From the NCBI RefSeq assembly GCF_004217615.1, contig NZ_SHLD01000001.1:3968001-4032000 (forward strand): DNA of 64,000 nucleotides, given 5' to 3'. How positions within the stretch are numbered: position 1 is the stretch's first letter; each line of letters begins with the position of its first letter. Source of the stretch: Micromonospora kangleipakensis. Lineage in GTDB: Bacteria > Actinomycetota > Actinomycetes > Mycobacteriales > Micromonosporaceae. Position numbers and translations under genes: made by a program. Below, in pieces: positions 1-64,000 of the stretch. The notes below the pieces were generated by a model. It was not told where the DNA came from, searched no databases, and saw nothing but the letters and a program-made list of their open reading frames with translations.

Positions 1-153
1 TGGCGGCGCACCGCGCGGGCCGGCGAGGAGGACCGGGCGTTCGGCCGGTCCCGGATGCTCGCCGTGGTCGGCGTCTGGGCGAACCTGTTGTTCCTGACCA
101 TCATCGTGCTCGGCGGGGTTGCCGTGCTGGTGCTGCCGCCATGTCAGCGTTGA
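1..153 (+). CDS. C-terminal end of a membrane protein (partial)
   Basis: Only the last 50 codons are inside the window. They show a basic, charged stretch and then one strongly hydrophobic helix (VVGVWANLLFLTIIVLGGVA) before the stop. The stop codon lies inside the start of the next gene (ATG at 141), so the two are translationally coupled. Its position ahead of CtaG, cytochrome c and qcrCAB suggests a small membrane component of the oxidase region. The family cannot be named from the tail. Confidence 0.7.
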   Translation, partial: WRRTARAGEEDRAFGRSRMLAVVGVWANLLFLTIIVLGGVAVLVLPPCQR

Positions 154-1055
154 CCGCGCACCGGGCCCACCAGCCCGGTCAGGATCCGGTGGCCGAGGGC
201 CTGCTGACCATGCTCGCGGTCGTCACGCTCTGCCTGCTGGTGGCCGGCTACGGGCGGGGCGTCCAGGAGCTGTGGGCGCGGCGCGGCGTGGGCCGGGTCG
301 TGCCGGTCTGGCGGGTGGCCGCGTTCGGCGTCGGGGTGCTGACGGTGCTCGCCGCCGAGCAGGGCCCGGTGCACGAGCTGGCCGAGTCCTCGTTCGCCGG
401 GCACATGGCGCAGCACATGCTGCTCCTGCTGGTGGCGGGGCCGCTGCTGGCGGCCGGCGCGGCGGGGTTGCCGCTGAGCCTGGCCGCCCCGGTGCCGCTG
501 CGCCGGCTGCTGGCCCGGTGGCGGGTGGCGCCGGCGGTGCGCCGGCTGCGCCGCTCCACCACGTACGCCCTGCTGGCCGGGGGTGGACAGACCGTCGTGC
601 TGTGGTTCTGGCATCTGCCGGGGCCGTACGCCGCCGCGGTGGACCGGCCCGCCGTGCACGCCGCCGAGCACCTCAGCCTGCTGGCGACGGCCTGGCTGTT
701 CTGGGTGCCCGTGCTGGGTCCACCGCGCCACCGCGCACCCGCCCCGGTGACGGTGCTGCTGCTGGTCGGCGCCATGTTGCCGGCCTCGGCGCTCGGGGCG
801 GTGCTCACCTTCGCCCCGGCCCCGGTCTATCCCGACCGGATGCTCGGTGCCGACCCGTTGGCCGACCAGCAGCTGGCCGGCCTGCTGATGTGGGCGCCGA
901 TGGACCTGGTCGTACTGGTCGTGGCGCTGAGCGTGTTCCTGCGCTGGCTGCTGCGGATGGACCGCGACCGGCCCGACGCCCTGGCCGGCGGGCCGCTTCG
1001 TCGCGGAGGCGGCCCGGTGGCGTCCAGGCCTGGAACGGAAGGGATGGTGCGATGA
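141..1055 (+). CDS. ctaG: Caa3-type cytochrome c oxidase assembly protein (CtaG family)
   Basis: The 304-residue polytopic membrane protein has about seven hydrophobic segments. His-rich motifs typical of the Caa3_CtaG family are visible: FAGHMAQHMLLLLVAGP near residue 85, FWHLPGPYAAA near 155 and HAAEHLSLLATAWLFWVP near 172. This family helps insert copper or heme into cytochrome c oxidase at the membrane. It overlaps the preceding gene by 13 bases and the following cytochrome gene by 4 bases (ATGA), so it sits inside a respiratory operon. The family is clear; the exact step in oxidase maturation is family knowledge, not shown here. Confidence 0.88.
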   Translation: MSALTAHRAHQPGQDPVAEGLLTMLAVVTLCLLVAGYGRGVQELWARRGVGRVVPVWRVAAFGVGVLTVLAAEQGPVHELAESSFAGHMAQHMLLLLVAGPLLAAGAAGLPLSLAAPVPLRRLLARWRVAPAVRRLRRSTTYALLAGGGQTVVLWFWHLPGPYAAAVDRPAVHAAEHLSLLATAWLFWVPVLGPPRHRAPAPVTVLLLVGAMLPASALGAVLTFAPAPVYPDRMLGADPLADQQLAGLLMWAPMDLVVLVVALSVFLRWLLRMDRDRPDALAGGPLRRGGGPVASRPGTEGMVR

Positions 1056-1444
1056 AGCTGCCCGGTCGGAGCTGGGCGTTCGGGGTGGCGCTGACGGTGC
1101 TGCCCGTCGCCGCGGTCACCGGATGCTCCTCGACAGCGCCACCACCGCCACCCGAGGTGCGCAGCGGACGGCCGGACCGGGGCGCCGAGCTGATCGCCCG
1201 GTACGGCTGCGGGTCGTGCCACACCATCCCCGGCGTCAGCCGCGCCGACGGCCTGGTCGGGCCGCCGCTGACCCGGTTCGGCGCCCGCTCGTACATCGCC
1301 GGTCAGCTGCCCAACAACGCCGACAACCTGCGCCGCTGGATCACCGACCCGCAGGCGGTCGAGCCGGGCACCGCCATGCCGAAGCTGGGTGTCAGCGCCA
1401 TCGACGCGCAGGACATTGCCGCCTACCTGTACACCCTGGACTGA
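1052..1444 (+). CDS. c-type cytochrome lipoprotein
   Basis: The 130-residue protein starts at an ATG overlapping the ctaG stop (ATGA). It has a lipoprotein signal peptide (VAAVTGC, lipidated Cys near residue 25), a Pro-rich linker and one heme c site, CGSCH, near residue 52. A candidate axial Met is in PGTAMPKLG near residue 110. This is the pattern of a small membrane-tethered class I cytochrome c that carries electrons from the bc1 complex to an oxidase. It lies between the oxidase assembly gene and qcrC, which supports that role. Confidence 0.88.
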   Translation: MKLPGRSWAFGVALTVLPVAAVTGCSSTAPPPPPEVRSGRPDRGAELIARYGCGSCHTIPGVSRADGLVGPPLTRFGARSYIAGQLPNNADNLRRWITDPQAVEPGTAMPKLGVSAIDAQDIAAYLYTLD

Positions 1445-1447
1445 CCG

Positions 1448-2245
1448 GTGCGGCGACCACGAGTGGCGACGGTTTTGCCCGACCCGCACCCGCGCCGGGC
1501 CCTCGCGGTGGGCGCGGCGCTGGTGCTCGCCGCCGGACCGGTGGCCCTCGCCCCCGTACGGACACCGGCGGGCTCGGCGGCCCCGGCCGCCGCTGCCCCG
1601 GCCTCGGGCGACCGCGGCACCCGGCTCTACCTGGAGCAGTGTGCGAGCTGCCACGGCGCGCAGGGACAGGGCGCACAGCGGGGGCCGTCCCTGATCGGCG
1701 TCGGCCCCGCCTCGGTGGACTTCCAGGTCTCGACCGGACGGATGCCGTTGTCGCACGAGGTGCAGCAGGCGCGCCGCCGGGAACCGGTGTTCTCGGCCGA
1801 AGACATCTCGGCGCTGGTCGACCACGTCGCCAGCTTCGGCGGCGGGGGGCCGCAGATTCCCCGGGTCGCGCCGGGCGACCTGGTCTCCGGCCGGGAGATC
1901 TTCGCCGCCAACTGCGCACCCTGCCACGGGGCGACGGGCGCGGGCACCGCGCTGACCAACGGATGGATCGCCCCGCCGCTGTACGACAGCACCGCCGTGC
2001 AGGTGGCGGAGGCGGTCCGGGTCGGTCCCGGCCTGATGCCGGTCTTCCCCGGCCAGGTGCTCGACGACCGGCAGGTCGACGACCTGGCCGCCTACGTGCA
2101 GCGGCTGCGGGGCGAGCGGCTGGACCGGGGCGGCAACCCCCTCGGCCGGCTGGGCCCGCTCGCCGAGGGACTGGTCGCCTGGCTGGCCGCCCTGGGTCTG
2201 CTGGTGGCCGCCGCGCGGTGGCTGGGGCGGAGGGCGGAGGAGTGA
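1448..2245 (+). CDS. qcrC: cytochrome bc1 complex diheme cytochrome c subunit
   Basis: The 265-residue protein has an N-terminal hydrophobic signal/anchor, then two c-type heme sites: CASCHG at residues 65-70 and CAPCHG at 156-161. A C-terminal transmembrane helix lies near 235-255. This layout is that of actinobacterial QcrC, which feeds electrons from the Rieske protein to the oxidase and replaces a soluble cytochrome c. It begins (GTG) three bases after the previous stop and its stop overlaps the qcrA start, so the genes are one operon. Confidence 0.92.
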   Translation: MRRPRVATVLPDPHPRRALAVGAALVLAAGPVALAPVRTPAGSAAPAAAAPASGDRGTRLYLEQCASCHGAQGQGAQRGPSLIGVGPASVDFQVSTGRMPLSHEVQQARRREPVFSAEDISALVDHVASFGGGGPQIPRVAPGDLVSGREIFAANCAPCHGATGAGTALTNGWIAPPLYDSTAVQVAEAVRVGPGLMPVFPGQVLDDRQVDDLAAYVQRLRGERLDRGGNPLGRLGPLAEGLVAWLAALGLLVAAARWLGRRAEE

Positions 2246-3105
2246 GCGCCCGGCGCCCGTCGGCGACCGAGCGGGCCGCGAGCCGCCGGATCGTCGCCGC
2301 GTTCGGTGTCAGCGCCGCCGGGGCGGTGGGCTTCGCCGTGACGTACGGGCTGGGCGGAAACACCGCGAGGGAGGGGATCTGCCTCGCGGTGGCCTTCGCC
2401 GGGCTGGCCGTGGGCCTGGCCGTCTGGGCGCGACGGCTCGTGCCGGCCGGCGGGTACGTCGAGGAGCACGAGGGCTTCACCCCTCCTCCGACGGAGCAGG
2501 CGATGACCGCCGCGGTGCTGACCGCGGCGGACAGTCCGGTACGCCGGCGGGGCCTGCTCGCCGCGCTCGGGCTGGCGCTGACCGCGCTCGGCGCCGCGGC
2601 GCTGTTCCCGCTGCGCTCCCTGCTGCCGTTCGACCGGGGCCGCCCGCTGCGGGCAGTCAAGGACACGCCCTGGGGAGCGGGTGTGCGGCTGGTCGACGCC
2701 GACGGGCGGCCGTTGCGGCCGGACGACGTACCCGCGGACACGGTGGTCGCGGTGTTCCCCGAGGGCAACGTCGACGCCGGGGACGGCCCCGCCTTCGCGG
2801 TACGCCTCGAACCGCAACGCTTCTCCCGGCCGCCCTCCGGGGGACACCTGGACGGCCTCGTCGTGTGGTCACTGCTCTGCACGCACGCCGGCTGTCCCGT
2901 CCGGGTCTACCTGAAGGGCACCGGGCAGCTGCTCTGCCCCTGCCACCAGTCGTCGTTCGACCTGCTGGCGGGTGCCCGGCCGGTGGCCGGTCCAGCGGCC
3001 CGGGCGCTGCCCGGGCTGCCGATCGAGGTCGGCCCGGACGGCTTCCTCCGCGCGACCGGTGACTTCACCGCCCCGCCCGGCGCCGGGTTCTGGAGCTCGC
3101 CGTGA
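2242..3105 (+). CDS. qcrA: cytochrome bc1 complex Rieske iron-sulfur subunit
   Basis: The 287-residue protein uses a GTG start that overlaps the qcrC stop. Three N-terminal membrane segments (about 18-36, 45-63 and 104-122) are typical of actinobacterial QcrA. The Rieske domain has CTHAGC (ligands C213 and H215) and CPCHQSS (ligands C232 and H235). C218 and C234 are placed for the stabilising disulfide. It transfers electrons from menaquinol to cytochrome c. The stop overlaps the qcrB start by 4 bases. Confidence 0.93.
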   Translation: MSARRPSATERAASRRIVAAFGVSAAGAVGFAVTYGLGGNTAREGICLAVAFAGLAVGLAVWARRLVPAGGYVEEHEGFTPPPTEQAMTAAVLTAADSPVRRRGLLAALGLALTALGAAALFPLRSLLPFDRGRPLRAVKDTPWGAGVRLVDADGRPLRPDDVPADTVVAVFPEGNVDAGDGPAFAVRLEPQRFSRPPSGGHLDGLVVWSLLCTHAGCPVRVYLKGTGQLLCPCHQSSFDLLAGARPVAGPAARALPGLPIEVGPDGFLRATGDFTAPPGAGFWSSP

Positions 3106-4874
3106 TCACCGACCGGCTGGCCCGGGCGCTGGACGACCGGCTGCGGCTCTCCCCGATCACCCGCCGGGCGCTGGCGAAGGTCTTCCCCGACCACTGGTCG
3201 TTCATGCTGGGCGAGATCGCGCTCTACTCGTTCGTCGCGCTGCTCCTCACCGGCGTCTACCTGACCTTCTTCTTCGACGCCAGCAACGCGGACCGGGTCT
3301 ACCACGGCGACTACGCCCCGCTGGACGGCGCCACCACCTCCGCCGCGTACGCCTCGACGGTCCGGCTCAGCTGGGACATCCGGGCCGGCCTGCTGATCCG
3401 GCAGACCCACCACTGGGCGGCGCTGGTCTTCGTGGCGGCGATCGTCCTACACCTGTCCCGGATCTTCTTCACCGGGGCGTTCCGCAAACCCCGCGAGCTC
3501 AACTGGCTGATCGGCGTGACGATGCTGACCCTAGCCCTGGCCAACGGGTTCACCGGCTACTCCCTGCCGGACGACCTGCTCTCCGGCGTGGGCCTGCGGA
3601 TCCTCACCTCGGTGGTGGAGTCGATCCCCCTGGTCGGGGCGTGGCTGGCGGCCCTGGCCCTGGGCGGGGAGTTCCCCTCCGACGCGATGATCCCCCGGAT
3701 GTTCGTCGCCCACGTGCTGCTCGTGCCGGCCGTCCTCGTCGCCCTGATCTCCCTGCACCTGGGCATCCTGGTGCGGCAGAAGCACAGCCAGTTCCCCGGA
3801 CCGGGGCGCACCGAACACAACGTGGTCGGCTCCCGGCTGTGGCCGAGCTACACGCTGCGTTCGCTCGCCCTGTTCGCCTGGCTGCTGGCGGTGCTGTTCG
3901 CGCTCGGCGGCCTGGTCCAGATCAACCCGGTCTGGCTCTACGGCCCCTTCGAACCGGCCCGGGCCACCTCGCCCGCGCAGCCCGACTGGTACGTCGCGTG
4001 GGGCGACGGCGCCCTGCGCCTCTTCCCGCCCTGGGAGTTCCGGATCGCCGGGCACCTCGTTCCGGGCCCGCTCTTCCCCGGCGTGGTGCTCGGCGGGGTG
4101 ACCTTCCTCGCCCTCTACGCCTGGCCGTTCGCCGAACGGCTCCGCACGAAGGACCGCAGGGCGCACCACCTGCTCGACCGGCCCCGGGACCACCCGGTCC
4201 GCCTCGGCGTCGGGGTCGGCGCGCTGACCTTCTACGCGGTGCTGACGGTCGCCGCGGGGGACGACATCATCGCCCGGCTGGTCCGGGTGCCCGTCTACGA
4301 CCTGCTGTCGCTGTTCCGGGTGTTGGTGCTCGTCCTGCCGCTGCTCGCCGGGCTGCTCGCGTTCCTGGTCGCGCGGGCGCTGCGTCGCGGCGACGCCGCC
4401 GGTGTCGGCGGGCTCACCCGCGCGGACCTGCGCCGGGCCGCACACCGGTCGGCCCGGCCGCCCGAAGCCGACTCCGGTGAGTCGGAGACGCCCGCCCGGG
4501 ACCGGCCGGGGGAGCGGATCGAGATGTGGCCGGAGGGCGACCTGTGGCGTTGGCGCTACCGGGACGAGGACCGGCACGTCGTGCTCACCGGTAACCGGGC
4601 GGTGCTGTCGGAGGAGGAGGCCGCCTCGGCTGCCCGGCTCGCGTACCCCGGGGTGGACCGGATCGTGGTGCCCGGGCCGCCCCCGGCCCCGCCGCCCGGT
4701 CCGGTCCGTGCCGCCCTGCGGAGGTGGGGCCGCGCGGCGGCCGCGGGGTCGCTGCTGCTCGCAGCCCTCCTGGACCGCCGACGGGACCGGCGGCGACAGG
4801 AGCGTGAGGGGGCGGAGCAGGCGTCGCCGCCGGAGGCCGCGGACAAGGCGTCGAGCGGTGGCGGGCGGACCTGA
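3102..4874 (+). CDS. qcrB: cytochrome bc1 complex cytochrome b subunit with C-terminal extension
   Basis: The 590-residue cytochrome b has the expected helices, including QTHHWAALVFVAAIVLHLSR near residue 105 and HVLLVPAVLVALISLHLGIL near 205, which supply the heme b histidines. A PDWY motif (Qo site; PEWY in most homologues) is near 298. After the membrane core (to about 430) there is an extra tail. A compact segment at about 473-525 (W-x-W-x-Y and an AxxAARLAYPGV stretch) resembles YegP/DUF1508- or DUF2188-like domains. It is followed by a Pro-rich linker, a hydrophobic helix and a very charged end. The core assignment is firm; the tail identity is inference. Confidence 0.92.
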   Translation: MITDRLARALDDRLRLSPITRRALAKVFPDHWSFMLGEIALYSFVALLLTGVYLTFFFDASNADRVYHGDYAPLDGATTSAAYASTVRLSWDIRAGLLIRQTHHWAALVFVAAIVLHLSRIFFTGAFRKPRELNWLIGVTMLTLALANGFTGYSLPDDLLSGVGLRILTSVVESIPLVGAWLAALALGGEFPSDAMIPRMFVAHVLLVPAVLVALISLHLGILVRQKHSQFPGPGRTEHNVVGSRLWPSYTLRSLALFAWLLAVLFALGGLVQINPVWLYGPFEPARATSPAQPDWYVAWGDGALRLFPPWEFRIAGHLVPGPLFPGVVLGGVTFLALYAWPFAERLRTKDRRAHHLLDRPRDHPVRLGVGVGALTFYAVLTVAAGDDIIARLVRVPVYDLLSLFRVLVLVLPLLAGLLAFLVARALRRGDAAGVGGLTRADLRRAAHRSARPPEADSGESETPARDRPGERIEMWPEGDLWRWRYRDEDRHVVLTGNRAVLSEEEAASAARLAYPGVDRIVVPGPPPAPPPGPVRAALRRWGRAAAAGSLLLAALLDRRRDRRRQEREGAEQASPPEAADKASSGGGRT

Positions 4875-5188
4875 GCCTCGGGTGGGACGACCAGTCACGC
4901 GTTGCCGGTGCGGCGCGGTGACGGTCGGGGCGGGCGCCCCGGCGCGTCGGCCGGCTGCCGGAAAGCGCACCAGATTGGACGTTTCAGGCAAATGGGCAGG
5001 GGTGGCTGCCGGAATATTGGTACGTGCGGGCGGCCGCCCGGGACAGCTCCACGCCCGGTCCTGCCGCAGCGCGCGGGTCCGTTCGCGATCGACGCGCCAA
5101 CGGGGCTGGCGTCGCTCGCCGACGGCCGTACGCCGGTCGGCGCCAGCGGGGTCCGAGAATGCGGGAACTCCAGATCAGGAGGCGTGAC
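4875..5188. other. intergenic region between qcrB and the TPP-enzyme operon
   Basis: About 310 bases without a convincing gene. It is less GC-rich around 4970-5030 than its surroundings and is the likely promoter region of the operon that follows. I could not assign a -35/-10 pair with confidence. Confidence 0.4.
5177..5182 (+). promoter_or_regulatory. ribosome binding site deciding the TPP-enzyme start
   Basis: A perfect AGGAGG lies six bases before the GTG at 5189. It favours that GTG over the upstream in-frame ATG at 5159. Confidence 0.7.
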
Positions 5189-6955
5189 GTGCAGGAGATC
5201 GTGGGCGAGAGCCTGGCCCGGCGACTGGTGGAGTGGGGCATCGACACCGTCTTCGGGCTGCCCGGTGACGGCATCAACGGGCTGATGGAGGGTTTCCGCC
5301 GGCAGCGGGAGAAGCTGAAATTCGTGCTGGTGCATCACGAGGAGGCGGCTGCCTTCATGGCCACCGGCTACGCCAAGGCCACCGGCCGGCTCGGCGTCTG
5401 CTGCGCCACCTCCGGTCCGGGAGCCATCCACCTGCTCAACGGCCTGTACGACGCCAAGCTGGACCACGTGCCGGTGCTGGCCCTCACCGGCATGCAGGAG
5501 ACCTCGGTGTTGGGCTCGCACTACCAGCAGGAGGTGCACACCGAGCTGCTCTACCAGGACGTGGCGGCCTACAACCTGATGGTGACCAACCCGCTGCAGA
5601 TCCCGGGGGTGGTCGACATCGCCATCCGCCACGCCCTGGCCATGCGGACCGTCGCGCATCTGACCTTCCCGAACGACGTGCAGGTCGCCGCGGCCGGTGA
5701 GGACCCGTACCGGCACGTCAGCCCGGGGGAGCCGCCGATGAGCAGCACGGTGGTGTCGCAGCCGCCGGTGCCGGCGGCGCAGGCCGACCTGGCGCGCGCG
5801 GCGGAGGTGCTCAACGCCGGGAGGAAGGTCGCCATGCTGGTCGGCGTGGGCGCCCGGCACGCGCGGGACGAGGTGCTGGCGGTGGCCGAGGCGCTGGCCA
5901 GCCCGATCGTCAAGACGCTGCCCGCCAAGATGGTGGTGCCGGACGACCACCCACTCACCACCGGCGGCCTCGGCCTGCTCGGCACCAGGCCGAGCGAGGA
6001 GCTGATGGAGGAGTGCGACACCCTGCTGATGGTCGGCACCTCCTTCCCGTACGGGAAGTACCTGCCGTCCCCGGGGCAGGCGCGGGTGGTCCAGATCGAC
6101 ATCGACGCCAGCCTGATCGGCATGCGGCTGCCGGTGGACGCGGCGGTCACCGCCGACGCCCGGCTCGCGCTGCAGCAGCTGCTGCCGCTGCTCACGGCCC
6201 GCACCGACCGGTCGTTCCTCACGAAGTACCAGCAGGAGCGGGACAAGTGGCGCTCGGACATGATCGCGTTGCAGGACCCGAGCCGGGACCCGATCGCCCC
6301 GCAGTACCTGATCAGCTGTGTGGACGAGGCGGCCACCTCGGACGCCATCCTGACCTGCGACTCCGGCACCATCGCCACCTGGGCGGCCCGGCACTGGGCG
6401 ATCCGCGGCGGCCGGGAGTTCTACCTCTCCGGCAATCTCGCGACGATGGCGCCCGGGCTGCCGTACGCGATCGCAATGCAGCACGCGTACCCGGGCCGGC
6501 AGGTGATCGCGTTCGTCGGGGACGGCGGGTTCGCCATGCTGATGGCCGAGTTCCTCACCGCCGTGCGGCACAACCTGCCGATCAAGGTGGTCGTCAACAA
6601 CAACCACTCGTTCGGCCAGATCCTCTGGGAGCAGATCGTCCTCGGCTACCCCGAGTACGCGGTACGGCACCGGCAGCCGGAGGCGGACTTCGCCGCCTGG
6701 GCGCGGGCCTGCGGCGGGTACGGCGCCAAGGTCACCGACCCGAAGGCGCTGCCCGGGGCGATCCGGGAGGCCCTCGCGCATCCCGGCGCGGCGCTCGTCG
6801 ACTGCGACGTCAACCCGAACGAGCCGCCGATGCCCGGCAAGGTGAAGTACGACCAGGCGAAGTACTTCACCGAGGCGTTCCTGCGTGGGCAGCCGCACAA
6901 GGCGGCCACCCTGGCGACCGTGGCCCGCGACAAGATCAACGAGCTGCGGTCATGA
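5189..6955 (+). CDS. thiamine-pyrophosphate-dependent enzyme, pyruvate-oxidase/acetolactate-synthase-like
   Basis: The 588-residue protein has the three-domain architecture of the POX/ALS family. The PYR domain at the N terminus carries the catalytic Glu in VLVHHEEAAAFMATGYAK. A central nucleotide-type domain follows, then the PP domain with a GDGG...NNN TPP/Mg motif at about 445-475. Closest in flavour to YdaP/pyruvate oxidase-type enzymes that decarboxylate pyruvate; substrate and electron acceptor cannot be read from sequence. Its stop overlaps the next ATG (ATGA), so it is made together with a large FAD/Fe-S oxidoreductase that might accept or supply its substrate. Confidence 0.85.
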   Translation: MQEIVGESLARRLVEWGIDTVFGLPGDGINGLMEGFRRQREKLKFVLVHHEEAAAFMATGYAKATGRLGVCCATSGPGAIHLLNGLYDAKLDHVPVLALTGMQETSVLGSHYQQEVHTELLYQDVAAYNLMVTNPLQIPGVVDIAIRHALAMRTVAHLTFPNDVQVAAAGEDPYRHVSPGEPPMSSTVVSQPPVPAAQADLARAAEVLNAGRKVAMLVGVGARHARDEVLAVAEALASPIVKTLPAKMVVPDDHPLTTGGLGLLGTRPSEELMEECDTLLMVGTSFPYGKYLPSPGQARVVQIDIDASLIGMRLPVDAAVTADARLALQQLLPLLTARTDRSFLTKYQQERDKWRSDMIALQDPSRDPIAPQYLISCVDEAATSDAILTCDSGTIATWAARHWAIRGGREFYLSGNLATMAPGLPYAIAMQHAYPGRQVIAFVGDGGFAMLMAEFLTAVRHNLPIKVVVNNNHSFGQILWEQIVLGYPEYAVRHRQPEADFAAWARACGGYGAKVTDPKALPGAIREALAHPGAALVDCDVNPNEPPMPGKVKYDQAKYFTEAFLRGQPHKAATLATVARDKINELRS

Positions 6956-9900
6956 GCGAGCGAACCAGCGTGGTGTCCCTGCCGGAGCCGGTGCTGCGCC
7001 CGCCCGAACCGGCCGAGGGCATCGACCTGGCCGCGCTCGCCGCGGACCTGCGGGCCGAGGTGGACGGGGAGGTGCGCTTCGACGCCGGCTCCCGGGCGGC
7101 GTACGCCACCGGTGGCTCCAACTACCGCGAGGTGCCGCTCGGCCTGGTGGTGCCACGTACCGTCGACGCGGCGGTGGCCGCCGTCGCCACCTGCCGCCGG
7201 TACGGGGCGCCGGTGCTCTCCCGGGGAGGCGGTACCAGCCTGGGTGGGCAGGTCACCAACGTGGCGGTGATCATCGACTGGTCGAAGTACTGCGACAGGT
7301 TGCTGGAGGTCGACCGGGAGGCGCGTACCTGCCTGGTCGAGCCGGGCATCGTGCTCGACACGCTCAACGACCTGCTGGCACCGGAGGGACTGGAGTTCGT
7401 CCCACGGCCGTCCACCCACAGGCACTGCACGGTCGGCGGGATGATCGGCAACAACTCGTGTGGATCGTCCGCGCAGCGCGGCGGCAAGGTGGTCGACAAC
7501 ATCGTCGACCTGGAGGTGCTGCTCTATGACGGCACCCGGATGTGGGTCGGCGAGACCACCGAGGAGCGGTACGCCGAGATCCAGCAGCGCGGTGGCCGCC
7601 AGGCCGAGATCTATCGCCAGTTGCGGACGCTGCGGGACGAGTACCTGGCGGAGATCCGCGCCCGCTATCCGGACATCCCGCGCCGGGTGTCCGGCTACAA
7701 CCTGGACAGCCTGCTGCCGGAGAAGAACTTTCACGTGGCGCAGGCATTGATCGGTTCCGAGGGCACCCTCGTCACCGTGCTGCGGGCGCGGCTGAAGCTG
7801 CTGCCGGTGATCCGGGCCAAGTCGCTCGTGCTCCTGTCCTACCCGGACATCGGCGCCGCGGCCGACGACGTACCCCGGATCCTGCCGCACGACCCGGTCG
7901 CGATCGAGGGCATCGACGACAAACTGATCAACTTCGAGAAGCGCAAGCACCTGCATCCGGAGGCCCTGCACAAGCTGCCGGAGCGCGGCGCCTGGCTGAT
8001 GGTGCAGATGGGCGGCGACACCATCGAGGAGGCGGACGCCGCCGTCGAGCGGATGGTGACCGCGCTGCGCGGCGACGGCGCCCCCGGCGTGCGCCGGTTC
8101 GACGACGAGGCCGACGAGGAGCAGATGTGGCTGGTGCGCGAGTCCGGGCTCGGTGCCACCGCGCGCGTACGGGATGAGCCCGACACCTGGGAGGGCTGGG
8201 AGGACTCGGCGGTCGCCCCGGACCGGCTGGGCGACTACCTGCGGGACCTCGACCGCCTGTTCCGGGAGTACGACTTCGATCAGGCGTCGCTCTACGGCCA
8301 CTTCGGGCAGGGCTGCGTACACACCAGGATCCCGTTCCGGCTGACGACCGCGGACGGGGTACGCCAGTTCCGCTCGTTCGTGGAGCGGGCCGCCGACCTG
8401 GTGGTGTCCTACGGTGGCTCCTTCTCGGGCGAGCACGGCGACGGGCAGGCCCGCGGCGAACTGTTGGTGAAGATGTTCGGCGACCGGCTGATCCGCGCGT
8501 TCGGGCAGTTCAAGGCGATCTTCGACCCGGACGACCGGATGAATCCGGGCAAGAAGGTCGCCCCCTACCCGCTGGACAGCCACCTCCGACTCGGCGTCGA
8601 CTTCAACCACGGCGAGGTGGAAACCCAGTTCCGCTACCCCGACGACTCCGGCAGCTTCGGTCGGGCCGTGCTGCGCTGCGTCGGGGTCGGCGACTGCCGG
8701 CGGCAACACGGCGGGGTGATGTGCCCGTCCTACATGGTCACCCGGGAGGAGGAGCACTCCACCCGGGGCCGGGCCCGGTTGCTCTTCGAGATGCTCGACG
8801 GCACGGCTCGGGGCGGCACCATCGGTGACGGTTGGCGGTCCGAGGCCGTTCGGGACGCCCTCGACCTCTGCCTGGCCTGCAAGGGCTGCAAGGCGGACTG
8901 CCCGGTCAACGTGGACATGGCGACGTACAAGGCGGAGTTCCTGTCCCACCACTACCAGGGTCGGTTGCGGCCCCGGGCGCACTACTCGATGGGCTGGCTG
9001 CCCGCGGCGGCGGTGGCGGCCGGGCTGGCGCCCCGGATGGTCAACGCACTGACCCAGGCCCCCGGGCTGAACCAGCTGGCCAAGTTCGTGGGCGGAATCG
9101 ACCGGCACCGGGAGATCCCGGTCTTCGCCCCGGAATCCTTCCAGCGGTGGTTCGCCGACCGCACGCCGGGCGGGGACGGTTCGCGCGGCGAGGTGCTGCT
9201 GTGGCCCGACACCTTCACCAACCACTTCCACCCTGGCGTCGCGCAGGCGGCGGTGGAGGTGCTGGAGGCGGCCGGCTGGCGGGTGCGGGTGCCGGAACAG
9301 CCGGTCTGCTGCGGGCTGACCTGGATCTCCACCGGGCAGCTCGGCATCGCCAGGAAGGTGCTGCGGCGGACCATCGAGGTGCTGCGACCGCACCTGCGCG
9401 CCGGCACCCGGATGGTGGGTCTCGAACCCTCCTGCACGGCCGTGTTCCGCAGCGACGCCCACGAGCTGTTCCCCGCCGACGAGGACGTCACCCGGCTGCG
9501 CGAGCAGACGGTCACCCTGGCCGAACTGCTGCACGACCACAGCCCGCAGTGGCGCGCGCCGTCGCTGCCGGCGCACGCCCTGATCCAGACCCACTGCCAC
9601 CACCATGCGATCCTCGGTACCGCCGCCGATCAGGCGGTGCTGCGGGACGCCGGGGTGCGGGCCGAGTTCCTCGACTCCGGCTGCTGCGGCCTGGCCGGCA
9701 ACTTCGGCTTCGAGCAGGGGCACTACGAGGTCTCCGAGGCGTGCGCCGAGCGGGTACTGCTGCCAGCCCTGCGGGACGCCGCCGACACCGACGTCATCCT
9801 CGCCGATGGGTTCAGCTGCCGTACCCAGGTCGAGCAGGGCGCCTCCGGCGGCCGGACGGCCATCCACCTCGCCGAGCTGCTCCGCGCCGGCCTGCACTCC

Positions 9901-10053
9901 GACGAGGTGCCGACCCGGCCTGAACGCCGGTGGGCGAAGCGCCCGGCCCGGCCGTCCCTGGCCGCGAGGTTGCTCGCCGCCGGGGTGGTCGGCCTGGTCG
10001 CGCTCGGCCCGGTGGTCGCGCTCGCCGCGCGGGCCGCCCGGAAGGCGCGGTGA
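6952..10053 (+). CDS. FAD- and Fe-S-binding oxidoreductase (GlcD-GlpC fusion, YdiJ-like)
   Basis: The 1033-residue protein fuses two modules. Residues about 55-520 form a PCMH-type FAD domain (SRGGGTSLGGQVTN near 90) and its C-terminal substrate domain. Residues about 575-1000 form a GlpC-like part: Cys clusters starting near 577 (CVGVGDC...MCPS) and near 641 (CLACKGCKADCP), then two CCG repeats (CCGLTW near 785 and CCGLAGNFG near 910). A final hydrophobic helix (about 1003-1025) could tether it to the membrane. Such fusions oxidise 2-hydroxy acids such as D-lactate or D-2-hydroxyglutarate and pass electrons to quinone. The true substrate is unknown. It overlaps the TPP enzyme by 4 bases. Confidence 0.88.
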   Translation: MSERTSVVSLPEPVLRPPEPAEGIDLAALAADLRAEVDGEVRFDAGSRAAYATGGSNYREVPLGLVVPRTVDAAVAAVATCRRYGAPVLSRGGGTSLGGQVTNVAVIIDWSKYCDRLLEVDREARTCLVEPGIVLDTLNDLLAPEGLEFVPRPSTHRHCTVGGMIGNNSCGSSAQRGGKVVDNIVDLEVLLYDGTRMWVGETTEERYAEIQQRGGRQAEIYRQLRTLRDEYLAEIRARYPDIPRRVSGYNLDSLLPEKNFHVAQALIGSEGTLVTVLRARLKLLPVIRAKSLVLLSYPDIGAAADDVPRILPHDPVAIEGIDDKLINFEKRKHLHPEALHKLPERGAWLMVQMGGDTIEEADAAVERMVTALRGDGAPGVRRFDDEADEEQMWLVRESGLGATARVRDEPDTWEGWEDSAVAPDRLGDYLRDLDRLFREYDFDQASLYGHFGQGCVHTRIPFRLTTADGVRQFRSFVERAADLVVSYGGSFSGEHGDGQARGELLVKMFGDRLIRAFGQFKAIFDPDDRMNPGKKVAPYPLDSHLRLGVDFNHGEVETQFRYPDDSGSFGRAVLRCVGVGDCRRQHGGVMCPSYMVTREEEHSTRGRARLLFEMLDGTARGGTIGDGWRSEAVRDALDLCLACKGCKADCPVNVDMATYKAEFLSHHYQGRLRPRAHYSMGWLPAAAVAAGLAPRMVNALTQAPGLNQLAKFVGGIDRHREIPVFAPESFQRWFADRTPGGDGSRGEVLLWPDTFTNHFHPGVAQAAVEVLEAAGWRVRVPEQPVCCGLTWISTGQLGIARKVLRRTIEVLRPHLRAGTRMVGLEPSCTAVFRSDAHELFPADEDVTRLREQTVTLAELLHDHSPQWRAPSLPAHALIQTHCHHHAILGTAADQAVLRDAGVRAEFLDSGCCGLAGNFGFEQGHYEVSEACAERVLLPALRDAADTDVILADGFSCRTQVEQGASGGRTAIHLAELLRAGLHSDEVPTRPERRWAKRPARPSLAARLLAAGVVGLVALGPVVALAARAARKAR

Positions 10054-10056
10054 CCG

Positions 10057-11136
10057 GTGGTGCGCCTGACCGCGGCGGCGTACCAGGTGCCGACCGACGC
10101 GCCCGAGGGCGACGGCACCCTCGCCTGGGACAGCACCACCCTGGTTCTGGTCCGGGCCGAGGCCGACGGACAGGTCGGAATTGGCTGGACCTACGGGCCG
10201 ACCGCGGTGGTTCCGGTCGTGACCGACCTGCTCGCCCCGGTGGTCGCCGAGCTCGAACCGGACGACGTGCCGGCCGTGTGGTCGGCCATGCAACGACGGC
10301 TGCGCAACGCCGGCCGGCCCGGGGTCGCCGGGCTGGCGCTCTCCGCCGCCGACTGCGCGGTCTGGGACCTGAAGGCCCGCCGGCACGGGCTGCCGCTGGC
10401 CCGGCTGCTCGGCACCGCCCGCCGCCAGGTGCCGGTGTACGGCAGCGGCGGGTTCACCACCTACGACGCGCAGCGGCGGCACCGGGAGTTGTCCGAGTGG
10501 GTGCACGACGAGGGCATCCCTCGAGTGAAGATCAAGATCGGTGAGTCGTGGGGGAGTGAGGTATCCCGCGACCTCGCCCGGATGGCCGCCGCCCGGCGCG
10601 CCATCGGCGACGCCGAGCTGTACGTCGACGCCAACGGCGCCTACCAGCGGAAGCAGGCTGTCCGGGTGATGCGGTCCGCCGCCGACCTCGACGTGCGCTG
10701 GTACGAGGAGCCGGTCAGCTCCGACGACCTGCCAGGGCTGGGACTGGTCCGCGACCGGGTGCTGCCCGACGTGGCGGCGGGGGAGTACGGCTACGACCTG
10801 GCCTACTTCCACCGGATGGCGCCATACGTCGACTGCCTCCAGATCGACGTCACCCGGTGCGGCGGGATCAGCGAGTTCCTCCGCGCCGCCGCGGTGGCCG
10901 CCGCCGCGGGGCTGGAGGTGTCCGCGCACTGTGCGCCGCACCAGCACCTGCCGGTCGCCGCCGCCGTGCCGAACCTGCGGCACGTGGAGTGGTTCCACGA
11001 CCACGTGCGCATCGAGTCGACGCTGTTCGACGGCGCGGTCGGGGCGACCGGCGGCGTCGCTTCGGTGAACCTCGACGCCCCGGGCATCGGGCTCGATCTG
11101 CGGACCGCGCAGGCCGACCCGTACCGGGTGGCCTGA
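10057..11136 (+). CDS. enolase-superfamily (mandelate racemase/muconate lactonizing) enzyme
   Basis: The 359-residue protein has the N-terminal capping domain and a TIM barrel. Visible catalytic features are RVKIKIG near residue 157 (KxK base), YVDANGAY near 190, YEEPV near 216 and GEYGYD near 238 as metal ligands, IDVTRCGGISEF near 265, and HCAPHQHL near 290. The family abstracts the alpha proton of carboxylates (acid-sugar dehydration, racemisation or cycloisomerisation). It begins three bases after the FAD/Fe-S gene, so it belongs to the same operon and probably handles a related carboxylic acid. The specific reaction is not predictable. Confidence 0.85.
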   Translation: MVRLTAAAYQVPTDAPEGDGTLAWDSTTLVLVRAEADGQVGIGWTYGPTAVVPVVTDLLAPVVAELEPDDVPAVWSAMQRRLRNAGRPGVAGLALSAADCAVWDLKARRHGLPLARLLGTARRQVPVYGSGGFTTYDAQRRHRELSEWVHDEGIPRVKIKIGESWGSEVSRDLARMAAARRAIGDAELYVDANGAYQRKQAVRVMRSAADLDVRWYEEPVSSDDLPGLGLVRDRVLPDVAAGEYGYDLAYFHRMAPYVDCLQIDVTRCGGISEFLRAAAVAAAAGLEVSAHCAPHQHLPVAAAVPNLRHVEWFHDHVRIESTLFDGAVGATGGVASVNLDAPGIGLDLRTAQADPYRVA

Positions 11137-11201
11137 CGTGGGGTCGGGACGGCCGACCGGTCGGCGGTCGGCGGCCGGCCGAGAGGGAAGGGAGGAGACG
11201 G

Positions 11202-11645
11202 ATGAGAGTCCAGGAGGTGCACCACCTGACCCGGCGGGTCCTGGTGGTGGTCTGCGACAAGGGCGAGGAGGCGGTGGCCACCATCGGCCGGGCCCTGACC
11301 GCCCAGGGCGTACGGTCCGGCCAGGTGACCGCCGTCGGCGGGTTCTCCGGCGGCGAGGTCGGCTACTTCGACCGGGACCGGGGCGACTACCTCCGGATCC
11401 CGATCGGCGGGCAGGTTGAGGTGCTGTCGCTGCTCGGTGACGTGGCCGAGCGGGACGGCGAGCCGGTGCTGCACGTGCACACGGTGCTCGGTCGACCCGA
11501 CGGCAGCACCCTCGGCGGGCATCTGCTGTGCGGTGAGGTGTGGCCCACCCTGGAGGTCGTCATCACCGAGGTCGCGCCCGAACTGGCCAAGCGGGTGGAC
11601 CCGGAGACCGGCCTCGCCCTGATCGCCGCCGCCCCGCCGCGCTGA
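11202..11645 (+). CDS. PPC/DUF296-domain protein
   Basis: The 147-residue single-domain protein begins at ATG with a GGGAGGAGAC-type ribosome site just upstream. The PPC fold signature is seen in HVHTVLGRPDGSTLGGHLLC and the following strand TLEVVITE. His residues of HVH and GGH are those expected to form a metal site in bacterial members. In plants the domain is in AT-hook proteins; bacterial stand-alone versions are of uncertain role. It is the last gene of the TPP-enzyme operon, 65 bases after the enolase-type gene. Confidence 0.85.
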   Translation: MRVQEVHHLTRRVLVVVCDKGEEAVATIGRALTAQGVRSGQVTAVGGFSGGEVGYFDRDRGDYLRIPIGGQVEVLSLLGDVAERDGEPVLHVHTVLGRPDGSTLGGHLLCGEVWPTLEVVITEVAPELAKRVDPETGLALIAAAPPR

Positions 11646-11753
11646 CCGGCGGCGGGCTCGCCGGCCGGCAGATCGTCCGGGCCGATCCACCGCAACTGCT
11701 CACCCTCCTCACATTCAGGCAGAACGATTCTCAGGTCCACCCGACACCATCCG

Positions 11754-12275
11754 TCAGGAGTTCCCACCAGCGGTGCGGTAGCGCTCGACCTCCGACCACA
11801 CGGACGACATCCGGGCGAGACAGCGGTCGAACACCCGGGCATGTTCGAGGTACGCGGCACGGTCGGGCCCCGGGTGCACGCACAGGTCGTCCTCGTCGTT
11901 GACGGTCCACGGCGGCACGCCGTGGCCGAGGGCGCCGGGCAGCAGGGAGGCGACTCCTCGGGCTCCCAGCTCGCTCGTGAGCTGCCGCCGGACAGGACGC
12001 CCGAGCACGTCGGCGAAGATCTGCGCCCACACCGTCGGCCGCGCGCCTCCGCCGGCCAGCCGCCAGGGGCGGTCCCCGACATCCGCGCCGCTGGCCAGCA
12101 CCCGGTCGAGCTGCACCCGGGGGTACTGCGCGACTCCCTCGATGACCGCCCGGGTGAGGTGCCCGCGGCGGTGGTTGCTGGAGATACCGAGGAAGGTGCC
12201 GGATGCCGACGGATGTTCGGGTGCCCGGTTGACGAAGGGCAGAAACAGCAGAGGGGGAGTCGCCAGTGCCGTTGG
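11754..12275 (-). pseudogene. FGGY carbohydrate kinase, C-terminal fragment
   Basis: About 170 in-frame codons on the - strand match the last third of an FGGY sugar kinase: PLLFLPFVNRAPEHP (substrate/lid region), GTFLGISSNHRRGHLTRAVI, then RLAGGGARPTVWAQIFADVL (the GG-x-x-x-W-x-Q-x-x-A-D ATP motif) and a normal C terminus. The N-terminal two thirds, with the ATPase start and catalytic Asp, are absent. The fragment starts directly after, and in the same frame as, the stop of the CapA-like gene, so it has no start or ribosome site of its own. A recombination remnant. Confidence 0.75.
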
Positions 12276-13349
12276 CTAGCGCGACTGGGCGGTCGGTGTC
12301 GCGACGAGTCCGGTGCAGGCGCGTAGGTTCGCGTACTCGCGGGAGATTCGGGCCGCGTCCTCCCCATCGGCGAGTTGGGGCTGGCCGGTGCGCCGAGAGA
12401 TCAGCGCCGGCACGAACTCGGTCTTCACGGTCGCCGATCCGTGCAGGATCACCCGCAGCACGCCCGTGTCGTTGCTGTAGGCGTCGTCCCGCCACCACAG
12501 GAAGTTGCCCAGTCCGTACTGGACGAAGGTCCTGCCCATCCAGCCCTCGCCGAGCAGCAGATGGGCGTGGGTGCCGACAACGATGGTGGCGCCGGCCTCG
12601 GCCATCGCACGGGCGAACTCACGCGCCTCGGCTGGTGGGCACGATTCGCCCTCCATGCCCCAGTGGACGTACACGACGATCACGTCGGCGTGCTGCCGGG
12701 CGGCCTGCACCGCCGCGACCGCACGGCCGAGGTCGCGCGTCATCGCGATGCCGGCCTGGGTGTCCGTGGCCTTCCATGACGACCACAGCTCGGAGACCTG
12801 GCTGAAGGCGAGAAACGCCACTGTCGTACCGCGTATCTCGGTGATCCACGGCGCGTACGCCGCCGCCGCGTTGACGCCTGCCCCGACAGCCGGGACCCCG
12901 CTGGCCTTGGCCGCGTCCAGGGTGTCGCTCAGCCCCACCCGCCCGTAGTCCAGGGTGTGATTGTTCGCGATCGACACGACGTCCACGCCGGCCGCCTTCA
13001 CCGCGTCGTACGCGTTCGCCGGCGCACGGAAGTGGAACTCCTTCGGCTCCGGGGTGCCCCGTGTGGTGACCGCGGTCTCCAGGTTGACCATCGCGAGGTC
13101 TGCGGTGGACAGCGTGGACGAGATCGGCCCGAAAGCGGTTGCTGGGTTGCCCAGCAAGCCAGCCGTTCGGCCGGCGAAGTGCACGTCGCCCGCGAAGGCC
13201 AACGTGATCTCGGCGGGTCCAGCCTGCGACGGGGACGCCGCCACCGAGGCGGATCGGGCGGGTGTACCGGCCTTCGGGGCCGGTGCGGTATCGCATGCAG
13301 CCAGGGTCAGGGTCGCCGCCACCGCGACTAGGGATCGTGCCCATTTCAC
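12276..13349 (-). CDS. CapA-family (poly-gamma-glutamate capsule type) metallophosphoesterase-like lipoprotein
   Basis: The 357-residue protein starts at GTG (VKWARSLV) with a lipoprotein signal ending in LAAC near residue 17. CapA/PgsA motifs follow in order: FAGDVHFAG, MVNLETAVTTRG, SIANNHTLDYG, VYVHWGMEGE and VGTHAHLLLG...YGLGNFLW. These supply the metal-binding Asp, Asn and His residues of the calcineurin-like fold. CapA relatives act outside the membrane in capsule or polyglutamate metabolism, but in actinomycetes they are mostly orphans, as here. Its stop abuts the FGGY kinase fossil. Confidence 0.85.
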   Translation of the reverse strand: MKWARSLVAVAATLTLAACDTAPAPKAGTPARSASVAASPSQAGPAEITLAFAGDVHFAGRTAGLLGNPATAFGPISSTLSTADLAMVNLETAVTTRGTPEPKEFHFRAPANAYDAVKAAGVDVVSIANNHTLDYGRVGLSDTLDAAKASGVPAVGAGVNAAAAYAPWITEIRGTTVAFLAFSQVSELWSSWKATDTQAGIAMTRDLGRAVAAVQAARQHADVIVVYVHWGMEGESCPPAEAREFARAMAEAGATIVVGTHAHLLLGEGWMGRTFVQYGLGNFLWWRDDAYSNDTGVLRVILHGSATVKTEFVPALISRRTGQPQLADGEDAARISREYANLRACTGLVATPTAQSR

Positions 13350-13561
13350 TTGCGGCAGCTTACGGCGGAAGCGGCTGACGCTCGGCCTACTTGGGCAGAA
13401 CAGGTCGAGCGGACCTGTCGTGCATGACTGGACCTGGTGCGGTGTCCACTGACGTTCACCGGGTGTGTCCGGTGGGCGTTGTGGATCCTCGCCGCAGCAG
13501 GCGAGCCGATCCCGCAACGCGCGGCGCCTGGCCGGGTGACCTGCCGCGGCAGGCGCGGCGG

Positions 13562-14914
13562 TCAGCCGATCAGCTCGCCGAGCGCATCGGCGAACGCCTC
13601 GTGGTGGCGCGCCACGTCATCGGTGGTGGTCTGCGGGCACATCAGGGCCATGTTGTGGAACGGAATCAGCAGGATGCCCCGGTTGGCCAGGTAAGCGTGC
13701 AGGTAATCCTCGAGGTCGGCATCTGCGTGCGCCGCCGACTCTCCGCCGGTGCGCGGGGCGGGGGAGACGAACCGGTACTCCACCCGCGCGCCGAGCTGGT
13801 TGACCGACCAGGGCAGGCCGTACTCGTCAATGATCTTCTGGGTGCCGGTGGCGAAGTCGGTGGCTACCTCGATCATCCCGGCGAACGCCGCGTCGGTGAG
13901 CACCTGCTCCAGGGTGGCCCGGGTGGCGGTCAACGACAGCGGGTTCCCCGCCAGGGTCCCGCCGACGCCACCCATGTCGACCAGGTCGAGGTCGGTGCGC
14001 CCGCTCAGCGCTGCCGACACCGCCGCGGACAGCCCGTACGCCCCGACGGGGATCCCGCCGCCGATCGCCTTGCCGATGGTGACGACGTCGGGATCCAGGC
14101 CCCACGCGGCGGTCGCGCCACCCGGGCCGGCCGAGAAGGTGTGGGTCTCGTCGTTGATGAGGTAGGTGCCGTGCTCACGGGTCAGCTCCCGGACACCGGC
14201 CAGGTACCCCGGCTCGGGCAGGACGATGCCGATGTTGGTCAGCGCCGGTTCCATCAGCACGACGGCGACATCGCCGTGGGCAAGTTCCCGAGCCAGTCCC
14301 TCGAGGTCGTTGAACTCCGCCACCCGGCTGGTCTGGGTCACGTCGTAGGGCGCGCCGACGTTCCCCTCGCGGCTGCGCGCCTGCCCGTCGGGTCCGACCA
14401 CGATGAGCGACTCGTCGACCGACCCGTGATAGCAGTAGCTGTTGACCAGGATCCGCGGTCGTCCGGTGACGGCCCGCAGCAGCCGGATCGCCCACCGGTT
14501 GGCGTCGGTGGCGGTGAGGGTGAAGCTCCAGTGCGGCAGCCCGAAGCGCCGGGCCAGCTCGGCGCCGACGGCGGCGGCCTCCTCGGTGGGCAGCATCGTG
14601 CTCGCGCCGCCCAACTCGGCCAGGCGCCGCGTGACGGCCTCGACCACCGGCGCCGGGGAGTGCCCCGCCATCGCGGCCGTGTCACCGAGGCAGAAATCGA
14701 TGTACTCGTGCCCGTCAATGTCGCTCACCCGTGCGCCGCGGGCCCGGTCGAGGTGAATGGGAAAGCCGGCCGCGCTCTTGTTCATCCAGGTCATCGGGAC
14801 CCGGCCGAAGAGGTGGTCGGCCCGGGCGTACGCGGCGGCCGAGCGGGGGTGCCGGTCTTCGAATGTCGCCCGCTCGCGGGCCAGCAGCGCGGTGAGGCGA
14901 GTGCGGTCGAGCAT
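13562..14914 (-). CDS. PLP-dependent class III aminotransferase (glutamate-1-semialdehyde aminomutase-like)
   Basis: The 450-residue fold-type I enzyme shows DGHEYIDFCLGDTAAMAGHS at the N terminus, the PLP Asp motif LINDETHTF near residue 254 and the Schiff-base lysine in VTIGKAIGGGIPVGAYG near 280. It resembles HemL and related omega-aminotransferases but is a stand-alone gene with no heme genes nearby, so a role in tetrapyrrole synthesis is unlikely. A catabolic or secondary-metabolite transaminase is more plausible. Donor and acceptor are not predictable. Confidence 0.82.
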   Translation of the reverse strand: MLDRTRLTALLARERATFEDRHPRSAAAYARADHLFGRVPMTWMNKSAAGFPIHLDRARGARVSDIDGHEYIDFCLGDTAAMAGHSPAPVVEAVTRRLAELGGASTMLPTEEAAAVGAELARRFGLPHWSFTLTATDANRWAIRLLRAVTGRPRILVNSYCYHGSVDESLIVVGPDGQARSREGNVGAPYDVTQTSRVAEFNDLEGLARELAHGDVAVVLMEPALTNIGIVLPEPGYLAGVRELTREHGTYLINDETHTFSAGPGGATAAWGLDPDVVTIGKAIGGGIPVGAYGLSAAVSAALSGRTDLDLVDMGGVGGTLAGNPLSLTATRATLEQVLTDAAFAGMIEVATDFATGTQKIIDEYGLPWSVNQLGARVEYRFVSPAPRTGGESAAHADADLEDYLHAYLANRGILLIPFHNMALMCPQTTTDDVARHHEAFADALGELIG

Positions 14915-14949
14915 CCTGTGACTCCTGAATCCGTCGGCGGAGCCTCACG

Positions 14950-15299
14950 CTACCAACGATTACGTCGGTTAACCATGGCTGAGACGACCGAATCAGTGGC
15001 CCGCCGGGTAGCTGCGGTGGACTGTGGTGGCGGAGCGGGGCGCCGCCGCTCACGCGCGCCCCGCGAGGTCGCCGCATCGTGCCCGGAGGGCGGCAGCAGG
15101 GAGTCGGCGAGTTCCGCGATCACCTCAGCGTGGCAGCGTTCCGGTACGCACCAGCAGCCGAGTCTGCGCCCGCGCAGGTCGGGGCGGAGGGCGAGGAGCT
15201 CGGCCGGCCGCGATACATGGCGCGCCCGACGTAGACCACGTCGGCGTACGCCGGGTCATCGCGGTGGCCCTTCAGGTTGACGACCGTGGTTGCCTGCAC
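14950..15299 (-). pseudogene. DUF4326 gene with internal deletion and frameshift
   Basis: A well-placed ribosome site (GGGAGGAG) and GTG at 15299 begin a typical DUF4326 N terminus: TTVVNLKGHRDDPAYADVVY and then VGRAMYRG. The middle of the domain is missing. The C-terminal half (LRPDLRGRRLGCWCVPERCH, then AEVIAELADSL) resumes at about 15215 in another reading frame and stays open to a TAG at 14950. The start region therefore survives but the product would be scrambled after about 30 residues. The function of the family is unknown. Confidence 0.75.
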
Positions 15300-15707
15300 G
15301 ACCTGGCTCCTCCCTTACGTCATGCGCCACCCTGTTCAGTCGCGGTCGCTGTCATCGAGGATCAGGTGAGGCACGCCGTCGACGTCGCTTGCGATGTGGT
15401 GAGCCGACAGTATTTCCGGACCGCGGGCACCCGCCATGTCCCGTCTCAGGACCTGTACCCGGTGCTGATCCAGATCGCCCGCACCCCGGTCGCCGGCCTG
15501 CGCGGCGTCTGCCCCGCCGAAGCAGGGGTGGGGCACCGTCGACGCTCGGGCCGCCGTGCCGCGCCCCGCACCTGACGCCGACCGGAACGTCCCGGCCGCG
15601 ACCACGTGTGAAGCCCCAGTCCCGGAACAGCATCCTGAGCTGGGCTTCTTCCTGCGCCGCGCTGATTCCAGGTGGTCCCCGATGGCACGCGACGCAGGCG
15701 AGATGCC
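15300..15707. other. unassigned stretch
   Basis: No recognisable gene. A - strand frame ending at 15336 (C terminus LILDDSDRD) has a natural-looking composition over its last 55 codons and stops 37 bases before the DUF4326 start. It could be the tail of a small partner gene, but I cannot name it or fix its start. Confidence 0.3.
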
Positions 15708-16988
15708 TCAGGGGGTGGCTGGTGGACAGAGGGGCCGCTCCGCCAGTGGCAGCCGTGGGGGGTCCACGCAAGGCTTGACCGGAGGGGGATCCGGCAACGG
15801 TCGCCCGGTGGGCGGGGCCGGTCCCGTGGTCGGATCCGTGGTTGCGGGTGGTGTCGTGGTCGGGGCCGGACCGGTGGTCGGAGCAGGACTTGTGGTCGGG
15901 GCCAGCCCGGTGGTCGGGGCCGGACGGGCGGCCGGAACCGTGGCCGCGACCAACGATGCGGCGGAGGTGGCCCAACTCGTCGGACGTTGACGTGGGATCG
16001 GTCCGGCTACGCCCGGAGCGCCACCGCCAGGCGGAGTTGCCGGCGCACCCGTCAGCGACGCGGCCGTACCGCTGTCCGGAGTCACCGGCTTGTCGGGGCT
16101 CCCCGGGGCGCTGGCGCCGATGGCGTGCGGCGCGCCGGTGGTGGTGTCGATGCCGCCTGCGCCTGCGTCTGCCGGGTACGGCAGGCCGGGGTGCTCCGCC
16201 CCGAACGTGCCGGCAGGCAGCGTCGCGAATGTCAACGCGACGACCGCGGCGACGACGGCCGCCCGACGATCGGGACGCAGCGCGGTCAGCGGGGCATGGT
16301 CCGGCTCGGCCGGTGGCGGTGGCGCCGGCCGAGCGCGCTGGTGGGCGTCGCGCAGGGCGTCGACCTGCGCGGCGACGGCGGTGCGTTGCCCGGTGGCGGT
16401 GGCGAAGGCGAGGGTGAGGTAGAAGCGGAAGTTCACGGTCGCGGCGATCGGCACCAGCAGCCCGGTGAGCCGACTCCCGTCGGTGGTGTGCAGCAGGGTG
16501 ATGGGGACGTCGGGGTGGTGCGCGGGCCCCACCATGTCCGCGTATGGCCACTCCCGCCGGTTTTCCCGCCCGGAGAAGGCCACCCGGCGGTTGGTCACGA
16601 CGGCCATGCCGGCGTCGACGACCCGCAGGCCCCTCGGCAGGGCGCGGGGCGCATCGATGCTGGTCGCGGCGACGGTCAGCCCCGGCGTGGGTAGTCCGGA
16701 GAAGTGCCGTGCCTCGGCCTCGACCAGTTCCGCCGCCGGCAGCACCCGGTAGACGACCTCGTCGTCGTCGAGGTCCACCGGCAGGCCGGTACGCGGCTGC
16801 GTGTACCCGCGGAACCCGGCGGCCTCGAGCTGCAGTCGGACCAGTTGGTCGTTGCGTCGGTGCCAGGCCGCGGTCCTGGCGTCGTGCGCGTGGCGTCGGC
16901 GGTCGTTCTCGCGTTCCGCCCAGGTGATGCGCCATCGGGGCAGCGCCGCCGACGGGATCGTGTCGATGGCGGGTGATTTCGCCGTCAC
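15708..16988 (-). CDS. single-pass membrane protein with Pro/Thr-rich C-terminal tail
   Basis: The likely start is the GTG at 16988, giving about 426 residues; codons upstream are open but less gene-like. The N-terminal half (about 250 residues) is a soluble domain with WAERENDRRRHAHDARTAAW, DDDEVVYRVLPAAELVEAEA and NRRVAFSGRENRREWPYADM, the last resembling PH-like or membrane-associated cytosolic domains. One transmembrane helix follows (AAVVAAVVALTFATLPAG). The rest is an extracellular low-complexity tail with PAPTT repeats and two late Cys. I do not recognise a named family. Topology suggests a cytosolic sensor or scaffold with a wall-spanning stalk. Confidence 0.65.
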   Translation of the reverse strand: MTAKSPAIDTIPSAALPRWRITWAERENDRRRHAHDARTAAWHRRNDQLVRLQLEAAGFRGYTQPRTGLPVDLDDDEVVYRVLPAAELVEAEARHFSGLPTPGLTVAATSIDAPRALPRGLRVVDAGMAVVTNRRVAFSGRENRREWPYADMVGPAHHPDVPITLLHTTDGSRLTGLLVPIAATVNFRFYLTLAFATATGQRTAVAAQVDALRDAHQRARPAPPPPAEPDHAPLTALRPDRRAAVVAAVVALTFATLPAGTFGAEHPGLPYPADAGAGGIDTTTGAPHAIGASAPGSPDKPVTPDSGTAASLTGAPATPPGGGAPGVAGPIPRQRPTSWATSAASLVAATVPAARPAPTTGLAPTTSPAPTTGPAPTTTPPATTDPTTGPAPPTGRPLPDPPPVKPCVDPPRLPLAERPLCPPATP

Positions 16989-17712
16989 GCCCGGTACAAC
17001 CGCTCGCGCGCCATCCAGGAAACGCGTCGGGATCGATGCTTCCCTTTGTTTGCGATAGGAGAAGATTGAGCCGCGCCGGGGCGTCGGTCGAGACGGTAAG
17101 CGCCGACGGGCAGACCCACCAAGCGGTTGGCACCGCATGCACGGCGGCAGCGACGCTTGGGAGAGCTCGACGAGGAGCATGGCGGTCGCGTTGTCACGCT
17201 GACGTGGCGGAGTGGACCAGCAACGCTCCGGAGACCACTTACAAAGACCGAGGTGGTCAAGCTGCAGCCCTTATAGGGCCAGCGGCTGCCCACTGGCGCC
17301 GTAGATGGTTCCAGCGGTCATCGGCCGAGGTGGGCTGATCGACATCCGTCCCTGCGTCACGGTGTCGAGGCGCCCTCGGCCATCCCATGTCCTGGAACGC
17401 AGATCTCACTCGCAACGCCTTGACCAGCGCTTCCTGCTCGGTGACCTCTTCGGAGGGCCTGAAGGCCTCAGCGTCCGTGGGTCTCGCTGGTCAGCCGGGG
17501 GACGTCCTCATCTGTAGCCGAGATGAGGACGTTCGATCAAGCAGCACGCCGTACCGCATCGCCTGTGCTTCGCCCAGTCAGTGTGGTGTAGGCGTGACGT
17601 ATCGGGCTGGCAACCGTGGCGTGTTCCGTCTCGAATGGTTCCGGCCTGATCAGGCGTTGATAGGTGGTGGGGCCGCATGCGGCGCCGGCGGCGTTTGTCC
17701 TGGTCGGGAACA
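16989..17712. other. long non-coding or degenerate stretch
   Basis: About 720 bases with only short, unconvincing frames and lower GC than the flanks. Apart from one perfect inverted repeat at 17502-17532 I see no gene, tRNA or mobile-element motif. It separates two - strand transcription units. Confidence 0.4.
17502..17532. repeat. perfect 12-bp inverted repeat
   Basis: Arms ACGTCCTCATCT and AGATGAGGACGT are separated by seven bases (17514-17520). The hairpin lies about 180 bases beyond the MFS transporter stop on the - strand and has no T-run. It could be a terminator, a protein-binding site or the footprint of a lost element. Confidence 0.5.
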
Positions 17713-18900
17713 TCAGGCGGTTGCGGCCGAGGCGGTTGCTTCAACGCGCGGCGGGGGGCTCGGCAGGCGGGTCAGCGTGGACACCAGGCAGAGCATCGGT
17801 ACCAGCGTCGTCAGTGTCCACATGAGACCGACGAGTTCGGCGGCCGCGCTGATGAGTGCGGGGCCGAGCAGGATTCCCGCATAGGTGAACGTGGTGAACC
17901 GCGCGACGAAGGTTGCGGTCCGCTGGCCGCCGGCCTGCCCGACCGCACTGAACGTCAACGGGAGCAATACGGAGCTGCCGAGCCCGACGACGAGGAACCC
18001 GGCGACCGCGGTGGCGGGGCGCGGTGCTGTCACGGCGATGGCGAGCCCGGCCGCGGCTACGAGTCCGCCAGTGCGGAACACCGGCTGGCGGCCGTACCGG
18101 GAAGTGAGCCGGTCGCCGACCAGCCGCCCGCCGGTCTGCCCGGCGGCGTACGCGGTGACGGTGCCCGCGGCGATGCTCAGGGACGCACCGCGGATGTCGT
18201 GCAGGAAGACCGCGCCCCAGCTGAGGACGGCGCCCTCGCAGACCATGAGGGCGGTACCGGTCAACCCCAGGGCCACGACGGTCCGGCTCCAGCCGGCCCG
18301 CCAATCGACGCGCCCGCGTACCGCGCGCCGGCCGTGGCGCCGGTCCACGCTCGCAGGTAGCAGGAACGGGCCGAGCGCCACCCCGCCGATGAGCAACGCG
18401 ATCGCGGTGCCCGTCAGGTGTACGGTCAGGGAGACGCCGGCGTGCGCGAGGCCAGCCGTAATGAGCGAGGCGAGGACCGCGCTGACACTCCACGCGCCGT
18501 GGCAGCCGTTGAGGATGGGCCGGCCGGCGCGGCGCTCGGCAGCGACCGCGTGGGCGTTCATCGCCGCATCCGTCGTGCCGTGTACCGCGCCGAGGACGGT
18601 GAGGACAGCGGCCAGGGCTGCGACGCCGTGGACCCAGCCGATGAGCGCGAGCAGTACCGGCATCACGGCAAGGGACACGCGCAGCACGGGGCGGCTGCCG
18701 ACCCGGGCGACCAGCGTACCGACGGCCTGCATGCTGGCGAGCGCGGCGACGGCGAACAGCACGCCGAGCACGCCGAGCTGACCGTCGGTCAGGTGGTACA
18801 CCACCTTCGTCGTCGGTATCCGCACGATGTAGGTCGACAGCGTCAGTCCATTGAGGAAGAAGACGGCGGTCGCGGGCCAGCGGCCGGTTGTGGTTGTCAT
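17713..18900 (-). CDS. MFS transporter
   Basis: The 395-residue protein has about twelve hydrophobic segments and the inter-helix MFS pattern (ARVGSRPVLR after helix 2; GDRLTSRYGRQPVFR in the second half). The start is the ATG at 18900 (MTTTTGRWPATAVFFLNG). It resembles the sugar/fucose-like or YbjJ-type transporter branch. It follows the ECF sigma gene by 49 bases on the same strand, so it may be part of the regulon carried in one operon. Substrate unknown. Confidence 0.82.
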   Translation of the reverse strand: MTTTTGRWPATAVFFLNGLTLSTYIVRIPTTKVVYHLTDGQLGVLGVLFAVAALASMQAVGTLVARVGSRPVLRVSLAVMPVLLALIGWVHGVAALAAVLTVLGAVHGTTDAAMNAHAVAAERRAGRPILNGCHGAWSVSAVLASLITAGLAHAGVSLTVHLTGTAIALLIGGVALGPFLLPASVDRRHGRRAVRGRVDWRAGWSRTVVALGLTGTALMVCEGAVLSWGAVFLHDIRGASLSIAAGTVTAYAAGQTGGRLVGDRLTSRYGRQPVFRTGGLVAAAGLAIAVTAPRPATAVAGFLVVGLGSSVLLPLTFSAVGQAGGQRTATFVARFTTFTYAGILLGPALISAAAELVGLMWTLTTLVPMLCLVSTLTRLPSPPPRVEATASAATA

Positions 18901-18949
18901 GCCCGGTCGACGATCCGCCCTGGCCGGTCTTCGACCCGCATGAGCTATG

Positions 18950-20122
18950 TCACAGCTCGTCGTGGCGGCGGCGCAGGAAGCGCCGCTCCACCTCCGTCGG
19001 CGCGAGCGCGATGGCCTGCTCGTACGCTGTCGCCGCCTCCGCCCGCCGATCCAGCCGGCGCAGCAGGTCGGCGCGGGTGGCGGGCAGCAGATGGTACCCC
19101 TGGAGCCGACCGGACGCCGCAAGCGCATCGACCAGCCGCAGGCCCGCCTGCGGACCCTCGGCCATGGCGACCGCAGCCGCCCGGTTGAGCTGGACCACCG
19201 GCGATCCGGTCAGCCCGACGAGCTGCTCATACAGGCAGGCGATGCGCGGCCAGTCGGTATCCGCCGCCGTGGCCGCGGCGGCATGGCAGGCCGCGATAGC
19301 GGCTTGGAGCTGGTACGGCGTGGGGGTACCCGTGAGCAGCCCGCGACCTTCGCCGATCAGGGTGCGGTCCCAGCGGCTACGGTCCTGCTCGTCCAGCGGG
19401 ACCAGGTCACCGTTTCGGTCCGTGCGCGCCGCCGCCCGGGCGTGCTGCAACAGCATGAGCGCGAGCAACCCGCGCACCTCGGTCTCCGTGGGCATCAGCC
19501 GCGCCAGCAGCCGGCCAAGCCGGATCGCTTCCCCGGCGAGCTCCCGGCGCCTGGAGTACCCCTCGTTGAACAGCAGATAGAGCACGCCCAGTACGCCGGT
19601 AAGACGCTCCGGCAGCAGATCCGCCGGCGGTACCCGGTACGGGATGCCCGCCTCACGAATCTTGCGTTTGGCGCGGACCACCCGCTGCGCCATCGTCGCG
19701 GTCGACGTCAGAAACGCCCGCGCGATCTCCTCGGTCGTCAGGCCAGCGACCGTCTGCAGGGTCAGCGCTACCCGCGCGTCCAGCGTCAGCGCAGGGTGGC
19801 AGCACGTGAAGATGAGGCGCAGCCGGTCGTCGGTCCACTCGTCGTCGCCCGCGTCCGGCGCCTCGGCAAGCTCCTGCAGCTTGGCCGCCTCGACATTCGC
19901 GCGGCGCAACCGATCGAGCGCACGGTTACGCGCCGTCGTGGTCAGCCACGCGCCGGGGCTCCGGGGTACACCGTCAGCGGGCCACCGCAACAATGCCGCC
20001 TCAAAGGCGTCCTGGACGCACTCCTCGGCCAGCTCCCAGTTACCGGTCCACCGGATGACGGTGGCCAGTACCCTCAGCCGCTCGGCACGGAAGGCCCTGG
20101 CCACCGCGTCCGGAGCATTCAC
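18950..20122 (-). CDS. ECF42-type RNA polymerase sigma factor with C-terminal TPR-like extension
   Basis: The 390-residue protein has sigma region 2 ([18 protein letters not shown] and [10 protein letters not shown]), then region 4 ([20 protein letters not shown] with RVVRAKRKI). An extension of about 200 residues is rich in Ala and Leu helices ([20 protein letters not shown]). This long form is characteristic of ECF42, which has no anti-sigma factor and is encoded next to a YciI/DGPF protein. The neighbour at 20119-20451 is exactly that and overlaps by 4 bases. The C-terminal extension is thought to control activity in this group. Confidence 0.9.
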
Positions 20123-20451
20123 GTCTCCCAGAACCGGCCTTCCCAGATCGGGCGCAGTTCAAGGGTCCCGAACTGCGCCGCCGGGTGCTTGGCCGCCACC
20201 TCCATCGCCTCGTCGAGGTCCGTGCAATCGAGGATGTCGAACCCGGCGATCTGCTCCTTGGTCTCCGCGAACGGCCCGTCCGCGACCAGTACCTCGCCGT
20301 TTCGCACCCGTACCGTCGTCGAGTCGCGGATCGGTCGCAACCGGTCGCCTGACTGCCGGACACCGCGGCGCTGCATCTCCTCGACCCACGCCGTCGGATC
20401 AGCGTTGCGCTCCTCGTCCTCGGCGACGCAGACCAGCATCACATACCGCAC
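20119..20451 (-). CDS. YciI-family DGPF-motif protein, ECF42 partner
   Basis: The 110-residue protein carries the signature [15 protein letters not shown] near residue 65 and the C-terminal ELRPIWE seen in this family. GTG at 20451 follows a strong AAGGAGGAGG; ATG at 20439 is an alternative. Its stop overlaps the start of the ECF42 sigma gene (ATGA), giving strict co-expression. The family resembles muconolactone-isomerase-like folds and is linked to ECF42 regulons; catalytic function is not established. Confidence 0.88.
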
Positions 20452-20779
20452 GCCTCCTCCTTCCGTCACATGTCTAGCAGGACGACGAACGGCAACACCC
20501 CGGTATCGACAGCCGCCCCCATCGTGTCTGCATCGGCCCGAAGGCCGAGACCGAGGCGTGGCGCCGACGATGTGGGTCATCAGGGTGTCACGTTGCCTGC
20601 TCCTGCGGCCGATCTCCGGTGGCCGCCACCGTACAGACCGCGGTGCCGCGAGACTCGTCACGGCGCAGCAAGATCATTTGATCTGTCGAGCGCCGAGACT
20701 GTCCGTGTCGCCTGCCCGCGGCGCTCGTCTACCGGGAGTGCGGTCCTCCGGACGACCGGTCCTGTTCGTTGCTCGTCAA
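20452..20779. other. intergenic stretch upstream of the YciI/ECF42 operon
   Basis: No gene seen. It must contain the promoter of the - strand YciI-ECF42-MFS operon. A short palindrome (AGATCA, TT, TGATCT) lies at 20671-20684. Confidence 0.35.
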
Positions 20780-20982
20780 CGTGGGCTACCCGGCACGGGT
20801 TGCCGGTGGCGGTGCACGCCCATGGCGTACGGGGCATTGAGTATGCCGTCGCGGCGGGCGTCGACACGATCGAGCATTGCTCGTTCTTGACGGCTGACGG
20901 TGTGGACTCGCGCCCGGACGTGATTGACGCGATTGTTCGGGCCGGCATTGAGTTCCTCACGGGCGCAACGAAGCTACCCGGC
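20780..20982 (+). pseudogene. amidohydrolase (imidazolonepropionase-like) internal fragment
   Basis: About 65 codons read RHGLPVAVHAHGVRGIEYAV and AAGVDTIEHCSFLTADG, the metal-binding H-A-H and the AG-x-D-x-I-E-H segment of secreted or cytosolic amidohydrolases. Neither a start nor the remaining three quarters of the enzyme is present. The fragment ends at the DUF1223 gene, which lies on the opposite strand. Confidence 0.65.
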
Positions 20983-20987
20983 CAACG

Positions 20988-21764
20988 TCATTCGGCCTCG
21001 GCGGATACGTCGATCGCCGCGGCGCCGACGATGGCCTTGTCACCGTCGTGCTGCACGTAGCCGACCACTGAGGCTTGTCGCGGATCAAGATCTGCCGGCG
21101 CCTCCAGTTCCACCCGTCCACGCCCGGTGTCCAGACCCAGCGAGGTGAAGGCGCGCACCACGTTGTCCTGCCGCAGCGTCCGCCCGGCGTTCTCACCCCG
21201 GGCGACTTCGCTTTCCAGGCCACGTTCCACGATCGCCACGTTCAACACCGCCCGCTCCGGCGGCCGCGCGGTCTGGTAGTCCACCACCACCCGCCCGTCA
21301 CCCGTGCCCCCGGCGGCGTCCTCGACCGACAGTGTGAGCGGCGTGGTGGCTACCGCCGTCAGGGCGGACGCGATCGCGGTCGCCGCCCGTCGACGGTCGG
21401 AACCGACGAACTCGACGGTGCCGTTGACGACCATCTGCGGGGTGTACAAGTGCCCGGAGCCGAAGGCGCGCGCGTACGCCTGCTGCCGCGCGGTGTACGC
21501 CCCGTCGGCGAACCGGTCGGGCCAGCCCAGGTCGTCCCAGTAGTCGACGTGAAATCCGAGGGCGAAGACCGGCTGCCCCTGCTTCCGGGCGTCGCGCTCG
21601 ATCTCGGTCAGCACTTCCTCCGCCGGAGGACAGCTCGAGCAGCCCTGGGAGGTGAACATTTCCACGACGGCGAAGCCGCCGCTCGCCGGCGCGACGTCCC
21701 GCGCCGGCAGCGGCGAATCTGGCGGGCGGGCACGATTCGACCCGGTGCGCGATGGGTCCGTCAT
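20988..21764 (-). CDS. DUF1223 (thioredoxin-fold) protein
   Basis: The 258-residue protein has the DUF1223 hallmark VEMFTSQGCSSCPPAEEVLT near residue 35 with a CxxC-type site. FALGFHVDYWDDLGWPDRFA, ARAFGSGHLYTPQMVVNGTV and a C-terminal beta-rich half (SVVGYVQHDGDKAIVGAA) follow. The fold is thioredoxin-like, suggesting a redox or metal-handling role, but no activity is established. Many homologues are exported; here the N terminus is not an obvious signal peptide. No operon partner. Confidence 0.88.
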   Translation of the reverse strand: MTDPSRTGSNRARPPDSPLPARDVAPASGGFAVVEMFTSQGCSSCPPAEEVLTEIERDARKQGQPVFALGFHVDYWDDLGWPDRFADGAYTARQQAYARAFGSGHLYTPQMVVNGTVEFVGSDRRRAATAIASALTAVATTPLTLSVEDAAGGTGDGRVVVDYQTARPPERAVLNVAIVERGLESEVARGENAGRTLRQDNVVRAFTSLGLDTGRGRVELEAPADLDPRQASVVGYVQHDGDKAIVGAAAIDVSAEAE

Positions 21765-22180
21765 GGCGCGTCTCCTCCGTCAGTGCTGCTGGCGGCTCTC
21801 CGATTCCCGTTACGGCCACGACCATGCCTGATCACCGTCGCCGCGGTGGCGGTTGGGCCGGCAGGCGGTCTCCCGTCATCCGGTCGCGTTGTGCGGCGCA
21901 GGGCCGCTTTTCCCTACATCCAGTACGGGACACCGTGCTGACCCGGTGCGGTTCGCCCCGGCGGGCTTTTCCAGGTAGTGCGGGTTGGACATGACGCCGA
22001 GGAGGCCTCCCTGGTTGCCGGGGCGGTTTCTGGACAGCTCCAGTCCACAACCGGAGGCCTTCGTCATCACGTCCATTACGTCGTGTTGTCCACACGACCT
22101 GGACCAACCTCCCTGGCCAGAACACCTAGCACCAAGCGGCGTCATCGAGCAGACCCGCGCCGGAGGCTGCCTCCCGGCGG
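21765..22180. other. intergenic stretch
   Basis: About 415 bases between the DUF1223 gene and the SCO6745-like gene. Small open frames occur on both strands but show no family features, ribosome sites or codon bias I trust. Nothing identifiable. Confidence 0.35.
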
Positions 22181-23080
22181 TTATCGCTCAGTGGGCGTAG
22201 CGTGCAGGTCCAGCAGCCCGGCATCGACGACGGCGCGGCTGAGGGGGCGTGCCAGTTCCGCGAGCCGTGCGCAGCCGTCCTCGCCGAGCGCCCGGTAGGC
22301 CGGTTCGGCGAGGGCGTCGGTCCGCTCCTCGACCGACCGGCGCAGCTCCCGGCCGGCATCGGTGAGCGCGAGGTCCTCGGCGTCGACGCTGGCGGCGGCC
22401 AGCAGTCCGCGGGACCGCAGGCCGTCCACCGCCTCGGCCCACTCGTCCCTGGTCCAGCCGCGGCTGCTGCGCAGGAACCGCTCCGGCGCCTCGCCGGTCG
22501 CGGCGTGCAGCACGAGCGCGTCGAGACCGTTGACACCGGCTACCAGCAGCGCGTTCACGTGCCCGTCGCCGCGAAACTCGCGCAGCAGCGTCTGCGCGTG
22601 CCACAGCACGAGGTGTGGCTCGTCCGGCCACGGCAGTGCCGCGTGGGCGGCGAACAGCGGACGCCCGGGTAGGTGCTCGCACGCGGTCTCGGCCGCCCTC
22701 CGCGCCAGCCCGGCCGCCTCGGTGATGGCCGCCCCGGTCGGCGCTCCGCCCGGCAGGCCCGTGAAGGCCCGGCGCAGCGCCGCGTCCGCGGCGTCGAGGC
22801 GGGCGCGAAGCACGGCCGCCGGATCGGCTCGCTGCCACGCGGCGGGCAGTGCCGAGTACACCAGCGCGGGTTTGAAGTTGAAGAACGTCGCGATGACCGG
22901 CTCGGCCGGTACCGTGCCGAACGCGGCCGACCGTGACGCGAAGTAGCCCATCGGGCCGTCCAGGCCGAGCGCGGCATACCGTTGCCGCGCCTCGGGGGCG
23001 AAATAGATCATGGCGTGGATCGGCTCTGCGCGGCGCCACGCGGCGCGGGCGACCGCGGGGTCGAGCGGGGATCGCACCAC
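22181..23080 (-). CDS. SCO6745-family helix-rich protein
   Basis: The 299-residue protein starts at the first of two tandem GTG codons, five bases after GGAAGGAG. It matches the actinobacterial SCO6745 group: RRAEPIHAMIYFAPEARQRY, GYFASRSAAFGTVPAEPVIA, TFFNFKPALVYSALPAAW, LWHAQTLLREFRGDGHVNAL and a winged-helix-like C terminus (GWTRDEWAEAVDGLRSRGLL). The conserved E-P-x-H and F-R-G-D-G-H residues suggest a metal- or cofactor-binding pocket. Function unknown. A short SDR fossil lies directly upstream. Confidence 0.8.
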   Translation of the reverse strand: MVRSPLDPAVARAAWRRAEPIHAMIYFAPEARQRYAALGLDGPMGYFASRSAAFGTVPAEPVIATFFNFKPALVYSALPAAWQRADPAAVLRARLDAADAALRRAFTGLPGGAPTGAAITEAAGLARRAAETACEHLPGRPLFAAHAALPWPDEPHLVLWHAQTLLREFRGDGHVNALLVAGVNGLDALVLHAATGEAPERFLRSSRGWTRDEWAEAVDGLRSRGLLAAASVDAEDLALTDAGRELRRSVEERTDALAEPAYRALGEDGCARLAELARPLSRAVVDAGLLDLHATPTER

Positions 23081-23110
23081 TGCAACTCCTTCCGTTACTG
23101 CCGAACTGCC

Positions 23111-23247
23111 CTTCATCGGGTAGCGCTGGGCCACCTCGGCCTCGCGCTCCTCGTACAGTGCGGTGGCGACCTGGTCTTCACGACCGCCGGGGCGACTGCG
23201 TTGACCCGGATCGTCGCTGCCGGCTCGGTCGCCAGCTGGCGGGTCAG
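23111..23247 (-). pseudogene. SDR oxidoreductase fragment with one-base deletion
   Basis: The frame reads LTRQLATEPAATIRVNAVAP and AVVKTR, then after a one-base loss near 23173 ATALYEEREAEVAQRYPMK in the next frame. This is the C-terminal third of an SDR and aligns closely with the intact SDR at 27764-28567 (RVNAVAPAVVKTRFATALYE there). The start, cofactor and catalytic regions are missing. It seems to be the stub of a paralogous gene copy. Confidence 0.75.
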
Positions 23248-23274
23248 GGCAGGCGTCACGCGCCGGCGCGGTCG

Positions 23275-23382
23275 CTGCGGGAACGCGGCCACGACGCCGA
23301 TGGTGGGCATCCGCAGCGACACCCCGCGCAGCGCGGGTACGGCCCGGCCATGGCGCACCGCCAGATCCCGAATCTCCCGCAC
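23275..23382 (-). pseudogene. LivF/LivG-type ABC ATPase, N-terminal stub
   Basis: A GTG three bases after the AMP-ligase stop begins IRDLAVRHGRAVPALRGVSL and RMPTIGVVAAF, the first beta strands of a branched-chain-amino-acid-type ABC ATPase. It stops before the Walker A motif. It is then fused in frame to the SDR fragment. The stub indicates that the ligase was once followed by a Liv-type importer gene, now deleted. Confidence 0.55.
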
Positions 23383-23385
23383 GGG

Positions 23386-24912
23386 TTACGGCCTCGCGTC
23401 CTGCGCGAAATGCCACCGCAGCTCCCGCTTGAGCACCTTCATGCTCGGCCCGAGCGGGAACTGGTCGACGAACTCCACCCGCCGCGGATACATGTGCCGG
23501 CCCAGATGCTCACGGGACCACTCGACGATCTCGTCGGCGGTCACCTCCGCCGCCGGGATGACCACCGCACACACCTCTTCGCCGTGCGTAGGGTGGGGCA
23601 CGCCGATCACCGCCACCTGCGCGATGGCCGGGTGACGTAGCAGCGCCTCCTCGACCTCCCGCGGGTACACGTTGAACCCGCCCCGGATGATGAGGTCCTT
23701 CTTCCGGTCGACGATCGTGACGAATCCGGCCTCGTCCCGCATGCCGAGGTCACCCGTACGGAGCCAGCCGTCCACGATCGCCTCCGCGGTCGCCCGTGGC
23801 TGGCCGAGGTAGCCGGCGAAGACGTTGTGGCCGCGGATGACGATCTCGCCGATCTCCCCCGGCGGGAGCAGCTCCACCCGGCCCTCCAGGTCGGCCCGGG
23901 CCACCTCGACGTCGACGCCCCAGACGGGACAGCCGACGGTGCCGGGACGCGCGCCGAAGGTGGGCTGGTTCGTGGTCGCCACGGGGGAGGTCTCGGACAG
24001 CCCGTAACCCTCGTAGACGGTCGTCGCGAACATCTCCGCGACCTCCTCAAGCAGACTGACCGGCAGCGACGCGCCGCCGGAGACGCACAGCCGCAACGAC
24101 GGGCGCGGGGCGCCCCTGCGGGCCGCGTCGACCAGCGCGATGTACATCGTCGGCACACCGAGGAACGCCGTCACGGCCTGCGCGACCATCAGCTCCAACG
24201 CCTGGGTCGGATCGAAGCGCGGCTGGAGCACCAGCGTGGCGGCGGCGCGGAACGTGGTGTTCATCGCGGCGGTCTGCCCGAAGCTGTGGAACAGCGGCAG
24301 GCAGCCGAGGATCACGTCATCGCCGCGCACCCCGAGGTCGTCGAAGGCGTTGACGGTGGCGTTCATCGTCAGGTTGAGGTGGGTCAGGATCGCCCCCTTC
24401 GGCCGGCCCGTGGTGCCGCTGGTGTAGAGCACGACGGCCGCGTCGTCCGGCGCGGTCGGCACCAGCCCGGGTGTCGGCGCCAGGCGAGCGGCCGCCGCGA
24501 CCAGCGAATCTGGATCGGCCGGGTCCAGCGGGACCGCCGGTATCCCGGCCAGCTCGGCCGCCTTCGCGGCCGTCGCCGGGTCGCCGACCCCGTGCACCAC
24601 GACCCGGGCCTCGCTGTCGCGCAGGACGAACGCCACCTCCTCGGCGGTCAACAGCAGGTGGATCGGCACCACGACCGCCCCGAGCGAGAGAATCGCATAG
24701 TAGGCGCGCGGGAAGTCGGGCACGTTCCCGGCCATCAGGGCGACCCGGTCACCGGGGCGTACCCCCCGCTCGGCCAGCGCCGCCGCGTAGCCCCGGGCCT
24801 GCGTCCACAGCTCCGCGTACGTGACGCGTTCGTCGCCGCAGACGATCGCGGGATGCTGCGGTCGGCGCCGGGCGCTTTCTGCCAGGACGGACGCCAGCGA
24901 CAGTTGGGCCAT
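23386..24912 (-). CDS. AMP-dependent acyl-CoA synthetase/ligase
   Basis: The 508-residue ANL enzyme shows all core motifs: LYTSGTTGRPKGAILTH near residue 163 (P-loop), YEGYGLSETSPVATT near 298, GWLRTGDLG and DRKKDLIIRGGFNVYPREVE near 400, and the catalytic lysine in SMKVLKREL near 495. It activates a carboxylic acid to acyl-AMP and then acyl-CoA. Lying opposite the SDR/APH/acyl-CoA dehydrogenase operon and next to its presumed regulators, it is the likely entry enzyme of that pathway. Acid specificity is not predictable. Confidence 0.92.
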   Translation of the reverse strand: MAQLSLASVLAESARRRPQHPAIVCGDERVTYAELWTQARGYAAALAERGVRPGDRVALMAGNVPDFPRAYYAILSLGAVVVPIHLLLTAEEVAFVLRDSEARVVVHGVGDPATAAKAAELAGIPAVPLDPADPDSLVAAAARLAPTPGLVPTAPDDAAVVLYTSGTTGRPKGAILTHLNLTMNATVNAFDDLGVRGDDVILGCLPLFHSFGQTAAMNTTFRAAATLVLQPRFDPTQALELMVAQAVTAFLGVPTMYIALVDAARRGAPRPSLRLCVSGGASLPVSLLEEVAEMFATTVYEGYGLSETSPVATTNQPTFGARPGTVGCPVWGVDVEVARADLEGRVELLPPGEIGEIVIRGHNVFAGYLGQPRATAEAIVDGWLRTGDLGMRDEAGFVTIVDRKKDLIIRGGFNVYPREVEEALLRHPAIAQVAVIGVPHPTHGEEVCAVVIPAAEVTADEIVEWSREHLGRHMYPRRVEFVDQFPLGPSMKVLKRELRWHFAQDARP

Positions 24913-25103
24913 GGTGCGGGGTTCCTCGCTGTCGAAGGGGATGGACGGCGTCGCGGACCGGACGTGGACGGGGTGCCCTGATCGAAGACCGGCGGGCCGG
25001 CGAAATCAAAGACGGGCCGTCACCCGCCCCATAGGCGTCGGCTATGGCCGGCGCACATTACGCCGCGACCGCGGCGTCACGGCTCGCCGACGGCGTGGCG
25101 GGT

Positions 25104-25979
25104 CTACCCTGGTCGACGCAGCAGCTCCAGCAGGGCCCGGGCCGCCGGCGACAGCCTCCCGGGCCGGTGGACCAGCGCGAACCGGCAGACCATCGGCGGG
25201 TCCAGCGCCCGCACGACCGCTCCGCCGCGGGCCGCCTCGTCGGCGTACCACCGGGTCAGGAACGCGGTGCCGGCCCCGGCGAGGACCATTGGTACGACGG
25301 CCTCGCTGTGCCGGGTCACCGCCGCGCGACGCATCCGCACACCGGCCGAGGCGAGCGCGGCCAGCACCGTCGCGCGAAGCGCGCTGTGCCCCTTGATGCC
25401 GATCACCGGGGTGTCGTGGAGCGCCCGCACCGGTAGCGGCCCGTCGGCGGCGGGGGTGCCGGGCGGCAGCACCACCCACACCTGCTGTGAGCCGAGCTCC
25501 GAGACCGGCAGCCCGAGCTCGGGTATCGGCAGATACGTCAGGGCCAGCTCGCAGCTTCCGTCGCGCACCAGCCGGGCCAGCTCCTTGTCATCGCGGGGCT
25601 CCCGCACGCCCACCGAAATGCCGGGGAAGCGTCGCCGCAGGGTGGCGAGCGCCGGGGTGAGTGGGTCGACGGTCAGCGCGGCGTGCGCGGCGATGTCGAG
25701 TCGTCCGGCGCGCAGACTCACCACCTCGGCGACGGCGGCCCGGGCGGCGGTGGCGTCCCGGAGGACCTGCCGAGCCGGGGCGACCAGCGCCTCACCGGCG
25801 GCGGTGAGGACCAGGCCGTGCCCGGTGCGGTGGAACAACTCGATGCCGAGCTCGCGTTCCAGGCCCCGGATCGCCTGCGACAGGGATGGCTGGGCGATGC
25901 AGATGGCCGCAGCCGCGCGGGTGACGCCGCCGTGATCGACGACGGCGAGGAAGTACTCCATCTGGCGCAGGTCGACCAT
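25104..25979 (-). CDS. LysR-family transcriptional regulator (first of a tandem pair)
   Basis: The 291-residue protein has the N-terminal winged HTH (MEYFLAVVDHGGVTRAAAAI and QPSLSQAIRGLERELGIELF) and a LysR substrate-binding domain from about residue 90. It starts four bases after the stop of the paralogous LysR at 25984-26865, so both are made from one transcript. Adjacency to the ligase suggests control of the acyl-CoA catabolic genes; the inducer is unknown. Confidence 0.9.
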   Translation of the reverse strand: MVDLRQMEYFLAVVDHGGVTRAAAAICIAQPSLSQAIRGLERELGIELFHRTGHGLVLTAAGEALVAPARQVLRDATAARAAVAEVVSLRAGRLDIAAHAALTVDPLTPALATLRRRFPGISVGVREPRDDKELARLVRDGSCELALTYLPIPELGLPVSELGSQQVWVVLPPGTPAADGPLPVRALHDTPVIGIKGHSALRATVLAALASAGVRMRRAAVTRHSEAVVPMVLAGAGTAFLTRWYADEAARGGAVVRALDPPMVCRFALVHRPGRLSPAARALLELLRRPG

Positions 25980-25983
25980 CAAC

Positions 25984-26865
25984 CTACCCCGCTCCACATG
26001 CGGCGCGGGCGTGTGCCAAGAACGCGCCCGCGGCCGGCGACAGTGGACCGGGCCGGTGCACCAGCCCGTACGCCTGCCGCAGCGGCGGGTCCACCGGGCG
26101 CACGACAGCGCCGAGGGAGGCGGCCGCGTGCGCGGTCTCCCGCACCACGAAGGCGGTGCCCGCGCCGCCGAGGACGAGTGGCACGAGCGCTTCCCGATGC
26201 GCCACCTCGACCACCAGCCGGGTGCGGACGCCCTGCTCGCGCAGCGCCTGCTCGACGTGGTCGCGCTGCCAGCTTCCGCGCGGCACCCCGAGGACGTCGG
26301 CGCCGTGCAGCCGGGCCAGCGGCACGGCGTCAGCCGGGCCGACGTCGGTGCCCGGCGGGAACGCCAACCACAGCTCCTGTACGCCGAGCTCGACCACGTG
26401 GAGCCCGAGGTGCGGCACGGGCAGGTGCGCCAGGCCCAGCTCACTGTGTCCGTTCCGGACGAGGATGTGCAGGCCGTCATCGGTCTCCGGCTCGTCGATC
26501 CGTACGACGATGTCCGGTTTCAGGCGCCGGAACGAGCCGACCAGGGATGCCCCCGGGTATGCCGCCAGGACGGGCACGGTGACCAGGTCGAGGACCGCGC
26601 TGGATGGTTCGCGCGACCCTACCGCCTCGCGGGCGGCGGTGATGCCGCGCAGCATCTGGCGGGCCGGGCCGACGAAGGCCCTGCCCGCGTACGAGAGCAC
26701 CAACCCGTGTGAGACCCGGTGGAACAGCTCGGCGCCGAGTTCGCGCTCGAGCGCGCGCACCGACTGCGACAGCGTCGGCTGGGCGACGTCGAGCGCCGAG
26801 GCCGCCCGGCTGAAGCCGCCGTGCTCGGCTACCGCGAGGAAGTAGGAGACCTGCCTGACGTCCAA
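25984..26865 (-). CDS. LysR-family transcriptional regulator (second of a tandem pair)
   Basis: The 293-residue protein has YFLAVAEHGGFSRAASALDV and QPTLSQSVRALERELGAELF as the HTH, then the effector domain. The start is a TTG at 26865 with GGGAG five bases upstream; no better start is in frame. It is clearly paralogous to its neighbour (shared GAGTAF, RPVDPP/RALDPP and VHRPGPLSPAA features), which points to local duplication and possible heteromer formation. Confidence 0.88.
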   Translation of the reverse strand: MDVRQVSYFLAVAEHGGFSRAASALDVAQPTLSQSVRALERELGAELFHRVSHGLVLSYAGRAFVGPARQMLRGITAAREAVGSREPSSAVLDLVTVPVLAAYPGASLVGSFRRLKPDIVVRIDEPETDDGLHILVRNGHSELGLAHLPVPHLGLHVVELGVQELWLAFPPGTDVGPADAVPLARLHGADVLGVPRGSWQRDHVEQALREQGVRTRLVVEVAHREALVPLVLGGAGTAFVVRETAHAAASLGAVVRPVDPPLRQAYGLVHRPGPLSPAAGAFLAHARAACGAG

Positions 26866-26998
26866 TGGTCTCCCGATGAGTCAGCTAGGGGCCGGTCAGC
26901 GCTGCTACCGACCGTCGTGATCGTTCGTTGTTGGCCTGGGGGCTGCGCCCGGCGTGCAGGCGCACAGCTGGACCGGCCGGCGAGCGCCGACGTGTCGA

Positions 26999-27595
26999 TC
27001 AGGGGGCGCCGACGACGCGGAGCGCCATCTCGGCGTACTGGGCGGCGATGTGCTCGGGGCTCCAGCCGCCGTCGTCGCGGTACCACCGGCCGAGGTCGAT
27101 GCCCAGTGACAGCAGGGCCGCGGCCGCCATCCGCGGGTCGGGGGTGTCGAAGACCCCGGCGGCGACGCCTGCCTCGATGAGCTGGCGGATCGCCTGCTCG
27201 ATGCGGTGGCGGATTTCCCGGATCTCGGCGAGATGCTCGGCGCTGAGTGCGGCCAGCTCGTAGTTCACGACGCGCGTGCTGGTGTGGTCGCGGGCGTGGG
27301 TGACGACGAAGTCGTGGACCACCCGCCGTAGCGCCGTGGCCGGGTCGTCAGACGACGCGATCGCGTCCTGCACCAGTCGCAGCACGTGGTCGTGTCCTGA
27401 CCGCGAGATCAGGTAGAGGAGCTCCTCCTTGGATTTGTGGTGCACGTAGAGCGCGGCTGGGCTCAGCCCGGCCGCCGCGGCGATGTCGCGTGTTGTCGTG
27501 CCGTGAAAGCCTCGCTCGGCGAACGCGCTGACGGCCGCCTTGAGCAGCCGGGCGCGGGTGACGTCGGCGCGGGAGTGCTCGGCCGTGTCGGTCAA
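26999..27595 (-). CDS. TetR-family transcriptional regulator
   Basis: The 198-residue form starts at a TTG (LTDTAEHSR) preceded by AAAGGAAGG nine bases away; the frame is open further up to 27736, but that would run into the operator. HTH: LLKAAVSAFAERGFHGTTTR, DIAAAAGLSPAALYVHHKSK and EELLYLI. A C-terminal ligand domain follows. It is divergent from the SDR operon at 27764 with a perfect palindrome between them, so it very likely represses that operon and itself, with an acyl-CoA-type ligand as the usual inducer for such neighbours. Confidence 0.87.
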   Translation of the reverse strand: MTDTAEHSRADVTRARLLKAAVSAFAERGFHGTTTRDIAAAAGLSPAALYVHHKSKEELLYLISRSGHDHVLRLVQDAIASSDDPATALRRVVHDFVVTHARDHTSTRVVNYELAALSAEHLAEIREIRHRIEQAIRQLIEAGVAAGVFDTPDPRMAAAALLSLGIDLGRWYRDDGGWSPEHIAAQYAEMALRVVGAP

Positions 27596-27726
27596 CGCGT
27601 CCGTCCTTCCTTTCTGGGCCTCGTCGGGCAGCGACACCACCGTGCCGGTGGACGAGGCGGACACCACTGAGCGAGGCCGACCTGTTGACGGCGGCCGCGG
27701 TGTGTCGCACACTTCATCGACTGTAC

Positions 27727-27746
27727 TACTAAGCAAGCGCTTAGTA
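27727..27746. promoter_or_regulatory. palindromic operator, presumed TetR site
   Basis: TACTAAGC, four bases, GCTTAGTA: a perfect 8+8 palindrome just upstream of the ribosome site of the SDR operon and inside the divergent TetR gene's leader. The sequence class (CTAAGC...GCTTAG) is typical of TetR regulators of acyl-CoA pathways in actinobacteria. Confidence 0.75.
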
Positions 27747-27763
27747 AGTTTGGAGGGGAAACG

Positions 27764-28567
27764 GTGCCCGAAGCCGTGATCGTTGCCGCCGCAGCGAGTG
27801 ACGCGCCATCACCGATGTCAACGAGGTTCACCGGACGGACGGCGATCGTCACCGGCGCCAGCCGGGGCATTGGTTTCGCCGTTGCCGAGCGGCTGGTCGC
27901 CGACGGTGCCAAGGTCGTCATCACCGCCCGCAAGCGGGAGACGCTCGACCAGGCGGTCGCCCAGCTGGGCCCCGAGCACGCCATCGGCGTGGCCGGCCAC
28001 ACCGACGATGCCGACCACCAGGCCGAGGTCGTGGCCCGCGCGGTCGACACCTTTGGCAGCGCCGACTTCCTGGTCAACAACACCGGCATCAACCCGGCGT
28101 ACGGCCCGATGGTCGAGATGGACCTGGCAGCGGCCCGCAAGGTCTTCGAGGTGAACTGCCTGGCCGCCCTGTCGTGGGTGCAGCAGGTCCACCGGCGCTG
28201 GATGAGGGAGCACGGCGGTGCCGTGGTCAACGTCTCCTCGGTGGCCGGCGTCCGGCCCGCGCCTGGCATCGGCTTCTACGGCGCCAGCAAGGCGATGCTC
28301 ACGCACATCACCCAGCAGCTCGCCGTGGAGCTCGGCCCGGGCATCCGGGTGAACGCCGTTGCCCCGGCCGTCGTGAAGACGAGGTTCGCCACCGCGCTCT
28401 ACGAGGGTCGGGAGGAGCAGGTGGCTGCGGCCTACCCGCTCAAGCGGCTCGGAGTCTCCGAGGACATCGGCAGCGTCGTTGCGTTCCTGCTCTCTGAGGA
28501 TGCCGCCTGGATCACCGGTCAGCTACTGGTCGTCGACGGCGGCGTCACCCTGACGGGAGGTGTCTGA
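27764..28567 (+). CDS. SDR oxidoreductase (operon gene 1)
   Basis: The 267-residue classical SDR has a GTG start six bases after GGAGGGG. Cofactor motif TGASRGIG near residue 29, NNTGI near 105, catalytic Ser in VVNVSSVAG and YGASK near 175. It ends with the usual GQLLVVDGGVTLTGG. It is a FabG-like 3-oxoacyl or hydroxyacid/alcohol dehydrogenase. It is the first gene of the eight-gene operon under the TetR operator; its stop overlaps the next ATG by one base. Confidence 0.9.
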   Translation: MPEAVIVAAAASDAPSPMSTRFTGRTAIVTGASRGIGFAVAERLVADGAKVVITARKRETLDQAVAQLGPEHAIGVAGHTDDADHQAEVVARAVDTFGSADFLVNNTGINPAYGPMVEMDLAAARKVFEVNCLAALSWVQQVHRRWMREHGGAVVNVSSVAGVRPAPGIGFYGASKAMLTHITQQLAVELGPGIRVNAVAPAVVKTRFATALYEGREEQVAAAYPLKRLGVSEDIGSVVAFLLSEDAAWITGQLLVVDGGVTLTGGV

Positions 28568-29349
28568 TGCCGGTATGGAACAAGGGTGTCGTCGTCACCG
28601 GCGCCGGCCACGGCATCGGCCGTGCTCTGGCCACCCGACTCGCCGCTGGGGGAGCGCGTGTCGTGGTCAACGACCTCGACGCCGAGGCAGCCATCCGGGT
28701 GGCCGAGGAGCTCGGTGGTTTCGCCGCTCCCGGTGACGCCGCCAGCGAGCAGGGTGTCGCCGCGCTGGTCGAGGCGGCCCGAGGCCACCTGGGCAGCATC
28801 GACATCTGGTTCGGGAACGCCGGCATCGACCGTGGCCACGGGCTGTGGGCCGCCGAGGAGGACTGGGCCGCCACCCACGAGGTGAACGTCATGGCGCACG
28901 TGCGGGCCGCGCGACTGCTGATACCGGGATGGGTGGAGCGCGGCTCCGGTCGCTTCGTCGTGACCGCCTCCGCGGCCGGGCTGCTCACGATGATCGGGAG
29001 TGCGGCGTACTCGGTCAGCAAGCACGCCTGCCTCGCGTTCGCCGAGTGGCTCTCGGCGACCTACCGGCACCGCGGGGTCGTGGTGCAGGCGATCTGCCCG
29101 CAGGGCGTGCAGACCCGGATGCTCGACAACGCCGCGCCCCTGCAGGAGTTGCTCAGCCACGATGCGGCGCTCACGCCGGAGGACGTCGCCGAAGCGACGT
29201 GGCAGGCCCTCCACGACGACCGGTTCCTGGTCCTGCCGCATCCCCAGGTGGCCGACTACTACACCCACCGCGCCCTCGACACCGACCGGTGGCTGAACGC
29301 CATGAACAAGCTCCAGCGACGACTCGAGGACCAGGGGGCACTTCGATGA
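28567..29349 (+). CDS. SDR oxidoreductase (operon gene 2)
   Basis: The 260-residue SDR has TGAGHGIG near residue 12, NDLD after strand 2 (NAD-type acidic residue), GNAG in place of the usual NNAG, TASAAG with the catalytic Ser and YSVSK near 150. The C terminus is atypical: instead of the common VDGG end it has FLVLPHPQVADYYTHRALDT and a basic tail, as in SDRs of steroid and acyl-CoA clusters. Overlaps neighbours on both sides, so it is co-translated. Confidence 0.88.
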   Translation: MPVWNKGVVVTGAGHGIGRALATRLAAGGARVVVNDLDAEAAIRVAEELGGFAAPGDAASEQGVAALVEAARGHLGSIDIWFGNAGIDRGHGLWAAEEDWAATHEVNVMAHVRAARLLIPGWVERGSGRFVVTASAAGLLTMIGSAAYSVSKHACLAFAEWLSATYRHRGVVVQAICPQGVQTRMLDNAAPLQELLSHDAALTPEDVAEATWQALHDDRFLVLPHPQVADYYTHRALDTDRWLNAMNKLQRRLEDQGALR

Positions 29350-30329
29350 AGGCATGGCGGGTCGCCGAGCTCGGTGAGCCCCACGACGTGCTGCGGCTCG
29401 TCGACGTGGCCGACCCGGAACCGGGTCCCGGGCAGCTCGTGGTGAACGTGCTGGCCTGTCCGGCCAACTTCCCCGACGTCCTGATGTGCCGTGGCGAGTA
29501 CCAGGTCAAGCCGGAGCTCCCGTTCACCCCGGGTGTCGAGCTGTGCGGCGAGGTCGTGGCGCTCGGCGAGAGCGTCGACGGGTTCGCCGTCGGCGACCGC
29601 GTGCTCGGCGGCGCGGTGCTGCCGTTTGGCGGGTTCGGTGAGCTCGCGCTGCTGAATGCGGCGACCACGTTCCCCGCGCCCGCGGAGCTCGACGACGCCG
29701 AGGCGGCCTCGCTCTACATCGGCTACCAGACCGGTTGGTTCGGCCTGCACCGCCGGGCCGGGCTGCGCGCGGGCGAGACGCTGCTGGTGCATGCCGCGGC
29801 CGGCGGCGTCGGCAGCGCCGCCGTGCAGCTGGGCAAGGCGGCCGGCGCCCGGGTGATCGGCGTCGTGGGTGGTCCGGAGAAGGTGGCGGTGGCCCGCGCA
29901 CTGGGCGCCGACGTGGTCGTCGACCGCCGCGAAGAGGATTTCGTCGAGGTGGTCAAGGCCGAGACCGGCGGCCAGGGTGCCGACGTCGTCTACGACCCGG
30001 TCGGCGGCGAGACCTACCAGCGTTCGACCAGGTGCATCGCCTTCGAGGGTCGCATCCTCGTGGTCGGCTTCGCCGGCGGCCAGATCCAGTCCGCCGCGCT
30101 CAACCACGCCCTGGTGAAGAACTACTCGATCGTGGGCCTGCACTGGGGCCTGTACCACCGCTACGACCCGGCAGCCGTCGCCGAATGCCATCGTGCCCTC
30201 ACCGCGTTGGCCGCCCAGGGCGCCGTACGACCCCTGGTCAGCCAACGCCTCGCGCTCGACGAGGTGGCCGACGGGGTGCAGGAGCTCGCCGACGGCGTCA
30301 CCGTCGGGCGGGTGGTGTACGTGTCGTGA
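29346..30329 (+). CDS. NADPH:quinone oxidoreductase-like MDR-family enzyme
   Basis: The 327-residue zinc-free medium-chain reductase starts at an ATG overlapping the previous stop. An N-terminal GroES-like domain (FTPGVELCGEVVALGESVDG) is followed by a Rossmann domain with LLVHAAAGGVGSAAVQLGKA near residue 143. No zinc ligands are visible. Relatives reduce quinones, enones or act as enoyl reductases/acyl-CoA reductases. In this operon an enoyl- or quinone-reducing role is plausible. Confidence 0.88.
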   Translation: MKAWRVAELGEPHDVLRLVDVADPEPGPGQLVVNVLACPANFPDVLMCRGEYQVKPELPFTPGVELCGEVVALGESVDGFAVGDRVLGGAVLPFGGFGELALLNAATTFPAPAELDDAEAASLYIGYQTGWFGLHRRAGLRAGETLLVHAAAGGVGSAAVQLGKAAGARVIGVVGGPEKVAVARALGADVVVDRREEDFVEVVKAETGGQGADVVYDPVGGETYQRSTRCIAFEGRILVVGFAGGQIQSAALNHALVKNYSIVGLHWGLYHRYDPAAVAECHRALTALAAQGAVRPLVSQRLALDEVADGVQELADGVTVGRVVYVS

Positions 30330-31039
30330 GCACCGCCAACCAGGTGGAAGCCGTGGTCTTCGACTACGGCGGCGTGCTCACCGGGCCGGTCCGGGACTCG
30401 ATCGCCGCGTGGCTGCAGGACGACGGCATCGAGCCGACGTCGTTCTCGTGGACGCTCAAGGCCTGGCTGTCCCGCGACGCCCCGGAAGGCACCCCCATCC
30501 ACCGGCTGGAAACCGGGGCGCTGAGCGTCGAGGAGTTCGACGGCCTGCTCGCCGCCGAGCTCACCTCGGTCGACGGGCGTGCGATCGACCCTGTCGGCGT
30601 CCTGGCCCGGCTGTTCGCCGGGATGCGCCCCGACCCGGCGATGTTCGCCCTCGCCCGGGAGTTGCGGGACGTCGGCGTCCGCGTCGGGCTGCTGTCCAAC
30701 AGTTGGGGCAACACGTACCCGCGCGAGCGGATCGACGCCCTCTTCGATCCCGTCGTCATCTCCGGTGAGGTCGGTCTGCGCAAGCCGCTCGCCGCGATCT
30801 ACACGCTCACCCTGGACCGGCTCGGCCTGCCGGCCGACCGAGTGCTGTTCGTCGACGACGCCGAGCCGAACGTGCTCGGCGCCCGCGCGGTCGGCATGCG
30901 GGCGCTCCGGCACACCGACGCCGACACCACCAGGGCCGCGCTCGCCGAGTTGTTCCCCGGCCTGTCCCGCCGGCCGCCCACGGCCGCATCCCGTTCTGAA
31001 CTGCCACATCCCGCACCCATCGAGGAGTTCACTCCATGA
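30326..31039 (+). CDS. HAD-superfamily hydrolase (sEH-N/ACAD10-type)
   Basis: The 237-residue protein uses a GTG start overlapping the previous stop. HAD motifs: VVFDYGGVLTGPV (motif I; the second Asp of DxD is Gly), LLSNSWG (motif II), GLRKPLAAIY (motif III Lys) and VLFVDDAEPNVLGARAVGM (motif IV). This is the subgroup found at the N terminus of soluble epoxide hydrolase and of animal ACAD10. With an APH-type kinase and acyl-CoA dehydrogenase downstream, it may act on a phosphorylated acyl intermediate. Phosphatase activity itself is not certain because of motif I. Confidence 0.85.
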   Translation: MSTANQVEAVVFDYGGVLTGPVRDSIAAWLQDDGIEPTSFSWTLKAWLSRDAPEGTPIHRLETGALSVEEFDGLLAAELTSVDGRAIDPVGVLARLFAGMRPDPAMFALARELRDVGVRVGLLSNSWGNTYPRERIDALFDPVVISGEVGLRKPLAAIYTLTLDRLGLPADRVLFVDDAEPNVLGARAVGMRALRHTDADTTRAALAELFPGLSRRPPTAASRSELPHPAPIEEFTP

Positions 31040-31791
31040 CCATCACCCGCACCGCCGTCGTCACCGGAGCGGCCCGCGGCATCGGCGCCAGCGTCGCGAA
31101 GCGGCTTGCCCGGGACGGCTTCGCCGTCGCCGTCGTCGACCTGGACGAAGCGGCGTGCAAGCCGGTCGTCGGAGAGATCGAGGCCGGCGGCGGCCGGGCC
31201 CTGGCCGTCGGCGCCAACGTCGCCGACGAACAGGCGGTGCAGGCGGCCGTGGATCGGATCGCCGAGGAGCTGGGCGAGCCCACCGTGCTGGTCAACAACG
31301 CCGGCATCACCCGGGACAACCTGCTGTTCAAGATGACCGCCGGCGACTGGGACGCGGTCCTGAACGTGCACCTGCGTGGCTCGTTCCTCGTCACCCGCGC
31401 CGTGCAGGGCTACCTGACCAGGGCCGGTTGGGGGCGGATCGTCAACCTGTCCAGCACCTCGGCGCTGGGCAACCGCGGCCAGGCCAACTACGCGGCCGCC
31501 AAGGCCGGTCTGCAGGGCTTCACCAAGACGCTCGCGCTGGAACTCGGGAAGTTCGGCGTTACGGCGAACGCGATCGCCCCTGGCTTCATCGAGACCGAGA
31601 TGACCGCCGCCACCGCAGCGCGGGTCGGCATGTCGTTCGAGGATTTCAAGGACGCCGCCGCGGCGCAGATCCCGGTCGCCCGCACCGGCAAGCCGGAGGA
31701 CATCGCGCATGCCGTGTCGTTCTTCGTCAGCGAGGCTGCCGGTTTCGTGTCCGGCCAGGTGCTGTACGTCGCCGGCGGGCCGAAGGCCTGA
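31036..31791 (+). CDS. FabG-like SDR (3-oxoacyl-ACP/CoA reductase type; operon gene 5)
   Basis: The 251-residue classical SDR has TGAARGIG near residue 11, NNAGITRDNLLFKMT, VNLSSTSALGNRGQANYAAA with YxxxK and GFIETEMT. It is very close to FabG/PhaB-type beta-ketoacyl reductases. It starts at an ATG overlapping the HAD gene stop. In the pathway it could oxidise a 3-hydroxyacyl-CoA made by the following MaoC-type hydratase. Confidence 0.9.
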   Translation: MTITRTAVVTGAARGIGASVAKRLARDGFAVAVVDLDEAACKPVVGEIEAGGGRALAVGANVADEQAVQAAVDRIAEELGEPTVLVNNAGITRDNLLFKMTAGDWDAVLNVHLRGSFLVTRAVQGYLTRAGWGRIVNLSSTSALGNRGQANYAAAKAGLQGFTKTLALELGKFGVTANAIAPGFIETEMTAATAARVGMSFEDFKDAAAAQIPVARTGKPEDIAHAVSFFVSEAAGFVSGQVLYVAGGPKA

Positions 31792-31805
31792 GCGGGAGAG
31801 GAGAG

Positions 31806-32261
31806 ATGATGAAGGTCTTCCACGGAATCGAGGAGCTGGAGCAGGCGGTCGGCACCCACCTCGGCTACTCCGACTGGCACACCGTCACGCAGCAGCAGAT
31901 CAGCGCCTTCGCTGAGGCGACGGGTGACCGTCAGTGGATCCATGTCGACCCGGCGAAGGCGGCGCACTCTCCGTTCGGCAGCACCATCGCGCACGGATAC
32001 CTCACGCTGTCGCTGGTGCCGATGCTGGTCTGGCAGGTGTACAAGGTCGAGGGGCTGAGCATGGGTGTGAACTACGGCGCCAACAAGCTCCGCTTCCCCT
32101 CGCCGGTCCCCGTCGACTCCAGGGTGCGGGCCGGAGTGGAGCTGCTGTCGCTGGTGCCCGGCGGCGGTGGCTACCAGCTGACGGCGAAGGTGACCATCGA
32201 GCTGGCGGGTGCGGAGAAGCCCGCCTGCGTCGTCGAGACCGTCAGCATCCTGGTGCCGTGA
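31806..32261 (+). CDS. MaoC-like (R)-enoyl-CoA hydratase
   Basis: The 151-residue single hot-dog domain protein has the hydratase-2 motif: FAEATGDRQWIHVDPAKAAH near residue 38 with catalytic Asp and His, then GSTIAHGYLTLSLVP. Two tandem ATG codons follow GGGAGAGGAGAG. It hydrates trans-2-enoyl-CoA to (R)-3-hydroxyacyl-CoA, which pairs naturally with the FabG-like SDR upstream and acyl-CoA dehydrogenase downstream. Confidence 0.9.
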   Translation: MMKVFHGIEELEQAVGTHLGYSDWHTVTQQQISAFAEATGDRQWIHVDPAKAAHSPFGSTIAHGYLTLSLVPMLVWQVYKVEGLSMGVNYGANKLRFPSPVPVDSRVRAGVELLSLVPGGGGYQLTAKVTIELAGAEKPACVVETVSILVP

Positions 32262-33286
32262 TCGCCTCCGCACCGCAGGACCCGCCGGGCCTCGACCTGG
32301 CCCGGCTCTCCGACTGGTTCGCCGCCTCGGTGCCCGGGGCGGCCGCGGACCTGACCGCCCGGCTGATCCCCGGCGGGAAGTCCAACCTCACCTACGAGGT
32401 CGGTGACGGGCGGAAGACCTGGATCGTCCGGCGGCCGCCGCTGGGGCATGTGCTGGCGACCGCGCACGACATGACCCGGGAGTACCACGTCATGTCGGCC
32501 CTTCAGGCCACCGACGTGCCGGTGCCGACGACCTACGCGCTCTGTTCGGACATCGACGTGCTGGGCGCGCCGTTCTACGTGATGGAGCGGGTCGCCGGTA
32601 CGGCGTACCGGCACGCGGCCGAACTCGAGCGGCTCGGCCCGGAACGCACCCGGGTCATCTCGACCAGGCTGGTCGACACCCTGGCCGCCCTGCACGCGGT
32701 CGACCCGACGGCCGTGGGGCTAGCCGACTTCGGCCGGCCCGACGGCTTCCTGGCTCGGCAGGTGAGCCGCTGGAAGAAGCAGCTCGACGCGTCGTACTGC
32801 CGGGACCTGCCAGCCGCCGACGAGCTGCACGCCCGCCTGGCGTCCGGCGTGCCGACCGGGTCGGCGCCGGGCATCGTGCACGGCGACTACCGCCTCGACA
32901 ACGTCCTCACCGACGGCCGCGACCGCCTCGCCGCCGTCATCGACTGGGAGATGGCCACGCTCGGCGACCCGCTTACCGACGTGGCGCTGCTGGTGCTCTA
33001 CCAGCGTCTCGGCCGGCTCGTCGGAGTAGCGGTGGCCGACGCCTCGTCCGCGCCCGGCTTCCTGACCGAGGACGAGATCCTCGAGCGGTACGCCGCACGC
33101 AGCACGCGCCCCCTCCCGCGATTCGGCTTCTACCTCGGCCTGGCGGCCTTCAAGCTGGCCGCGATCCTCGAAGGCATCCACTACCGCCACCTGCGCGGCC
33201 AGACCGTCGGCGCCGGCTTCGAGCGGATCGGCGGGGTCACCGAGCTGCTGCTCGGCGCCGGCCTGACCTATCTCAAGGAGCACTGA
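32258..33286 (+). CDS. APH-type phosphotransferase, ACAD11/LvaA-like acyl kinase
   Basis: The 342-residue kinase-fold protein overlaps the MaoC gene by 4 bases. ATP site: [14 protein letters not shown] near residue 37; Brenner motif [12 protein letters not shown] near 208 (catalytic Asp, Asn); metal motif [15 protein letters not shown] near 226. This is the subgroup paired with acyl-CoA dehydrogenases, as in bacterial LvaA and in the N-terminal domain of animal ACAD10/11, where the hydroxyl of a 4-hydroxyacyl-CoA is phosphorylated. It is not an antibiotic-resistance enzyme by context. The acyl-CoA dehydrogenase starts on its last base. Confidence 0.9.
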
Positions 33287-34530
33287 TGGACTTTGCCCTG
33301 GACCCGAGGACCGAGGGGCTGCGCGACAACCTCCTGGACTTCATGGACAGCCACATCCACCCCGCCGAGGACGTTTTCCGCAAGCAGCTCGGGCAGCTCG
33401 GGCAGCTCGGCGACCGCTGGGCCTGGGACTCGGTGCCCGTGCTCGCGGAGCTGCGCGCGGCGGCGAGGAAGCGCGGGCTGTGGAACCTCTTCCTGCCCGG
33501 TGAGCACGGGGCGGGCCTGACCAACCTGCAGTACGCCCCGCTCGCCGAGATCACCGGGCGTAGCCACCTGGCGCCCGCCGCCCTGAACTGCGCAGCCCCG
33601 GACACCGGCAACATGGAGGTGCTGGCGATGTTCGGCACCGAGCCGCAGCGGAAGCAGTGGCTGGAGCCGCTGCTGGACGGCGAGATCCGGTCGTCGTTCG
33701 CCATGACCGAGCCGGACGTGGCGTCCTCGGATGCCACGAACATAGCCACCCGGATCGAGCGGGACGGCGACCAGTACGTGATCAACGGCCGCAAGTGGTG
33801 GATCACCGGCGCGATGAACCCGAACGCCCGGATCTTCATCGTCATGGGCAAGACCGACCCGAACGCCGAGCGGCATCGTCAGCAGTCCATGGTGCTGGTC
33901 CCGCGGGACAGCCCGGGCCTGGAGATCAAGCGGGGCATGGAGGTGCTGGGGTACGACGACCACGACCACGGCGGGCACGCCGAGCTGGAGTTCCACGACG
34001 TACGCGTGCCGGTCGAGAACCTGATCGGCGCCGACGGCGATGGATTCGCGATCGCGCAGGCCCGTCTCGGTCCCGGCCGCATCCACCACTGCATGCGCTC
34101 CATCGGCATCGCCGAACGGGCCGTCGAACTGATGTGCGCCCGCGCCGAGCAGCGGATCGCGTTCGGCAAGCCGCTGGCCGAGCAGGGGGTGATCCGAGAC
34201 TGGATCGCCGAGTCCCGGGTGCGGATCGAGCAGCTGCGCCTGCTGGTGCTCAAGGCGGCCTGGTTGATGGACACCGTCGGCAACAAGGGCGCGCACACCG
34301 AGATCCAGGCGATCAAGATCGCCACCCCCGCGACCGTCCAGTGGATTCTGGACAAGGCGATCCAGGTGCATGGCGCCGCTGGCCTCTCCCAGGACTTCCC
34401 GCTGGCGGGCGCCTACGCCCGCATCCGCACCCTGCGCTTCGCCGATGGACCCGACGAGGTGCACAAGAATGCCCTGGCGCGCCACGAACTGCGTTGCCAG
34501 GCTGTCGCGAGGCAGCACAGCCACGCCTGA
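33286..34530 (+). CDS. acyl-CoA dehydrogenase family protein, ACAD10/11/LvaC-like
   Basis: The 414-residue flavoenzyme shows [20 protein letters not shown] near residue 138 and [19 protein letters not shown] (FAD region). A helical C-terminal domain ([40 protein letters not shown]) follows. W-W-I-T-G-A and S-S-D-A are typical of the ACAD10/11-like branch rather than of ordinary fatty-acid dehydrogenases. In LvaC/ACAD11 systems this protein removes the phosphate from a phosphoacyl-CoA to give an enoyl-CoA. It shares one base with the kinase gene, so the pair is tightly coupled. Confidence 0.92.
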
Positions 34531-34672
34531 CCACATCAGTCCGCACGAGGAACTGCGCCGACGGGTCGCCGACTGCCTCGCCGCTCACGACCCCGCCACG
34601 GCCGGGCGACTCGCTGCCCGACACGCGGTGCCCGGGTTACCCGTCGACTCGCGGCACCGTCGCCGGGCATGA
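34531..34672 (+). pseudogene. possible acyl-CoA dehydrogenase N-terminal stub
   Basis: Directly after the dehydrogenase, the frame SPHEELRRRVADCLAAHDPA resembles the first helix of another actinobacterial acyl-CoA dehydrogenase type (ELRxRVRxWLAxHDP). It then degenerates and stops. No start codon is evident. This would be the stub of a ninth operon gene. Confidence 0.3.
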
Positions 34673-35533
34673 CGCGGTCCTACGGCTCGGCCGGCCAGAA
34701 CTGGATCAGGTACCGCTCGATGCCGTCCAGATCGGCGTCGGGTTGGTGCTGCACGGCGAGCAGTTGGGCAGGTGCGTGAAGTCGTGACGCGACTGCTGGC
34801 CGCCGGGGTCGGCGAACCCGGTGATCCGGACATCCCGATTGTGGCCGAGTCCGTGGCGATCTCGCCGGCGGCGGGGATGACCGCGTCGGCGTGGCGCACG
34901 ACCGACAGGATGAACAGACGTCTGCCGTCGGGGCTTTCCTTCCGCAGCGACGAGTGCAGCCTGCGGCGCAGATAGCCGACATCCGTCAACGACGGCCTGT
35001 TCGCGTTGATGAACCCATTGACACCGCCGTGGTTTGGCCGGAACTATCAGCGACAGTCCACTGCTCCTGCCTTCGTTGGTCACGGGTCCTTTTGACAACG
35101 ATGTCAGGCCGTGGGGTGCGACCTCCGAAGGAGAGTGCATGGCCGAGATCGGCGGTTCAGCACTACGGGTGCGAACGTCCTGCCGGGTGGCGCCGTGACG
35201 GCGTCGGCCAGGCCCGCGTGTTCCCGGCGACGTTACCGGCCGGCCGGAGCGCGACGGTCGCAGAGGTGGTGCTGCCGACCACATCGGACGGTGCGCTACA
35301 CCTGTTCGACATCACCCCCGGATCGGCCACCCGAACAGGGCAGGCCAACCAGCAGGTCGTCCCGGCGCCGATGACGGCGTCGACGCCCACGCAGACGGAC
35401 GGTTCGCCCGGCCTGAGCGCCCGGGTAAGCACACTCGCGCTCCAGCGCGATCGATGGACCGCAGCAGCCACGGTCTTCTCTGCCCAAAGGTTCGACGCAC
35501 TCGACCCGGATCGAGTCGAAAGGCCCTGCCCCC
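34673..35533. other. degenerate region with a glycosidase-tail fragment
   Basis: About 860 bases without an intact gene. On + around 35219-35330 a frame reads FPATLPAGRSATVAEVVLPT and TTSDGALHLFDITPG, similar to the end of the carbohydrate-binding module of secreted glycosidases, including the one downstream (LPTQTGDPGSAGRIHVFAIA). An AAGGAGAG ribosome site with ATG at 35139 opens a frame of only 19 codons (MAEIGGSALRVRT...). The rest is unassignable. The region looks eroded and also holds the promoter of the GH92 gene. Confidence 0.35.
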
Positions 35534-38500
35534 ATGTCGTATCCCCCCCTTGCGCGCCCGTTGTCCCCCCGACTGTTCGCCGCGACAGCTGCGGTCTTGC
35601 TGCCCGCGGGACTGCTCGTCGCCGCACCCCCGGCGGGTGCCGCGCCCACTACGGCGCCGCCCGGCAATTTCAGCTCCTCGTTCGAGGCGGCCGACCCGCA
35701 ACCCGCCGCCAGCACCGTCGAGGTCGACGCGAGCGGTAAGCCGGTCCAGGCGAACCTGAGCGGCTCGAGCCCCACCGGATTGCCCGGCAGCCTGCTCGGT
35801 CAGGTCAATGCGGTGACCGCGAGCGCCGAGAACCCGCCGAACGAAACCGCCGCGAACCTCACGGACGGCAATCCCTCCACGAAGTGGCTGGCGTTCAACC
35901 CGACCGGCTGGGTGACCTACCAGCTGGCCAAGCCGGCGGCGGTGGTGCGGTACGCGCTGACCTCCGCGAACGACGCCCCGACCCGTGATCCCAAGGACTT
36001 CACGGTGCAGGGGTCCAACGACGGCAGCACGTGGACCGACCTCAACAGACAGACGGGGCAGAGCTTCAGCGGGCGGTTCGCCACGAACACCTACAGCTTC
36101 ACCAATACGACTGCCTACGGTTACTACCGCCTGAATGTCTCCGCGAACTCCGGTGACTCCCTTGTTCAGCTCGCCGACTGGGACATCAGCGACGGCTCGA
36201 ACGTCAAGCCGCCGGCCACCCCGATGGGCAGCGTCGTCGGCACCGGTCCGGTCAGTGGCCACAACATGAAGCCCAAGGCCGGATTCACCGGGCTGGCTTC
36301 GCTGCGATACTCGGGCGGCGCCGAGGCCGACGGTCGCTCGTACGCGACCAACAAGGTGTTCGAGGTCGACATCCCGGTCGGGCCAGAGACGCGGTTGTCC
36401 TACAAGATCTTCCCCGAGTTCACCGGTCAGGACACCCAGTATCCGTCCACCTACGCGGCCGTGGACCTGCACTTCACCGACGGCGGCTACCTCAGCCTGC
36501 TTTCGCCGGTAGACCAGCACGGATACCCGCTCACGGCCGCCGGGCAGGGCGCGTCGAAGGTGCTCTACGCCGACCAGTGGAACGCGGTGCAGTCTGACAT
36601 CGGGGCGGTTGCGAACGGCAAGACGATCGACCGCATCCTGCTCGCCTACGACGATCCCCATGCGACGGCCTCGACCCGCTTCCAGGGTTGGCTCGACGAC
36701 ATCACGCTGACGGGCGCTCCGACACCGATCGACGGCTCCAGCCGGACCAATTACGTCGACACCCGGCGCGGGACCAACGCATCGGGCTCGTTCTCGCGCG
36801 GCAACAACCTGCCGATCTCGGCGATGCCGAACGGCTTCAACTTCTTCACGCCCGTCACCAACGCCACCTCGAACTCGTGGGAGTACGAGTACCAGCGGAA
36901 CAACAACGCGGCGAATCTGCCCACGCTGCAGGGACTGGCGATCTCGCACGAGCCCAGCCCGTGGATGGGTGATCGTGACCAGATGTCGGTCATGCCGGTG
37001 CCGGCCGGCGGATCCCTCACCGGAGCGCCAAGCGGCCGCGCGCTCGCCTTCAGCCACGACGACGAGGTCGCGCGGCCGGACTTCTACCAGGTCACCCTGC
37101 AGAACGGCCTGATCGCGCAGATGTCGCCCACCGACCACGGCGGGATCATGGCGTTCACCTTCCCGTCCGGGCAGGCCACCGGAAGCCTCGTGTTCTACAA
37201 CGGCACGTTCACCATCGGTACGGACGGCACGTTCACCGGCTGGGTCGACAACGGAAGCGGCCTGTCGGCCGGTCGCAGCCGGATGTTCGTGTCCGGCACC
37301 TTCGACCGCGCGCCGACGACGTCCTCCGCCACGTCCGCGACCTTCGACACCTCGGCAAACCGGCAGGTGACGCTGCGCATGGCGACGTCATTCATCTCGG
37401 TCGACCAGGCACACCGGAACCTCGACCTGGAGGTCACCGGCAACAGCCTCGACCAGGTCCACGCGGCCGCCACCGCGGCATGGGAGGACCGGCTCGGCCG
37501 GATCGACGTCCAGGGCGCGGCCGAGACGCAGCTGGTGACGCTGTACTCGAACCTGTACCGGCTGAACCTGTATCCGAACTCGCAGTCGGAGAACACCGGC
37601 ACCGCCACCGCGCCGCACTGGCAGTACGCGAGCCCGGTGTCGCCGCCGACTGGCACGTCTACCGCCACCCAGACCGGCGCGAAGATCGTCGACGGGCAGA
37701 TCTACGTCAACAACGGGTTCTGGGACACCTACCGCACCGTGTGGCCCGCGTACTCGCTGTTGTACCCCGACATCGCAGCCAGGATCGCCGACGGGTTCGT
37801 CCAGCAGTACCGCGACGGCGGGTGGATCGCCCGCTGGTCGTCGCCCGGCTACGCCGACCTGATGACCGGCACCAGCGCGGACGTCGCGATGGCCCAGGCC
37901 TACCTCAACGGCGTCGAGCTGCCCGACCCGCTCAGCGCCTACGACGCGGCGGTCAAGGACGCGACCGTGGCGTCCGGGCGCAGCGAGGTCGGCCGCAAGG
38001 GCATCGAGACCTCTCTGTTCCTCGGTTACACGCCGACCTCCACCGGCGAGTCGGTGTCGTGGGCGTTGGAAGGCTTCATCAACGACTACGGCATCGGCAA
38101 CATGGGCGCCGCCCTGGCCAAGGACCCGGCCACGCCGAAGTCGGAGCGCGACCGGCTCAACGAGGAGTCGCGGTACTTCCTGCAGCGTGCCCGCAACTAC
38201 GTCAACCTCTTCGACGCGAAGACGAAGTTCTTCCAGGGACGCGACGCGGCCGGCAACTTCCTCGCCGGCAACCCGCTGGACTGGGGTGGCGTCTATACCG
38301 AGACCGACGGGTGGAACTACGCGTTCACCGCGCCGCAGGACGGACAGGGGCTCGCCAACCTGTACGGCGGGCGGAAGGCGCTGGAGCAGAAGCTCGACGA
38401 GTTCTTCGCCACCCCGGAGAACGCCGACCATCCGGGCGGGTACGGCGGAACGATCCACGAGATGCTCGAGGCGCGTGCGGTGCGCATGGGCCAGCTCGGC

Positions 38501-41158
38501 ATGAGCAACCAACCGTCGCACCACATCCCGTACATGTACGACGCCGCCGGCGCGCCCGCCAAGACGCAGGCGATCGTGCGGGAAATCCTGCAGCGCCTCT
38601 ACGTCGGCAGTGAGATCGGCCAGGGATACCCGGGCGACGAGGACAACGGCGAGATGTCGTCGTGGCACATCCTCAGCTCGCTGGGCATCTACCCACTGCA
38701 GGCCGGCTCGTCCAACTGGGCCATCGGCTCGCCGCAGTTCACCAGGATGACCGTCCACCGGCGCAGTGGTGACATCGTCGTCAATGCGCCGAACAACAGC
38801 ACCAAGAACGTCTACGTGCAGAGCGTGGAGGTCAACGGGAAGGCGCAGCGCGGCGTGTCCATCGACTCCGCGGTCCTCGCCCGCGGCGGCACGATCGACT
38901 TCCAGATGGGCCCGGACCCGTCCTCCTGGGGCACCGGCGAGAACGATGTGCCGCCGTCACTGACCAAGGGCAACTCCGTGGCCAAGCCGTTGCAGGACGC
39001 CACCGGCCCCGGTCTCGGCACCGCCACCGCGAGCGGTGGACAGGACGCCGCCAAGCTGTTCGACGACTCGTCGACCACCCAGATGACCTTCGCCACCGGC
39101 ACACCGCAGATAACCTGGGTGTTCCGCGGCGGCAAGCAGACGCCGACCTACTACACCCTCACCTCCGGGGCGAGCGCGGGCGACCCGACGGATTGGCGGT
39201 TGCAGGGCTCCAACGATGGGATCACCTGGACCACCGTCGATTCCCGCACCGGCGAGGCGTTCCCGTGGCGCGACCAGACCCGGCCGTTCAGGATCAGCGA
39301 TCCGGGGCAGTTCGCGCAGTTCCGCCTGGCCGTGACGAAGACGGTCGGCGCCGCGCAGCCGAACCTCGCCGAGATCGAGTTGCTCGCCGGCGGCGACGTC
39401 GTGCTCGGCGGCGGCGCCGTCGCGGTCACCGCCGCGAGCGGCGTGCACGCCACCACCGGTGCCGCGGTGTCGGTGCCGCTGGCCACCGTCACCGGGGGCA
39501 CCGCCACCGGCTACCAGGCCACGATCGACTGGGGTGACGGCTCGCCGGCCACCGCAGGCACCCTGTCCGTGAGTTCGCGCGCCGTGTACAGCGTCAGCGG
39601 CTCCCACACCTACGCCAAGCCGGGTTACTACCAGGCCGGCGTCACGGTGACCGACGGCACCAGCCAGAGCGCGGCAACGGTCGGCGTCGACGTGGCCTAC
39701 GCGCCGAGTTCGGGCCTCACCGCGGCATTCGACACCGTCTGCATCGGCGACGAAGGCGTCCTCGCGGCGAACTGCGACGCCAAGTCGTGGGCGTACTCGC
39801 GTGCCGCCCTCGCGGCAGCCGGCGTGACCCAGGGCCAGCAGCACCAGGTACCCGGAACGGCGCTGCACTTCACGCTGCCGGCGATCCCGGCGGGGCAGCC
39901 GGACGACGCGACCGGCAACGGCAGGACGGTCGTTCTCCACCTTCCGGCCGACGCCAGGAGCATCTCGTTCATCGGCGCCGGCACGCAGGGCAACCAGAGC
40001 ACCACCGGCACGGCGACGTTCAGCGACGGCAGCACCGCCAGCATCCCGATCCAGATGAGTGACTGGACGCTGGGTGGCAACGCCAACGGCACCCCGTCCT
40101 ACGGCAACATCGTCGTCGCCAAGGCCGCGTACCGGCTGAGCGGCACGAGCCGGGACGGCGCACAGCCGTTCCTGTTCGCCACCACGCCGTACCAGATCCC
40201 GGCGGGCAAGACGCTCGTCTCGGTGACCCTGCCGACGCAGACCGGCGACCCCGGCTCGGCGGGCAGGATCCACGTGTTCGCCATCGCCGACGACGGCACG
40301 CCGGCCGCCGCGCTGGCGACGGCCGCCCCGAAGGACCAGACGGCCACCGCCGGGCAGGTCCTCTCGGCGAACCTCGGCTCGGTGAGCGGCGGCGTTCCCG
40401 ACACGACGGGCTACCACGCGCGCGTCCAATGGGGTGACGGCACGGTTCCGGACGACGTCACGGTCGGCCCGACCGGTGCGATGAGCGGACAGCACACCTA
40501 CGCGCAGAAGGGCACGTACACGGTGCACGTCACCGCATGGGACACCCTGTCGAGCAGCACTGAGACCTTCACCGTGACCGTGGCGAGTGGCGGACTCCAG
40601 CCGACGATCGCGGTGTCCGCGTCCGCCACCGTCGCCGCCGGTGATGCGATCACCGTCAACGGCAGCGGGTTCGCCGCCGGCGAGCAGGTGACCGTGACTC
40701 TCGGCACCAACCCGTCGCGGAGCATGACGGTCGCGGCCTCCGCGGCGGGAGCGGTACATGGGTCGATCGCGACATCCCATGACGCGCCGCCTGGCCGGTA
40801 CTCCGTCACCGCCACCGGCGCGTCCTCACGGACACCGGCGACGGCGACCGTCCAGGTGACCGGGCAGTCGGAAGTGCCGACTTACCAACCGCAGGTGGCG
40901 CTGTCGACCACCTCGGGACCGCGCGGCACGTCGATCACGGTCGACGGTTCCGGATTCGCGCCGAATGACGCCCTCACGATCAGCTTCGGTGACGGCCTCG
41001 CACCCAGCACCGTGCGCGCGAATGGTGACGGCGTCATCTCTGGCGCGACCATCAGCGTTCCCGGGACTGCGAGGGTGGGCTCGACCAGCATCACGCTGGC
41101 GGGTGCCAGTTCCGTGACGCGGGTGACGCTGCCCTTCACCGTCACCGGCCCGAACTGA
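35534..41158 (+). CDS. secreted GH92 alpha-mannosidase, multi-domain
   Basis: The 1874-residue protein begins with a signal peptide (cleavage near APPAGA-AP, residue 37). Order of domains: F5/8C-like carbohydrate-binding module (about 95-215), a jelly-roll segment (230-400), the GH92 catalytic region starting VDTRRGTNASGSFSRGNNLP at about 407 and ending near 1120, a second F5/8C-like module (about 1155-1290), PKD (IDWGDGSPATAG), a sugar-binding beta module (AAFDTVCIGDEGVLAANCDA to about 1600), a second PKD (VQWGDGTVPDDV) and two IPT-like repeats (NGSGFAAGEQVTV and DGSGFAPNDALTI). E923 in YTETDGW and D1035/D1037 in GDEDNGEMSSW fit the known acid and base positions of GH92. It removes mannose from yeast mannan or N-glycans outside the cell. 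Confidence 0.92.
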   Translation: MSYPPLARPLSPRLFAATAAVLLPAGLLVAAPPAGAAPTTAPPGNFSSSFEAADPQPAASTVEVDASGKPVQANLSGSSPTGLPGSLLGQVNAVTASAENPPNETAANLTDGNPSTKWLAFNPTGWVTYQLAKPAAVVRYALTSANDAPTRDPKDFTVQGSNDGSTWTDLNRQTGQSFSGRFATNTYSFTNTTAYGYYRLNVSANSGDSLVQLADWDISDGSNVKPPATPMGSVVGTGPVSGHNMKPKAGFTGLASLRYSGGAEADGRSYATNKVFEVDIPVGPETRLSYKIFPEFTGQDTQYPSTYAAVDLHFTDGGYLSLLSPVDQHGYPLTAAGQGASKVLYADQWNAVQSDIGAVANGKTIDRILLAYDDPHATASTRFQGWLDDITLTGAPTPIDGSSRTNYVDTRRGTNASGSFSRGNNLPISAMPNGFNFFTPVTNATSNSWEYEYQRNNNAANLPTLQGLAISHEPSPWMGDRDQMSVMPVPAGGSLTGAPSGRALAFSHDDEVARPDFYQVTLQNGLIAQMSPTDHGGIMAFTFPSGQATGSLVFYNGTFTIGTDGTFTGWVDNGSGLSAGRSRMFVSGTFDRAPTTSSATSATFDTSANRQVTLRMATSFISVDQAHRNLDLEVTGNSLDQVHAAATAAWEDRLGRIDVQGAAETQLVTLYSNLYRLNLYPNSQSENTGTATAPHWQYASPVSPPTGTSTATQTGAKIVDGQIYVNNGFWDTYRTVWPAYSLLYPDIAARIADGFVQQYRDGGWIARWSSPGYADLMTGTSADVAMAQAYLNGVELPDPLSAYDAAVKDATVASGRSEVGRKGIETSLFLGYTPTSTGESVSWALEGFINDYGIGNMGAALAKDPATPKSERDRLNEESRYFLQRARNYVNLFDAKTKFFQGRDAAGNFLAGNPLDWGGVYTETDGWNYAFTAPQDGQGLANLYGGRKALEQKLDEFFATPENADHPGGYGGTIHEMLEARAVRMGQLGMSNQPSHHIPYMYDAAGAPAKTQAIVREILQRLYVGSEIGQGYPGDEDNGEMSSWHILSSLGIYPLQAGSSNWAIGSPQFTRMTVHRRSGDIVVNAPNNSTKNVYVQSVEVNGKAQRGVSIDSAVLARGGTIDFQMGPDPSSWGTGENDVPPSLTKGNSVAKPLQDATGPGLGTATASGGQDAAKLFDDSSTTQMTFATGTPQITWVFRGGKQTPTYYTLTSGASAGDPTDWRLQGSNDGITWTTVDSRTGEAFPWRDQTRPFRISDPGQFAQFRLAVTKTVGAAQPNLAEIELLAGGDVVLGGGAVAVTAASGVHATTGAAVSVPLATVTGGTATGYQATIDWGDGSPATAGTLSVSSRAVYSVSGSHTYAKPGYYQAGVTVTDGTSQSAATVGVDVAYAPSSGLTAAFDTVCIGDEGVLAANCDAKSWAYSRAALAAAGVTQGQQHQVPGTALHFTLPAIPAGQPDDATGNGRTVVLHLPADARSISFIGAGTQGNQSTTGTATFSDGSTASIPIQMSDWTLGGNANGTPSYGNIVVAKAAYRLSGTSRDGAQPFLFATTPYQIPAGKTLVSVTLPTQTGDPGSAGRIHVFAIADDGTPAAALATAAPKDQTATAGQVLSANLGSVSGGVPDTTGYHARVQWGDGTVPDDVTVGPTGAMSGQHTYAQKGTYTVHVTAWDTLSSSTETFTVTVASGGLQPTIAVSASATVAAGDAITVNGSGFAAGEQVTVTLGTNPSRSMTVAASAAGAVHGSIATSHDAPPGRYSVTATGASSRTPATATVQVTGQSEVPTYQPQVALSTTSGPRGTSITVDGSGFAPNDALTISFGDGLAPSTVRANGDGVISGATISVPGTARVGSTSITLAGASSVTRVTLPFTVTGPN

Positions 41159-41177
41159 GTCCGGAGGTAGCAGGACC

Positions 41178-41213
41178 GTCCTGGGCGGGCCGTGATCACG
41201 GCCCGCCCAAGAC
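41178..41213. terminator. strong palindromic hairpin after the GH92 gene
   Basis: A perfect 26-base palindrome (41183-41208, half GGGCGGGCCGTGA) is extended by a near-perfect outer stem. It begins about 20 bases after the stop. There is no T-run, so it would be an actinobacterial hairpin-only terminator. Confidence 0.7.
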
Positions 41214-41322
41214 GGGGTGGATCTGCGTGAGTGAGCCGCCGATGTGGTTTCGCGGGTGGCTTCACCGGCGAGCTCGTCGTCGAAGCCGACCAGGACTTCC
41301 GGCTCGGCACACCGGCGTGCGG

Positions 41323-41799
41323 CTACCGCGAGATCGCGCGAAGCGTGTCAACGACGAAGCGGTGGTCTTCCAGTTGCGGAAGCCCGGAAACGCCGAACCA
41401 TCCCACCACGCCGGTGGCGCGAACGCGTAGTGGCACTGCGCCTCCGGCGGCCGCATACCTTGAGGCCGGCAGTCCGAACTTCTCCGCCAGCGTCACCTGC
41501 TTGTCCTGGCAGAGCCGCGCCATGTACAGCGACGAGTGCTCGAACCGCATCACCACCCGTCCCTTGCGACGCAGCCACGCGTCGTTGTCCCGCGTCGAAC
41601 CCGGCAGGCCGCAGTGGAACAACTGGCGCCCGGCCCGCCACACACCCACCGCGATCGGTAGCCGCTGCTCCCTCGCGGCGGCAACGGCCAGCATTCCCAA
41701 CTCGTACGCGTCCGACTCCGACAGGGCCGGAAGCTCCAGCTCGCCCTCCTCGCGCAGCAGCTCATCCAGCGTCGGCCACGGGTCACGGTCAAGTGGCAT
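41323..41799 (-). CDS. UPF0303 / heme-degrading-domain-like protein
   Basis: The 158-residue protein starts at ATG nine bases after GAGGAG. It matches the UPF0303 (GlcG/HbpS-like fold) family end to end: ELELPALSESDAYELGMLAV, RQLFHCGLPGSTRDNDAWLR, EKFGLPASRYAAAGGAVPLR, GVVGWFGVSGLPQLEDHRFV. Members of the fold bind heme or small ligands; the UPF0303 group has no settled function. It is a single-gene unit convergent with the GH92 gene and adjacent to an IS3 remnant. Confidence 0.88.
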   Translation of the reverse strand: MPLDRDPWPTLDELLREEGELELPALSESDAYELGMLAVAAAREQRLPIAVGVWRAGRQLFHCGLPGSTRDNDAWLRRKGRVVMRFEHSSLYMARLCQDKQVTLAEKFGLPASRYAAAGGAVPLRVRATGVVGWFGVSGLPQLEDHRFVVDTLRAISR

Positions 41800-41837
41800 A
41801 CGCAAATTCTCCTCGTCGAGTGGGGGACTGCCCCGGG

Positions 41838-42010
41838 CTTGGTTGACTCGCGGTGTTGAGTGGTTCAGGCCGCGTGTGCGTGCCCGTTGATTGTCTCAAA
41901 CTCGATGGGTGTGAGTCGTCCGAGGCGTCGTTGGCGTCGGCGGCGGTGGTAGGTCCGTTCGATCCAGGTCACGATCGCCGGGCGCAGCTCCCCTGTGGTG
42001 GACGAAGCGA
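41838..42010 (-). mobile_element. IS3-family transposase C-terminal remnant
   Basis: The - strand reads LRPAIVTWIERTYHRRRRQR and RLGRLTPIEFETI to a TGA at 41865, the standard end of an IS3-group OrfB integrase domain. It is followed by GAGTCAACC-like sequence expected at an IS end. The catalytic DDE part is missing. A dead fragment. Confidence 0.75.
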
Positions 42011-42066
42011 CGGTGCTGAACGCGTCGGCCTGACCTCGGCGGCCGACGACGGGGTGGGCGCGCCGA

Positions 42067-43527
42067 TCACCAGGCGCAGGGCGCGTAGTCCTTCAGGAAG
42101 CAGCCGTACAGGTCTTCGCCCTGTTCGCCGCGGACGATCGGGTCGTACACCCGGGCCGCGCCGTCGACCAGGTCCAGCGGGGCGTGGAAGCCGGCGTCCG
42201 CCAGCCGCATCTTCGTCGGGTGGGGCCGCTCGTCGGTGATCCAGCCGGTGTCGACGCTGGTCATCAGGATGCCGTCGGCCAGCATCTCCTGGGCGCTGGT
42301 CCGGGTCAGCATGTTCAGCGCGGCCTTGGCCATGTTGGTGTGCGGGTGCCCCGGCCCCTTGTAGCCGCGGGCGAACTGGCCCTCCATCGCAGACACGTTC
42401 ACCACGTACTTGCGGCGGGCGGTCGCTGCGGCCATCGCCGGTCGCAGCCGGCTGACCAGCACGAACGGCGCGGTCACGTTGCACAGCTGCACTTCGAGCA
42501 ACTCGATCGGGTCCACCTCGTGCACCCGCTGCACCCAGCTGTTGACCGGGTCGAGGTCTGGCACCAGACCGCCGGCGTCGATGGCGGTGGCCGCCGCGAT
42601 CCGTTCCGGCGAGGCGGAGCCGCTGGTCAGCGCCAGCGCGGTGAGCGCGTGCGGGGTGATCGCGGCCGACTGCGGCGGGGCGGTCAGGCTGGCCGCCGGG
42701 TCGCCCCGGCCGGCCGGTTTGGCGAACGTGATCATCTCCGGCAGCGGGCCGTCCGGCAGGGCCGCCGCCTCCGCGGCGACGAGCTGCGCGTACGCCCCGG
42801 GCGTGCGGCGGACGGTCTGCGCCGCGTTGTTGATCAGGATGTCGAGTGGTCCCTGGCCGCTGACCGAGTCAGCGAGGGCGATCACCTGGGCGGGGTCGCG
42901 CAGGTCGATCCCGACGATCCGCAGGCGGTGCAGCCAGTCCCCGCTGTCCGGCATCGCGGCGAATCGGCGGACCGCGTCGTGCGGAAACCGCGTCGTCACC
43001 GTGGTGTGCGCGCCGTCGCGCAGCAGCCGCAGCGCGATGTACATGCCGATCTTCGCCCGGCCGCCGGTGAGCAGCGCGCGCCGGCCGGTCAGGTCGGTGC
43101 GGGCGTTCCGGCGCTCCCGGTTGAGCGCGGCGCAGGGCGGGCAGAGCTGATGGTAGAAGGCATCCACCTCGCGGTAGCGCTGCTTGCAGACGTAGCAGCC
43201 GCGCGGATTGTGCAGGAAGCCGGCCGTGGCACCCACGGTGGGGGAGGCGAGCGGGATGCCCTGGGTCTCGTCGTCGATCCGGCCCGGGGCACCGGTGGCG
43301 GTGGCCGCCGTCACCGCGCGGTCGGCCGCCGCAATGGCATCCCGCCGTTCCTCGCGTCGCCGCTGCTTGATCACCTTGTAGAGCTTCGCGGTGGCCCGTT
43401 GCACCCGCACCACGTCGGGGTGATCGGGAGGCAGGTCCTCCAACGCCTCAAAGACGCTGAGACAGGTCTCCAGCCGGCCGGGGTCAATGCCGTATTGACC
43501 CGTTTCGGTAATATTGTCCGCCGTCAT
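42067..43527 (-). CDS. SDR-fold protein with N-terminal zinc ribbon
   Basis: The 486-residue protein starts with an all-helical region (LETCLSVFEALEDLPPDHPD), then a four-Cys zinc ribbon at about 110-131 (CYVCKQRYREVDAFYHQLCP plus one more Cys). A Rossmann domain follows: LLTGGRAKIGMYIALRLLRD near 150 and ILINNAAQTVRR near 225. At the expected active site the sequence is VNVSAMEG then HPHTNMAKAAL; the Tyr of YxxxK is replaced by Thr. So it binds NAD(P) but lacks the classical SDR catalytic Tyr. The same architecture occurs in actinobacteria and some eukaryotes; function unknown. It is bracketed by IS fossils. Confidence 0.85.
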   Translation of the reverse strand: MTADNITETGQYGIDPGRLETCLSVFEALEDLPPDHPDVVRVQRATAKLYKVIKQRRREERRDAIAAADRAVTAATATGAPGRIDDETQGIPLASPTVGATAGFLHNPRGCYVCKQRYREVDAFYHQLCPPCAALNRERRNARTDLTGRRALLTGGRAKIGMYIALRLLRDGAHTTVTTRFPHDAVRRFAAMPDSGDWLHRLRIVGIDLRDPAQVIALADSVSGQGPLDILINNAAQTVRRTPGAYAQLVAAEAAALPDGPLPEMITFAKPAGRGDPAASLTAPPQSAAITPHALTALALTSGSASPERIAAATAIDAGGLVPDLDPVNSWVQRVHEVDPIELLEVQLCNVTAPFVLVSRLRPAMAAATARRKYVVNVSAMEGQFARGYKGPGHPHTNMAKAALNMLTRTSAQEMLADGILMTSVDTGWITDERPHPTKMRLADAGFHAPLDLVDGAARVYDPIVRGEQGEDLYGCFLKDYAPCAW

Positions 43528-43859
43528 GCCGTCGCTGTCTCGTTCCGTTCCCTGCGCCGGATCTACCCGGCCCACCCCAAGTCCGACCCGGAACTGTACG
43601 CACCGCGCGGCCTCCGACGCATCCCGCGTCCCGGTCGGGGCCGTCGCCGACGCCGAAGTCACACCCGCGGGTACCAACCGCGCCCCAAGGCGGATCCAGC
43701 GAGTGTTCTCACGAACGTCCGGACGTCGGCCCGGAAGGTAGGACGCGTTCTCTGGCGGACGGTGGCAAAACGGCGCCGGAGATCTCGCCCATTCGGAAAG
43801 GGGTGCGGCTGAACCGGTGGGTTTGGTGCGGCTTGTCGCGTCGCTGCCCGGGGGTAGGG
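43528..43859. other. intergenic stretch upstream of the zinc-ribbon SDR
   Basis: About 330 bases with no gene that I can support; it includes the start region and presumably the promoter of the - strand SDR gene. Confidence 0.35.
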
Positions 43860-43926
43860 GTGTTCGCTCTGGTGGTGCGGTTTGATCTTCGTGATGAGGA
43901 ATCGGCGGCAAGGTTCGACGAGTTGA
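43860..43926 (+). pseudogene. antibiotic-biosynthesis-monooxygenase-type gene, N-terminal stub
   Basis: After a GGGGGTAGG ribosome site, GTG opens VFALVVRFDLRDEESAARFD, the first strand and helix of an ABM/quinol-monooxygenase-like dimeric ferredoxin-fold protein. After about 22 residues the sequence turns into an opposite-strand IS5 transposase fragment. The gene was truncated by the insertion or by a later deletion. Confidence 0.5.
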
Positions 43927-44060
43927 GGCGCGCGGATGCTGCCGCCGGCGCCCTGATAGCCCTTGTCCGCGATGGTCATCACGCCCGCCATCGGTGAGCG
44001 CGTCGATGATGCCGTGGGGTCCGGGCCGTGGTCAGGTGTGGTGGCCTCGCCTGCCCTGTG
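43927..44060 (-). mobile_element. IS5-family (DDE_4) transposase remnant, frameshifted
   Basis: In three frames joined by small indels the - strand reads HLTTAR, HGIIDALTDGG and VMTIADKGYQGAGGSIRAP, the central DDE_Tnp_4 block (TTAR-x-HGIIDALT...ADKGYQGAGG). Frame changes between the blocks and absence of the flanks show it is dead. Confidence 0.7.
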
Positions 44061-44156
44061 CAGTGGATGCGGTGGTCGTGCCAGCGTGCGATTCCCTTGG
44101 TGCCCGCAGCCAGGTAGCGGACGACCGCGCGGACGTTGCGGCAGGACGCCGCAGCG

Positions 44157-45422
44157 TCAGCGCGCGGCCGCGGCGGGCTCTCGCGCGGTCGGTCCGTCGA
44201 CCGCCAGGTCGGCCAGGTCGCGCAGACCGCGGACGGGGGAGAAGAGCAGGGCCAGTGGGGCCAGCACCGCCGCCGCGGCGAAGGCGAAGAGGGTGACCCG
44301 GGCGCCGACCAGCCCGGCGAGGGTGCCGGCGACCAGCCCGCCGACCGGGATGGCGCCCCAGGAGACGAACCGGACCGTGGCCATCACCCGGGAGAGCAGT
44401 TCCGGTGGGCTCGCGATCTGCCGGTAGGTGCGGGTGGTCACGCTGAGCACCACCACGCCGCCGGCGAAGGCCACGTTGCCCGCTGCGAACGCCAGGTATG
44501 CCTTCCAGCCGACGCCGACCGGGACGAGGAACGCGCCGCCGACGGCGATCAGGCAGGCGACCACGAGGGACCGGGCCGTGCCCCACCGTCCGGTGATCCA
44601 CGGGGTCAGCGTGGCGCCCACCAGCGACCCGACGCCCTCCACGGCCAGCAGCACGCCGACCAGCGCGGCCGGCGCGTGCAGCTCCCGGACCAGGTAGAGC
44701 GGGTAGACCGCGAGTTGGGCGCCGCAGACGAAGTTCACCGCCGTCGCCGTCCACATGGTCGGCCCCATCACGGGGTGGCGGGTCACGTAGCGCCAGCCCT
44801 CGCCGATCATCTCGCGGAGCGGGGGCCACCGGTCCGGGGCGTCGACCCGCCGCGCGGGCAGCGAGCGCAGCAGCGCGGCCGAGACCAGGTAGCTGGCCGC
44901 GTCGACCAGCACCGTCGGCACCGCGCCGAGCGCCTGCACCGCGAGCCCGCCCAGGGACGGGCCGCTGAGCTGGGTGGCGGCGTGCGTGGCCGAGGTGAGG
45001 CTGTTGCGGGCGTGCAACTGCTCCCGACCGACGATGGCCGGCAGGAAGGTGGCGTTGGCGACGTCGAAGAGCACGTTGGCGAAGCTGACGACCAGCGCCA
45101 CGACGACCAGTTGGGCGACGGTCAGCCAGCCCCACCACCAGGCCACGGGGATGGACGCCACCGCGACGGCGCGGGCGAGGTCGGCAGCGACCTGGGCGCC
45201 GCGCAGTGGCAGCCGCTGCACGATGACGCCGGCCGGCAGCCCGATAACCAGCCAGGCGACGTAGCTCGCGGCGGCGATCAGGCCCATCTCGAACGCGGAC
45301 GCGTCGAGCACGGTCAGCGCGGTCAACGGCAGCGCCACCGCGCCGACCGCCGACCCGACCAGGCTGGTCGTGCCGGCGGCCCACCAGCGCCAGAACACTC
45401 CGGCCCCCTGCCTGACGGTCAT
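44157..45422 (-). CDS. MFS exporter (DHA3/enterobactin-exporter-like)
   Basis: The 421-residue protein starts at ATG 45422 (MTVRQGAGVFWRWW). About twelve hydrophobic segments with typical DHA3 features: FWRWWAAGTTSLVGSAVGAV, VSFANVLFDVANATFLPAIV, REQLHARNSLTSATHAATQL, GPSLGG and VRFVSWGAIPVGGLVAGTLA. Family members export macrolides, tetracyclines or siderophores. It is divergent from an HxlR-peroxiredoxin fusion with about 80 bases between the starts, so control by that regulator is likely. Confidence 0.88.
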   Translation of the reverse strand: MTVRQGAGVFWRWWAAGTTSLVGSAVGAVALPLTALTVLDASAFEMGLIAAASYVAWLVIGLPAGVIVQRLPLRGAQVAADLARAVAVASIPVAWWWGWLTVAQLVVVALVVSFANVLFDVANATFLPAIVGREQLHARNSLTSATHAATQLSGPSLGGLAVQALGAVPTVLVDAASYLVSAALLRSLPARRVDAPDRWPPLREMIGEGWRYVTRHPVMGPTMWTATAVNFVCGAQLAVYPLYLVRELHAPAALVGVLLAVEGVGSLVGATLTPWITGRWGTARSLVVACLIAVGGAFLVPVGVGWKAYLAFAAGNVAFAGGVVVLSVTTRTYRQIASPPELLSRVMATVRFVSWGAIPVGGLVAGTLAGLVGARVTLFAFAAAAVLAPLALLFSPVRGLRDLADLAVDGPTAREPAAAAR

Positions 45423-45467
45423 GCCGCCGACCCCCGTTCCCGAGCCAGTGAGTTCCAATCTGAAACG

Positions 45468-45477
45468 GACTATAGTC
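45468..45477. promoter_or_regulatory. palindromic promoter/operator between MFS and HxlR genes
   Basis: GACTATAGTC is a perfect palindrome in an AT-richer pocket. Because of the symmetry it offers a TATAGT -10 box on both strands, so one bound regulator could block both divergent promoters. HxlR-family sites are often symmetric AT-rich motifs of this kind. Confidence 0.5.
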
Positions 45478-45505
45478 GAGTGGTCGGCCGGACGGGAGGT
45501 GGGAT

Positions 45506-46387
45506 GTGAAGCGGACGGATCTCGGCGACGCGGACTGCGGCATCGCCCAGGCCCTCGGTGTGCTCGGCGACTGGTGGACCTTCCTGATCGTCCGCGACAT
45601 CGCCGGCGGCACCACCCGGTTCGACGCGCTGCAGCGCGAGCTCGGCGTCAGCCGGCGGGCCCTCACCGAGCGCCTGGGCGCGCTGGTCGAGCAGGGGGTG
45701 CTGCGGCGCCAGCCGTACTCCGCCCACCCGCCACGCCACGACTACCTGCTCACCCGCAAGGGCGAGGGGCTGCTGCCGGTGCTGATCGCCCTACAGGACT
45801 GGGGAACCCGGCACGTCATGGGCGACGGCGACCTCACCGCCACCGCCGACGCCGACTCCGCCGAGGCCCGCCGGGTGCACCAGCTGGTCGGCCGCCGGCT
45901 CCCGGCGCTGGCGCTGCCCCGGCACGACGCCGGCGAGGAGGCACCGGCCGTCCCCGGCCGGTGGACCGTCCTCTACCTCTTCCCCGGGGCGTTCGCGCCC
46001 GGCGCTCAGGGGCTGCCGCCAGGTTGGGAGGACATCCCCGGCGCCATCGGATGCACCCTCGAATCCCGCACGTACGCCGACCGGCACGACCTCTTCCGCG
46101 CCGCCGACGCCGAGGTACGCGGGGTGAGCACCCAGCGCCCCGACCAGTTGCGGGCGTTCGCCGAGCACGCCCGGCTGCCGTTCCCACTGCTGTCCGACCA
46201 GGACGGCCGGCTCGCCGCCGGTCTGCTCCTGCCGACCTTCCGGGCGGGCGGAGTGGACCGGTTCAAGCGGCTGTCCCTGCTGCTCGATCTGGACGCCGTG
46301 GTGCGCGCGGTGCAGTTCCCGGTCACCGACCCGGCCGGCTCGGTCGACGAGATGCTGGACCTCGTCGGGCGGCAGCGCACCCCCTGA
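45506..46387 (+). CDS. HxlR-type regulator fused to a peroxiredoxin domain
   Basis: The 293-residue protein starts at GTG after GGGAGGTGGGAT. Residues 1-105 are an HxlR winged HTH (GIAQALGVLGDWWTFLIVRD, GVSRRALTERLGALVEQGVL) with a conserved Cys at residue 11, the position used for thiol sensing in YodB/HypR-type HxlR proteins. Residues about 150-290 form a thioredoxin-fold peroxiredoxin: LYLFPGAFAPGAQGLPPGW, then IPGAIGCTLESRTYADRHDL with peroxidatic-type C183, and LPFPLLSDQDGRLAAGLLLP. A DNA-binding protein with a built-in peroxide-reacting domain suggests a redox switch for the divergent exporter. Confidence 0.87.
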   Translation: MKRTDLGDADCGIAQALGVLGDWWTFLIVRDIAGGTTRFDALQRELGVSRRALTERLGALVEQGVLRRQPYSAHPPRHDYLLTRKGEGLLPVLIALQDWGTRHVMGDGDLTATADADSAEARRVHQLVGRRLPALALPRHDAGEEAPAVPGRWTVLYLFPGAFAPGAQGLPPGWEDIPGAIGCTLESRTYADRHDLFRAADAEVRGVSTQRPDQLRAFAEHARLPFPLLSDQDGRLAAGLLLPTFRAGGVDRFKRLSLLLDLDAVVRAVQFPVTDPAGSVDEMLDLVGRQRTP

Positions 46388-46427
46388 ACACGCACCCGGG
46401 GGAGACCTGAACGCGGCCGGTGCGCGG

Positions 46428-46643
46428 TCACGCCGGCACCGGGCCGACCCGGCGGCGGGCGGCGGGCACCACCAGCGGCGTCCCGGTCTCCGGGTCGTCG
46501 ATGACCCGGCCGGGCAGCCCGAACACCTCCTCGACGAGGGCGGCGGTCACCACCCGGCGCGGCTCCCCGGCGGCGACCACCGCGCCGTCGCGCATGGCCA
46601 CCAGGTGGGTGGCGTAGCGGGCGGCCTGGTTGAGGTCGTGCAG
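46428..46643 (-). pseudogene. siderophore ABC transporter ATPase, C-terminal fragment (FepC-like)
   Basis: The last about 70 codons of an iron-siderophore ATPase remain: LHDLNQAARYATHLVAMRDG (H-loop), AVVAAGEPRRVVTAALVEEV and FGLPGRVIDDPETGTPLVVP. Walker A, signature and Walker B are gone. The break point at about 46643 is also the break point of the opposite-strand fepB fragment. Confidence 0.8.
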
Positions 46644-46647
46644 CATG

Positions 46648-47129
46648 TCCCTCGGCGCCGACCTGTCGGCGAAGAAGGTCACCGACGCCCGGGCCCGCTT
46701 CGCCGCCGCCGCCGACCAGGTCCGTGCGGCGGTCAAGGCCAACCCCGGAATCCGGGTGCTGGCGGCCTCCGGCAGCCCCGACCTGTTCTACGTCTCCAAC
46801 CCGAAGGTCAGCACCGACCTGATGTACTTCGTCGAGCTGGGCGTCGACATCGTCGTGCCCACGAAGCTGGAGCAGGGCGACTACTTCGAGGCGCTCAGCT
46901 GGGAGAACGCCGGGAATTTCCCGGCCGACCTGATCCTGCTGGACAACCGCAGCACCGCGTGGCAGGCCGCCGACCTCGGCCGGAAGCCGACCTGGGCGCA
47001 GCTGCCCGCCGTCCGCGCCGGCCAGGTCACCCCCTGGGACGCGGTGCCCCGCTTCTCCTACGCCGGCGCCGCCCCGCTGCTGGAGAACCTCGCCAACGCC
47101 ATCGGGGCGCGAAGACGGTCGGCGGATGA
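46648..47129 (+). pseudogene. siderophore-binding lipoprotein, C-terminal fragment (FepB-like), frameshifted
   Basis: The C-terminal two thirds of a FepB-type binding protein is intact in frame from 46648: LGADLSAKKVTDARARFAAA, SGSPDLFYVSNPKVSTDLMY, ALSWENAGNFPADLILLDNR and PRFSYAGAAPLLENLANAI. Near 47108 one G seems lost; in the next frame the end reads AKTVGG and a TGA that overlaps the ATG of the siderophore-interacting protein gene. So the ancestral fepB-sip pair was translationally coupled. Signal peptide and N-terminal lobe are deleted. Confidence 0.8.
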
Positions 47130-47957
47130 GCACCGCCCTCGCGCCCGCCCCGCCGCGGTACCGCTGCTCCGCGGTCGTCGTCGGCACGCGGCGCGTCGGC
47201 GCCTCGCTGGTCCGGGTCACCCTCGGCGGCGACGGGCTGGCCGGCTTCGCCGGTGGCGGACGGGACCAGAGCGTCCCGCTCTTCCTGCCGCACGCCGGTC
47301 AGCCCGAGCCGGTGCTGCCACCGGAGACGGGCAAGGACTGGTTCGCCGCCTGGCGCGCCATGGATCCCGCCGTCCGCGCGGTGATGCGCTCGTACACCAT
47401 CCGGGAGCACCGCCCGGAGCGGGCCGAGGTGGACATCGACTTCGTCCGCCACGGCGACACCGGCCCGGCGACCCGCTGGGCCGGGCGGGCCCGGCCCGGC
47501 GACCGGGTGGTCCTGCTCGGTCCGGCGGCGCACGACGAGCGCACCGTCCGCTTCCGCCCCGCCCGCCGACACCGACGTGGTGCTGCTGGTCGCCGAGGAG
47601 ACCGCGCTGCCCGCCGTCGAGGGGATCCTGGCCTGGCTGCCGGTGGGCACCCGCGCCCGGGTCCTCGTCGAGGCGCCGGACCCGGCCGACCTGCGGCCGT
47701 TGCCCACGTCGGCCGACGCCGAGGTGACGTGGGTGTTCCGCGCCCAGGGGCGGGCCGCGTTGCTGCCGGGCCTGCGCGCCGTCCCGCTGCCGACCGCGAC
47801 CCCGTACGCCTGGGTCGCCGGCGAGGCGGGGATGGTGCGGGCGGTCCGGCGGCACCTGGTCGGCGAGCGCGGGCTGGACCGCCGGCACGTGACCTTCGCC
47901 GGCTACTGGCGCCGGGGCCTGTCCGAAGAGGAGCTGCGGGCGGCCGCCGGCGGCTAG
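47126..47957 (+). pseudogene. siderophore-interacting protein (ferric-siderophore reductase), one-base frameshift
   Basis: The first frame encodes the FAD domain: RCSAVVVGTRRVGASLVRVT, SYTIREHRPERAEVDIDFV and RPGDRVVLLGPAAHDERTV. At a CCCC run (47557-47560) one extra C shifts the frame; the +1 frame continues perfectly: ADTDVVLLVAEETALPAVEG, AYWVAGEAG-like VAGEAGMVRAVRRHLV and FAGYWRRGLSEEELRAA. Removing one C restores a full-length reductase of about 276 residues that frees iron from imported siderophores. Either a very recent pseudogene or a sequence error. Confidence 0.82.
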
Positions 47958-47973
47958 GAGGTCGTCCCGGCCG

Positions 47974-49425
47974 TCACCCGCCCGCCCGGCCGTTCGGGGG
48001 ACGCTCGGCGGCCAGGGGCAGCAGGACCCGGAAGATCGTCATCCCCGGCGCGGACTCGACCCGGATGTCGCCGCGGTGCTTGCGCACCACGATCCGGTAC
48101 GAGATGTCCAGCCCGAGTCCGGTCCCGGAGCCGACCGGCTTGGTGGTGAAGAACGGCTCGAAGATGCGCGGGCGGATCTCGGGCGGGATGCCCGGGCCGG
48201 TGTCCGCGACCTCCACCATCAGCTGGTCGCCCGCACCTGCGGTACGCAGCGTCAGCACGCCCCGGTCACCCATCGCGCCCAGCGCGTTGTCGATCAGATT
48301 GGTCCAGACCTGGTTCAGCTCGGCCGCGTACGCCGGGACCGGCGGCAGTCCGCGGTCGTACTCCCGGACCACCCGGACGTCGGCGGGGATCTTCGCCTTG
48401 AACATCACCAGGGTGGCGTCCAGCAGGTCGTGCACGTCGACGACCTGGAACGGCGCGCGGTCGAGCTGGGAGTACTGCTTGGCGGCGCCGACCAGGCCGG
48501 AGATCCGGGTGACGGCGTCCCCGATCTCGCGGATCAGCAGCTCGGTGTCCACCGTGTAGGTCAGCCAGCGCACCGCCGACTCCAGGTCCGCCCGGCCCAC
48601 CGCCGGCTGCACCCGGTCCAGCCAGGCGGCGTCCAGTCCGCCGGCGACCAGGGTCGGCGCGAGGTCCCACCCGGCGCGTACCTCGTGCTCGTCCAGCCAG
48701 TCGGCCACCGCGTCCTCCGCGTCGGCGGCGGCCATCGGGGAGAGCTTCGGGGCCGTCGCCACCCGGGCCACCGCCTCCTCCTGCAACTCCACCAGCCGGT
48801 GCAGCGCGCTGCCGTCCAGCCGGCCGTCGGCGATGAGCGCGAGCTTGTGCCGCATCCCGGCGACCCGGTCGCGCAGCACCGCGGTCGCCCGGACGGCCGC
48901 GCCGGCCGGGTTGTTCAGCTCGTGGGTCAGGCCCGCGGAGAGCGAGCCGAGGGCGAGCAGCCGCTCGCGCTCACCCACGATCTTCTGGGTGTCCCGCATG
49001 CCGAAGAACAGCCCCTCCAGCAGGTGCATCGCCATCGGGAACCAGGAGCGCAGGGCGTGCGCGAAGTCCTCCGCGGGCAGGACGAAGAACTCGGCGTCGG
49101 TCACCGCCCGCATGGAGTTGCGGTAGACCTGCTCGACCTGGTCGTCCAGGTACGCCTGGGTCGCGCCGCCGTACACGCCGCGCTGGTCGGTCCGGCTGAC
49201 CTCCACTTCGTCGCCGCCGACCTGCCGGTGCAGGGAGACCGCCCCGCGCAGCAGGACGAAGAAGCACGTCGCGGCCTCGCCCTCGCCGTAGACGACGGTC
49301 CCACCGGCGCGCTGCTCCACCCGTCCGTGCTCGGCCAGCCAGGCGAGCTGGCCGTCGTCGAGGGCCGCGAAGAGGAACAGCGTGCGGAGCTCGTCGGGGG
49401 TGAGCCGGTCGGCCGCGGTGGTCAC
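47974..49425 (-). CDS. histidine kinase with N-terminal cyclic-nucleotide-binding-type domain
   Basis: The 483-residue protein starts at GTG inside the end of the upstream gene (GTGA overlap). Residues about 10-130 form a CAP_ED/cNMP-like domain (VVYGEGEAATCFFVLLRGAV). The kinase core has the H-box SAGLTHELNNPAGAA near residue 167, a long insertion of helices, N-box WTNLIDNALGAMG near 380, ADTGPGIPPEI (G1) and GTGLGLDISYRIV (G2). There is no transmembrane helix, so it is a cytosolic sensor. Its natural partner is the receiver-flavoprotein encoded directly upstream. Confidence 0.9.
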   Translation of the reverse strand: MTTAADRLTPDELRTLFLFAALDDGQLAWLAEHGRVEQRAGGTVVYGEGEAATCFFVLLRGAVSLHRQVGGDEVEVSRTDQRGVYGGATQAYLDDQVEQVYRNSMRAVTDAEFFVLPAEDFAHALRSWFPMAMHLLEGLFFGMRDTQKIVGERERLLALGSLSAGLTHELNNPAGAAVRATAVLRDRVAGMRHKLALIADGRLDGSALHRLVELQEEAVARVATAPKLSPMAAADAEDAVADWLDEHEVRAGWDLAPTLVAGGLDAAWLDRVQPAVGRADLESAVRWLTYTVDTELLIREIGDAVTRISGLVGAAKQYSQLDRAPFQVVDVHDLLDATLVMFKAKIPADVRVVREYDRGLPPVPAYAAELNQVWTNLIDNALGAMGDRGVLTLRTAGAGDQLMVEVADTGPGIPPEIRPRIFEPFFTTKPVGSGTGLGLDISYRIVVRKHRGDIRVESAPGMTIFRVLLPLAAERPPNGRAGG

Positions 49426-51089
49426 TGCGCCTCCAGGTAACGGTGCACGAGGGAGACGGCCATCGCGCCCTCGCCGACAGCCGAGGCGACCCGTTTGACC
49501 GACTGGGCCCGAACGTCGCCCGCGGCGAACACCCCGGGCAGGCTGCTCTCCAGGTGGTACGGGTCGCGGGAGAGCGGCCAGCCGGCGGGGCGTCGGCCGT
49601 CGACGAGGAGGTCGGGGCCGGTGACGATGAAGCCCCGCGGGTCGCGGACCACCAGCCCGTCCAGCCAGTCGGTGCGGGGCTCCGCGCCGATGAAGATGAA
49701 CAGCCAGGACGTCGGCACGGTCCGGGTCCGCCCGGTACGGGCGTCGCAGAGGGTCAGCTCCCGCAGGTGGTCCGCGCCGGCGCCGCCGACCACGGTGGTG
49801 TGCGGGTGCACGGTGATCCGGTCGATCCGCTCCAGCTGGTCGATCAGGTAGCGGGACATCGAGGCGGTGAGGTCGGCGCCCCGGATCAGCAGGTGCACCC
49901 GGGAGGCGTACCGGGAGAAGTGCACCGCGGCCTGGCCGGCCGAGTTGGCCCCGCCGACGATGTAGACGTCCTGGTCGACGCAGCTCGGCGCCTCGGTGGC
50001 GGTGCTGCCGTAGAAGACGCCCCGTCCGGTGAAGTCGGACAACCCGGGCGCGTCGAGCACCCGGTACGACACCCCGGTGGCGAGCACCACCGTGTGGGCG
50101 GCGATCTCGCTGCCGTCGTCGAAGCGCAGCAGCCGGGCCGACCCGGCGGCGCTCAGCCCGACCACCTCGCGGGTGCTCAGCAGCTCGGCGCCGAACTTCG
50201 TCGCCTGCCGCCGGGCCCGGTCGGTGAGCTGGGCGCCGGAGACTCCGTCGGGGAAGCCGAGGTAGTTCTCGATCCGGCTGCTCTGCCCGGCCTGCCCGCC
50301 GGTGGCGCGGCGCTCCACCAGCACCGTCCGCAGCCCTTCCGACGCCCCGTACACGGCGGAGCCGAGTCCGGCGGGGCCGCCGCCGACCACGACCAGGTCG
50401 TAGAAGTCGGCCGCCGGCACCACGGTGAGCCCGGCCAGCGCGGCCAGCTCCGTCTGGGACGGTGCCACCATGGCCTTGCCCTCGGCGGTCACCACCAGCG
50501 GCAGGTCCGCCTCGGTCGCCCCGGCCGCGTCGAGCAGCCGGGCGCCCTCCGGCTCGTCCACCAGCAGCCAGCGGTACGGCACCAGGTTGCGCGCGAGGAA
50601 GTCGCGGACCTTGAACGACGGCGCGGACCACCGGTGCCCGACCACCCGCAGCTCGGCGAGGACAGCGTCGGGGCTGGCTGCCCACGCGTCGAGCAGGTTG
50701 TCCAGCACCGGGTAGAGCTTCTCCTCCGGCGGATGCCACGGCTTGAGCAGGTAGTGGTCGAGGTCGACCACGTTGATCGCATCGATGGCGGCGTCGGTGT
50801 CCGCATACGCGGTGAGCAGCACCCGGCGGGCGGCCGGGAAGATGTCCATGGCCGCCTCGAGGAACTCGATACCGGTCATCTCGGGCATGCGGTGGTCGGC
50901 CAGCAGCAGCGCCACCTGCTCGCCGCGTAGCTTGATCTCGCGCAGCGCGTCCAGCGCCTCCGGCCCGGAGTTCGCGCGGACCACGCGGTAGCGGTCACCG
51001 TACCGCCGGCGGACGTCCCGGGCGACCGCCCGGGACACCACCGGATCGTCGTCAACGGTCAGGATCGCCGGGTTCGCCATGGCGCCCAT
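49422..51089 (-). CDS. response-regulator receiver fused to thioredoxin-reductase-like flavoprotein
   Basis: The 555-residue protein has a CheY-type receiver at about 5-130 (LTVDDDP, phospho-Asp in LLADHRMPEMTG, Lys in YLLKPW). A linker region (about 135-220) follows, then a two-dinucleotide-fold flavoprotein: VVVGGGPAGLGSAVYGASEG near 230 (FAD) and VYIVGGANSAGQAAVHFSRY near 380 (NAD(P)), GVFAAGDVRAQSVKRVASAV near 520. Where thioredoxin reductase has CxxC before the NADPH domain, this protein has VFYGSTATEAPSCVDQD with a single Cys, so it cannot be a normal disulfide reductase. It overlaps the kinase gene by 4 bases. Confidence 0.9.
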   Translation of the reverse strand: MGAMANPAILTVDDDPVVSRAVARDVRRRYGDRYRVVRANSGPEALDALREIKLRGEQVALLLADHRMPEMTGIEFLEAAMDIFPAARRVLLTAYADTDAAIDAINVVDLDHYLLKPWHPPEEKLYPVLDNLLDAWAASPDAVLAELRVVGHRWSAPSFKVRDFLARNLVPYRWLLVDEPEGARLLDAAGATEADLPLVVTAEGKAMVAPSQTELAALAGLTVVPAADFYDLVVVGGGPAGLGSAVYGASEGLRTVLVERRATGGQAGQSSRIENYLGFPDGVSGAQLTDRARRQATKFGAELLSTREVVGLSAAGSARLLRFDDGSEIAAHTVVLATGVSYRVLDAPGLSDFTGRGVFYGSTATEAPSCVDQDVYIVGGANSAGQAAVHFSRYASRVHLLIRGADLTASMSRYLIDQLERIDRITVHPHTTVVGGAGADHLRELTLCDARTGRTRTVPTSWLFIFIGAEPRTDWLDGLVVRDPRGFIVTGPDLLVDGRRPAGWPLSRDPYHLESSLPGVFAAGDVRAQSVKRVASAVGEGAMAVSLVHRYLEAQ

Positions 51090-51252
51090 GAAACCACCTC
51101 GCCCGCGGCGGGTGAACGGGGTTGCGACGGGAGTCCCAGCTTTGGCCCTTCGGGCACGAGCCGTGACCTGGGTCGGCCGTGCGGTGCCCAGCCGGGAAAG
51201 TGACTAACATCGGCAGCGGAGTAACACCGCGCCACCCCTTGGGAGGTCCCCC

Positions 51253-51717
51253 ATGAGCGCCGATGCCGGTAGCGACGAGGTGCAGCAGTACGACGACATC
51301 GAGGACGAGGGCGTTCTCGACGGCTCCGACACCCTCGAGGACGGTGTCGGGGACCCGCTCGACGTCGGGATCGTCGCGACCGATCGCTGGTCGGGCGCCA
51401 ACCGCTTCGGCACGACCGCCGCAGAGGAGCACGCGGGCGAGTCGCTCGCCCAGCGGCTCGCCGAGGAGGAGCCCGACATCACCTCCGACAACGATCCCGC
51501 GCCCTACGCCGACGAGGACGAACTGACCCGGCGGGGATTCGACCGCGACCTGCGCGCCGGGCGGCTCGTCGACAGCAACGACGGGTTCGGCGAGGATGTC
51601 GAGGCGGGCTCCGTCGCCCGGGAGGTCGGCATCGACGGCGGTGGCGCCAGCGCCGAGGAGGCCGCGGTGCACGTCATCGATCAGCCCTATGCCGAGTCGG
51701 AGACGCCGCTGTGGTGA
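51253..51717 (+). CDS. DUF5709 protein
   Basis: The 154-residue, very acidic protein matches actinobacterial DUF5709: DDIEDEGVLDGSDTLEDGVG, DPLDVGIVATDRWSGANRFG, ESLAQRLAEEEPDI, RAGRLVD, SAEEAAVHVI. ATG follows GGGAGGT. Low complexity and high charge suggest a soluble, partly disordered protein. Function unknown. It diverges from the receiver-flavoprotein gene. Confidence 0.88.
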   Translation: MSADAGSDEVQQYDDIEDEGVLDGSDTLEDGVGDPLDVGIVATDRWSGANRFGTTAAEEHAGESLAQRLAEEEPDITSDNDPAPYADEDELTRRGFDRDLRAGRLVDSNDGFGEDVEAGSVAREVGIDGGGASAEEAAVHVIDQPYAESETPLW

Positions 51718-51750
51718 ACGGCCGGTAGCCGCCGGTCGCGGCTTCCGCTA

Positions 51751-51790
51751 GGTCACCCCGTCCAGGGCTGAGGGCCCGGACAGGGTGACC
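51751..51790. terminator. bidirectional terminator hairpin
   Basis: Outer stem GGTCACCC/GGGTGACC, then GTCC/GGAC and GGGC/GCCC, with one bulge. It lies between the convergent DUF5709 (ends 51717) and beta-helix (ends 51805) genes. Confidence 0.75.
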
Positions 51791-51804
51791 CACCGGACGC
51801 CGAC

Positions 51805-53841
51805 TCACCAGGGCGCGGGCGCCGGCGGCGGTACGACCGTCGGGCGGTCGTTGCAGGTGATGGTGTTCGGCAGCAGCCACGGCGCCAGCCAGCCATCGTC
51901 GTTGCCGCCGAGGTCGGTCAGGCTGAACTCGGAGCCGGCCGGGGTGAAGTGGAACGATCCGCAGTTGTTGACCCCGACCGCCCCGACGTTGCGGGCGTCG
52001 ACGTTGGCGAAGGAGGCGGAGCCGGCCGTGCGGGCGCTGACCACCGAGGTGCCGGTGCCGTCGACCCGGACGTCCCGGAAGTGGACGTTGGTGATCGCGA
52101 CCTGGTCCTTCACCGGCCAGTCGCTGACCAGCATGATCGCGTTGTAGGTGTTGTCCAGGAAGGCGTCCCCGACGACCTGGATGTCCGCGTCGATGCTGCG
52201 GTCCAGCGCGAAGAACCAGATCGCGCCGAGGCCGATGTTCCAGTTCAGCTCGTAGGTGCCGGCGCGCACGGTGGTGTTGTCGGTGATCCAGAGGTGCCCG
52301 GTGAACGGCTCGGCGCCGAACCGGGAGCCGACCTGGATGGCGCTGCCCTCGCGGACCGGATCGGCGATGAGGTTGTGCGACACAGTGTTGTCCGTGCCGC
52401 CGTAGAGGGCGATGCCGTTGGCCAGGACCGGGGACTGGACGGTGTTGTGGTCGAAGGTGTTGTGGGCGTTGCCGGTCCGCTCCGACCACATGGCCAGGCC
52501 GTCGTCGCCCGTGTTGCGGATGAAGCTGTTCGAGACCGACGAGTGGGTGACGCCGGTGTGGAAGTTGAGGCCGTCGGCGATCTGGTCGGCGATGACGGTG
52601 TCGGTGACCCGCAGGTCGGTCATCGGCCCGTCGAACCACATGCCCACTTTGGTGTGGTGCAGGTACAGGCCGTCGATGGTGGAGTGGTTGAGCGCCCCGC
52701 CGATCGCGTTGACCTGGTCGAGGTCGATCCGCTCCCGGACGTCGCCCTCGATGGCGAAGCGGGAGAGGTGGACGTTGCTGCTGCCGCCGACCGCCGCGTC
52801 CCGGCCGTAGAAGCCGACCCCGGTGTGCACCGAGCCGTCGGGGGCGGGGGTGTCCAGCATGACCTCCCGGCCCCGCACGACGGTGTACCAGCTGCCGGCG
52901 CCCTCGATCGTCACGTCGTCGACGATGATGTGCCGGTTGACCTGGTACGTGCCCGGCGGGAGGTAGACCGTCCGGTGGGTGCGGCGGGCCACCGAGATGG
53001 CCCGGTCCAGCGCGTCGGCCGAGTCGCGCCGGCCGGACGGGTCGGCGCCGAGGGCGACGGCGTTCACCGCGTGCGGCGCCACGTGCGGCGGTCCGACGAG
53101 CTCGGAGTCCAGCAGGTCGATGACCGTCCAGGCGGCGGCGCTGCCGGCCGGCGCGGTCAGCCGGACGATCTCGCCGGCGCGGTGGGTGCGGCCCAGCAGC
53201 AGGCGCTGCTCCTCGTAGAAGTGGTGCGGCCGGAAGGGCTTGCTGATTGTCGGCGCGGGCGTGGTGGCCGCCGGGACGCAGGCGCACTCGGTGATCCACC
53301 AGTCGGGGTGCAGCAGCCCGGCGTCGGGGTCGTTGCTGAACGGGTACTGGTTGTAGAGCCAGGCGTACTGCGAGGTCAGGGTCATCGTGCGGGGCCGACC
53401 GCCCACGGCGACGTCGAGGGGCGCGGTGATGCCGCCGCCGTCGGGCGAGTCCGGAATGCTGTACCGGATGGTGATCGCGTTTGCCGCCGCCGGCAGGGTG
53501 AACTCGACGTACTGCCCGGGGGTCAGCCGGACCGCCCGGCGGCCGGAGGCCTCGCTCGCCAGCGTGTACGCGGACCGGTCGGGACCGATCACCGTGCCGG
53601 TGGTCCGGGCGTGTTCGGCCTCCTGCTCGAGAAAGCCGACGGCGGCGCCGCGGCCGGCGACGAGCGACGGGTCGAGCGCGGCCCGGGTGACCGCGGGCGC
53701 CGGACCGGCGGGCCGGGGACCGGCCGCGGCGGCGCCCCCGGTTAGCACGCTCAGCGCCACCGCCGCGGTGACCGCGGCGGTCCGGGCGGCGCGGCGGCGC
53801 CGGCGTCCCGGCGCGGCGTCCTCGTCGAAGCTTCCGTACAT
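51805..53841 (-). CDS. secreted parallel beta-helix protein, GH87/mycodextranase-like
   Basis: The ATG at 53841 gives 678 residues; a GTG four codons upstream is an alternative. A basic N terminus and hydrophobic run (AVTAAVALSVLTGGAAAAG) form a signal peptide. Residues about 75-290 are a beta-sandwich carbohydrate-binding region (GQYVEFTLPAAANAITIRYS). From about 300 (GADPSGRRDSADALDRAISV, YLPPGTYQVNRHIIVDDVTI) to 630 the chain is a right-handed beta helix with many turns such as HNTFDHNTVQSPVLANGIAL. This arrangement is typical of alpha-1,3-glucanase/mycodextranase-like enzymes; the DDGLAMWSE and DGLNFHTG turns may carry the acidic catalytic residues. Substrate is inferred, not proven. Confidence 0.8.
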   Translation of the reverse strand: MYGSFDEDAAPGRRRRRAARTAAVTAAVALSVLTGGAAAAGPRPAGPAPAVTRAALDPSLVAGRGAAVGFLEQEAEHARTTGTVIGPDRSAYTLASEASGRRAVRLTPGQYVEFTLPAAANAITIRYSIPDSPDGGGITAPLDVAVGGRPRTMTLTSQYAWLYNQYPFSNDPDAGLLHPDWWITECACVPAATTPAPTISKPFRPHHFYEEQRLLLGRTHRAGEIVRLTAPAGSAAAWTVIDLLDSELVGPPHVAPHAVNAVALGADPSGRRDSADALDRAISVARRTHRTVYLPPGTYQVNRHIIVDDVTIEGAGSWYTVVRGREVMLDTPAPDGSVHTGVGFYGRDAAVGGSSNVHLSRFAIEGDVRERIDLDQVNAIGGALNHSTIDGLYLHHTKVGMWFDGPMTDLRVTDTVIADQIADGLNFHTGVTHSSVSNSFIRNTGDDGLAMWSERTGNAHNTFDHNTVQSPVLANGIALYGGTDNTVSHNLIADPVREGSAIQVGSRFGAEPFTGHLWITDNTTVRAGTYELNWNIGLGAIWFFALDRSIDADIQVVGDAFLDNTYNAIMLVSDWPVKDQVAITNVHFRDVRVDGTGTSVVSARTAGSASFANVDARNVGAVGVNNCGSFHFTPAGSEFSLTDLGGNDDGWLAPWLLPNTITCNDRPTVVPPPAPAPW

Positions 53842-53989
53842 CGGATGACCCACTCTCTCGGGTTGGTCTGACGGATGCCGCCGCCCCGACGTCCCGATGG
53901 CGTCGCTCGCGGGACGGCCTGCTGGGGCAGCCGTGGGCGTGACGCGCTCATGTTATTGCTGCAGGTTGTGGATATTCAAGCATCGCTTT

Positions 53990-54370
53990 GTTCATATCTT
54001 GCGATGAGGTGGTGGTCGAGCCGGAGCCGGCAGGGCGGCCGCCGGCTCCGACAGCGCCGAGGTCGATGACCGCGGCCAGCCGGCCGTCGCGCACCAGCAG
54101 GTTCCCGGCATCAGGTCGCCGTGCAGCCACACGTCGGGCCCGTCGTGGGGGGGGGCCGCGTCTCGGCACTTCGCCCAGGTCCGGGCCAGCCGCGCGGTGT
54201 CGGTCAGGTGAGTGCTCTCGCCCAGGTCCCACCGCACGTACGCGTCCCTGGTGTGCAGCGGACCGCCTCGGCCGCGTCCGTCCCAGGTACGCCCGCCGGT
54301 CTCCATGTCGTGCACGGCCGCGACGAACGCGGCCAGGTCGGCGGCGAACACCACTGAAATCACCGGGCAG
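53990..54370 (-). pseudogene. aminoglycoside-phosphotransferase-like fragment, frameshifted
   Basis: The - strand reads ADLAAFVAAVHDMETGGRTW, then DVWLHGDLMPG (Brenner motif) in one frame and NLLVRDGRLAAVIDLGAVGA in the next, with one base missing near 54108. Only about 115 codons of the middle of the kinase fold remain; both ends are cut off. It lies between the beta-helix gene and the LacI gene on the far side of the lacI operator. Confidence 0.75.
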
Positions 54371-54377
54371 CACATGG

Positions 54378-54407
54378 TTCATTTCTTGCAAGAATTCGAC
54401 GTAGGAT
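54378..54407 (+). promoter_or_regulatory. leaderless promoter of the LacI gene
   Basis: TTCATT, 18-base spacer, TAGGAT (54402-54407), then exactly seven bases to the GTG start codon at 54415. That spacing puts the transcript start on the start codon. The LacI operator fills the spacer. Confidence 0.6.
54383..54394. promoter_or_regulatory. LacI-family operator
   Basis: TTCTTGCAAGAA is a perfect 12-base palindrome with the central CpG-less TTGCAA core used by LacI/MalR-type repressors. It sits between the -35 and -10 boxes of the lacI-type gene, indicating autorepression. Confidence 0.75.
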
Positions 54408-54414
54408 TGCGGCC

Positions 54415-55422
54415 GTGACGAAACGGTTGACTGAGGTGGCCCGCAAGGCGGGCGTCAGCGAGGCCACCGTGAGCCGGGTGCTCAACGGCCGCGGCGGCGT
54501 CTCCGAGGCCACCAGGACCGCGGTGCTGACCGCCCTCGACGTGCTCGGTTACGAGCGGCCGACCAAGCTGCGCGGCGAGCGCGCCCGGCTGGTCGGGCTG
54601 GTCCTGCCCGAGCTGCAGAACCCGATCTTCCCGGCGCTGGCCGAGGTGGTGACCGGCTCCCTCGCCCAACGGGGTTTCACGCCCGCGCTCTGCGCCCGCA
54701 CCATCGGTGGGGTGTCCGAGGCGGACTACGTGGAGATGCTGCTGGACCACCAGGTCTCCGGCGTCATCTTCGCCGGTGGCTCGTACGCCCTCGCCGACGC
54801 CACCCACGAGCACTACCGGCGGCTGATCGACCGGGGGCTGCCGGTGGTGCTGGTCAACGCGGGCGTGGACGAGCTGGGGTTCCCCCGGGTCTCGACCGAC
54901 GACGCGGTGGCCGTGGAGCAGGCGTACGGGCACCTGCGTTCGCTCGGGCACGAGCGGATCGGCATGGTGCTCGGCCCCGAGGACCACGTCCCGTCGCGGC
55001 GCAAGCTCGCGGCGATGCACCGGATCGCCGGCTGGACCGACCCGGGGGAGTGCGTGGAGCGGTCGAGCTTCTCCATGGAGGGTGCCCGGGTGGCCGCCAC
55101 CAAGCTGGTGAACCGGGGGATCACCGGCATCGTCTGCGCGAGCGACGTGCTGGCGCTGGGCGCGATCCGCGCGGTCCGCCGGCTGGGCCGCGCGGTGCCG
55201 GAGGACGTCTCGGTGGTCGGGTTCGACGACTCGGCGTTCATGACCTGCACCGATCCGCCGCTGACCACCGTGCGACAGCCGATCGAGACGATGGGTCAGG
55301 CGGCCGTCGACCTGCTGGTGACCCAGATCGAGGGCGCCGGCGTGCTCGGCGACGAGCTGCTCTTCGAACCGGAGCTGGTGGTGCGCGGTTCGACCGGGCC
55401 GGCGCGGGCCGCGACCGGGTAG
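54415..55422 (+). CDS. LacI-family transcriptional regulator of the alpha-glucoside operon
   Basis: The 335-residue protein starts with the LacI HTH (TKRLTEVARKAGVSEATVSR, VLNGRGGVSEATR) and hinge. The periplasmic-binding-like core follows (RLVGLVLPELQNPIFPALAE; IVCASDVLALGAIRAVRRLG; VPEDVSVVGFDDSAFMTCTD; PPLTTVRQPIETMGQAAVDL). It lies directly before, and is transcribed with the same polarity as, a sugar-binding protein, two permeases and an alpha-glucosidase. It should repress these in the absence of the sugar. A terminator separates it from the operon. Confidence 0.93.
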   Translation: MTKRLTEVARKAGVSEATVSRVLNGRGGVSEATRTAVLTALDVLGYERPTKLRGERARLVGLVLPELQNPIFPALAEVVTGSLAQRGFTPALCARTIGGVSEADYVEMLLDHQVSGVIFAGGSYALADATHEHYRRLIDRGLPVVLVNAGVDELGFPRVSTDDAVAVEQAYGHLRSLGHERIGMVLGPEDHVPSRRKLAAMHRIAGWTDPGECVERSSFSMEGARVAATKLVNRGITGIVCASDVLALGAIRAVRRLGRAVPEDVSVVGFDDSAFMTCTDPPLTTVRQPIETMGQAAVDLLVTQIEGAGVLGDELLFEPELVVRGSTGPARAATG

Positions 55423-55437
55423 CGCGGGACGGAGCAC

Positions 55438-55472
55438 AAAAAGGACGGACCCTACTAGGTCCGTCCTTTTTT
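55438..55472. terminator. intrinsic terminator after the LacI gene
   Basis: Stem GGACGGACC/GGTCCGTCC with a six-base loop, flanked by A5 and T6 runs that extend the pairing. This is a textbook bidirectional rho-independent terminator, rare in so GC-rich a genome. Confidence 0.92.
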
Positions 55473-55517
55473 GCGTTCGGAACGGTGTCAGTCCTTGTCT
55501 TTCATATTTCGGTTCAG

Positions 55518-55549
55518 TTCTTGCGCGGCATGGTCCGGCTTTGTATCGT
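55518..55549 (+). promoter_or_regulatory. promoter of the sugar ABC operon with an operator half-site
   Basis: TTGCGC (55521-55526), 17-base spacer, TATCGT (55544-55549). The -35 box overlaps TTCTTGC, the same half-site as in the LacI operator at 54383. The transcript would have a leader of about 170 bases before the binding-protein gene. Confidence 0.5.
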
Positions 55550-55727
55550 CATCGCCACGAAACATTCCGTGCAACAGAGCTGGATCACCATCCCGCGCTG
55601 GCCCGGCGCAGATTCAGGCGGCAGGTCACATGGCGGAGACAGATCAGTAGCAGGGGTTTGGCCGCGGTGACGATCACCGCAGATCAGCGAAGGTCATAGC
55701 GACTCCCGTTCCCGAAGGGATGGACAG

Positions 55728-57107
55728 ATGTCCGTACCGAAGTACCGGAAGGCTGCGGCGTCAGCGCTCGTGGCCGGCCTGGGGCTCAGCCTGGTGGCTT
55801 GCTCCACGAAGAGTGACGACGCAGCGACCAAGGCGAGCGGCAAGGTCACCATCACCGTCGACTGCCAGCCGGTCGGCGCCCAGAAAGAGCTGCTGAAGAA
55901 CTGGAACGACGACGTCGTCGAGTTCCAGCGGCAGAACCCCAACATCGTCGTCAAGAGCGTCAGCGTCGGCGAGCAGTGCAACAACCCGCCGGACTTCACG
56001 GCTCGCCTCGCCGGCGGCACCGTCACCGACCTGTTCTACGGGTACATGACCGATCTCCAGCAGGTGCTCGACTCCGGTCAGGCGATGGACATCACCGAGT
56101 TCGCCAACAAGGACACGGTCCCGACCTGGGACAGCGTCGACCCGGCGCTCAAGGAGGTCTTCACCGACGGCGGCAAGCTCTATGCCGTCCCGGTGAAGAA
56201 CTACTCGATGGGCCTGGTCTACAACAAGGTCCTGTTCCAGCGGGCGGGGCTCGACGTGAACAACCCGCCCAAGACGTGGGGCGAGGTCCGGGCCGCCGCC
56301 GAGAAGATCTCCGCGCTCGGCAACGGCATCGCCGGATACTCGGAGTACAGCGCCGGCAACACCGGAGGTTGGCACTTCACCTCCTTGCTCTACTCCCAGG
56401 GCGGCCAGGTGCTGACCGCCGACGGCAAGAAGGCCGACTTCAACAACGCGATGGGCAAGCAGGTCCTGCAGAACCTCAAGGACATGCGGTACGGCGACAA
56501 CAGCATGGGCGACCGCCAACTGCTGCAGTGGGCTGACCTGCTGACCAACGCCGGCGCGGGCAAGGTCGGCATGTTCGTCGGCGCGCCGGACGCCACCCAG
56601 GCGATCGTCAGCCAGTTCCAGGGCAAGTTCCAGGACTGGGCGATGGCCCCGCTGCCCGGCCAGGACGGCGCGGCGAAGGGGACGCTCGGTGGTGGCGAGG
56701 GTTACTTCTTCAAGAAGGGCCTCACCCCCGAGCAGGTCAAGGCCGGTCTGAAGTGGATCGCGTACCAGAAGCTGACGCCGGGCAAGGGCCAGTTCGACTA
56801 CGTCCGGGCCAAGCCGCAGAACTACCCGGTGGGCCTGCCCCAGCCGCTGCTCTTCGCCACAGGCAGCGACGCGCAGAAGCAGGAACTCGAGCTGCGCAAG
56901 GCGAACGCGAACGTCGACACCGCGAACTTCGCGATCTTCGAGGCGAACCCGGTCCCGATCAATGGTGAGCCACGCAACGCGCAGGCGATCTACGCGGTGC
57001 TCGACGCCGCGATGTCCGGTGTGCTGACGAACCCGAACGCGAACATCGACGCGCTGCTCAAGACGGCCGAAGACAAGGTCAACCAGCTCCTGGCCGCCGA
57101 AAAATGA
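55728..57107 (+). CDS. sugar ABC transporter substrate-binding lipoprotein
   Basis: The 459-residue protein has a lipoprotein signal ending LSLVAC near residue 25. A family 1 solute-binding fold follows: TDLFYGYMTDLQQVLDSGQA, GGKLYAVPVKNYSMGLVYNK, PPKTWGEVRAAAEKISALGN, GYFFKKGLTPEQVKAGLKWI. This pattern belongs to carbohydrate (CUT1) importers. With two permeases and an alpha-glucosidase downstream, the ligand is probably maltose, isomaltose, trehalose or a related alpha-glucoside. No dedicated ATPase is present, so a shared MsiK-type ATPase elsewhere is expected. Confidence 0.92.
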   Translation: MSVPKYRKAAASALVAGLGLSLVACSTKSDDAATKASGKVTITVDCQPVGAQKELLKNWNDDVVEFQRQNPNIVVKSVSVGEQCNNPPDFTARLAGGTVTDLFYGYMTDLQQVLDSGQAMDITEFANKDTVPTWDSVDPALKEVFTDGGKLYAVPVKNYSMGLVYNKVLFQRAGLDVNNPPKTWGEVRAAAEKISALGNGIAGYSEYSAGNTGGWHFTSLLYSQGGQVLTADGKKADFNNAMGKQVLQNLKDMRYGDNSMGDRQLLQWADLLTNAGAGKVGMFVGAPDATQAIVSQFQGKFQDWAMAPLPGQDGAAKGTLGGGEGYFFKKGLTPEQVKAGLKWIAYQKLTPGKGQFDYVRAKPQNYPVGLPQPLLFATGSDAQKQELELRKANANVDTANFAIFEANPVPINGEPRNAQAIYAVLDAAMSGVLTNPNANIDALLKTAEDKVNQLLAAEK

Positions 57108-57193
57108 TCCGAAGGTGTGGGGGCTGGCCGGCCGCCGGCCCTCACACCGTCCGCGCGGCACCGTCGACGTCACTGACTCACACAGGAGTTGCC

Positions 57194-58150
57194 TTGGCGA
57201 TCACCACCGTCCCGGGGACCAAGAGAGAACCGGGTCGACCCGCGTCGCCGTACCCGCCAGGGCCGCAGCGTACGAGCCTCGGCCGCAAGGTACGCGACAA
57301 TCTCACCGGGCACGCGTTCCTGATCGGCGCGGTGATCTGCTTCGCGTTCTTCTCCTGGTATCCGATGATCCGCGGCGTCGTCATGAGCTTCCAGCGCACC
57401 CGGCGCGGCGTCACGACCTGGGTCGGCTGGGACAACTACGACCGCATCATCGCCGATCCCAGCTTCTGGACGGCCTGGAAGAACACGTTCTACTTCACGA
57501 TTCTCGCGCTGGTACTCGGGTACGCGGTGCCGTTCTTCGTGGCGATCCTGCTCAACGAGTTTCGCCACGCGAAGGGGTACCTGCGGATCCTGGTCTACCT
57601 GCCGGTGATGCTGCCGCCGGCCTCGGCGCTCTTTCTCTTCAAGTTCTACGCGTACGACCCCGGCGACGCGGGACTCTTCAACTCGATCCTCAAGGCGCTG
57701 CACCTGCCGACATCGCAGTGGATGCAGTCCCCCGAGATGACGATGCCGGCGATGGTGATCGCGTCGACCTGGATGAACATGGGCGGCGCGGTACTGATCT
57801 ACCTGGCGGCACTGCAGAACATCCCCGGCGAACTCTACGAAGCGGCCGAGCTCGACGGCGCCGGGATCTGGCGGCGGATCCGCCACGTCACAATCCCGCA
57901 GACCCGGCTGATCCTCGCGCTCCTGGCGATGCTGCAGATCGTCGCCACGATGCAGTTCTTCATCGAACCGCTGATCCTCGCGAACGGTACGGGCGCGGAG
58001 GACTCCGCGACCTCGGTGGCGTACCTCATCTACCAGCACGGGTTCTTCCAGAACGACCTCAACGGCGCCGCGGCGCTCGGCGTGATCATGCTCGTGGTGC
58101 TGGCCGGCTTCTCCGCCGTCTACGTGCGGCTCAGCTCGAAACAGGACTAG
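57194..58150 (+). CDS. sugar ABC transporter permease (MalF-like)
   Basis: The 318-residue protein starts at a TTG with AGGAG six to seven bases upstream; other starts upstream lack a ribosome site. Six membrane helices, first near residue 35 (FLIGAVICFAFFSWYPMIRG), and the EAA loop EAAELDGAGIWRRIRHVTIP near 215 that docks to the ATPase. It pairs with the next gene as a CUT1 heterodimer. Confidence 0.9.
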   Translation: MAITTVPGTKREPGRPASPYPPGPQRTSLGRKVRDNLTGHAFLIGAVICFAFFSWYPMIRGVVMSFQRTRRGVTTWVGWDNYDRIIADPSFWTAWKNTFYFTILALVLGYAVPFFVAILLNEFRHAKGYLRILVYLPVMLPPASALFLFKFYAYDPGDAGLFNSILKALHLPTSQWMQSPEMTMPAMVIASTWMNMGGAVLIYLAALQNIPGELYEAAELDGAGIWRRIRHVTIPQTRLILALLAMLQIVATMQFFIEPLILANGTGAEDSATSVAYLIYQHGFFQNDLNGAAALGVIMLVVLAGFSAVYVRLSSKQD

Positions 58151-58163
58151 GACGGGACGACCC

Positions 58164-59051
58164 ATGGCACCGGACTCCGGGACCCGGACCCTCATCTCCC
58201 ACGCTCAGCTTCGGCGGGGGCGCGGCAAGGTCATCTACTGGACGCTGCTCGCCGTCGTCGTCGTGGGCTTCACGCTCGTCTTCCTCGGGCCGCTCTACTG
58301 GATGGTCACCGGCGCGCTCAAGTCCGGCCAGGAGATCGCGCAGACCCCGCCATCGCTGTTCCCGAAGGATCCCCAGTCGCAGAACTACGCTGATGCGTGG
58401 AACAACCTGAACCTCGCCAAGCTGCTGTTCAACACGTTCTACTACGCGGCTGGCGCGCTGGTGTTCCAGCTCGTCCTCGACACCGCCGCGGCGTACGCCT
58501 TGTCGAAGCTTCGACCGGTGTTCGGCAACGTGATCCTCGGCCTGATGCTGGCAACGCTGATGATCCCGGCGATGGTCCTCATCGTTCCGCAGTACGTGAC
58601 CGTGATCGACCTGCCGATCCTGCACCTCAACCTGCTCGACTCGCCGTTTGCGATCTGGCTGCCCGCGGTCGCGAACGCGTTCAACATCTTTCTGCTGAAA
58701 CGGTTCTTCGACTCGATCCCGGAGGAGTTGATGGCGGCGGCCCTCATGGACGGGGCGACGCCGCTACGCACGCTGTGGTCGATCATCCTGCCGATGTCGC
58801 GCCCCATCCTCGGCGTCGTCTCGATCTTCGCCGTGACGGCGGTCTGGAAGGACTTTCTCTGGCCGAAGCTGGTCATGCCGTCGCCCGAGACCCGGACGGT
58901 CAGCGTCGGCATCTACGCCTTCTCGGGTGGTACGCCCATGAACGTGGTGATCGCCGCGTCGGTCATCGCCGCGATCCCGACCGTCATCGTCTTTCTGATC
59001 TTCCAGCGGAACATCATGTCCGGTCTGACCACAGGCAGCCTCAAAGGATAG
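58164..59051 (+). CDS. sugar ABC transporter permease (MalG-like)
   Basis: The 295-residue protein has six helices and the EAA loop AALMDGATPLRTLWSIILPM near residue 195, with the MalG-type N terminus (GPLYWMVTGALKSGQEIAQ). It begins 13 bases after the first permease gene. CUT1 family; takes up the sugar delivered by the 55728 binding protein. Confidence 0.92.
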   Translation: MAPDSGTRTLISHAQLRRGRGKVIYWTLLAVVVVGFTLVFLGPLYWMVTGALKSGQEIAQTPPSLFPKDPQSQNYADAWNNLNLAKLLFNTFYYAAGALVFQLVLDTAAAYALSKLRPVFGNVILGLMLATLMIPAMVLIVPQYVTVIDLPILHLNLLDSPFAIWLPAVANAFNIFLLKRFFDSIPEELMAAALMDGATPLRTLWSIILPMSRPILGVVSIFAVTAVWKDFLWPKLVMPSPETRTVSVGIYAFSGGTPMNVVIAASVIAAIPTVIVFLIFQRNIMSGLTTGSLKG

Positions 59052-59144
59052 CCCCGAAGATGCGCGGCGAACAACGACCGTTCGCCTGATCCACATTCAG
59101 GTCCGGCGAACCCGCCGACGTACTGACGCAGAAGGCAGGTGCTC

Positions 59145-60797
59145 GTGTCCACACCAGGCAATAGTCCGTGGTGGCGTGGAGCGGTGATCTACCAGGTGTA
59201 CCCACGTAGCTTCGCCGACGGCAATGGCGACGGCATCGGCGACATCGCCGGCATCCGGTCCCGGCTGAATCACCTGTCCGCGCTTGGCGTCGACGCGATC
59301 TGGTACAGCCCCTGGTACCCCTCCCCGATGGCCGACGCCGGCTACGACGTGGCCGACTACCGCGACATCGACCCGGTTTTCGGCACCCTGGCCGAGGCGG
59401 AGGCGCTGATCGCGGAGGCACACGCGCTCGGCATCCGGACCATCGTCGACGTGGTGCCGAACCACTGCTCCGACGTGCATCCCTGGTTCCAGGCGGCACT
59501 CGCCGGCGGCCCCGAGGCGCCCGAGCGCGAGCTGTTCTGGTTCCGCCCGGGTCGCGGCCCGGACGGCTCGCAGAAGCCCACCGACTGGGTCTCGCCGTTC
59601 GCCGGCGACACCTGGACCAGGACCACCAACCCGGACGGCACGCCGGGCGACTGGTACCTGCACCTCTTCGCCCCGCAGCAGCCCGACTTGAACTGGGACC
59701 ACCCCCGGGTGCGCGCCGAGTTCGAGGACATCCTGCGGTTCTGGCTCGACCGGGGCGTGGACGGCATCCGGATCGACTCGGCGGCGATGCTGGCCAAGGA
59801 CCCGACGCTGCCCGAAGCCACCCCGGACGGCCCGAACCCGTTCATCGACGTGGACGCGGTGCACGAGATCTACCGCAGCTGGCGGCGGATCGCCGACAGC
59901 TACCCCGGCGAGCGGGCGCTGATCGGCGAGGTGTGGCTGCCCGACCATGAGCGGTTCGCCAACTACCTCCGCCCCGACGAGCTGCACGCGGCCTTCAACT
60001 TCGACTTCCTCGGCTGTGCCTGGGAGCCTGCCGCGCTGCGGGCCTGCATCGACGCGACCCTGGCCGCGCACGCCCCGGTCGGCGCCCCGGCCACCTGGGT
60101 GCTGTCCAACCACGACGTCACCCGGCACGTCACCCGGTACGGCCGGGCGGACACCACCTTCAGCTTCGCGGCCAAGCGCGAGGGGGTCCCCACCGACCTG
60201 GAGCTGGGCACCCGGCGGGCCCGGGCCGCCGCGCTGCTCTCCCTCTCGTTGCCCGGCGCGGCCTACGTCTACCAGGGCGAGGAGCTGGGCCTCTGGGAGG
60301 TCGAGGACATCCCGTACGAGCTGCGCCAGGACCCGATGTTCCAGCGGTCCGGCCGGGTCGACCCCGGTCGGGACGGCTGCCGGGTGCCGCTGCCCTGGAC
60401 CGGCGACACGCCGCCGTTCGGCTTCAGCCCGGACGGCTCGGCGGCGCCCTGGCTGCCGCAACCGACCGACTGGAAGGACCGCACGGTCCGCGCGCAGACC
60501 GGCGACCCGCACTCCATGCTCGAGCTGTACCGGGCCGCCATCGCCCTCCGCCGGGCCGACCCGGCGCTGGGCGACGGCGAGCTGACCTGGCTGCCGTCCC
60601 CCGACGGGGTGCTGGCGTTCAGCCGGAGCGGCGGATTCCGCTGCCTGGTCAACCTCGCCGACGCGGCGGTGCCGCTGCCGCCGCACGAGCGGCTGCTGCT
60701 GGCCAGCGGGCCGCTCGACGACGACCTGCTGCCGCCGGACACCGCCGTCTGGCTGCGGACCACCGGGGAGCCCGCCGCGCCGGCCGTCCCGGCCTGA
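59145..60797 (+). CDS. GH13 alpha-glucosidase (oligo-1,6-glucosidase/maltase type)
   Basis: The GTG at 59145 lies nine bases after AAGG (an in-frame GTG at 59139 is too close), giving 550 residues. Cytosolic, no signal peptide. GH13 regions: DVVPNHCS (region I), VDGIRIDSAAML with the nucleophile Asp (II), ALIGEVWLPD with the acid Glu (III), VLSNHDVTRH with the transition-state Asp (IV). N-terminal WWRGAVIYQVYPRSFADGNG is typical of intracellular alpha-glucosidases. It would split the imported oligosaccharide into glucose. Confidence 0.93.
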   Translation: MSTPGNSPWWRGAVIYQVYPRSFADGNGDGIGDIAGIRSRLNHLSALGVDAIWYSPWYPSPMADAGYDVADYRDIDPVFGTLAEAEALIAEAHALGIRTIVDVVPNHCSDVHPWFQAALAGGPEAPERELFWFRPGRGPDGSQKPTDWVSPFAGDTWTRTTNPDGTPGDWYLHLFAPQQPDLNWDHPRVRAEFEDILRFWLDRGVDGIRIDSAAMLAKDPTLPEATPDGPNPFIDVDAVHEIYRSWRRIADSYPGERALIGEVWLPDHERFANYLRPDELHAAFNFDFLGCAWEPAALRACIDATLAAHAPVGAPATWVLSNHDVTRHVTRYGRADTTFSFAAKREGVPTDLELGTRRARAAALLSLSLPGAAYVYQGEELGLWEVEDIPYELRQDPMFQRSGRVDPGRDGCRVPLPWTGDTPPFGFSPDGSAAPWLPQPTDWKDRTVRAQTGDPHSMLELYRAAIALRRADPALGDGELTWLPSPDGVLAFSRSGGFRCLVNLADAAVPLPPHERLLLASGPLDDDLLPPDTAVWLRTTGEPAAPAVPA

Positions 60798-60939
60798 CCC
60801 GGGCGCCGCGGCGCCGGCGGTCCGTCCCCCGACCCGGCCACCAGGGTGTGGGTCGCCAGAGGGAACGGCGGCGGTCGCTGGAACGGTGCAGCGAGAGGTC
60901 CGGCGCCGGTGCCGTCGCGGAGGATCCACGTGCGCAGCA

Positions 60940-61410
60940 TCAGCGTGCTCGCCAGCGACGGACCACGTACAGGACGCCGCTGGCCAGGAAGAGGGCGACG
61001 CTGACGAGCAGCCAGCGGGCCAGGAACGGCTGCTGGTCCTGCCCGGTCGCGGCCCGGTAGGTCGCCGGGCCCTGGCGGAGGATCCCGGGCAGGTAGACAA
61101 GGAACAGCAGCGCCGCGGCCAGCGCCGGCACGCGGAGGTGGTTCAGCAGCGACGGCCCGGGCGCCGGCCGGGCCCGTCGCTCGCCCACCGCCGCCCGCAG
61201 CGCCCGGTCGGCCGACGCGTAGATCGGGAACAGGACGAAATCGTGGGCGATCGCCGCGCCGACGAACCAGAGCAGCATCCGCCCGGCGGTCGCCTCACCG
61301 GCCAGCCGCAGGGCCACCCAGCCGGCCACGGCGAAGCAGCCGACGAGCAGCAGCAGGTGCCCTCCGGGCGCCCCGTACGCGGCCCGGAAACGCGCCGCGA
61401 CGTCACGCAT
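60940..61410 (-). CDS. four-helix integral membrane protein
   Basis: The 156-residue protein has four hydrophobic helices (HLLLLVGCFAVAGWVALRLA, MLLWFVGAAIAHDFVLFPIY, VPALAAALLFLVYLPGIL, WLLVSVALFLASGVLYVV). Its ATG overlaps the end of the molybdoenzyme gene by 8 bases, so the two are co-translated. No named family recognised; perhaps an accessory membrane subunit. The His-Asp pair in helix 2 and the loop Cys-free composition give no cofactor clue. Confidence 0.78.
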   Translation of the reverse strand: MRDVAARFRAAYGAPGGHLLLLVGCFAVAGWVALRLAGEATAGRMLLWFVGAAIAHDFVLFPIYASADRALRAAVGERRARPAPGPSLLNHLRVPALAAALLFLVYLPGILRQGPATYRAATGQDQQPFLARWLLVSVALFLASGVLYVVRRWRAR

Positions 61411-62785
61411 CGGTACGCCCCCGGAACTCGATCTCCGACACCCATTTGGTGCAGTGCACCCCGGGCAGCGCCGGGACGATCACCCGGGCGGGAAAGCCGT
61501 GGTCCGGGGTGAGGTCCACCCCGTTGACCCGCAGCGCGAGCAGCGAGTCGGGGTCGAGGACCTGGTTGGCCTGCAGGGTCGCCTGGGCGAACAGCCCCGC
61601 CTTCTCCAGCGATCGGACGTGGGCGGAGCCGAGCGCACCCGCCCCGACCAGCGCGGCGAGGTCGCGCAGCCGTACCCCGGTCCAGGTCTGCAGCGTCGAC
61701 CACCCCTCCACGCAGGCGATCGGCAGCCGGGCGGTGTGCTGGGGCATGGCGAGCAGGGCGGCGCGGTCCAGGGTGGCCTGTCGCCCGTCGGCCCGCAGCG
61801 TCAGCCGCCAGCCGGCCCCGGTGTCGGCGGCCCCGATGCCGGCGGCCGCAGCCGTGCGGTTCACCGGGAACCCGGTCGGGCCCGTGCCGGGCTGCCGGCC
61901 CCGGGGCAGCAGCAGCGCGGTGCGGCGCCACCGGCCGTCGAGGGTCTGCCCGACGGTCAGGCCGGCCAGCAGCAGCGACAGGCCGCCGACCAGGGCGAGG
62001 GCGCCGCGCCGGCTCACGGTGGCCGGACCCGGCCGGGCGGCGACCAGCCCGTCGGGGTCCGGCGGCTCGGGTCGGGTGGCGTCGCGCGGGACGGTCAGCT
62101 CGGCGCGCACCGGCCGGGACCGCAGCGCGGTGAGCATCCGCCGCAGCTTGAGTGCCACGTGCGTGACGAGCGCGGCGACGAAGACCCACGCGCCGAAGTA
62201 GTGCGCGGTGTAGAAGTCGAACCCGAACAGGTACGCGTACTGGATGTCCAGCAGGCCGGTGGCGATCTCGAAGAGGATCCCGCCGACCAGCAGCAGCAGG
62301 GAGAGCCGTTCCAGCAGCTGTGCCACCGATCGGGCCGGCGGCCAGTCGAAGAGCTTCGGGATGACCGACCAGAGCTTGCCCAGCACGACCGGGATCAGCG
62401 TGATCCCGACCGTCACGTGCAGGCCCTGGGTGACCCGGAACAGCCAGGACGGGCGGGTGGGCCAGTCGAACGGCGGCAACCGCAGCCAGCCGACGTCGCG
62501 CGGGAAGGCCTGACCGAACTGCGGGCCGTAGGCCAGGTAGTCGAGCAGGCCGGTGAGGAAGACCAGCGGCAGGCCGACGAGCAGCACGAGGCCGTACACC
62601 GAGGTGAGCCACGGTCCGCGCAGCGGGCTGCGCCACCGTCCGTCGACGCCGCGCGCGCCGGGCGGCGGATGCTCCGCCAGCAACGCCCATCCCCGCCGGG
62701 GGAAGCCGTACGCCGGGCGGCCGGGCGGGTCGGTCCGCGAGCCGGGGCCCGGGTGGTCCGCGGGGGACGTACGGTCGGCGCTCAC
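61403..62785 (-). CDS. membrane-anchored molybdopterin-dependent oxidoreductase with cytochrome-b-like N-terminal domain
   Basis: The 460-residue protein starts at GTG after AGGAGGAGGG. Residues about 55-235 form four or five helices with His in QGLHVTVGI and YTAHYFGAWVFVAALVTHVA, as in cytochrome b561/YedZ-like modules. At about 252 a twin-arginine-like SRRGALALVGG precedes a sulfite-oxidase/YedY-type molybdopterin domain: LPIACVEGWSTLQTWTGVRL with the Mo-ligand Cys, and TKWVSEIEFRG at the end. It looks like a one-chain fusion of MsrP-like enzyme and MsrQ-like quinol reductase facing outward. Substrate unknown. Confidence 0.87.
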   Translation of the reverse strand: MSADRTSPADHPGPGSRTDPPGRPAYGFPRRGWALLAEHPPPGARGVDGRWRSPLRGPWLTSVYGLVLLVGLPLVFLTGLLDYLAYGPQFGQAFPRDVGWLRLPPFDWPTRPSWLFRVTQGLHVTVGITLIPVVLGKLWSVIPKLFDWPPARSVAQLLERLSLLLLVGGILFEIATGLLDIQYAYLFGFDFYTAHYFGAWVFVAALVTHVALKLRRMLTALRSRPVRAELTVPRDATRPEPPDPDGLVAARPGPATVSRRGALALVGGLSLLLAGLTVGQTLDGRWRRTALLLPRGRQPGTGPTGFPVNRTAAAAGIGAADTGAGWRLTLRADGRQATLDRAALLAMPQHTARLPIACVEGWSTLQTWTGVRLRDLAALVGAGALGSAHVRSLEKAGLFAQATLQANQVLDPDSLLALRVNGVDLTPDHGFPARVIVPALPGVHCTKWVSEIEFRGRTDA

Positions 62786-63006
62786 CGGCCCTCCTCCTGG
62801 CTGCTCGACGTGCCGGTCCACCGGCGGTGACGGGAGCCGCGCGTCCGGCGGCCGGCGCGGGCTTCTTCTTCGGCAGGCTACGGGCGGTGCCGGAGGCCCG
62901 GCGGGACTTGCCCGATTACGGAAGGCTTACCGGCGCCGGTGGACGACAGATGTTGTGGAATGACTACGGCTGTCGCAACGCGGCCCGCCGTGCCGGCGTG
63001 CCGACC

Positions 63007-63012
63007 TACGCT
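63007..63012 (+). promoter_or_regulatory. possible leaderless -10 box
   Basis: TACGCT lies exactly seven bases before the ATG at 63020, the spacing expected when transcription starts on the start codon. No clear -35 box, and no strong ribosome site precedes the gene, which is consistent with leaderless initiation. Confidence 0.35.
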
Positions 63013-63019
63013 GGCGGGC

Positions 63020-64000
63020 ATGCGGGTACTGGTCACCGGCGCGGCCGGGTTCATCGGATCGCAGGTCGCCGACCTGCTCGTCGCCGAGGGGCACGAGCTG
63101 GTGGCGATGGACGCGCTGCTGCCCCAGGCGCACGGCGGGGAGCTGCCGGAGTGGTCGCGGCGGCACGACCCGGTGGTCGGCGACGTCCGCGACCCCGAGC
63201 TGCTCGACCGGCTCCTGGCCGGGGTCGACGCGGTGTGCCACCAGGCCGCGATGGTCGGGCACGGACTCGACCCGTCGGACGCGCCGGCGTACGCCAGCCA
63301 CAACGACTACGGCACCGCGGTGCTGCTCGCCGCGATGCACCGCGCCGGCGTGACCCGGCTGGTGCTGGCCAGCTCGATGGTCGTCTACGGCGAGGGGCGC
63401 TACGAGTGCGCCCGGCACGGCACGGTCCGCCCCGCCCCGCGCCGGTCAACCGATCTGGCGGCCGGCCGCTACGACCCGACCTGCCCGCACTGCCCGTCGA
63501 CGCTCACCCCCGCCCTGGTGCCCGAGGACGCCCCGCTGGAGCCGCGCAGCACGTACGCCGCCAGCAAGCTGGCCCAGGAGCACCTGGCCGCCGCCTGGGC
63601 GCGGCAGACCGGCGGCGGGGTCTGGGCGCTGCGATACCACAACGTCTACGGCCCCCGGATGCCCCGCGACACCCCGTACGCCGGGGTGGCCTCCATCTTC
63701 CGGTCTGCGCTGGCCGCCGGCCGGCCGCCGCAGGTGCTGGAGGACGGCCGGCAGCGGCGGGACTTCGTGCACGTCAGCGACGTGGCGCGGGCGAACCTGC
63801 TGGCGCTGGCCACGCCGCCGCCGCAGCCCCTGACGCCGGTCAACGTCTGCTCCGGCGAGCCGCGCACCGTGGGCGAGCTGGCCGCCACCCTGGCCACCGC
63901 CATGGCCGGGCCGGCGCCGCTGGTCGTCGGCGGCGCCCGCTCCGCCGACGTGCGGCACGTCGTCGCCGACCCCCGCCGGGCGACCGACCTGCTCGGGTAC
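63020..64000 (+). CDS. NAD-dependent sugar-nucleotide epimerase/dehydratase (partial at window end)
   Basis: 327 codons are visible and the frame is open at the window edge. Extended SDR: LVTGAAGFIGSQVADLLVAE at residue 4, VCHQAAMVGHG near 75, catalytic SSMVVYGEG and YAASK near 180, WALRYHNVYGPRMP. An insertion near 135-160 has Cys/His residues (YECARHG, CPHC) that could form a small zinc site, as seen in a subset of actinobacterial epimerases. It likely modifies an NDP-sugar for cell-wall or exopolysaccharide. Genes further right are not in view. Confidence 0.9.
   Translation, partial: MRVLVTGAAGFIGSQVADLLVAEGHELVAMDALLPQAHGGELPEWSRRHDPVVGDVRDPELLDRLLAGVDAVCHQAAMVGHGLDPSDAPAYASHNDYGTAVLLAAMHRAGVTRLVLASSMVVYGEGRYECARHGTVRPAPRRSTDLAAGRYDPTCPHCPSTLTPALVPEDAPLEPRSTYAASKLAQEHLAAAWARQTGGGVWALRYHNVYGPRMPRDTPYAGVASIFRSALAAGRPPQVLEDGRQRRDFVHVSDVARANLLALATPPPQPLTPVNVCSGEPRTVGELAATLATAMAGPAPLVVGGARSADVRHVVADPRRATDLLGY

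Follow-up and report, generated by a model that had tools for sequence, protein, structure and literature searches.

Organization of the locus

The window, a 64,000-nucleotide stretch of the genome of the soil bacterium Micromonospora kangleipakensis, contains a TetR-family regulator gene that is divergent from eight coupled plus-strand genes (27815–34530), encoding in order SDR1, SDR2, QOR, HAD, SDR3 (FabG-type), MaoC, an APH kinase and an acyl-CoA dehydrogenase (ACAD) (Table 1). Neighboring plus-strand genes share 1 or 4 bp (4 bp between MaoC and the kinase gene, 1 bp between the kinase gene and ACAD); only SDR3 and MaoC are separated, by 14 bp. These overlaps make a single transcription unit likely. 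Pfam, NCBIfam and PDB profile matches recovered all genes of the initial annotation, with the families and coordinates it gave; its two to three short-chain dehydrogenases (SDRs) are exactly three. It also described HAD, APH and ACAD as separate coupled genes. They are separate, but SDR3 and MaoC intervene between HAD and APH.

Table 1. Genes and candidate operator of the analyzed locus (n/80, surveyed loci with a counterpart)
Feature	Position	Strand	Basis and remarks
AMP-dependent acyl-CoA ligase	23386..24912	-	Pfam, NCBIfam; within the window but not conserved with the unit
LysR regulator 1	25104..25979	-	Pfam; probably outside the unit
LysR regulator 2	25984..26865	-	Pfam; probably outside the unit
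TetR-family regulator	26999..27595	-	Pfam (TetR_N + TetR_C_24); 198 aa, probable TTG start
Palindromic candidate operator ACTAAGCAAGCGCTTAGTAAG, TetR/SDR1 gap	27728..27748	.	Core TAAGCAAGCGCTTA at 27730-27743
SDR1, short-chain dehydrogenase, candidate carbonyl reductase	27815..28567	+	Pfam, PDB (best solved relative DHRS4); 42/80
SDR2, candidate 4-oxoacyl-CoA reductase, putative LvaD counterpart by role	28567..29349	+	44/80
QOR, PIG3-type NADPH oxidoreductase, candidate 2-enoyl or enone reductase	29346..30329	+	17/80
HAD protein, sEH-N/YihX/ACAD10 type	30326..31039	+	Motif I D-x-G-G-V (second Asp lost), remaining motifs intact
SDR3, FabG-type 3-oxoacyl reductase / 3-hydroxyacyl dehydrogenase	31036..31791	+	Pfam, NCBIfam; 31/80
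MaoC-type enoyl-CoA hydratase	31806..32261	+	Pfam; 31/80
APH-fold kinase, ACAD10/11-LvaA family, proposed 4-hydroxyacyl-CoA kinase	32258..33286	+	Pfam PF01636, PDB matches, residues
ACAD10/11-LvaC-type dehydrogenase, proposed 4-phosphoacyl-CoA phosphate-eliminating enzyme	33286..34530	+	PDB matches, residues, tree

The neighbor survey covered 80 loci around relatives of the kinase, with TetR and ligase matches counted at 45% identity or more. TetR was matched at 23 loci, and HAD, MaoC, SDR3 and QOR were each absent from many relatives. In all 11 Micromonospora genomes with the kinase, TetR is divergent from SDR1. HAD aside, other Micromonospora repeat the order from TetR to ACAD, and a Tsukamurella plasmid repeats it with HAD included; thus, the arrangement is not due to chance.

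The acyl-CoA ligase, previously placed first in the pathway, was matched near the kinase at 2/80 loci, and counterparts of the ligase and LysR genes were absent beside the operon in stretches from 10/10 other Micromonospora genomes. On this poor conservation, both were dropped as members of the unit. M. sicca (L009), which by name is outside those ten records, has ligase and LysR genes. In some relatives the module also includes a thiolase, a second pair of ACADs and a lactonase-type gene. The further ACAD pair is found in 25 of the 80 loci plus L096; no close copy of it (c7) was found in the M. kangleipakensis genome, where the best match was 33% over part of the sequence. A relative of Mycobacterium tuberculosis PPH (4IF2) is encoded inside the Tsukamurella version of the operon; in Amycolatopsis and one Nocardioides, such a gene lies near the module. 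The Poisson figure for lactonase–kinase proximity is a guide only, as it assumes even spacing and ignores both the clustering of catabolic genes and relatedness.

Candidate operator

The core TAAGCAAGCGCTTA occurs as a single exact copy in the genome, and the 11 of 101 Micromonospora genomes that contain it are those that contain the kinase. The pattern TAAGC[AG][AG]GCGCTTA was present on the scanned strand at 24/81 loci, and one genome (G088) has this operator ahead of a further ACAD pair of the kind described above, elsewhere in the genome. A genome-wide scan found no wider TetR regulon in M. kangleipakensis (one exact core, none with one mismatch and three with two), and the reversed pattern, used as a control, gave 31 sites at up to two mismatches. 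TetR would repress the operon by binding at this candidate operator.

Kinase and dehydrogenase

The dehydrogenase belongs by sequence to the ACAD10/11 family, as the initial annotation had claimed. It matched ACAD11 with E-values of 1.7e-139 (8V3U) and 1.1e-137 (2WBI), compared with 1.6e-48 for the best ACAD outside the family, and in the tree it joined ACAD10/11 on one branch of 35 family rows (100/99; LvaC was not among the rows). The equivalents of the 4-phosphate-pocket residues R626, R631, H634 and R637 of ACAD11 are kept, as are the catalytic Asp (ACAD11 D753, ACAD10 D1040) and Pro759 (ACAD10 P759); in this mapping, guinea-pig ACAD10 positions match the published human numbering. R626, H634 and R637 are all missing from three ordinary ACADs that this genome also encodes, in which Glu replaces the catalytic Asp.

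Paralogues of the kinase and ACAD lie near C1:2740342 and C1:5404914. For the kinase, matches to ACAD11, 3DXP and 9O56 all had E-values of 1e-45 or lower, and the substrate and catalytic residues described for the family, D220, N225, R86 and R176 (ACAD11 numbering), are kept. These residues were present in 41/41 compared rows and therefore mark the family, not any clade within it. In the kinase tree, the window protein fell on a largely actinobacterial side of 29 rows (94/96), and ACAD10/11 and proteobacterial kinases formed a separate clade of 7 rows (100/100; LvaA was not among the rows). Phylogeny against ACAD10/11, suggested as a check at the outset, therefore places the dehydrogenase inside the group and the kinase, of the same family, on a different branch. 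Since this branch is apart from the assayed kinases, the substrate could differ.

Natural fusions were found among relatives. Bacterial proteins P0121 and P0123–P0126 join a family ACAD to a family kinase, with the ACAD first; others join a ligase to the kinase. In P0130–P0133, an SDR part 44–65% identical to SDR2 is fused to the kinase, and this fusion makes SDR2 the likeliest 4-oxo reductase of the operon.

HAD protein

The D-x-G-G-V motif of the HAD protein is shared by the HAD of ACAD10, where D48 is kept, and by the best 120 of 1965 homologues (the window protein included), in 120/120 of which the second Asp of DxD is Gly. Among the relatives, the nucleophile Asp and the Ser, Lys and DD motifs are all preserved. 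Profile scores were 68.8 bits for YihX, 64.6 for the ACAD10 HAD and 53.9 for sEH-N (both profiles, same alignment), and the predicted model grouped with sEH-N and YihX in Foldseek and VIA-align, a grouping that does not decide orthology.

All 14 other HAD copies in a class-wide sample adjoin either an ACAD10/11 dehydrogenase gene (12) or a family kinase gene (2). No kinase match appeared in any of the 12 stretches where HAD and an ACAD10/11 gene are neighbors; the linkage there is therefore between HAD and ACAD, not HAD and kinase. HAD is dispensable to the module: it is present in 4/11 kinase-bearing Micromonospora and missing from 7/11. The HAD–kinase proteins P0147 and P0151 were rejected as real fusions, since their garbled middle stretches look like frameshifted neighbors, and P0128 and P0148 were likewise set aside. 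By motif and neighborhood, the HAD protein would be an unfused counterpart of the ACAD10 HAD domain, although by profile score it is about as near to YihX.

Discussion

From the gene content, family membership, active-site residues, operator conservation, HAD linkage and SDR2–kinase fusion, we infer a TetR-controlled catabolic operon that feeds 4-oxo- or 4-hydroxyacyl-CoAs, in some relatives perhaps derived from gamma-lactones, into beta-oxidation; we give this reading a probability of roughly three in four. Its core reaction, phosphorylation of a 4-hydroxyacyl-CoA and elimination of phosphate to an enoyl-CoA, appears well supported by the sequences. The activity itself has been published for ACAD10/11 and for split orthologues of Burkholderia pseudomallei (PMC11342911, PMC12440821).

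In the proposed pathway, SDR2 and/or SDR1 would convert a 4-oxoacyl-CoA to the 4-hydroxyacyl-CoA, and QOR may reduce a 2,3 double bond beforehand. The kinase would then place a phosphate from ATP on the 4-hydroxyl, and the dehydrogenase, through an internal redox cycle of FAD, would expel it and leave a 2-enoyl-CoA. MaoC would hydrate this product and SDR3 oxidize it to the 3-oxoacyl-CoA, for a thiolase that some relatives carry within the unit and that here would have to come from elsewhere. HAD may limit 4-phosphoacyl-CoA, either by slowing the kinase or by dephosphorylating the intermediate. Of the order first proposed (ligase, kinase, dehydrogenase, MaoC, FabG), the part from kinase to FabG is reasonable; its start at the ligase is not conserved.

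Three other readings bear on the substrate and the kinase. The natural substrate of the same kinase/ACAD chemistry might be a ring- or branch-derived 4-oxo or 4-hydroxy acid (terpenoid, steroid, aromatic or another natural product), with the additional SDRs and QOR working at earlier steps on what is left of the ring. Three SDRs and QOR exceed the needs of a straight-chain 4-hydroxy acid, the further ACAD pair and its operator in G088 would fit, and a P450 and ferredoxin lie near the Sphingobium pair and a ring-hydroxylating dioxygenase beside that of Paraburkholderia. However, the last two are distant proteobacterial relatives, no oxygenase or P450 is among the named recurring neighbor clusters of actinobacteria (several clusters are unnamed), and the lactonase and ligase neighbors fit plain lactones; we consider such a substrate rather unlikely. 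Beta-oxidation operons commonly group MaoC, FabG and ACAD, and an ordinary operon of this kind, with a conventional ACAD and an APH protein acting on something unrelated, would look similar. The diagnostic ACAD residues, the E-value gap (1.7e-139 vs 1.6e-48) and the fusion of family kinase to ACAD in bacteria and in ACAD10 make it highly improbable. Antibiotic phosphotransferases share PF01636 with the kinase, but it scored at most 41.5 bits against NCBIfam antibiotic-phosphotransferase models with cut-offs of 205–725, the solved structures nearest to it are those of ACAD11 and related proteins, and the context is metabolic. These scores and structure matches ruled out a resistance kinase for practical purposes. 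We favor the 4-oxo/4-hydroxy acid operon.

For HAD, an alternative to the kinase brake is a serious contender at slightly under even odds: an active phosphatase that would recover 4-phosphoacyl-CoA that has stalled or formed in error. The intact catalytic motifs agree with it, and YihX, the closest solved relative by profile, was named a phosphatase by its depositors. We raised its weight slightly because of the 12 of 14 class-wide copies that lie by an ACAD gene in stretches without a kinase match. A histidine-phosphatase gene also overlaps the kinase gene in Deinococcus, and one is reported to adjoin the LvaA homologue of Pseudomonas citronellolis (PMC6692424). On the other side, the Gly at the second DxD position in the best 120 of 1965 homologues is shared with ACAD10, whose HAD is described as having negligible phosphatase activity and as restraining the kinase by unexplained means (PMC11342911). 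A second group did not evaluate the role of this domain (PMC12440821).

New here are the HAD–ACAD10/11 linkage, the SDR2–kinase fusion, the co-occurrence of operator and kinase, and the lactonase and ligase neighbors. Tentatively, D-x-G-G-V HAD proteins may be a near-obligate partner of 4-phosphoacyl-CoA-handling enzymes across Actinomycetes, an unfused relative or analogue of the ACAD10 HAD serving in trans as sensor-brake or clean-up enzyme, and together with a lactonase, a ligase and a 4-oxo reductase, the kinase and the phosphate-eliminating ACAD may form a gamma-lactone route in some actinobacteria. The SDR2–kinase fusions and the lactonase and ligase neighbors suggest what feeds the pathway, the latter two pointing to gamma-lactones as a source in some relatives.

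Comparison with known systems

The lva operon of Pseudomonas putida, as far as described, also has split kinase and ACAD genes, and in role LvaD would correspond to an SDR of the window operon. The window operon differs in having TetR in place of LvaR, in its additional MaoC, FabG, QOR and HAD, and in a ligase outside the conserved unit. We take LvaB to be encoded between the kinase and ACAD genes of lva; neither an LvaB-type gene beside the window kinase nor an LvaR-type regulator at the locus was found, the regulators being TetR and LysR. The initial annotation was thus right that the gene order is unlike that of lva, and its possible new variant is indeed a variant, but of a widespread module whose split pairs were already known in bacteria: such pairs with SDR and MaoC also lie on Deinococcus and Cytobacillus plasmids, and plasmid searches gave further proteobacterial pairs. 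The separate kinase and dehydrogenase of B. pseudomallei (Q63VL0, Q63VL1; Paquay et al.) are reported to replace the ACAD10 domains; the accessible part of that account mentions no HAD partner, in contrast to the window operon. For a B. cenocepacia pair (L097), identity to the window proteins is 38% for the kinase and 59% for the ACAD.

The phosphotriesterase-like lactonases (PPH, MCP, AhlA, SisLac), described in 2012 as lacking a known biological function (PMC3468530), have a relative in the Tsukamurella operon and none in the M. kangleipakensis genome, where no phosphotriesterase-family gene was found. These neighbors could give the lactonases a testable catabolic role, and a gamma-lactone route, if true, a physiological one.

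Mammalian ACAD10 and ACAD11 share with the window the kinase and ACAD families and the published active-site residues, although the window kinase is on a different branch; animal ACAD10 is reported to fuse HAD, kinase and dehydrogenase for the breakdown of 4-hydroxy fatty acids (PMC11342911, PMC12440821). Its HAD likewise lacks the second Asp of motif I. What is one polypeptide in ACAD10 is encoded in the window by three separate genes, with SDR3 and MaoC between HAD and kinase. The separate genes make it possible to supply, delete or mutate HAD on its own. The split bacterial genes thus offer a simple system for the role of the third part of ACAD10.

Results

The source genome of the window is a single contig of 7.27 Mb (window, G000:C1:3968001-4032000). 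Neighbouring genes of the plus-strand operon overlap by 1 or 4 bp, with a 14 bp spacer between SDR3 and MaoC as the sole exception. Beyond TetR, away from the operon, lie two LysR genes and one acyl-CoA ligase gene (FadD). The sigma factor/YCII pairing in the window is reminiscent of ECF42-type sigma factors.

Coordinates of the operon, its surroundings and related loci (G000:C1, source genome and contig; L numbers, fetched loci)
Feature	Position	Strand	Basis or context
TetR	window 26999-27595	-	Pfam and NCBIfam
SDR1, SDR2, QOR, HAD, SDR3, MaoC, APH, ACAD	window 27815-34530	+	Pfam and NCBIfam
Sigma factor with DUF6596	window 18950-20661		gene overlaps a YCII-domain gene
HTH_67 family protein	window 22181-23080		adjoins ligase gene on its far side; M. 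sicca L009 has it too, alongside LysR and ligase genes
Glycoside hydrolase family 92 protein, very large, with F5/8-type C and PKD domains	window 35534-41158		just 3' of operon
Second kinase and ACAD10/11 pair	G000:C1:about 2740324-2742632 (L107:6325-8633)		53% and 72% identical to window pair; neighbours, LacI-type regulator and GH1 gene
Third ACAD10/11-type dehydrogenase	G000:C1:5404914-5406092 (L108:6858-8096)		62-64%; TetR and carboxyl-transferase genes 3'; SDR and ligase genes divergent
Histidine-phosphatase gene overlapping family kinase gene	L098:8238-10026		Deinococcus radiodurans plasmid
Second operator core of Micromonospora genome G088	G088:C78:80158 (L123)		just upstream of c7/c8-type ACAD pair elsewhere in that genome

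Compared with solved structures by phmmer, the window dehydrogenase matched ACAD11 (1.7e-139, 8V3U; 1.1e-137, 2WBI) and 4HR3 (4.4e-130), and the next match reached only 1.6e-48. According to Rashan et al. (PMC12440821), R626, H634, R637 and D753 of ACAD11 surround the 4-phosphoacyl-CoA and R631 is common to all ACADs; structure-chain positions are one below those of the paper, a correspondence set up in this analysis. All five equivalents (5/5) are present in the window ACAD. R626, H634 and R637 are absent from three ordinary ACADs encoded in the source genome, which have Glu at the D753 position. Guinea-pig ACAD10 (P0122) has the expected residues at the published human positions P759, R913, D1040, D463 and D48, where the window proteins have the same residues. 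The ACAD tree groups 35 family rows at 100/99, apart from five ordinary or c7/c8 rows (c7/c8, a further ACAD pair among the neighbouring genes); branching order on the latter side is unsure because long branches meet there. The E-value gap, the pocket residues with the catalytic Asp and the tree thus bear out the initial annotation of an ACAD10/11-like enzyme, and indicate that the dehydrogenase is, by its sequence, of the ACAD10/11 kind.

The closest relatives of the window kinase are from Micromonospora (92% in M. globispora, 94% in M. sicca), and its matches to solved structures were 9O56 (2.4e-58), 3DXP (4.4e-55) and ACAD11 (7.9e-47). Residues D220, N225, R86 and R176 are present in it and in all 41 rows compared. 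The kinase had been expected among the ACAD10/11 kinases; our tree puts it on another, mostly actinobacterial side of 29 rows (94/96). The kinases of ACAD10 and ACAD11 share a separate clade of 7 rows (100/100) with proteobacterial ones. The placement of Rhodoc_L100, a long branch, is unsure. As judged from these comparisons, the kinase belongs to the ACAD10/11 family and not to the ACAD10/11 clade.

The best 80 kinase loci of the genome collection, which are the closest kinases and no random draw, were scanned with the window proteins, using fixed identity cut-offs and a range of 10.5 kb. ACAD was matched at 64/80, SDR2 at 44, SDR1 at 42, SDR3 and MaoC at 31 each, TetR at 23, QOR at 17, HAD at 12 and FadD at 2; these counts are lower bounds, the contig being short at some loci. 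Clustering of called genes brought in a thiolase (7/80 loci), the c7/c8 pair (25/80) and a phosphotriesterase-family gene (7/80; six Amycolatopsis, one Nocardioides); L096 has all three. A Tsukamurella plasmid carries, in order, thiolase, SDR1, SDR2, QOR, HAD, FabG, MaoC, kinase, ACAD, two further ACADs, phosphotriesterase and ligase. In the source genome, the second pair is a two-gene unit with no match to the window HAD or SDRs across 16 kb, and no kinase match was found in the 14 kb fetched around the third dehydrogenase.

A palindromic candidate operator, ACTAAGCAAGCGCTTAGTAAG, lies in the gap between TetR and SDR1. Its core, TAAGCAAGCGCTTA, has one exact copy in the source genome and none at one mismatch. 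The exact core was found in 11/101 Micromonospora genomes (own included), always with a site between TetR and SDR1, and these are the same 11 that have the kinase (E <= 1e-120; Fisher p 6e-15, genomes treated as unrelated). Across genera, TAAGC[AG][AG]GCGCTTA was present on the scanned strand at 24/81 loci. We infer that TetR binds the candidate operator. The second core of G088 precedes a pair with 77% to c7 and 56% over 90 residues to c8, which points to joint control of this pair and a regulon in trans; no close copy of c7 was found in the source genome.

Discussion

The ligase had been proposed as first enzyme of the unit, and the neighbourhoods of 10 other Micromonospora operons argue against this. 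No LysR match was found in those stretches (two resemble L010 and L011 of the 80 kinase loci), and the only ligase match was of 31%, about 7 kb past TetR in L136. M. sicca (L009) has the window's ligase/LysR arrangement. Given that single match in the ten stretches and its rarity near the kinase, the ligase was rejected as a conserved partner. PMC6692424 describes a P. putida lvaE deletion strain that retained growth on levulinate. Fusions are rare (47 matches in a very large database). Three join ligase and kinase (P0129 and P0134, kinase 52-57% identical; P0159, 34%) and four join SDR2 and kinase (P0130-P0133, SDR part 44-65% identical to SDR2); the three SDR fusions included in the tree form one clade, so that events are fewer than proteins. 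Because it is naturally fused to the kinase, SDR2 is the best candidate for a putative 4-oxo reduction. P0127 links a kinase 67% identical to ours with an alpha/beta hydrolase that could be an esterase or lactonase partner.

The phosphotriesterase-family neighbour is nearest to M. tuberculosis PPH (4IF2, 2.2e-109), whose lactonase family acts on gamma- and delta-lactones according to PMC3468530. A survey starting from the lactonase gave 38 places in 35/197 genomes. A family kinase was in the fetched flanks of 7 (six over the script cut-off and L156 at 35%), from 4 genera, with 0.29 expected (80 kinases in 178.9 Mb), and an ACAD10/11-type ACAD (>45% identity) flanked 4/38. An acyl-CoA ligase lay <=3 kb from the lactonase gene at 19/38 class-wide places (loci L153-L177), on the same strand in 19/19 and at under 150 bp in 15/19. 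No family kinase was near the lactonase at 31/38 places, and a search of the source genome found no phosphotriesterase-family gene. Gamma-lactones as module substrate are a lead for some lineages, with no result for this window. A P450 near the Sphingobium kinase/ACAD pair and a ring-hydroxylating dioxygenase with the Paraburkholderia pair make ring-derived substrates possible.

The kinase tree did not include the assayed B. pseudomallei pair (PMC11342911); judged by genus, its kinase is expected near the Burkholderia row, so that the activity of the window kinase is extrapolated across a fork in the tree.

In the open-licence literature (two mammalian ACAD10/11 papers and the lva papers, in their accessible text), we found no bacterial HAD partner and no account of a TetR/SDR/HAD/kinase/ACAD actinobacterial operon. 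Kinase, ACAD, SDR and MaoC are also grouped on Deinococcus and Cytobacillus plasmids, outside Actinomycetes, and the core module is therefore not new. The kinase/histidine-phosphatase overlap on the Deinococcus plasmid recalls the P. citronellolis levulinate cluster, for which a histidine phosphatase but no LvaB is reported. Bacterial split kinase/ACAD orthologues are already known; thus, the operon is a variant of something known.
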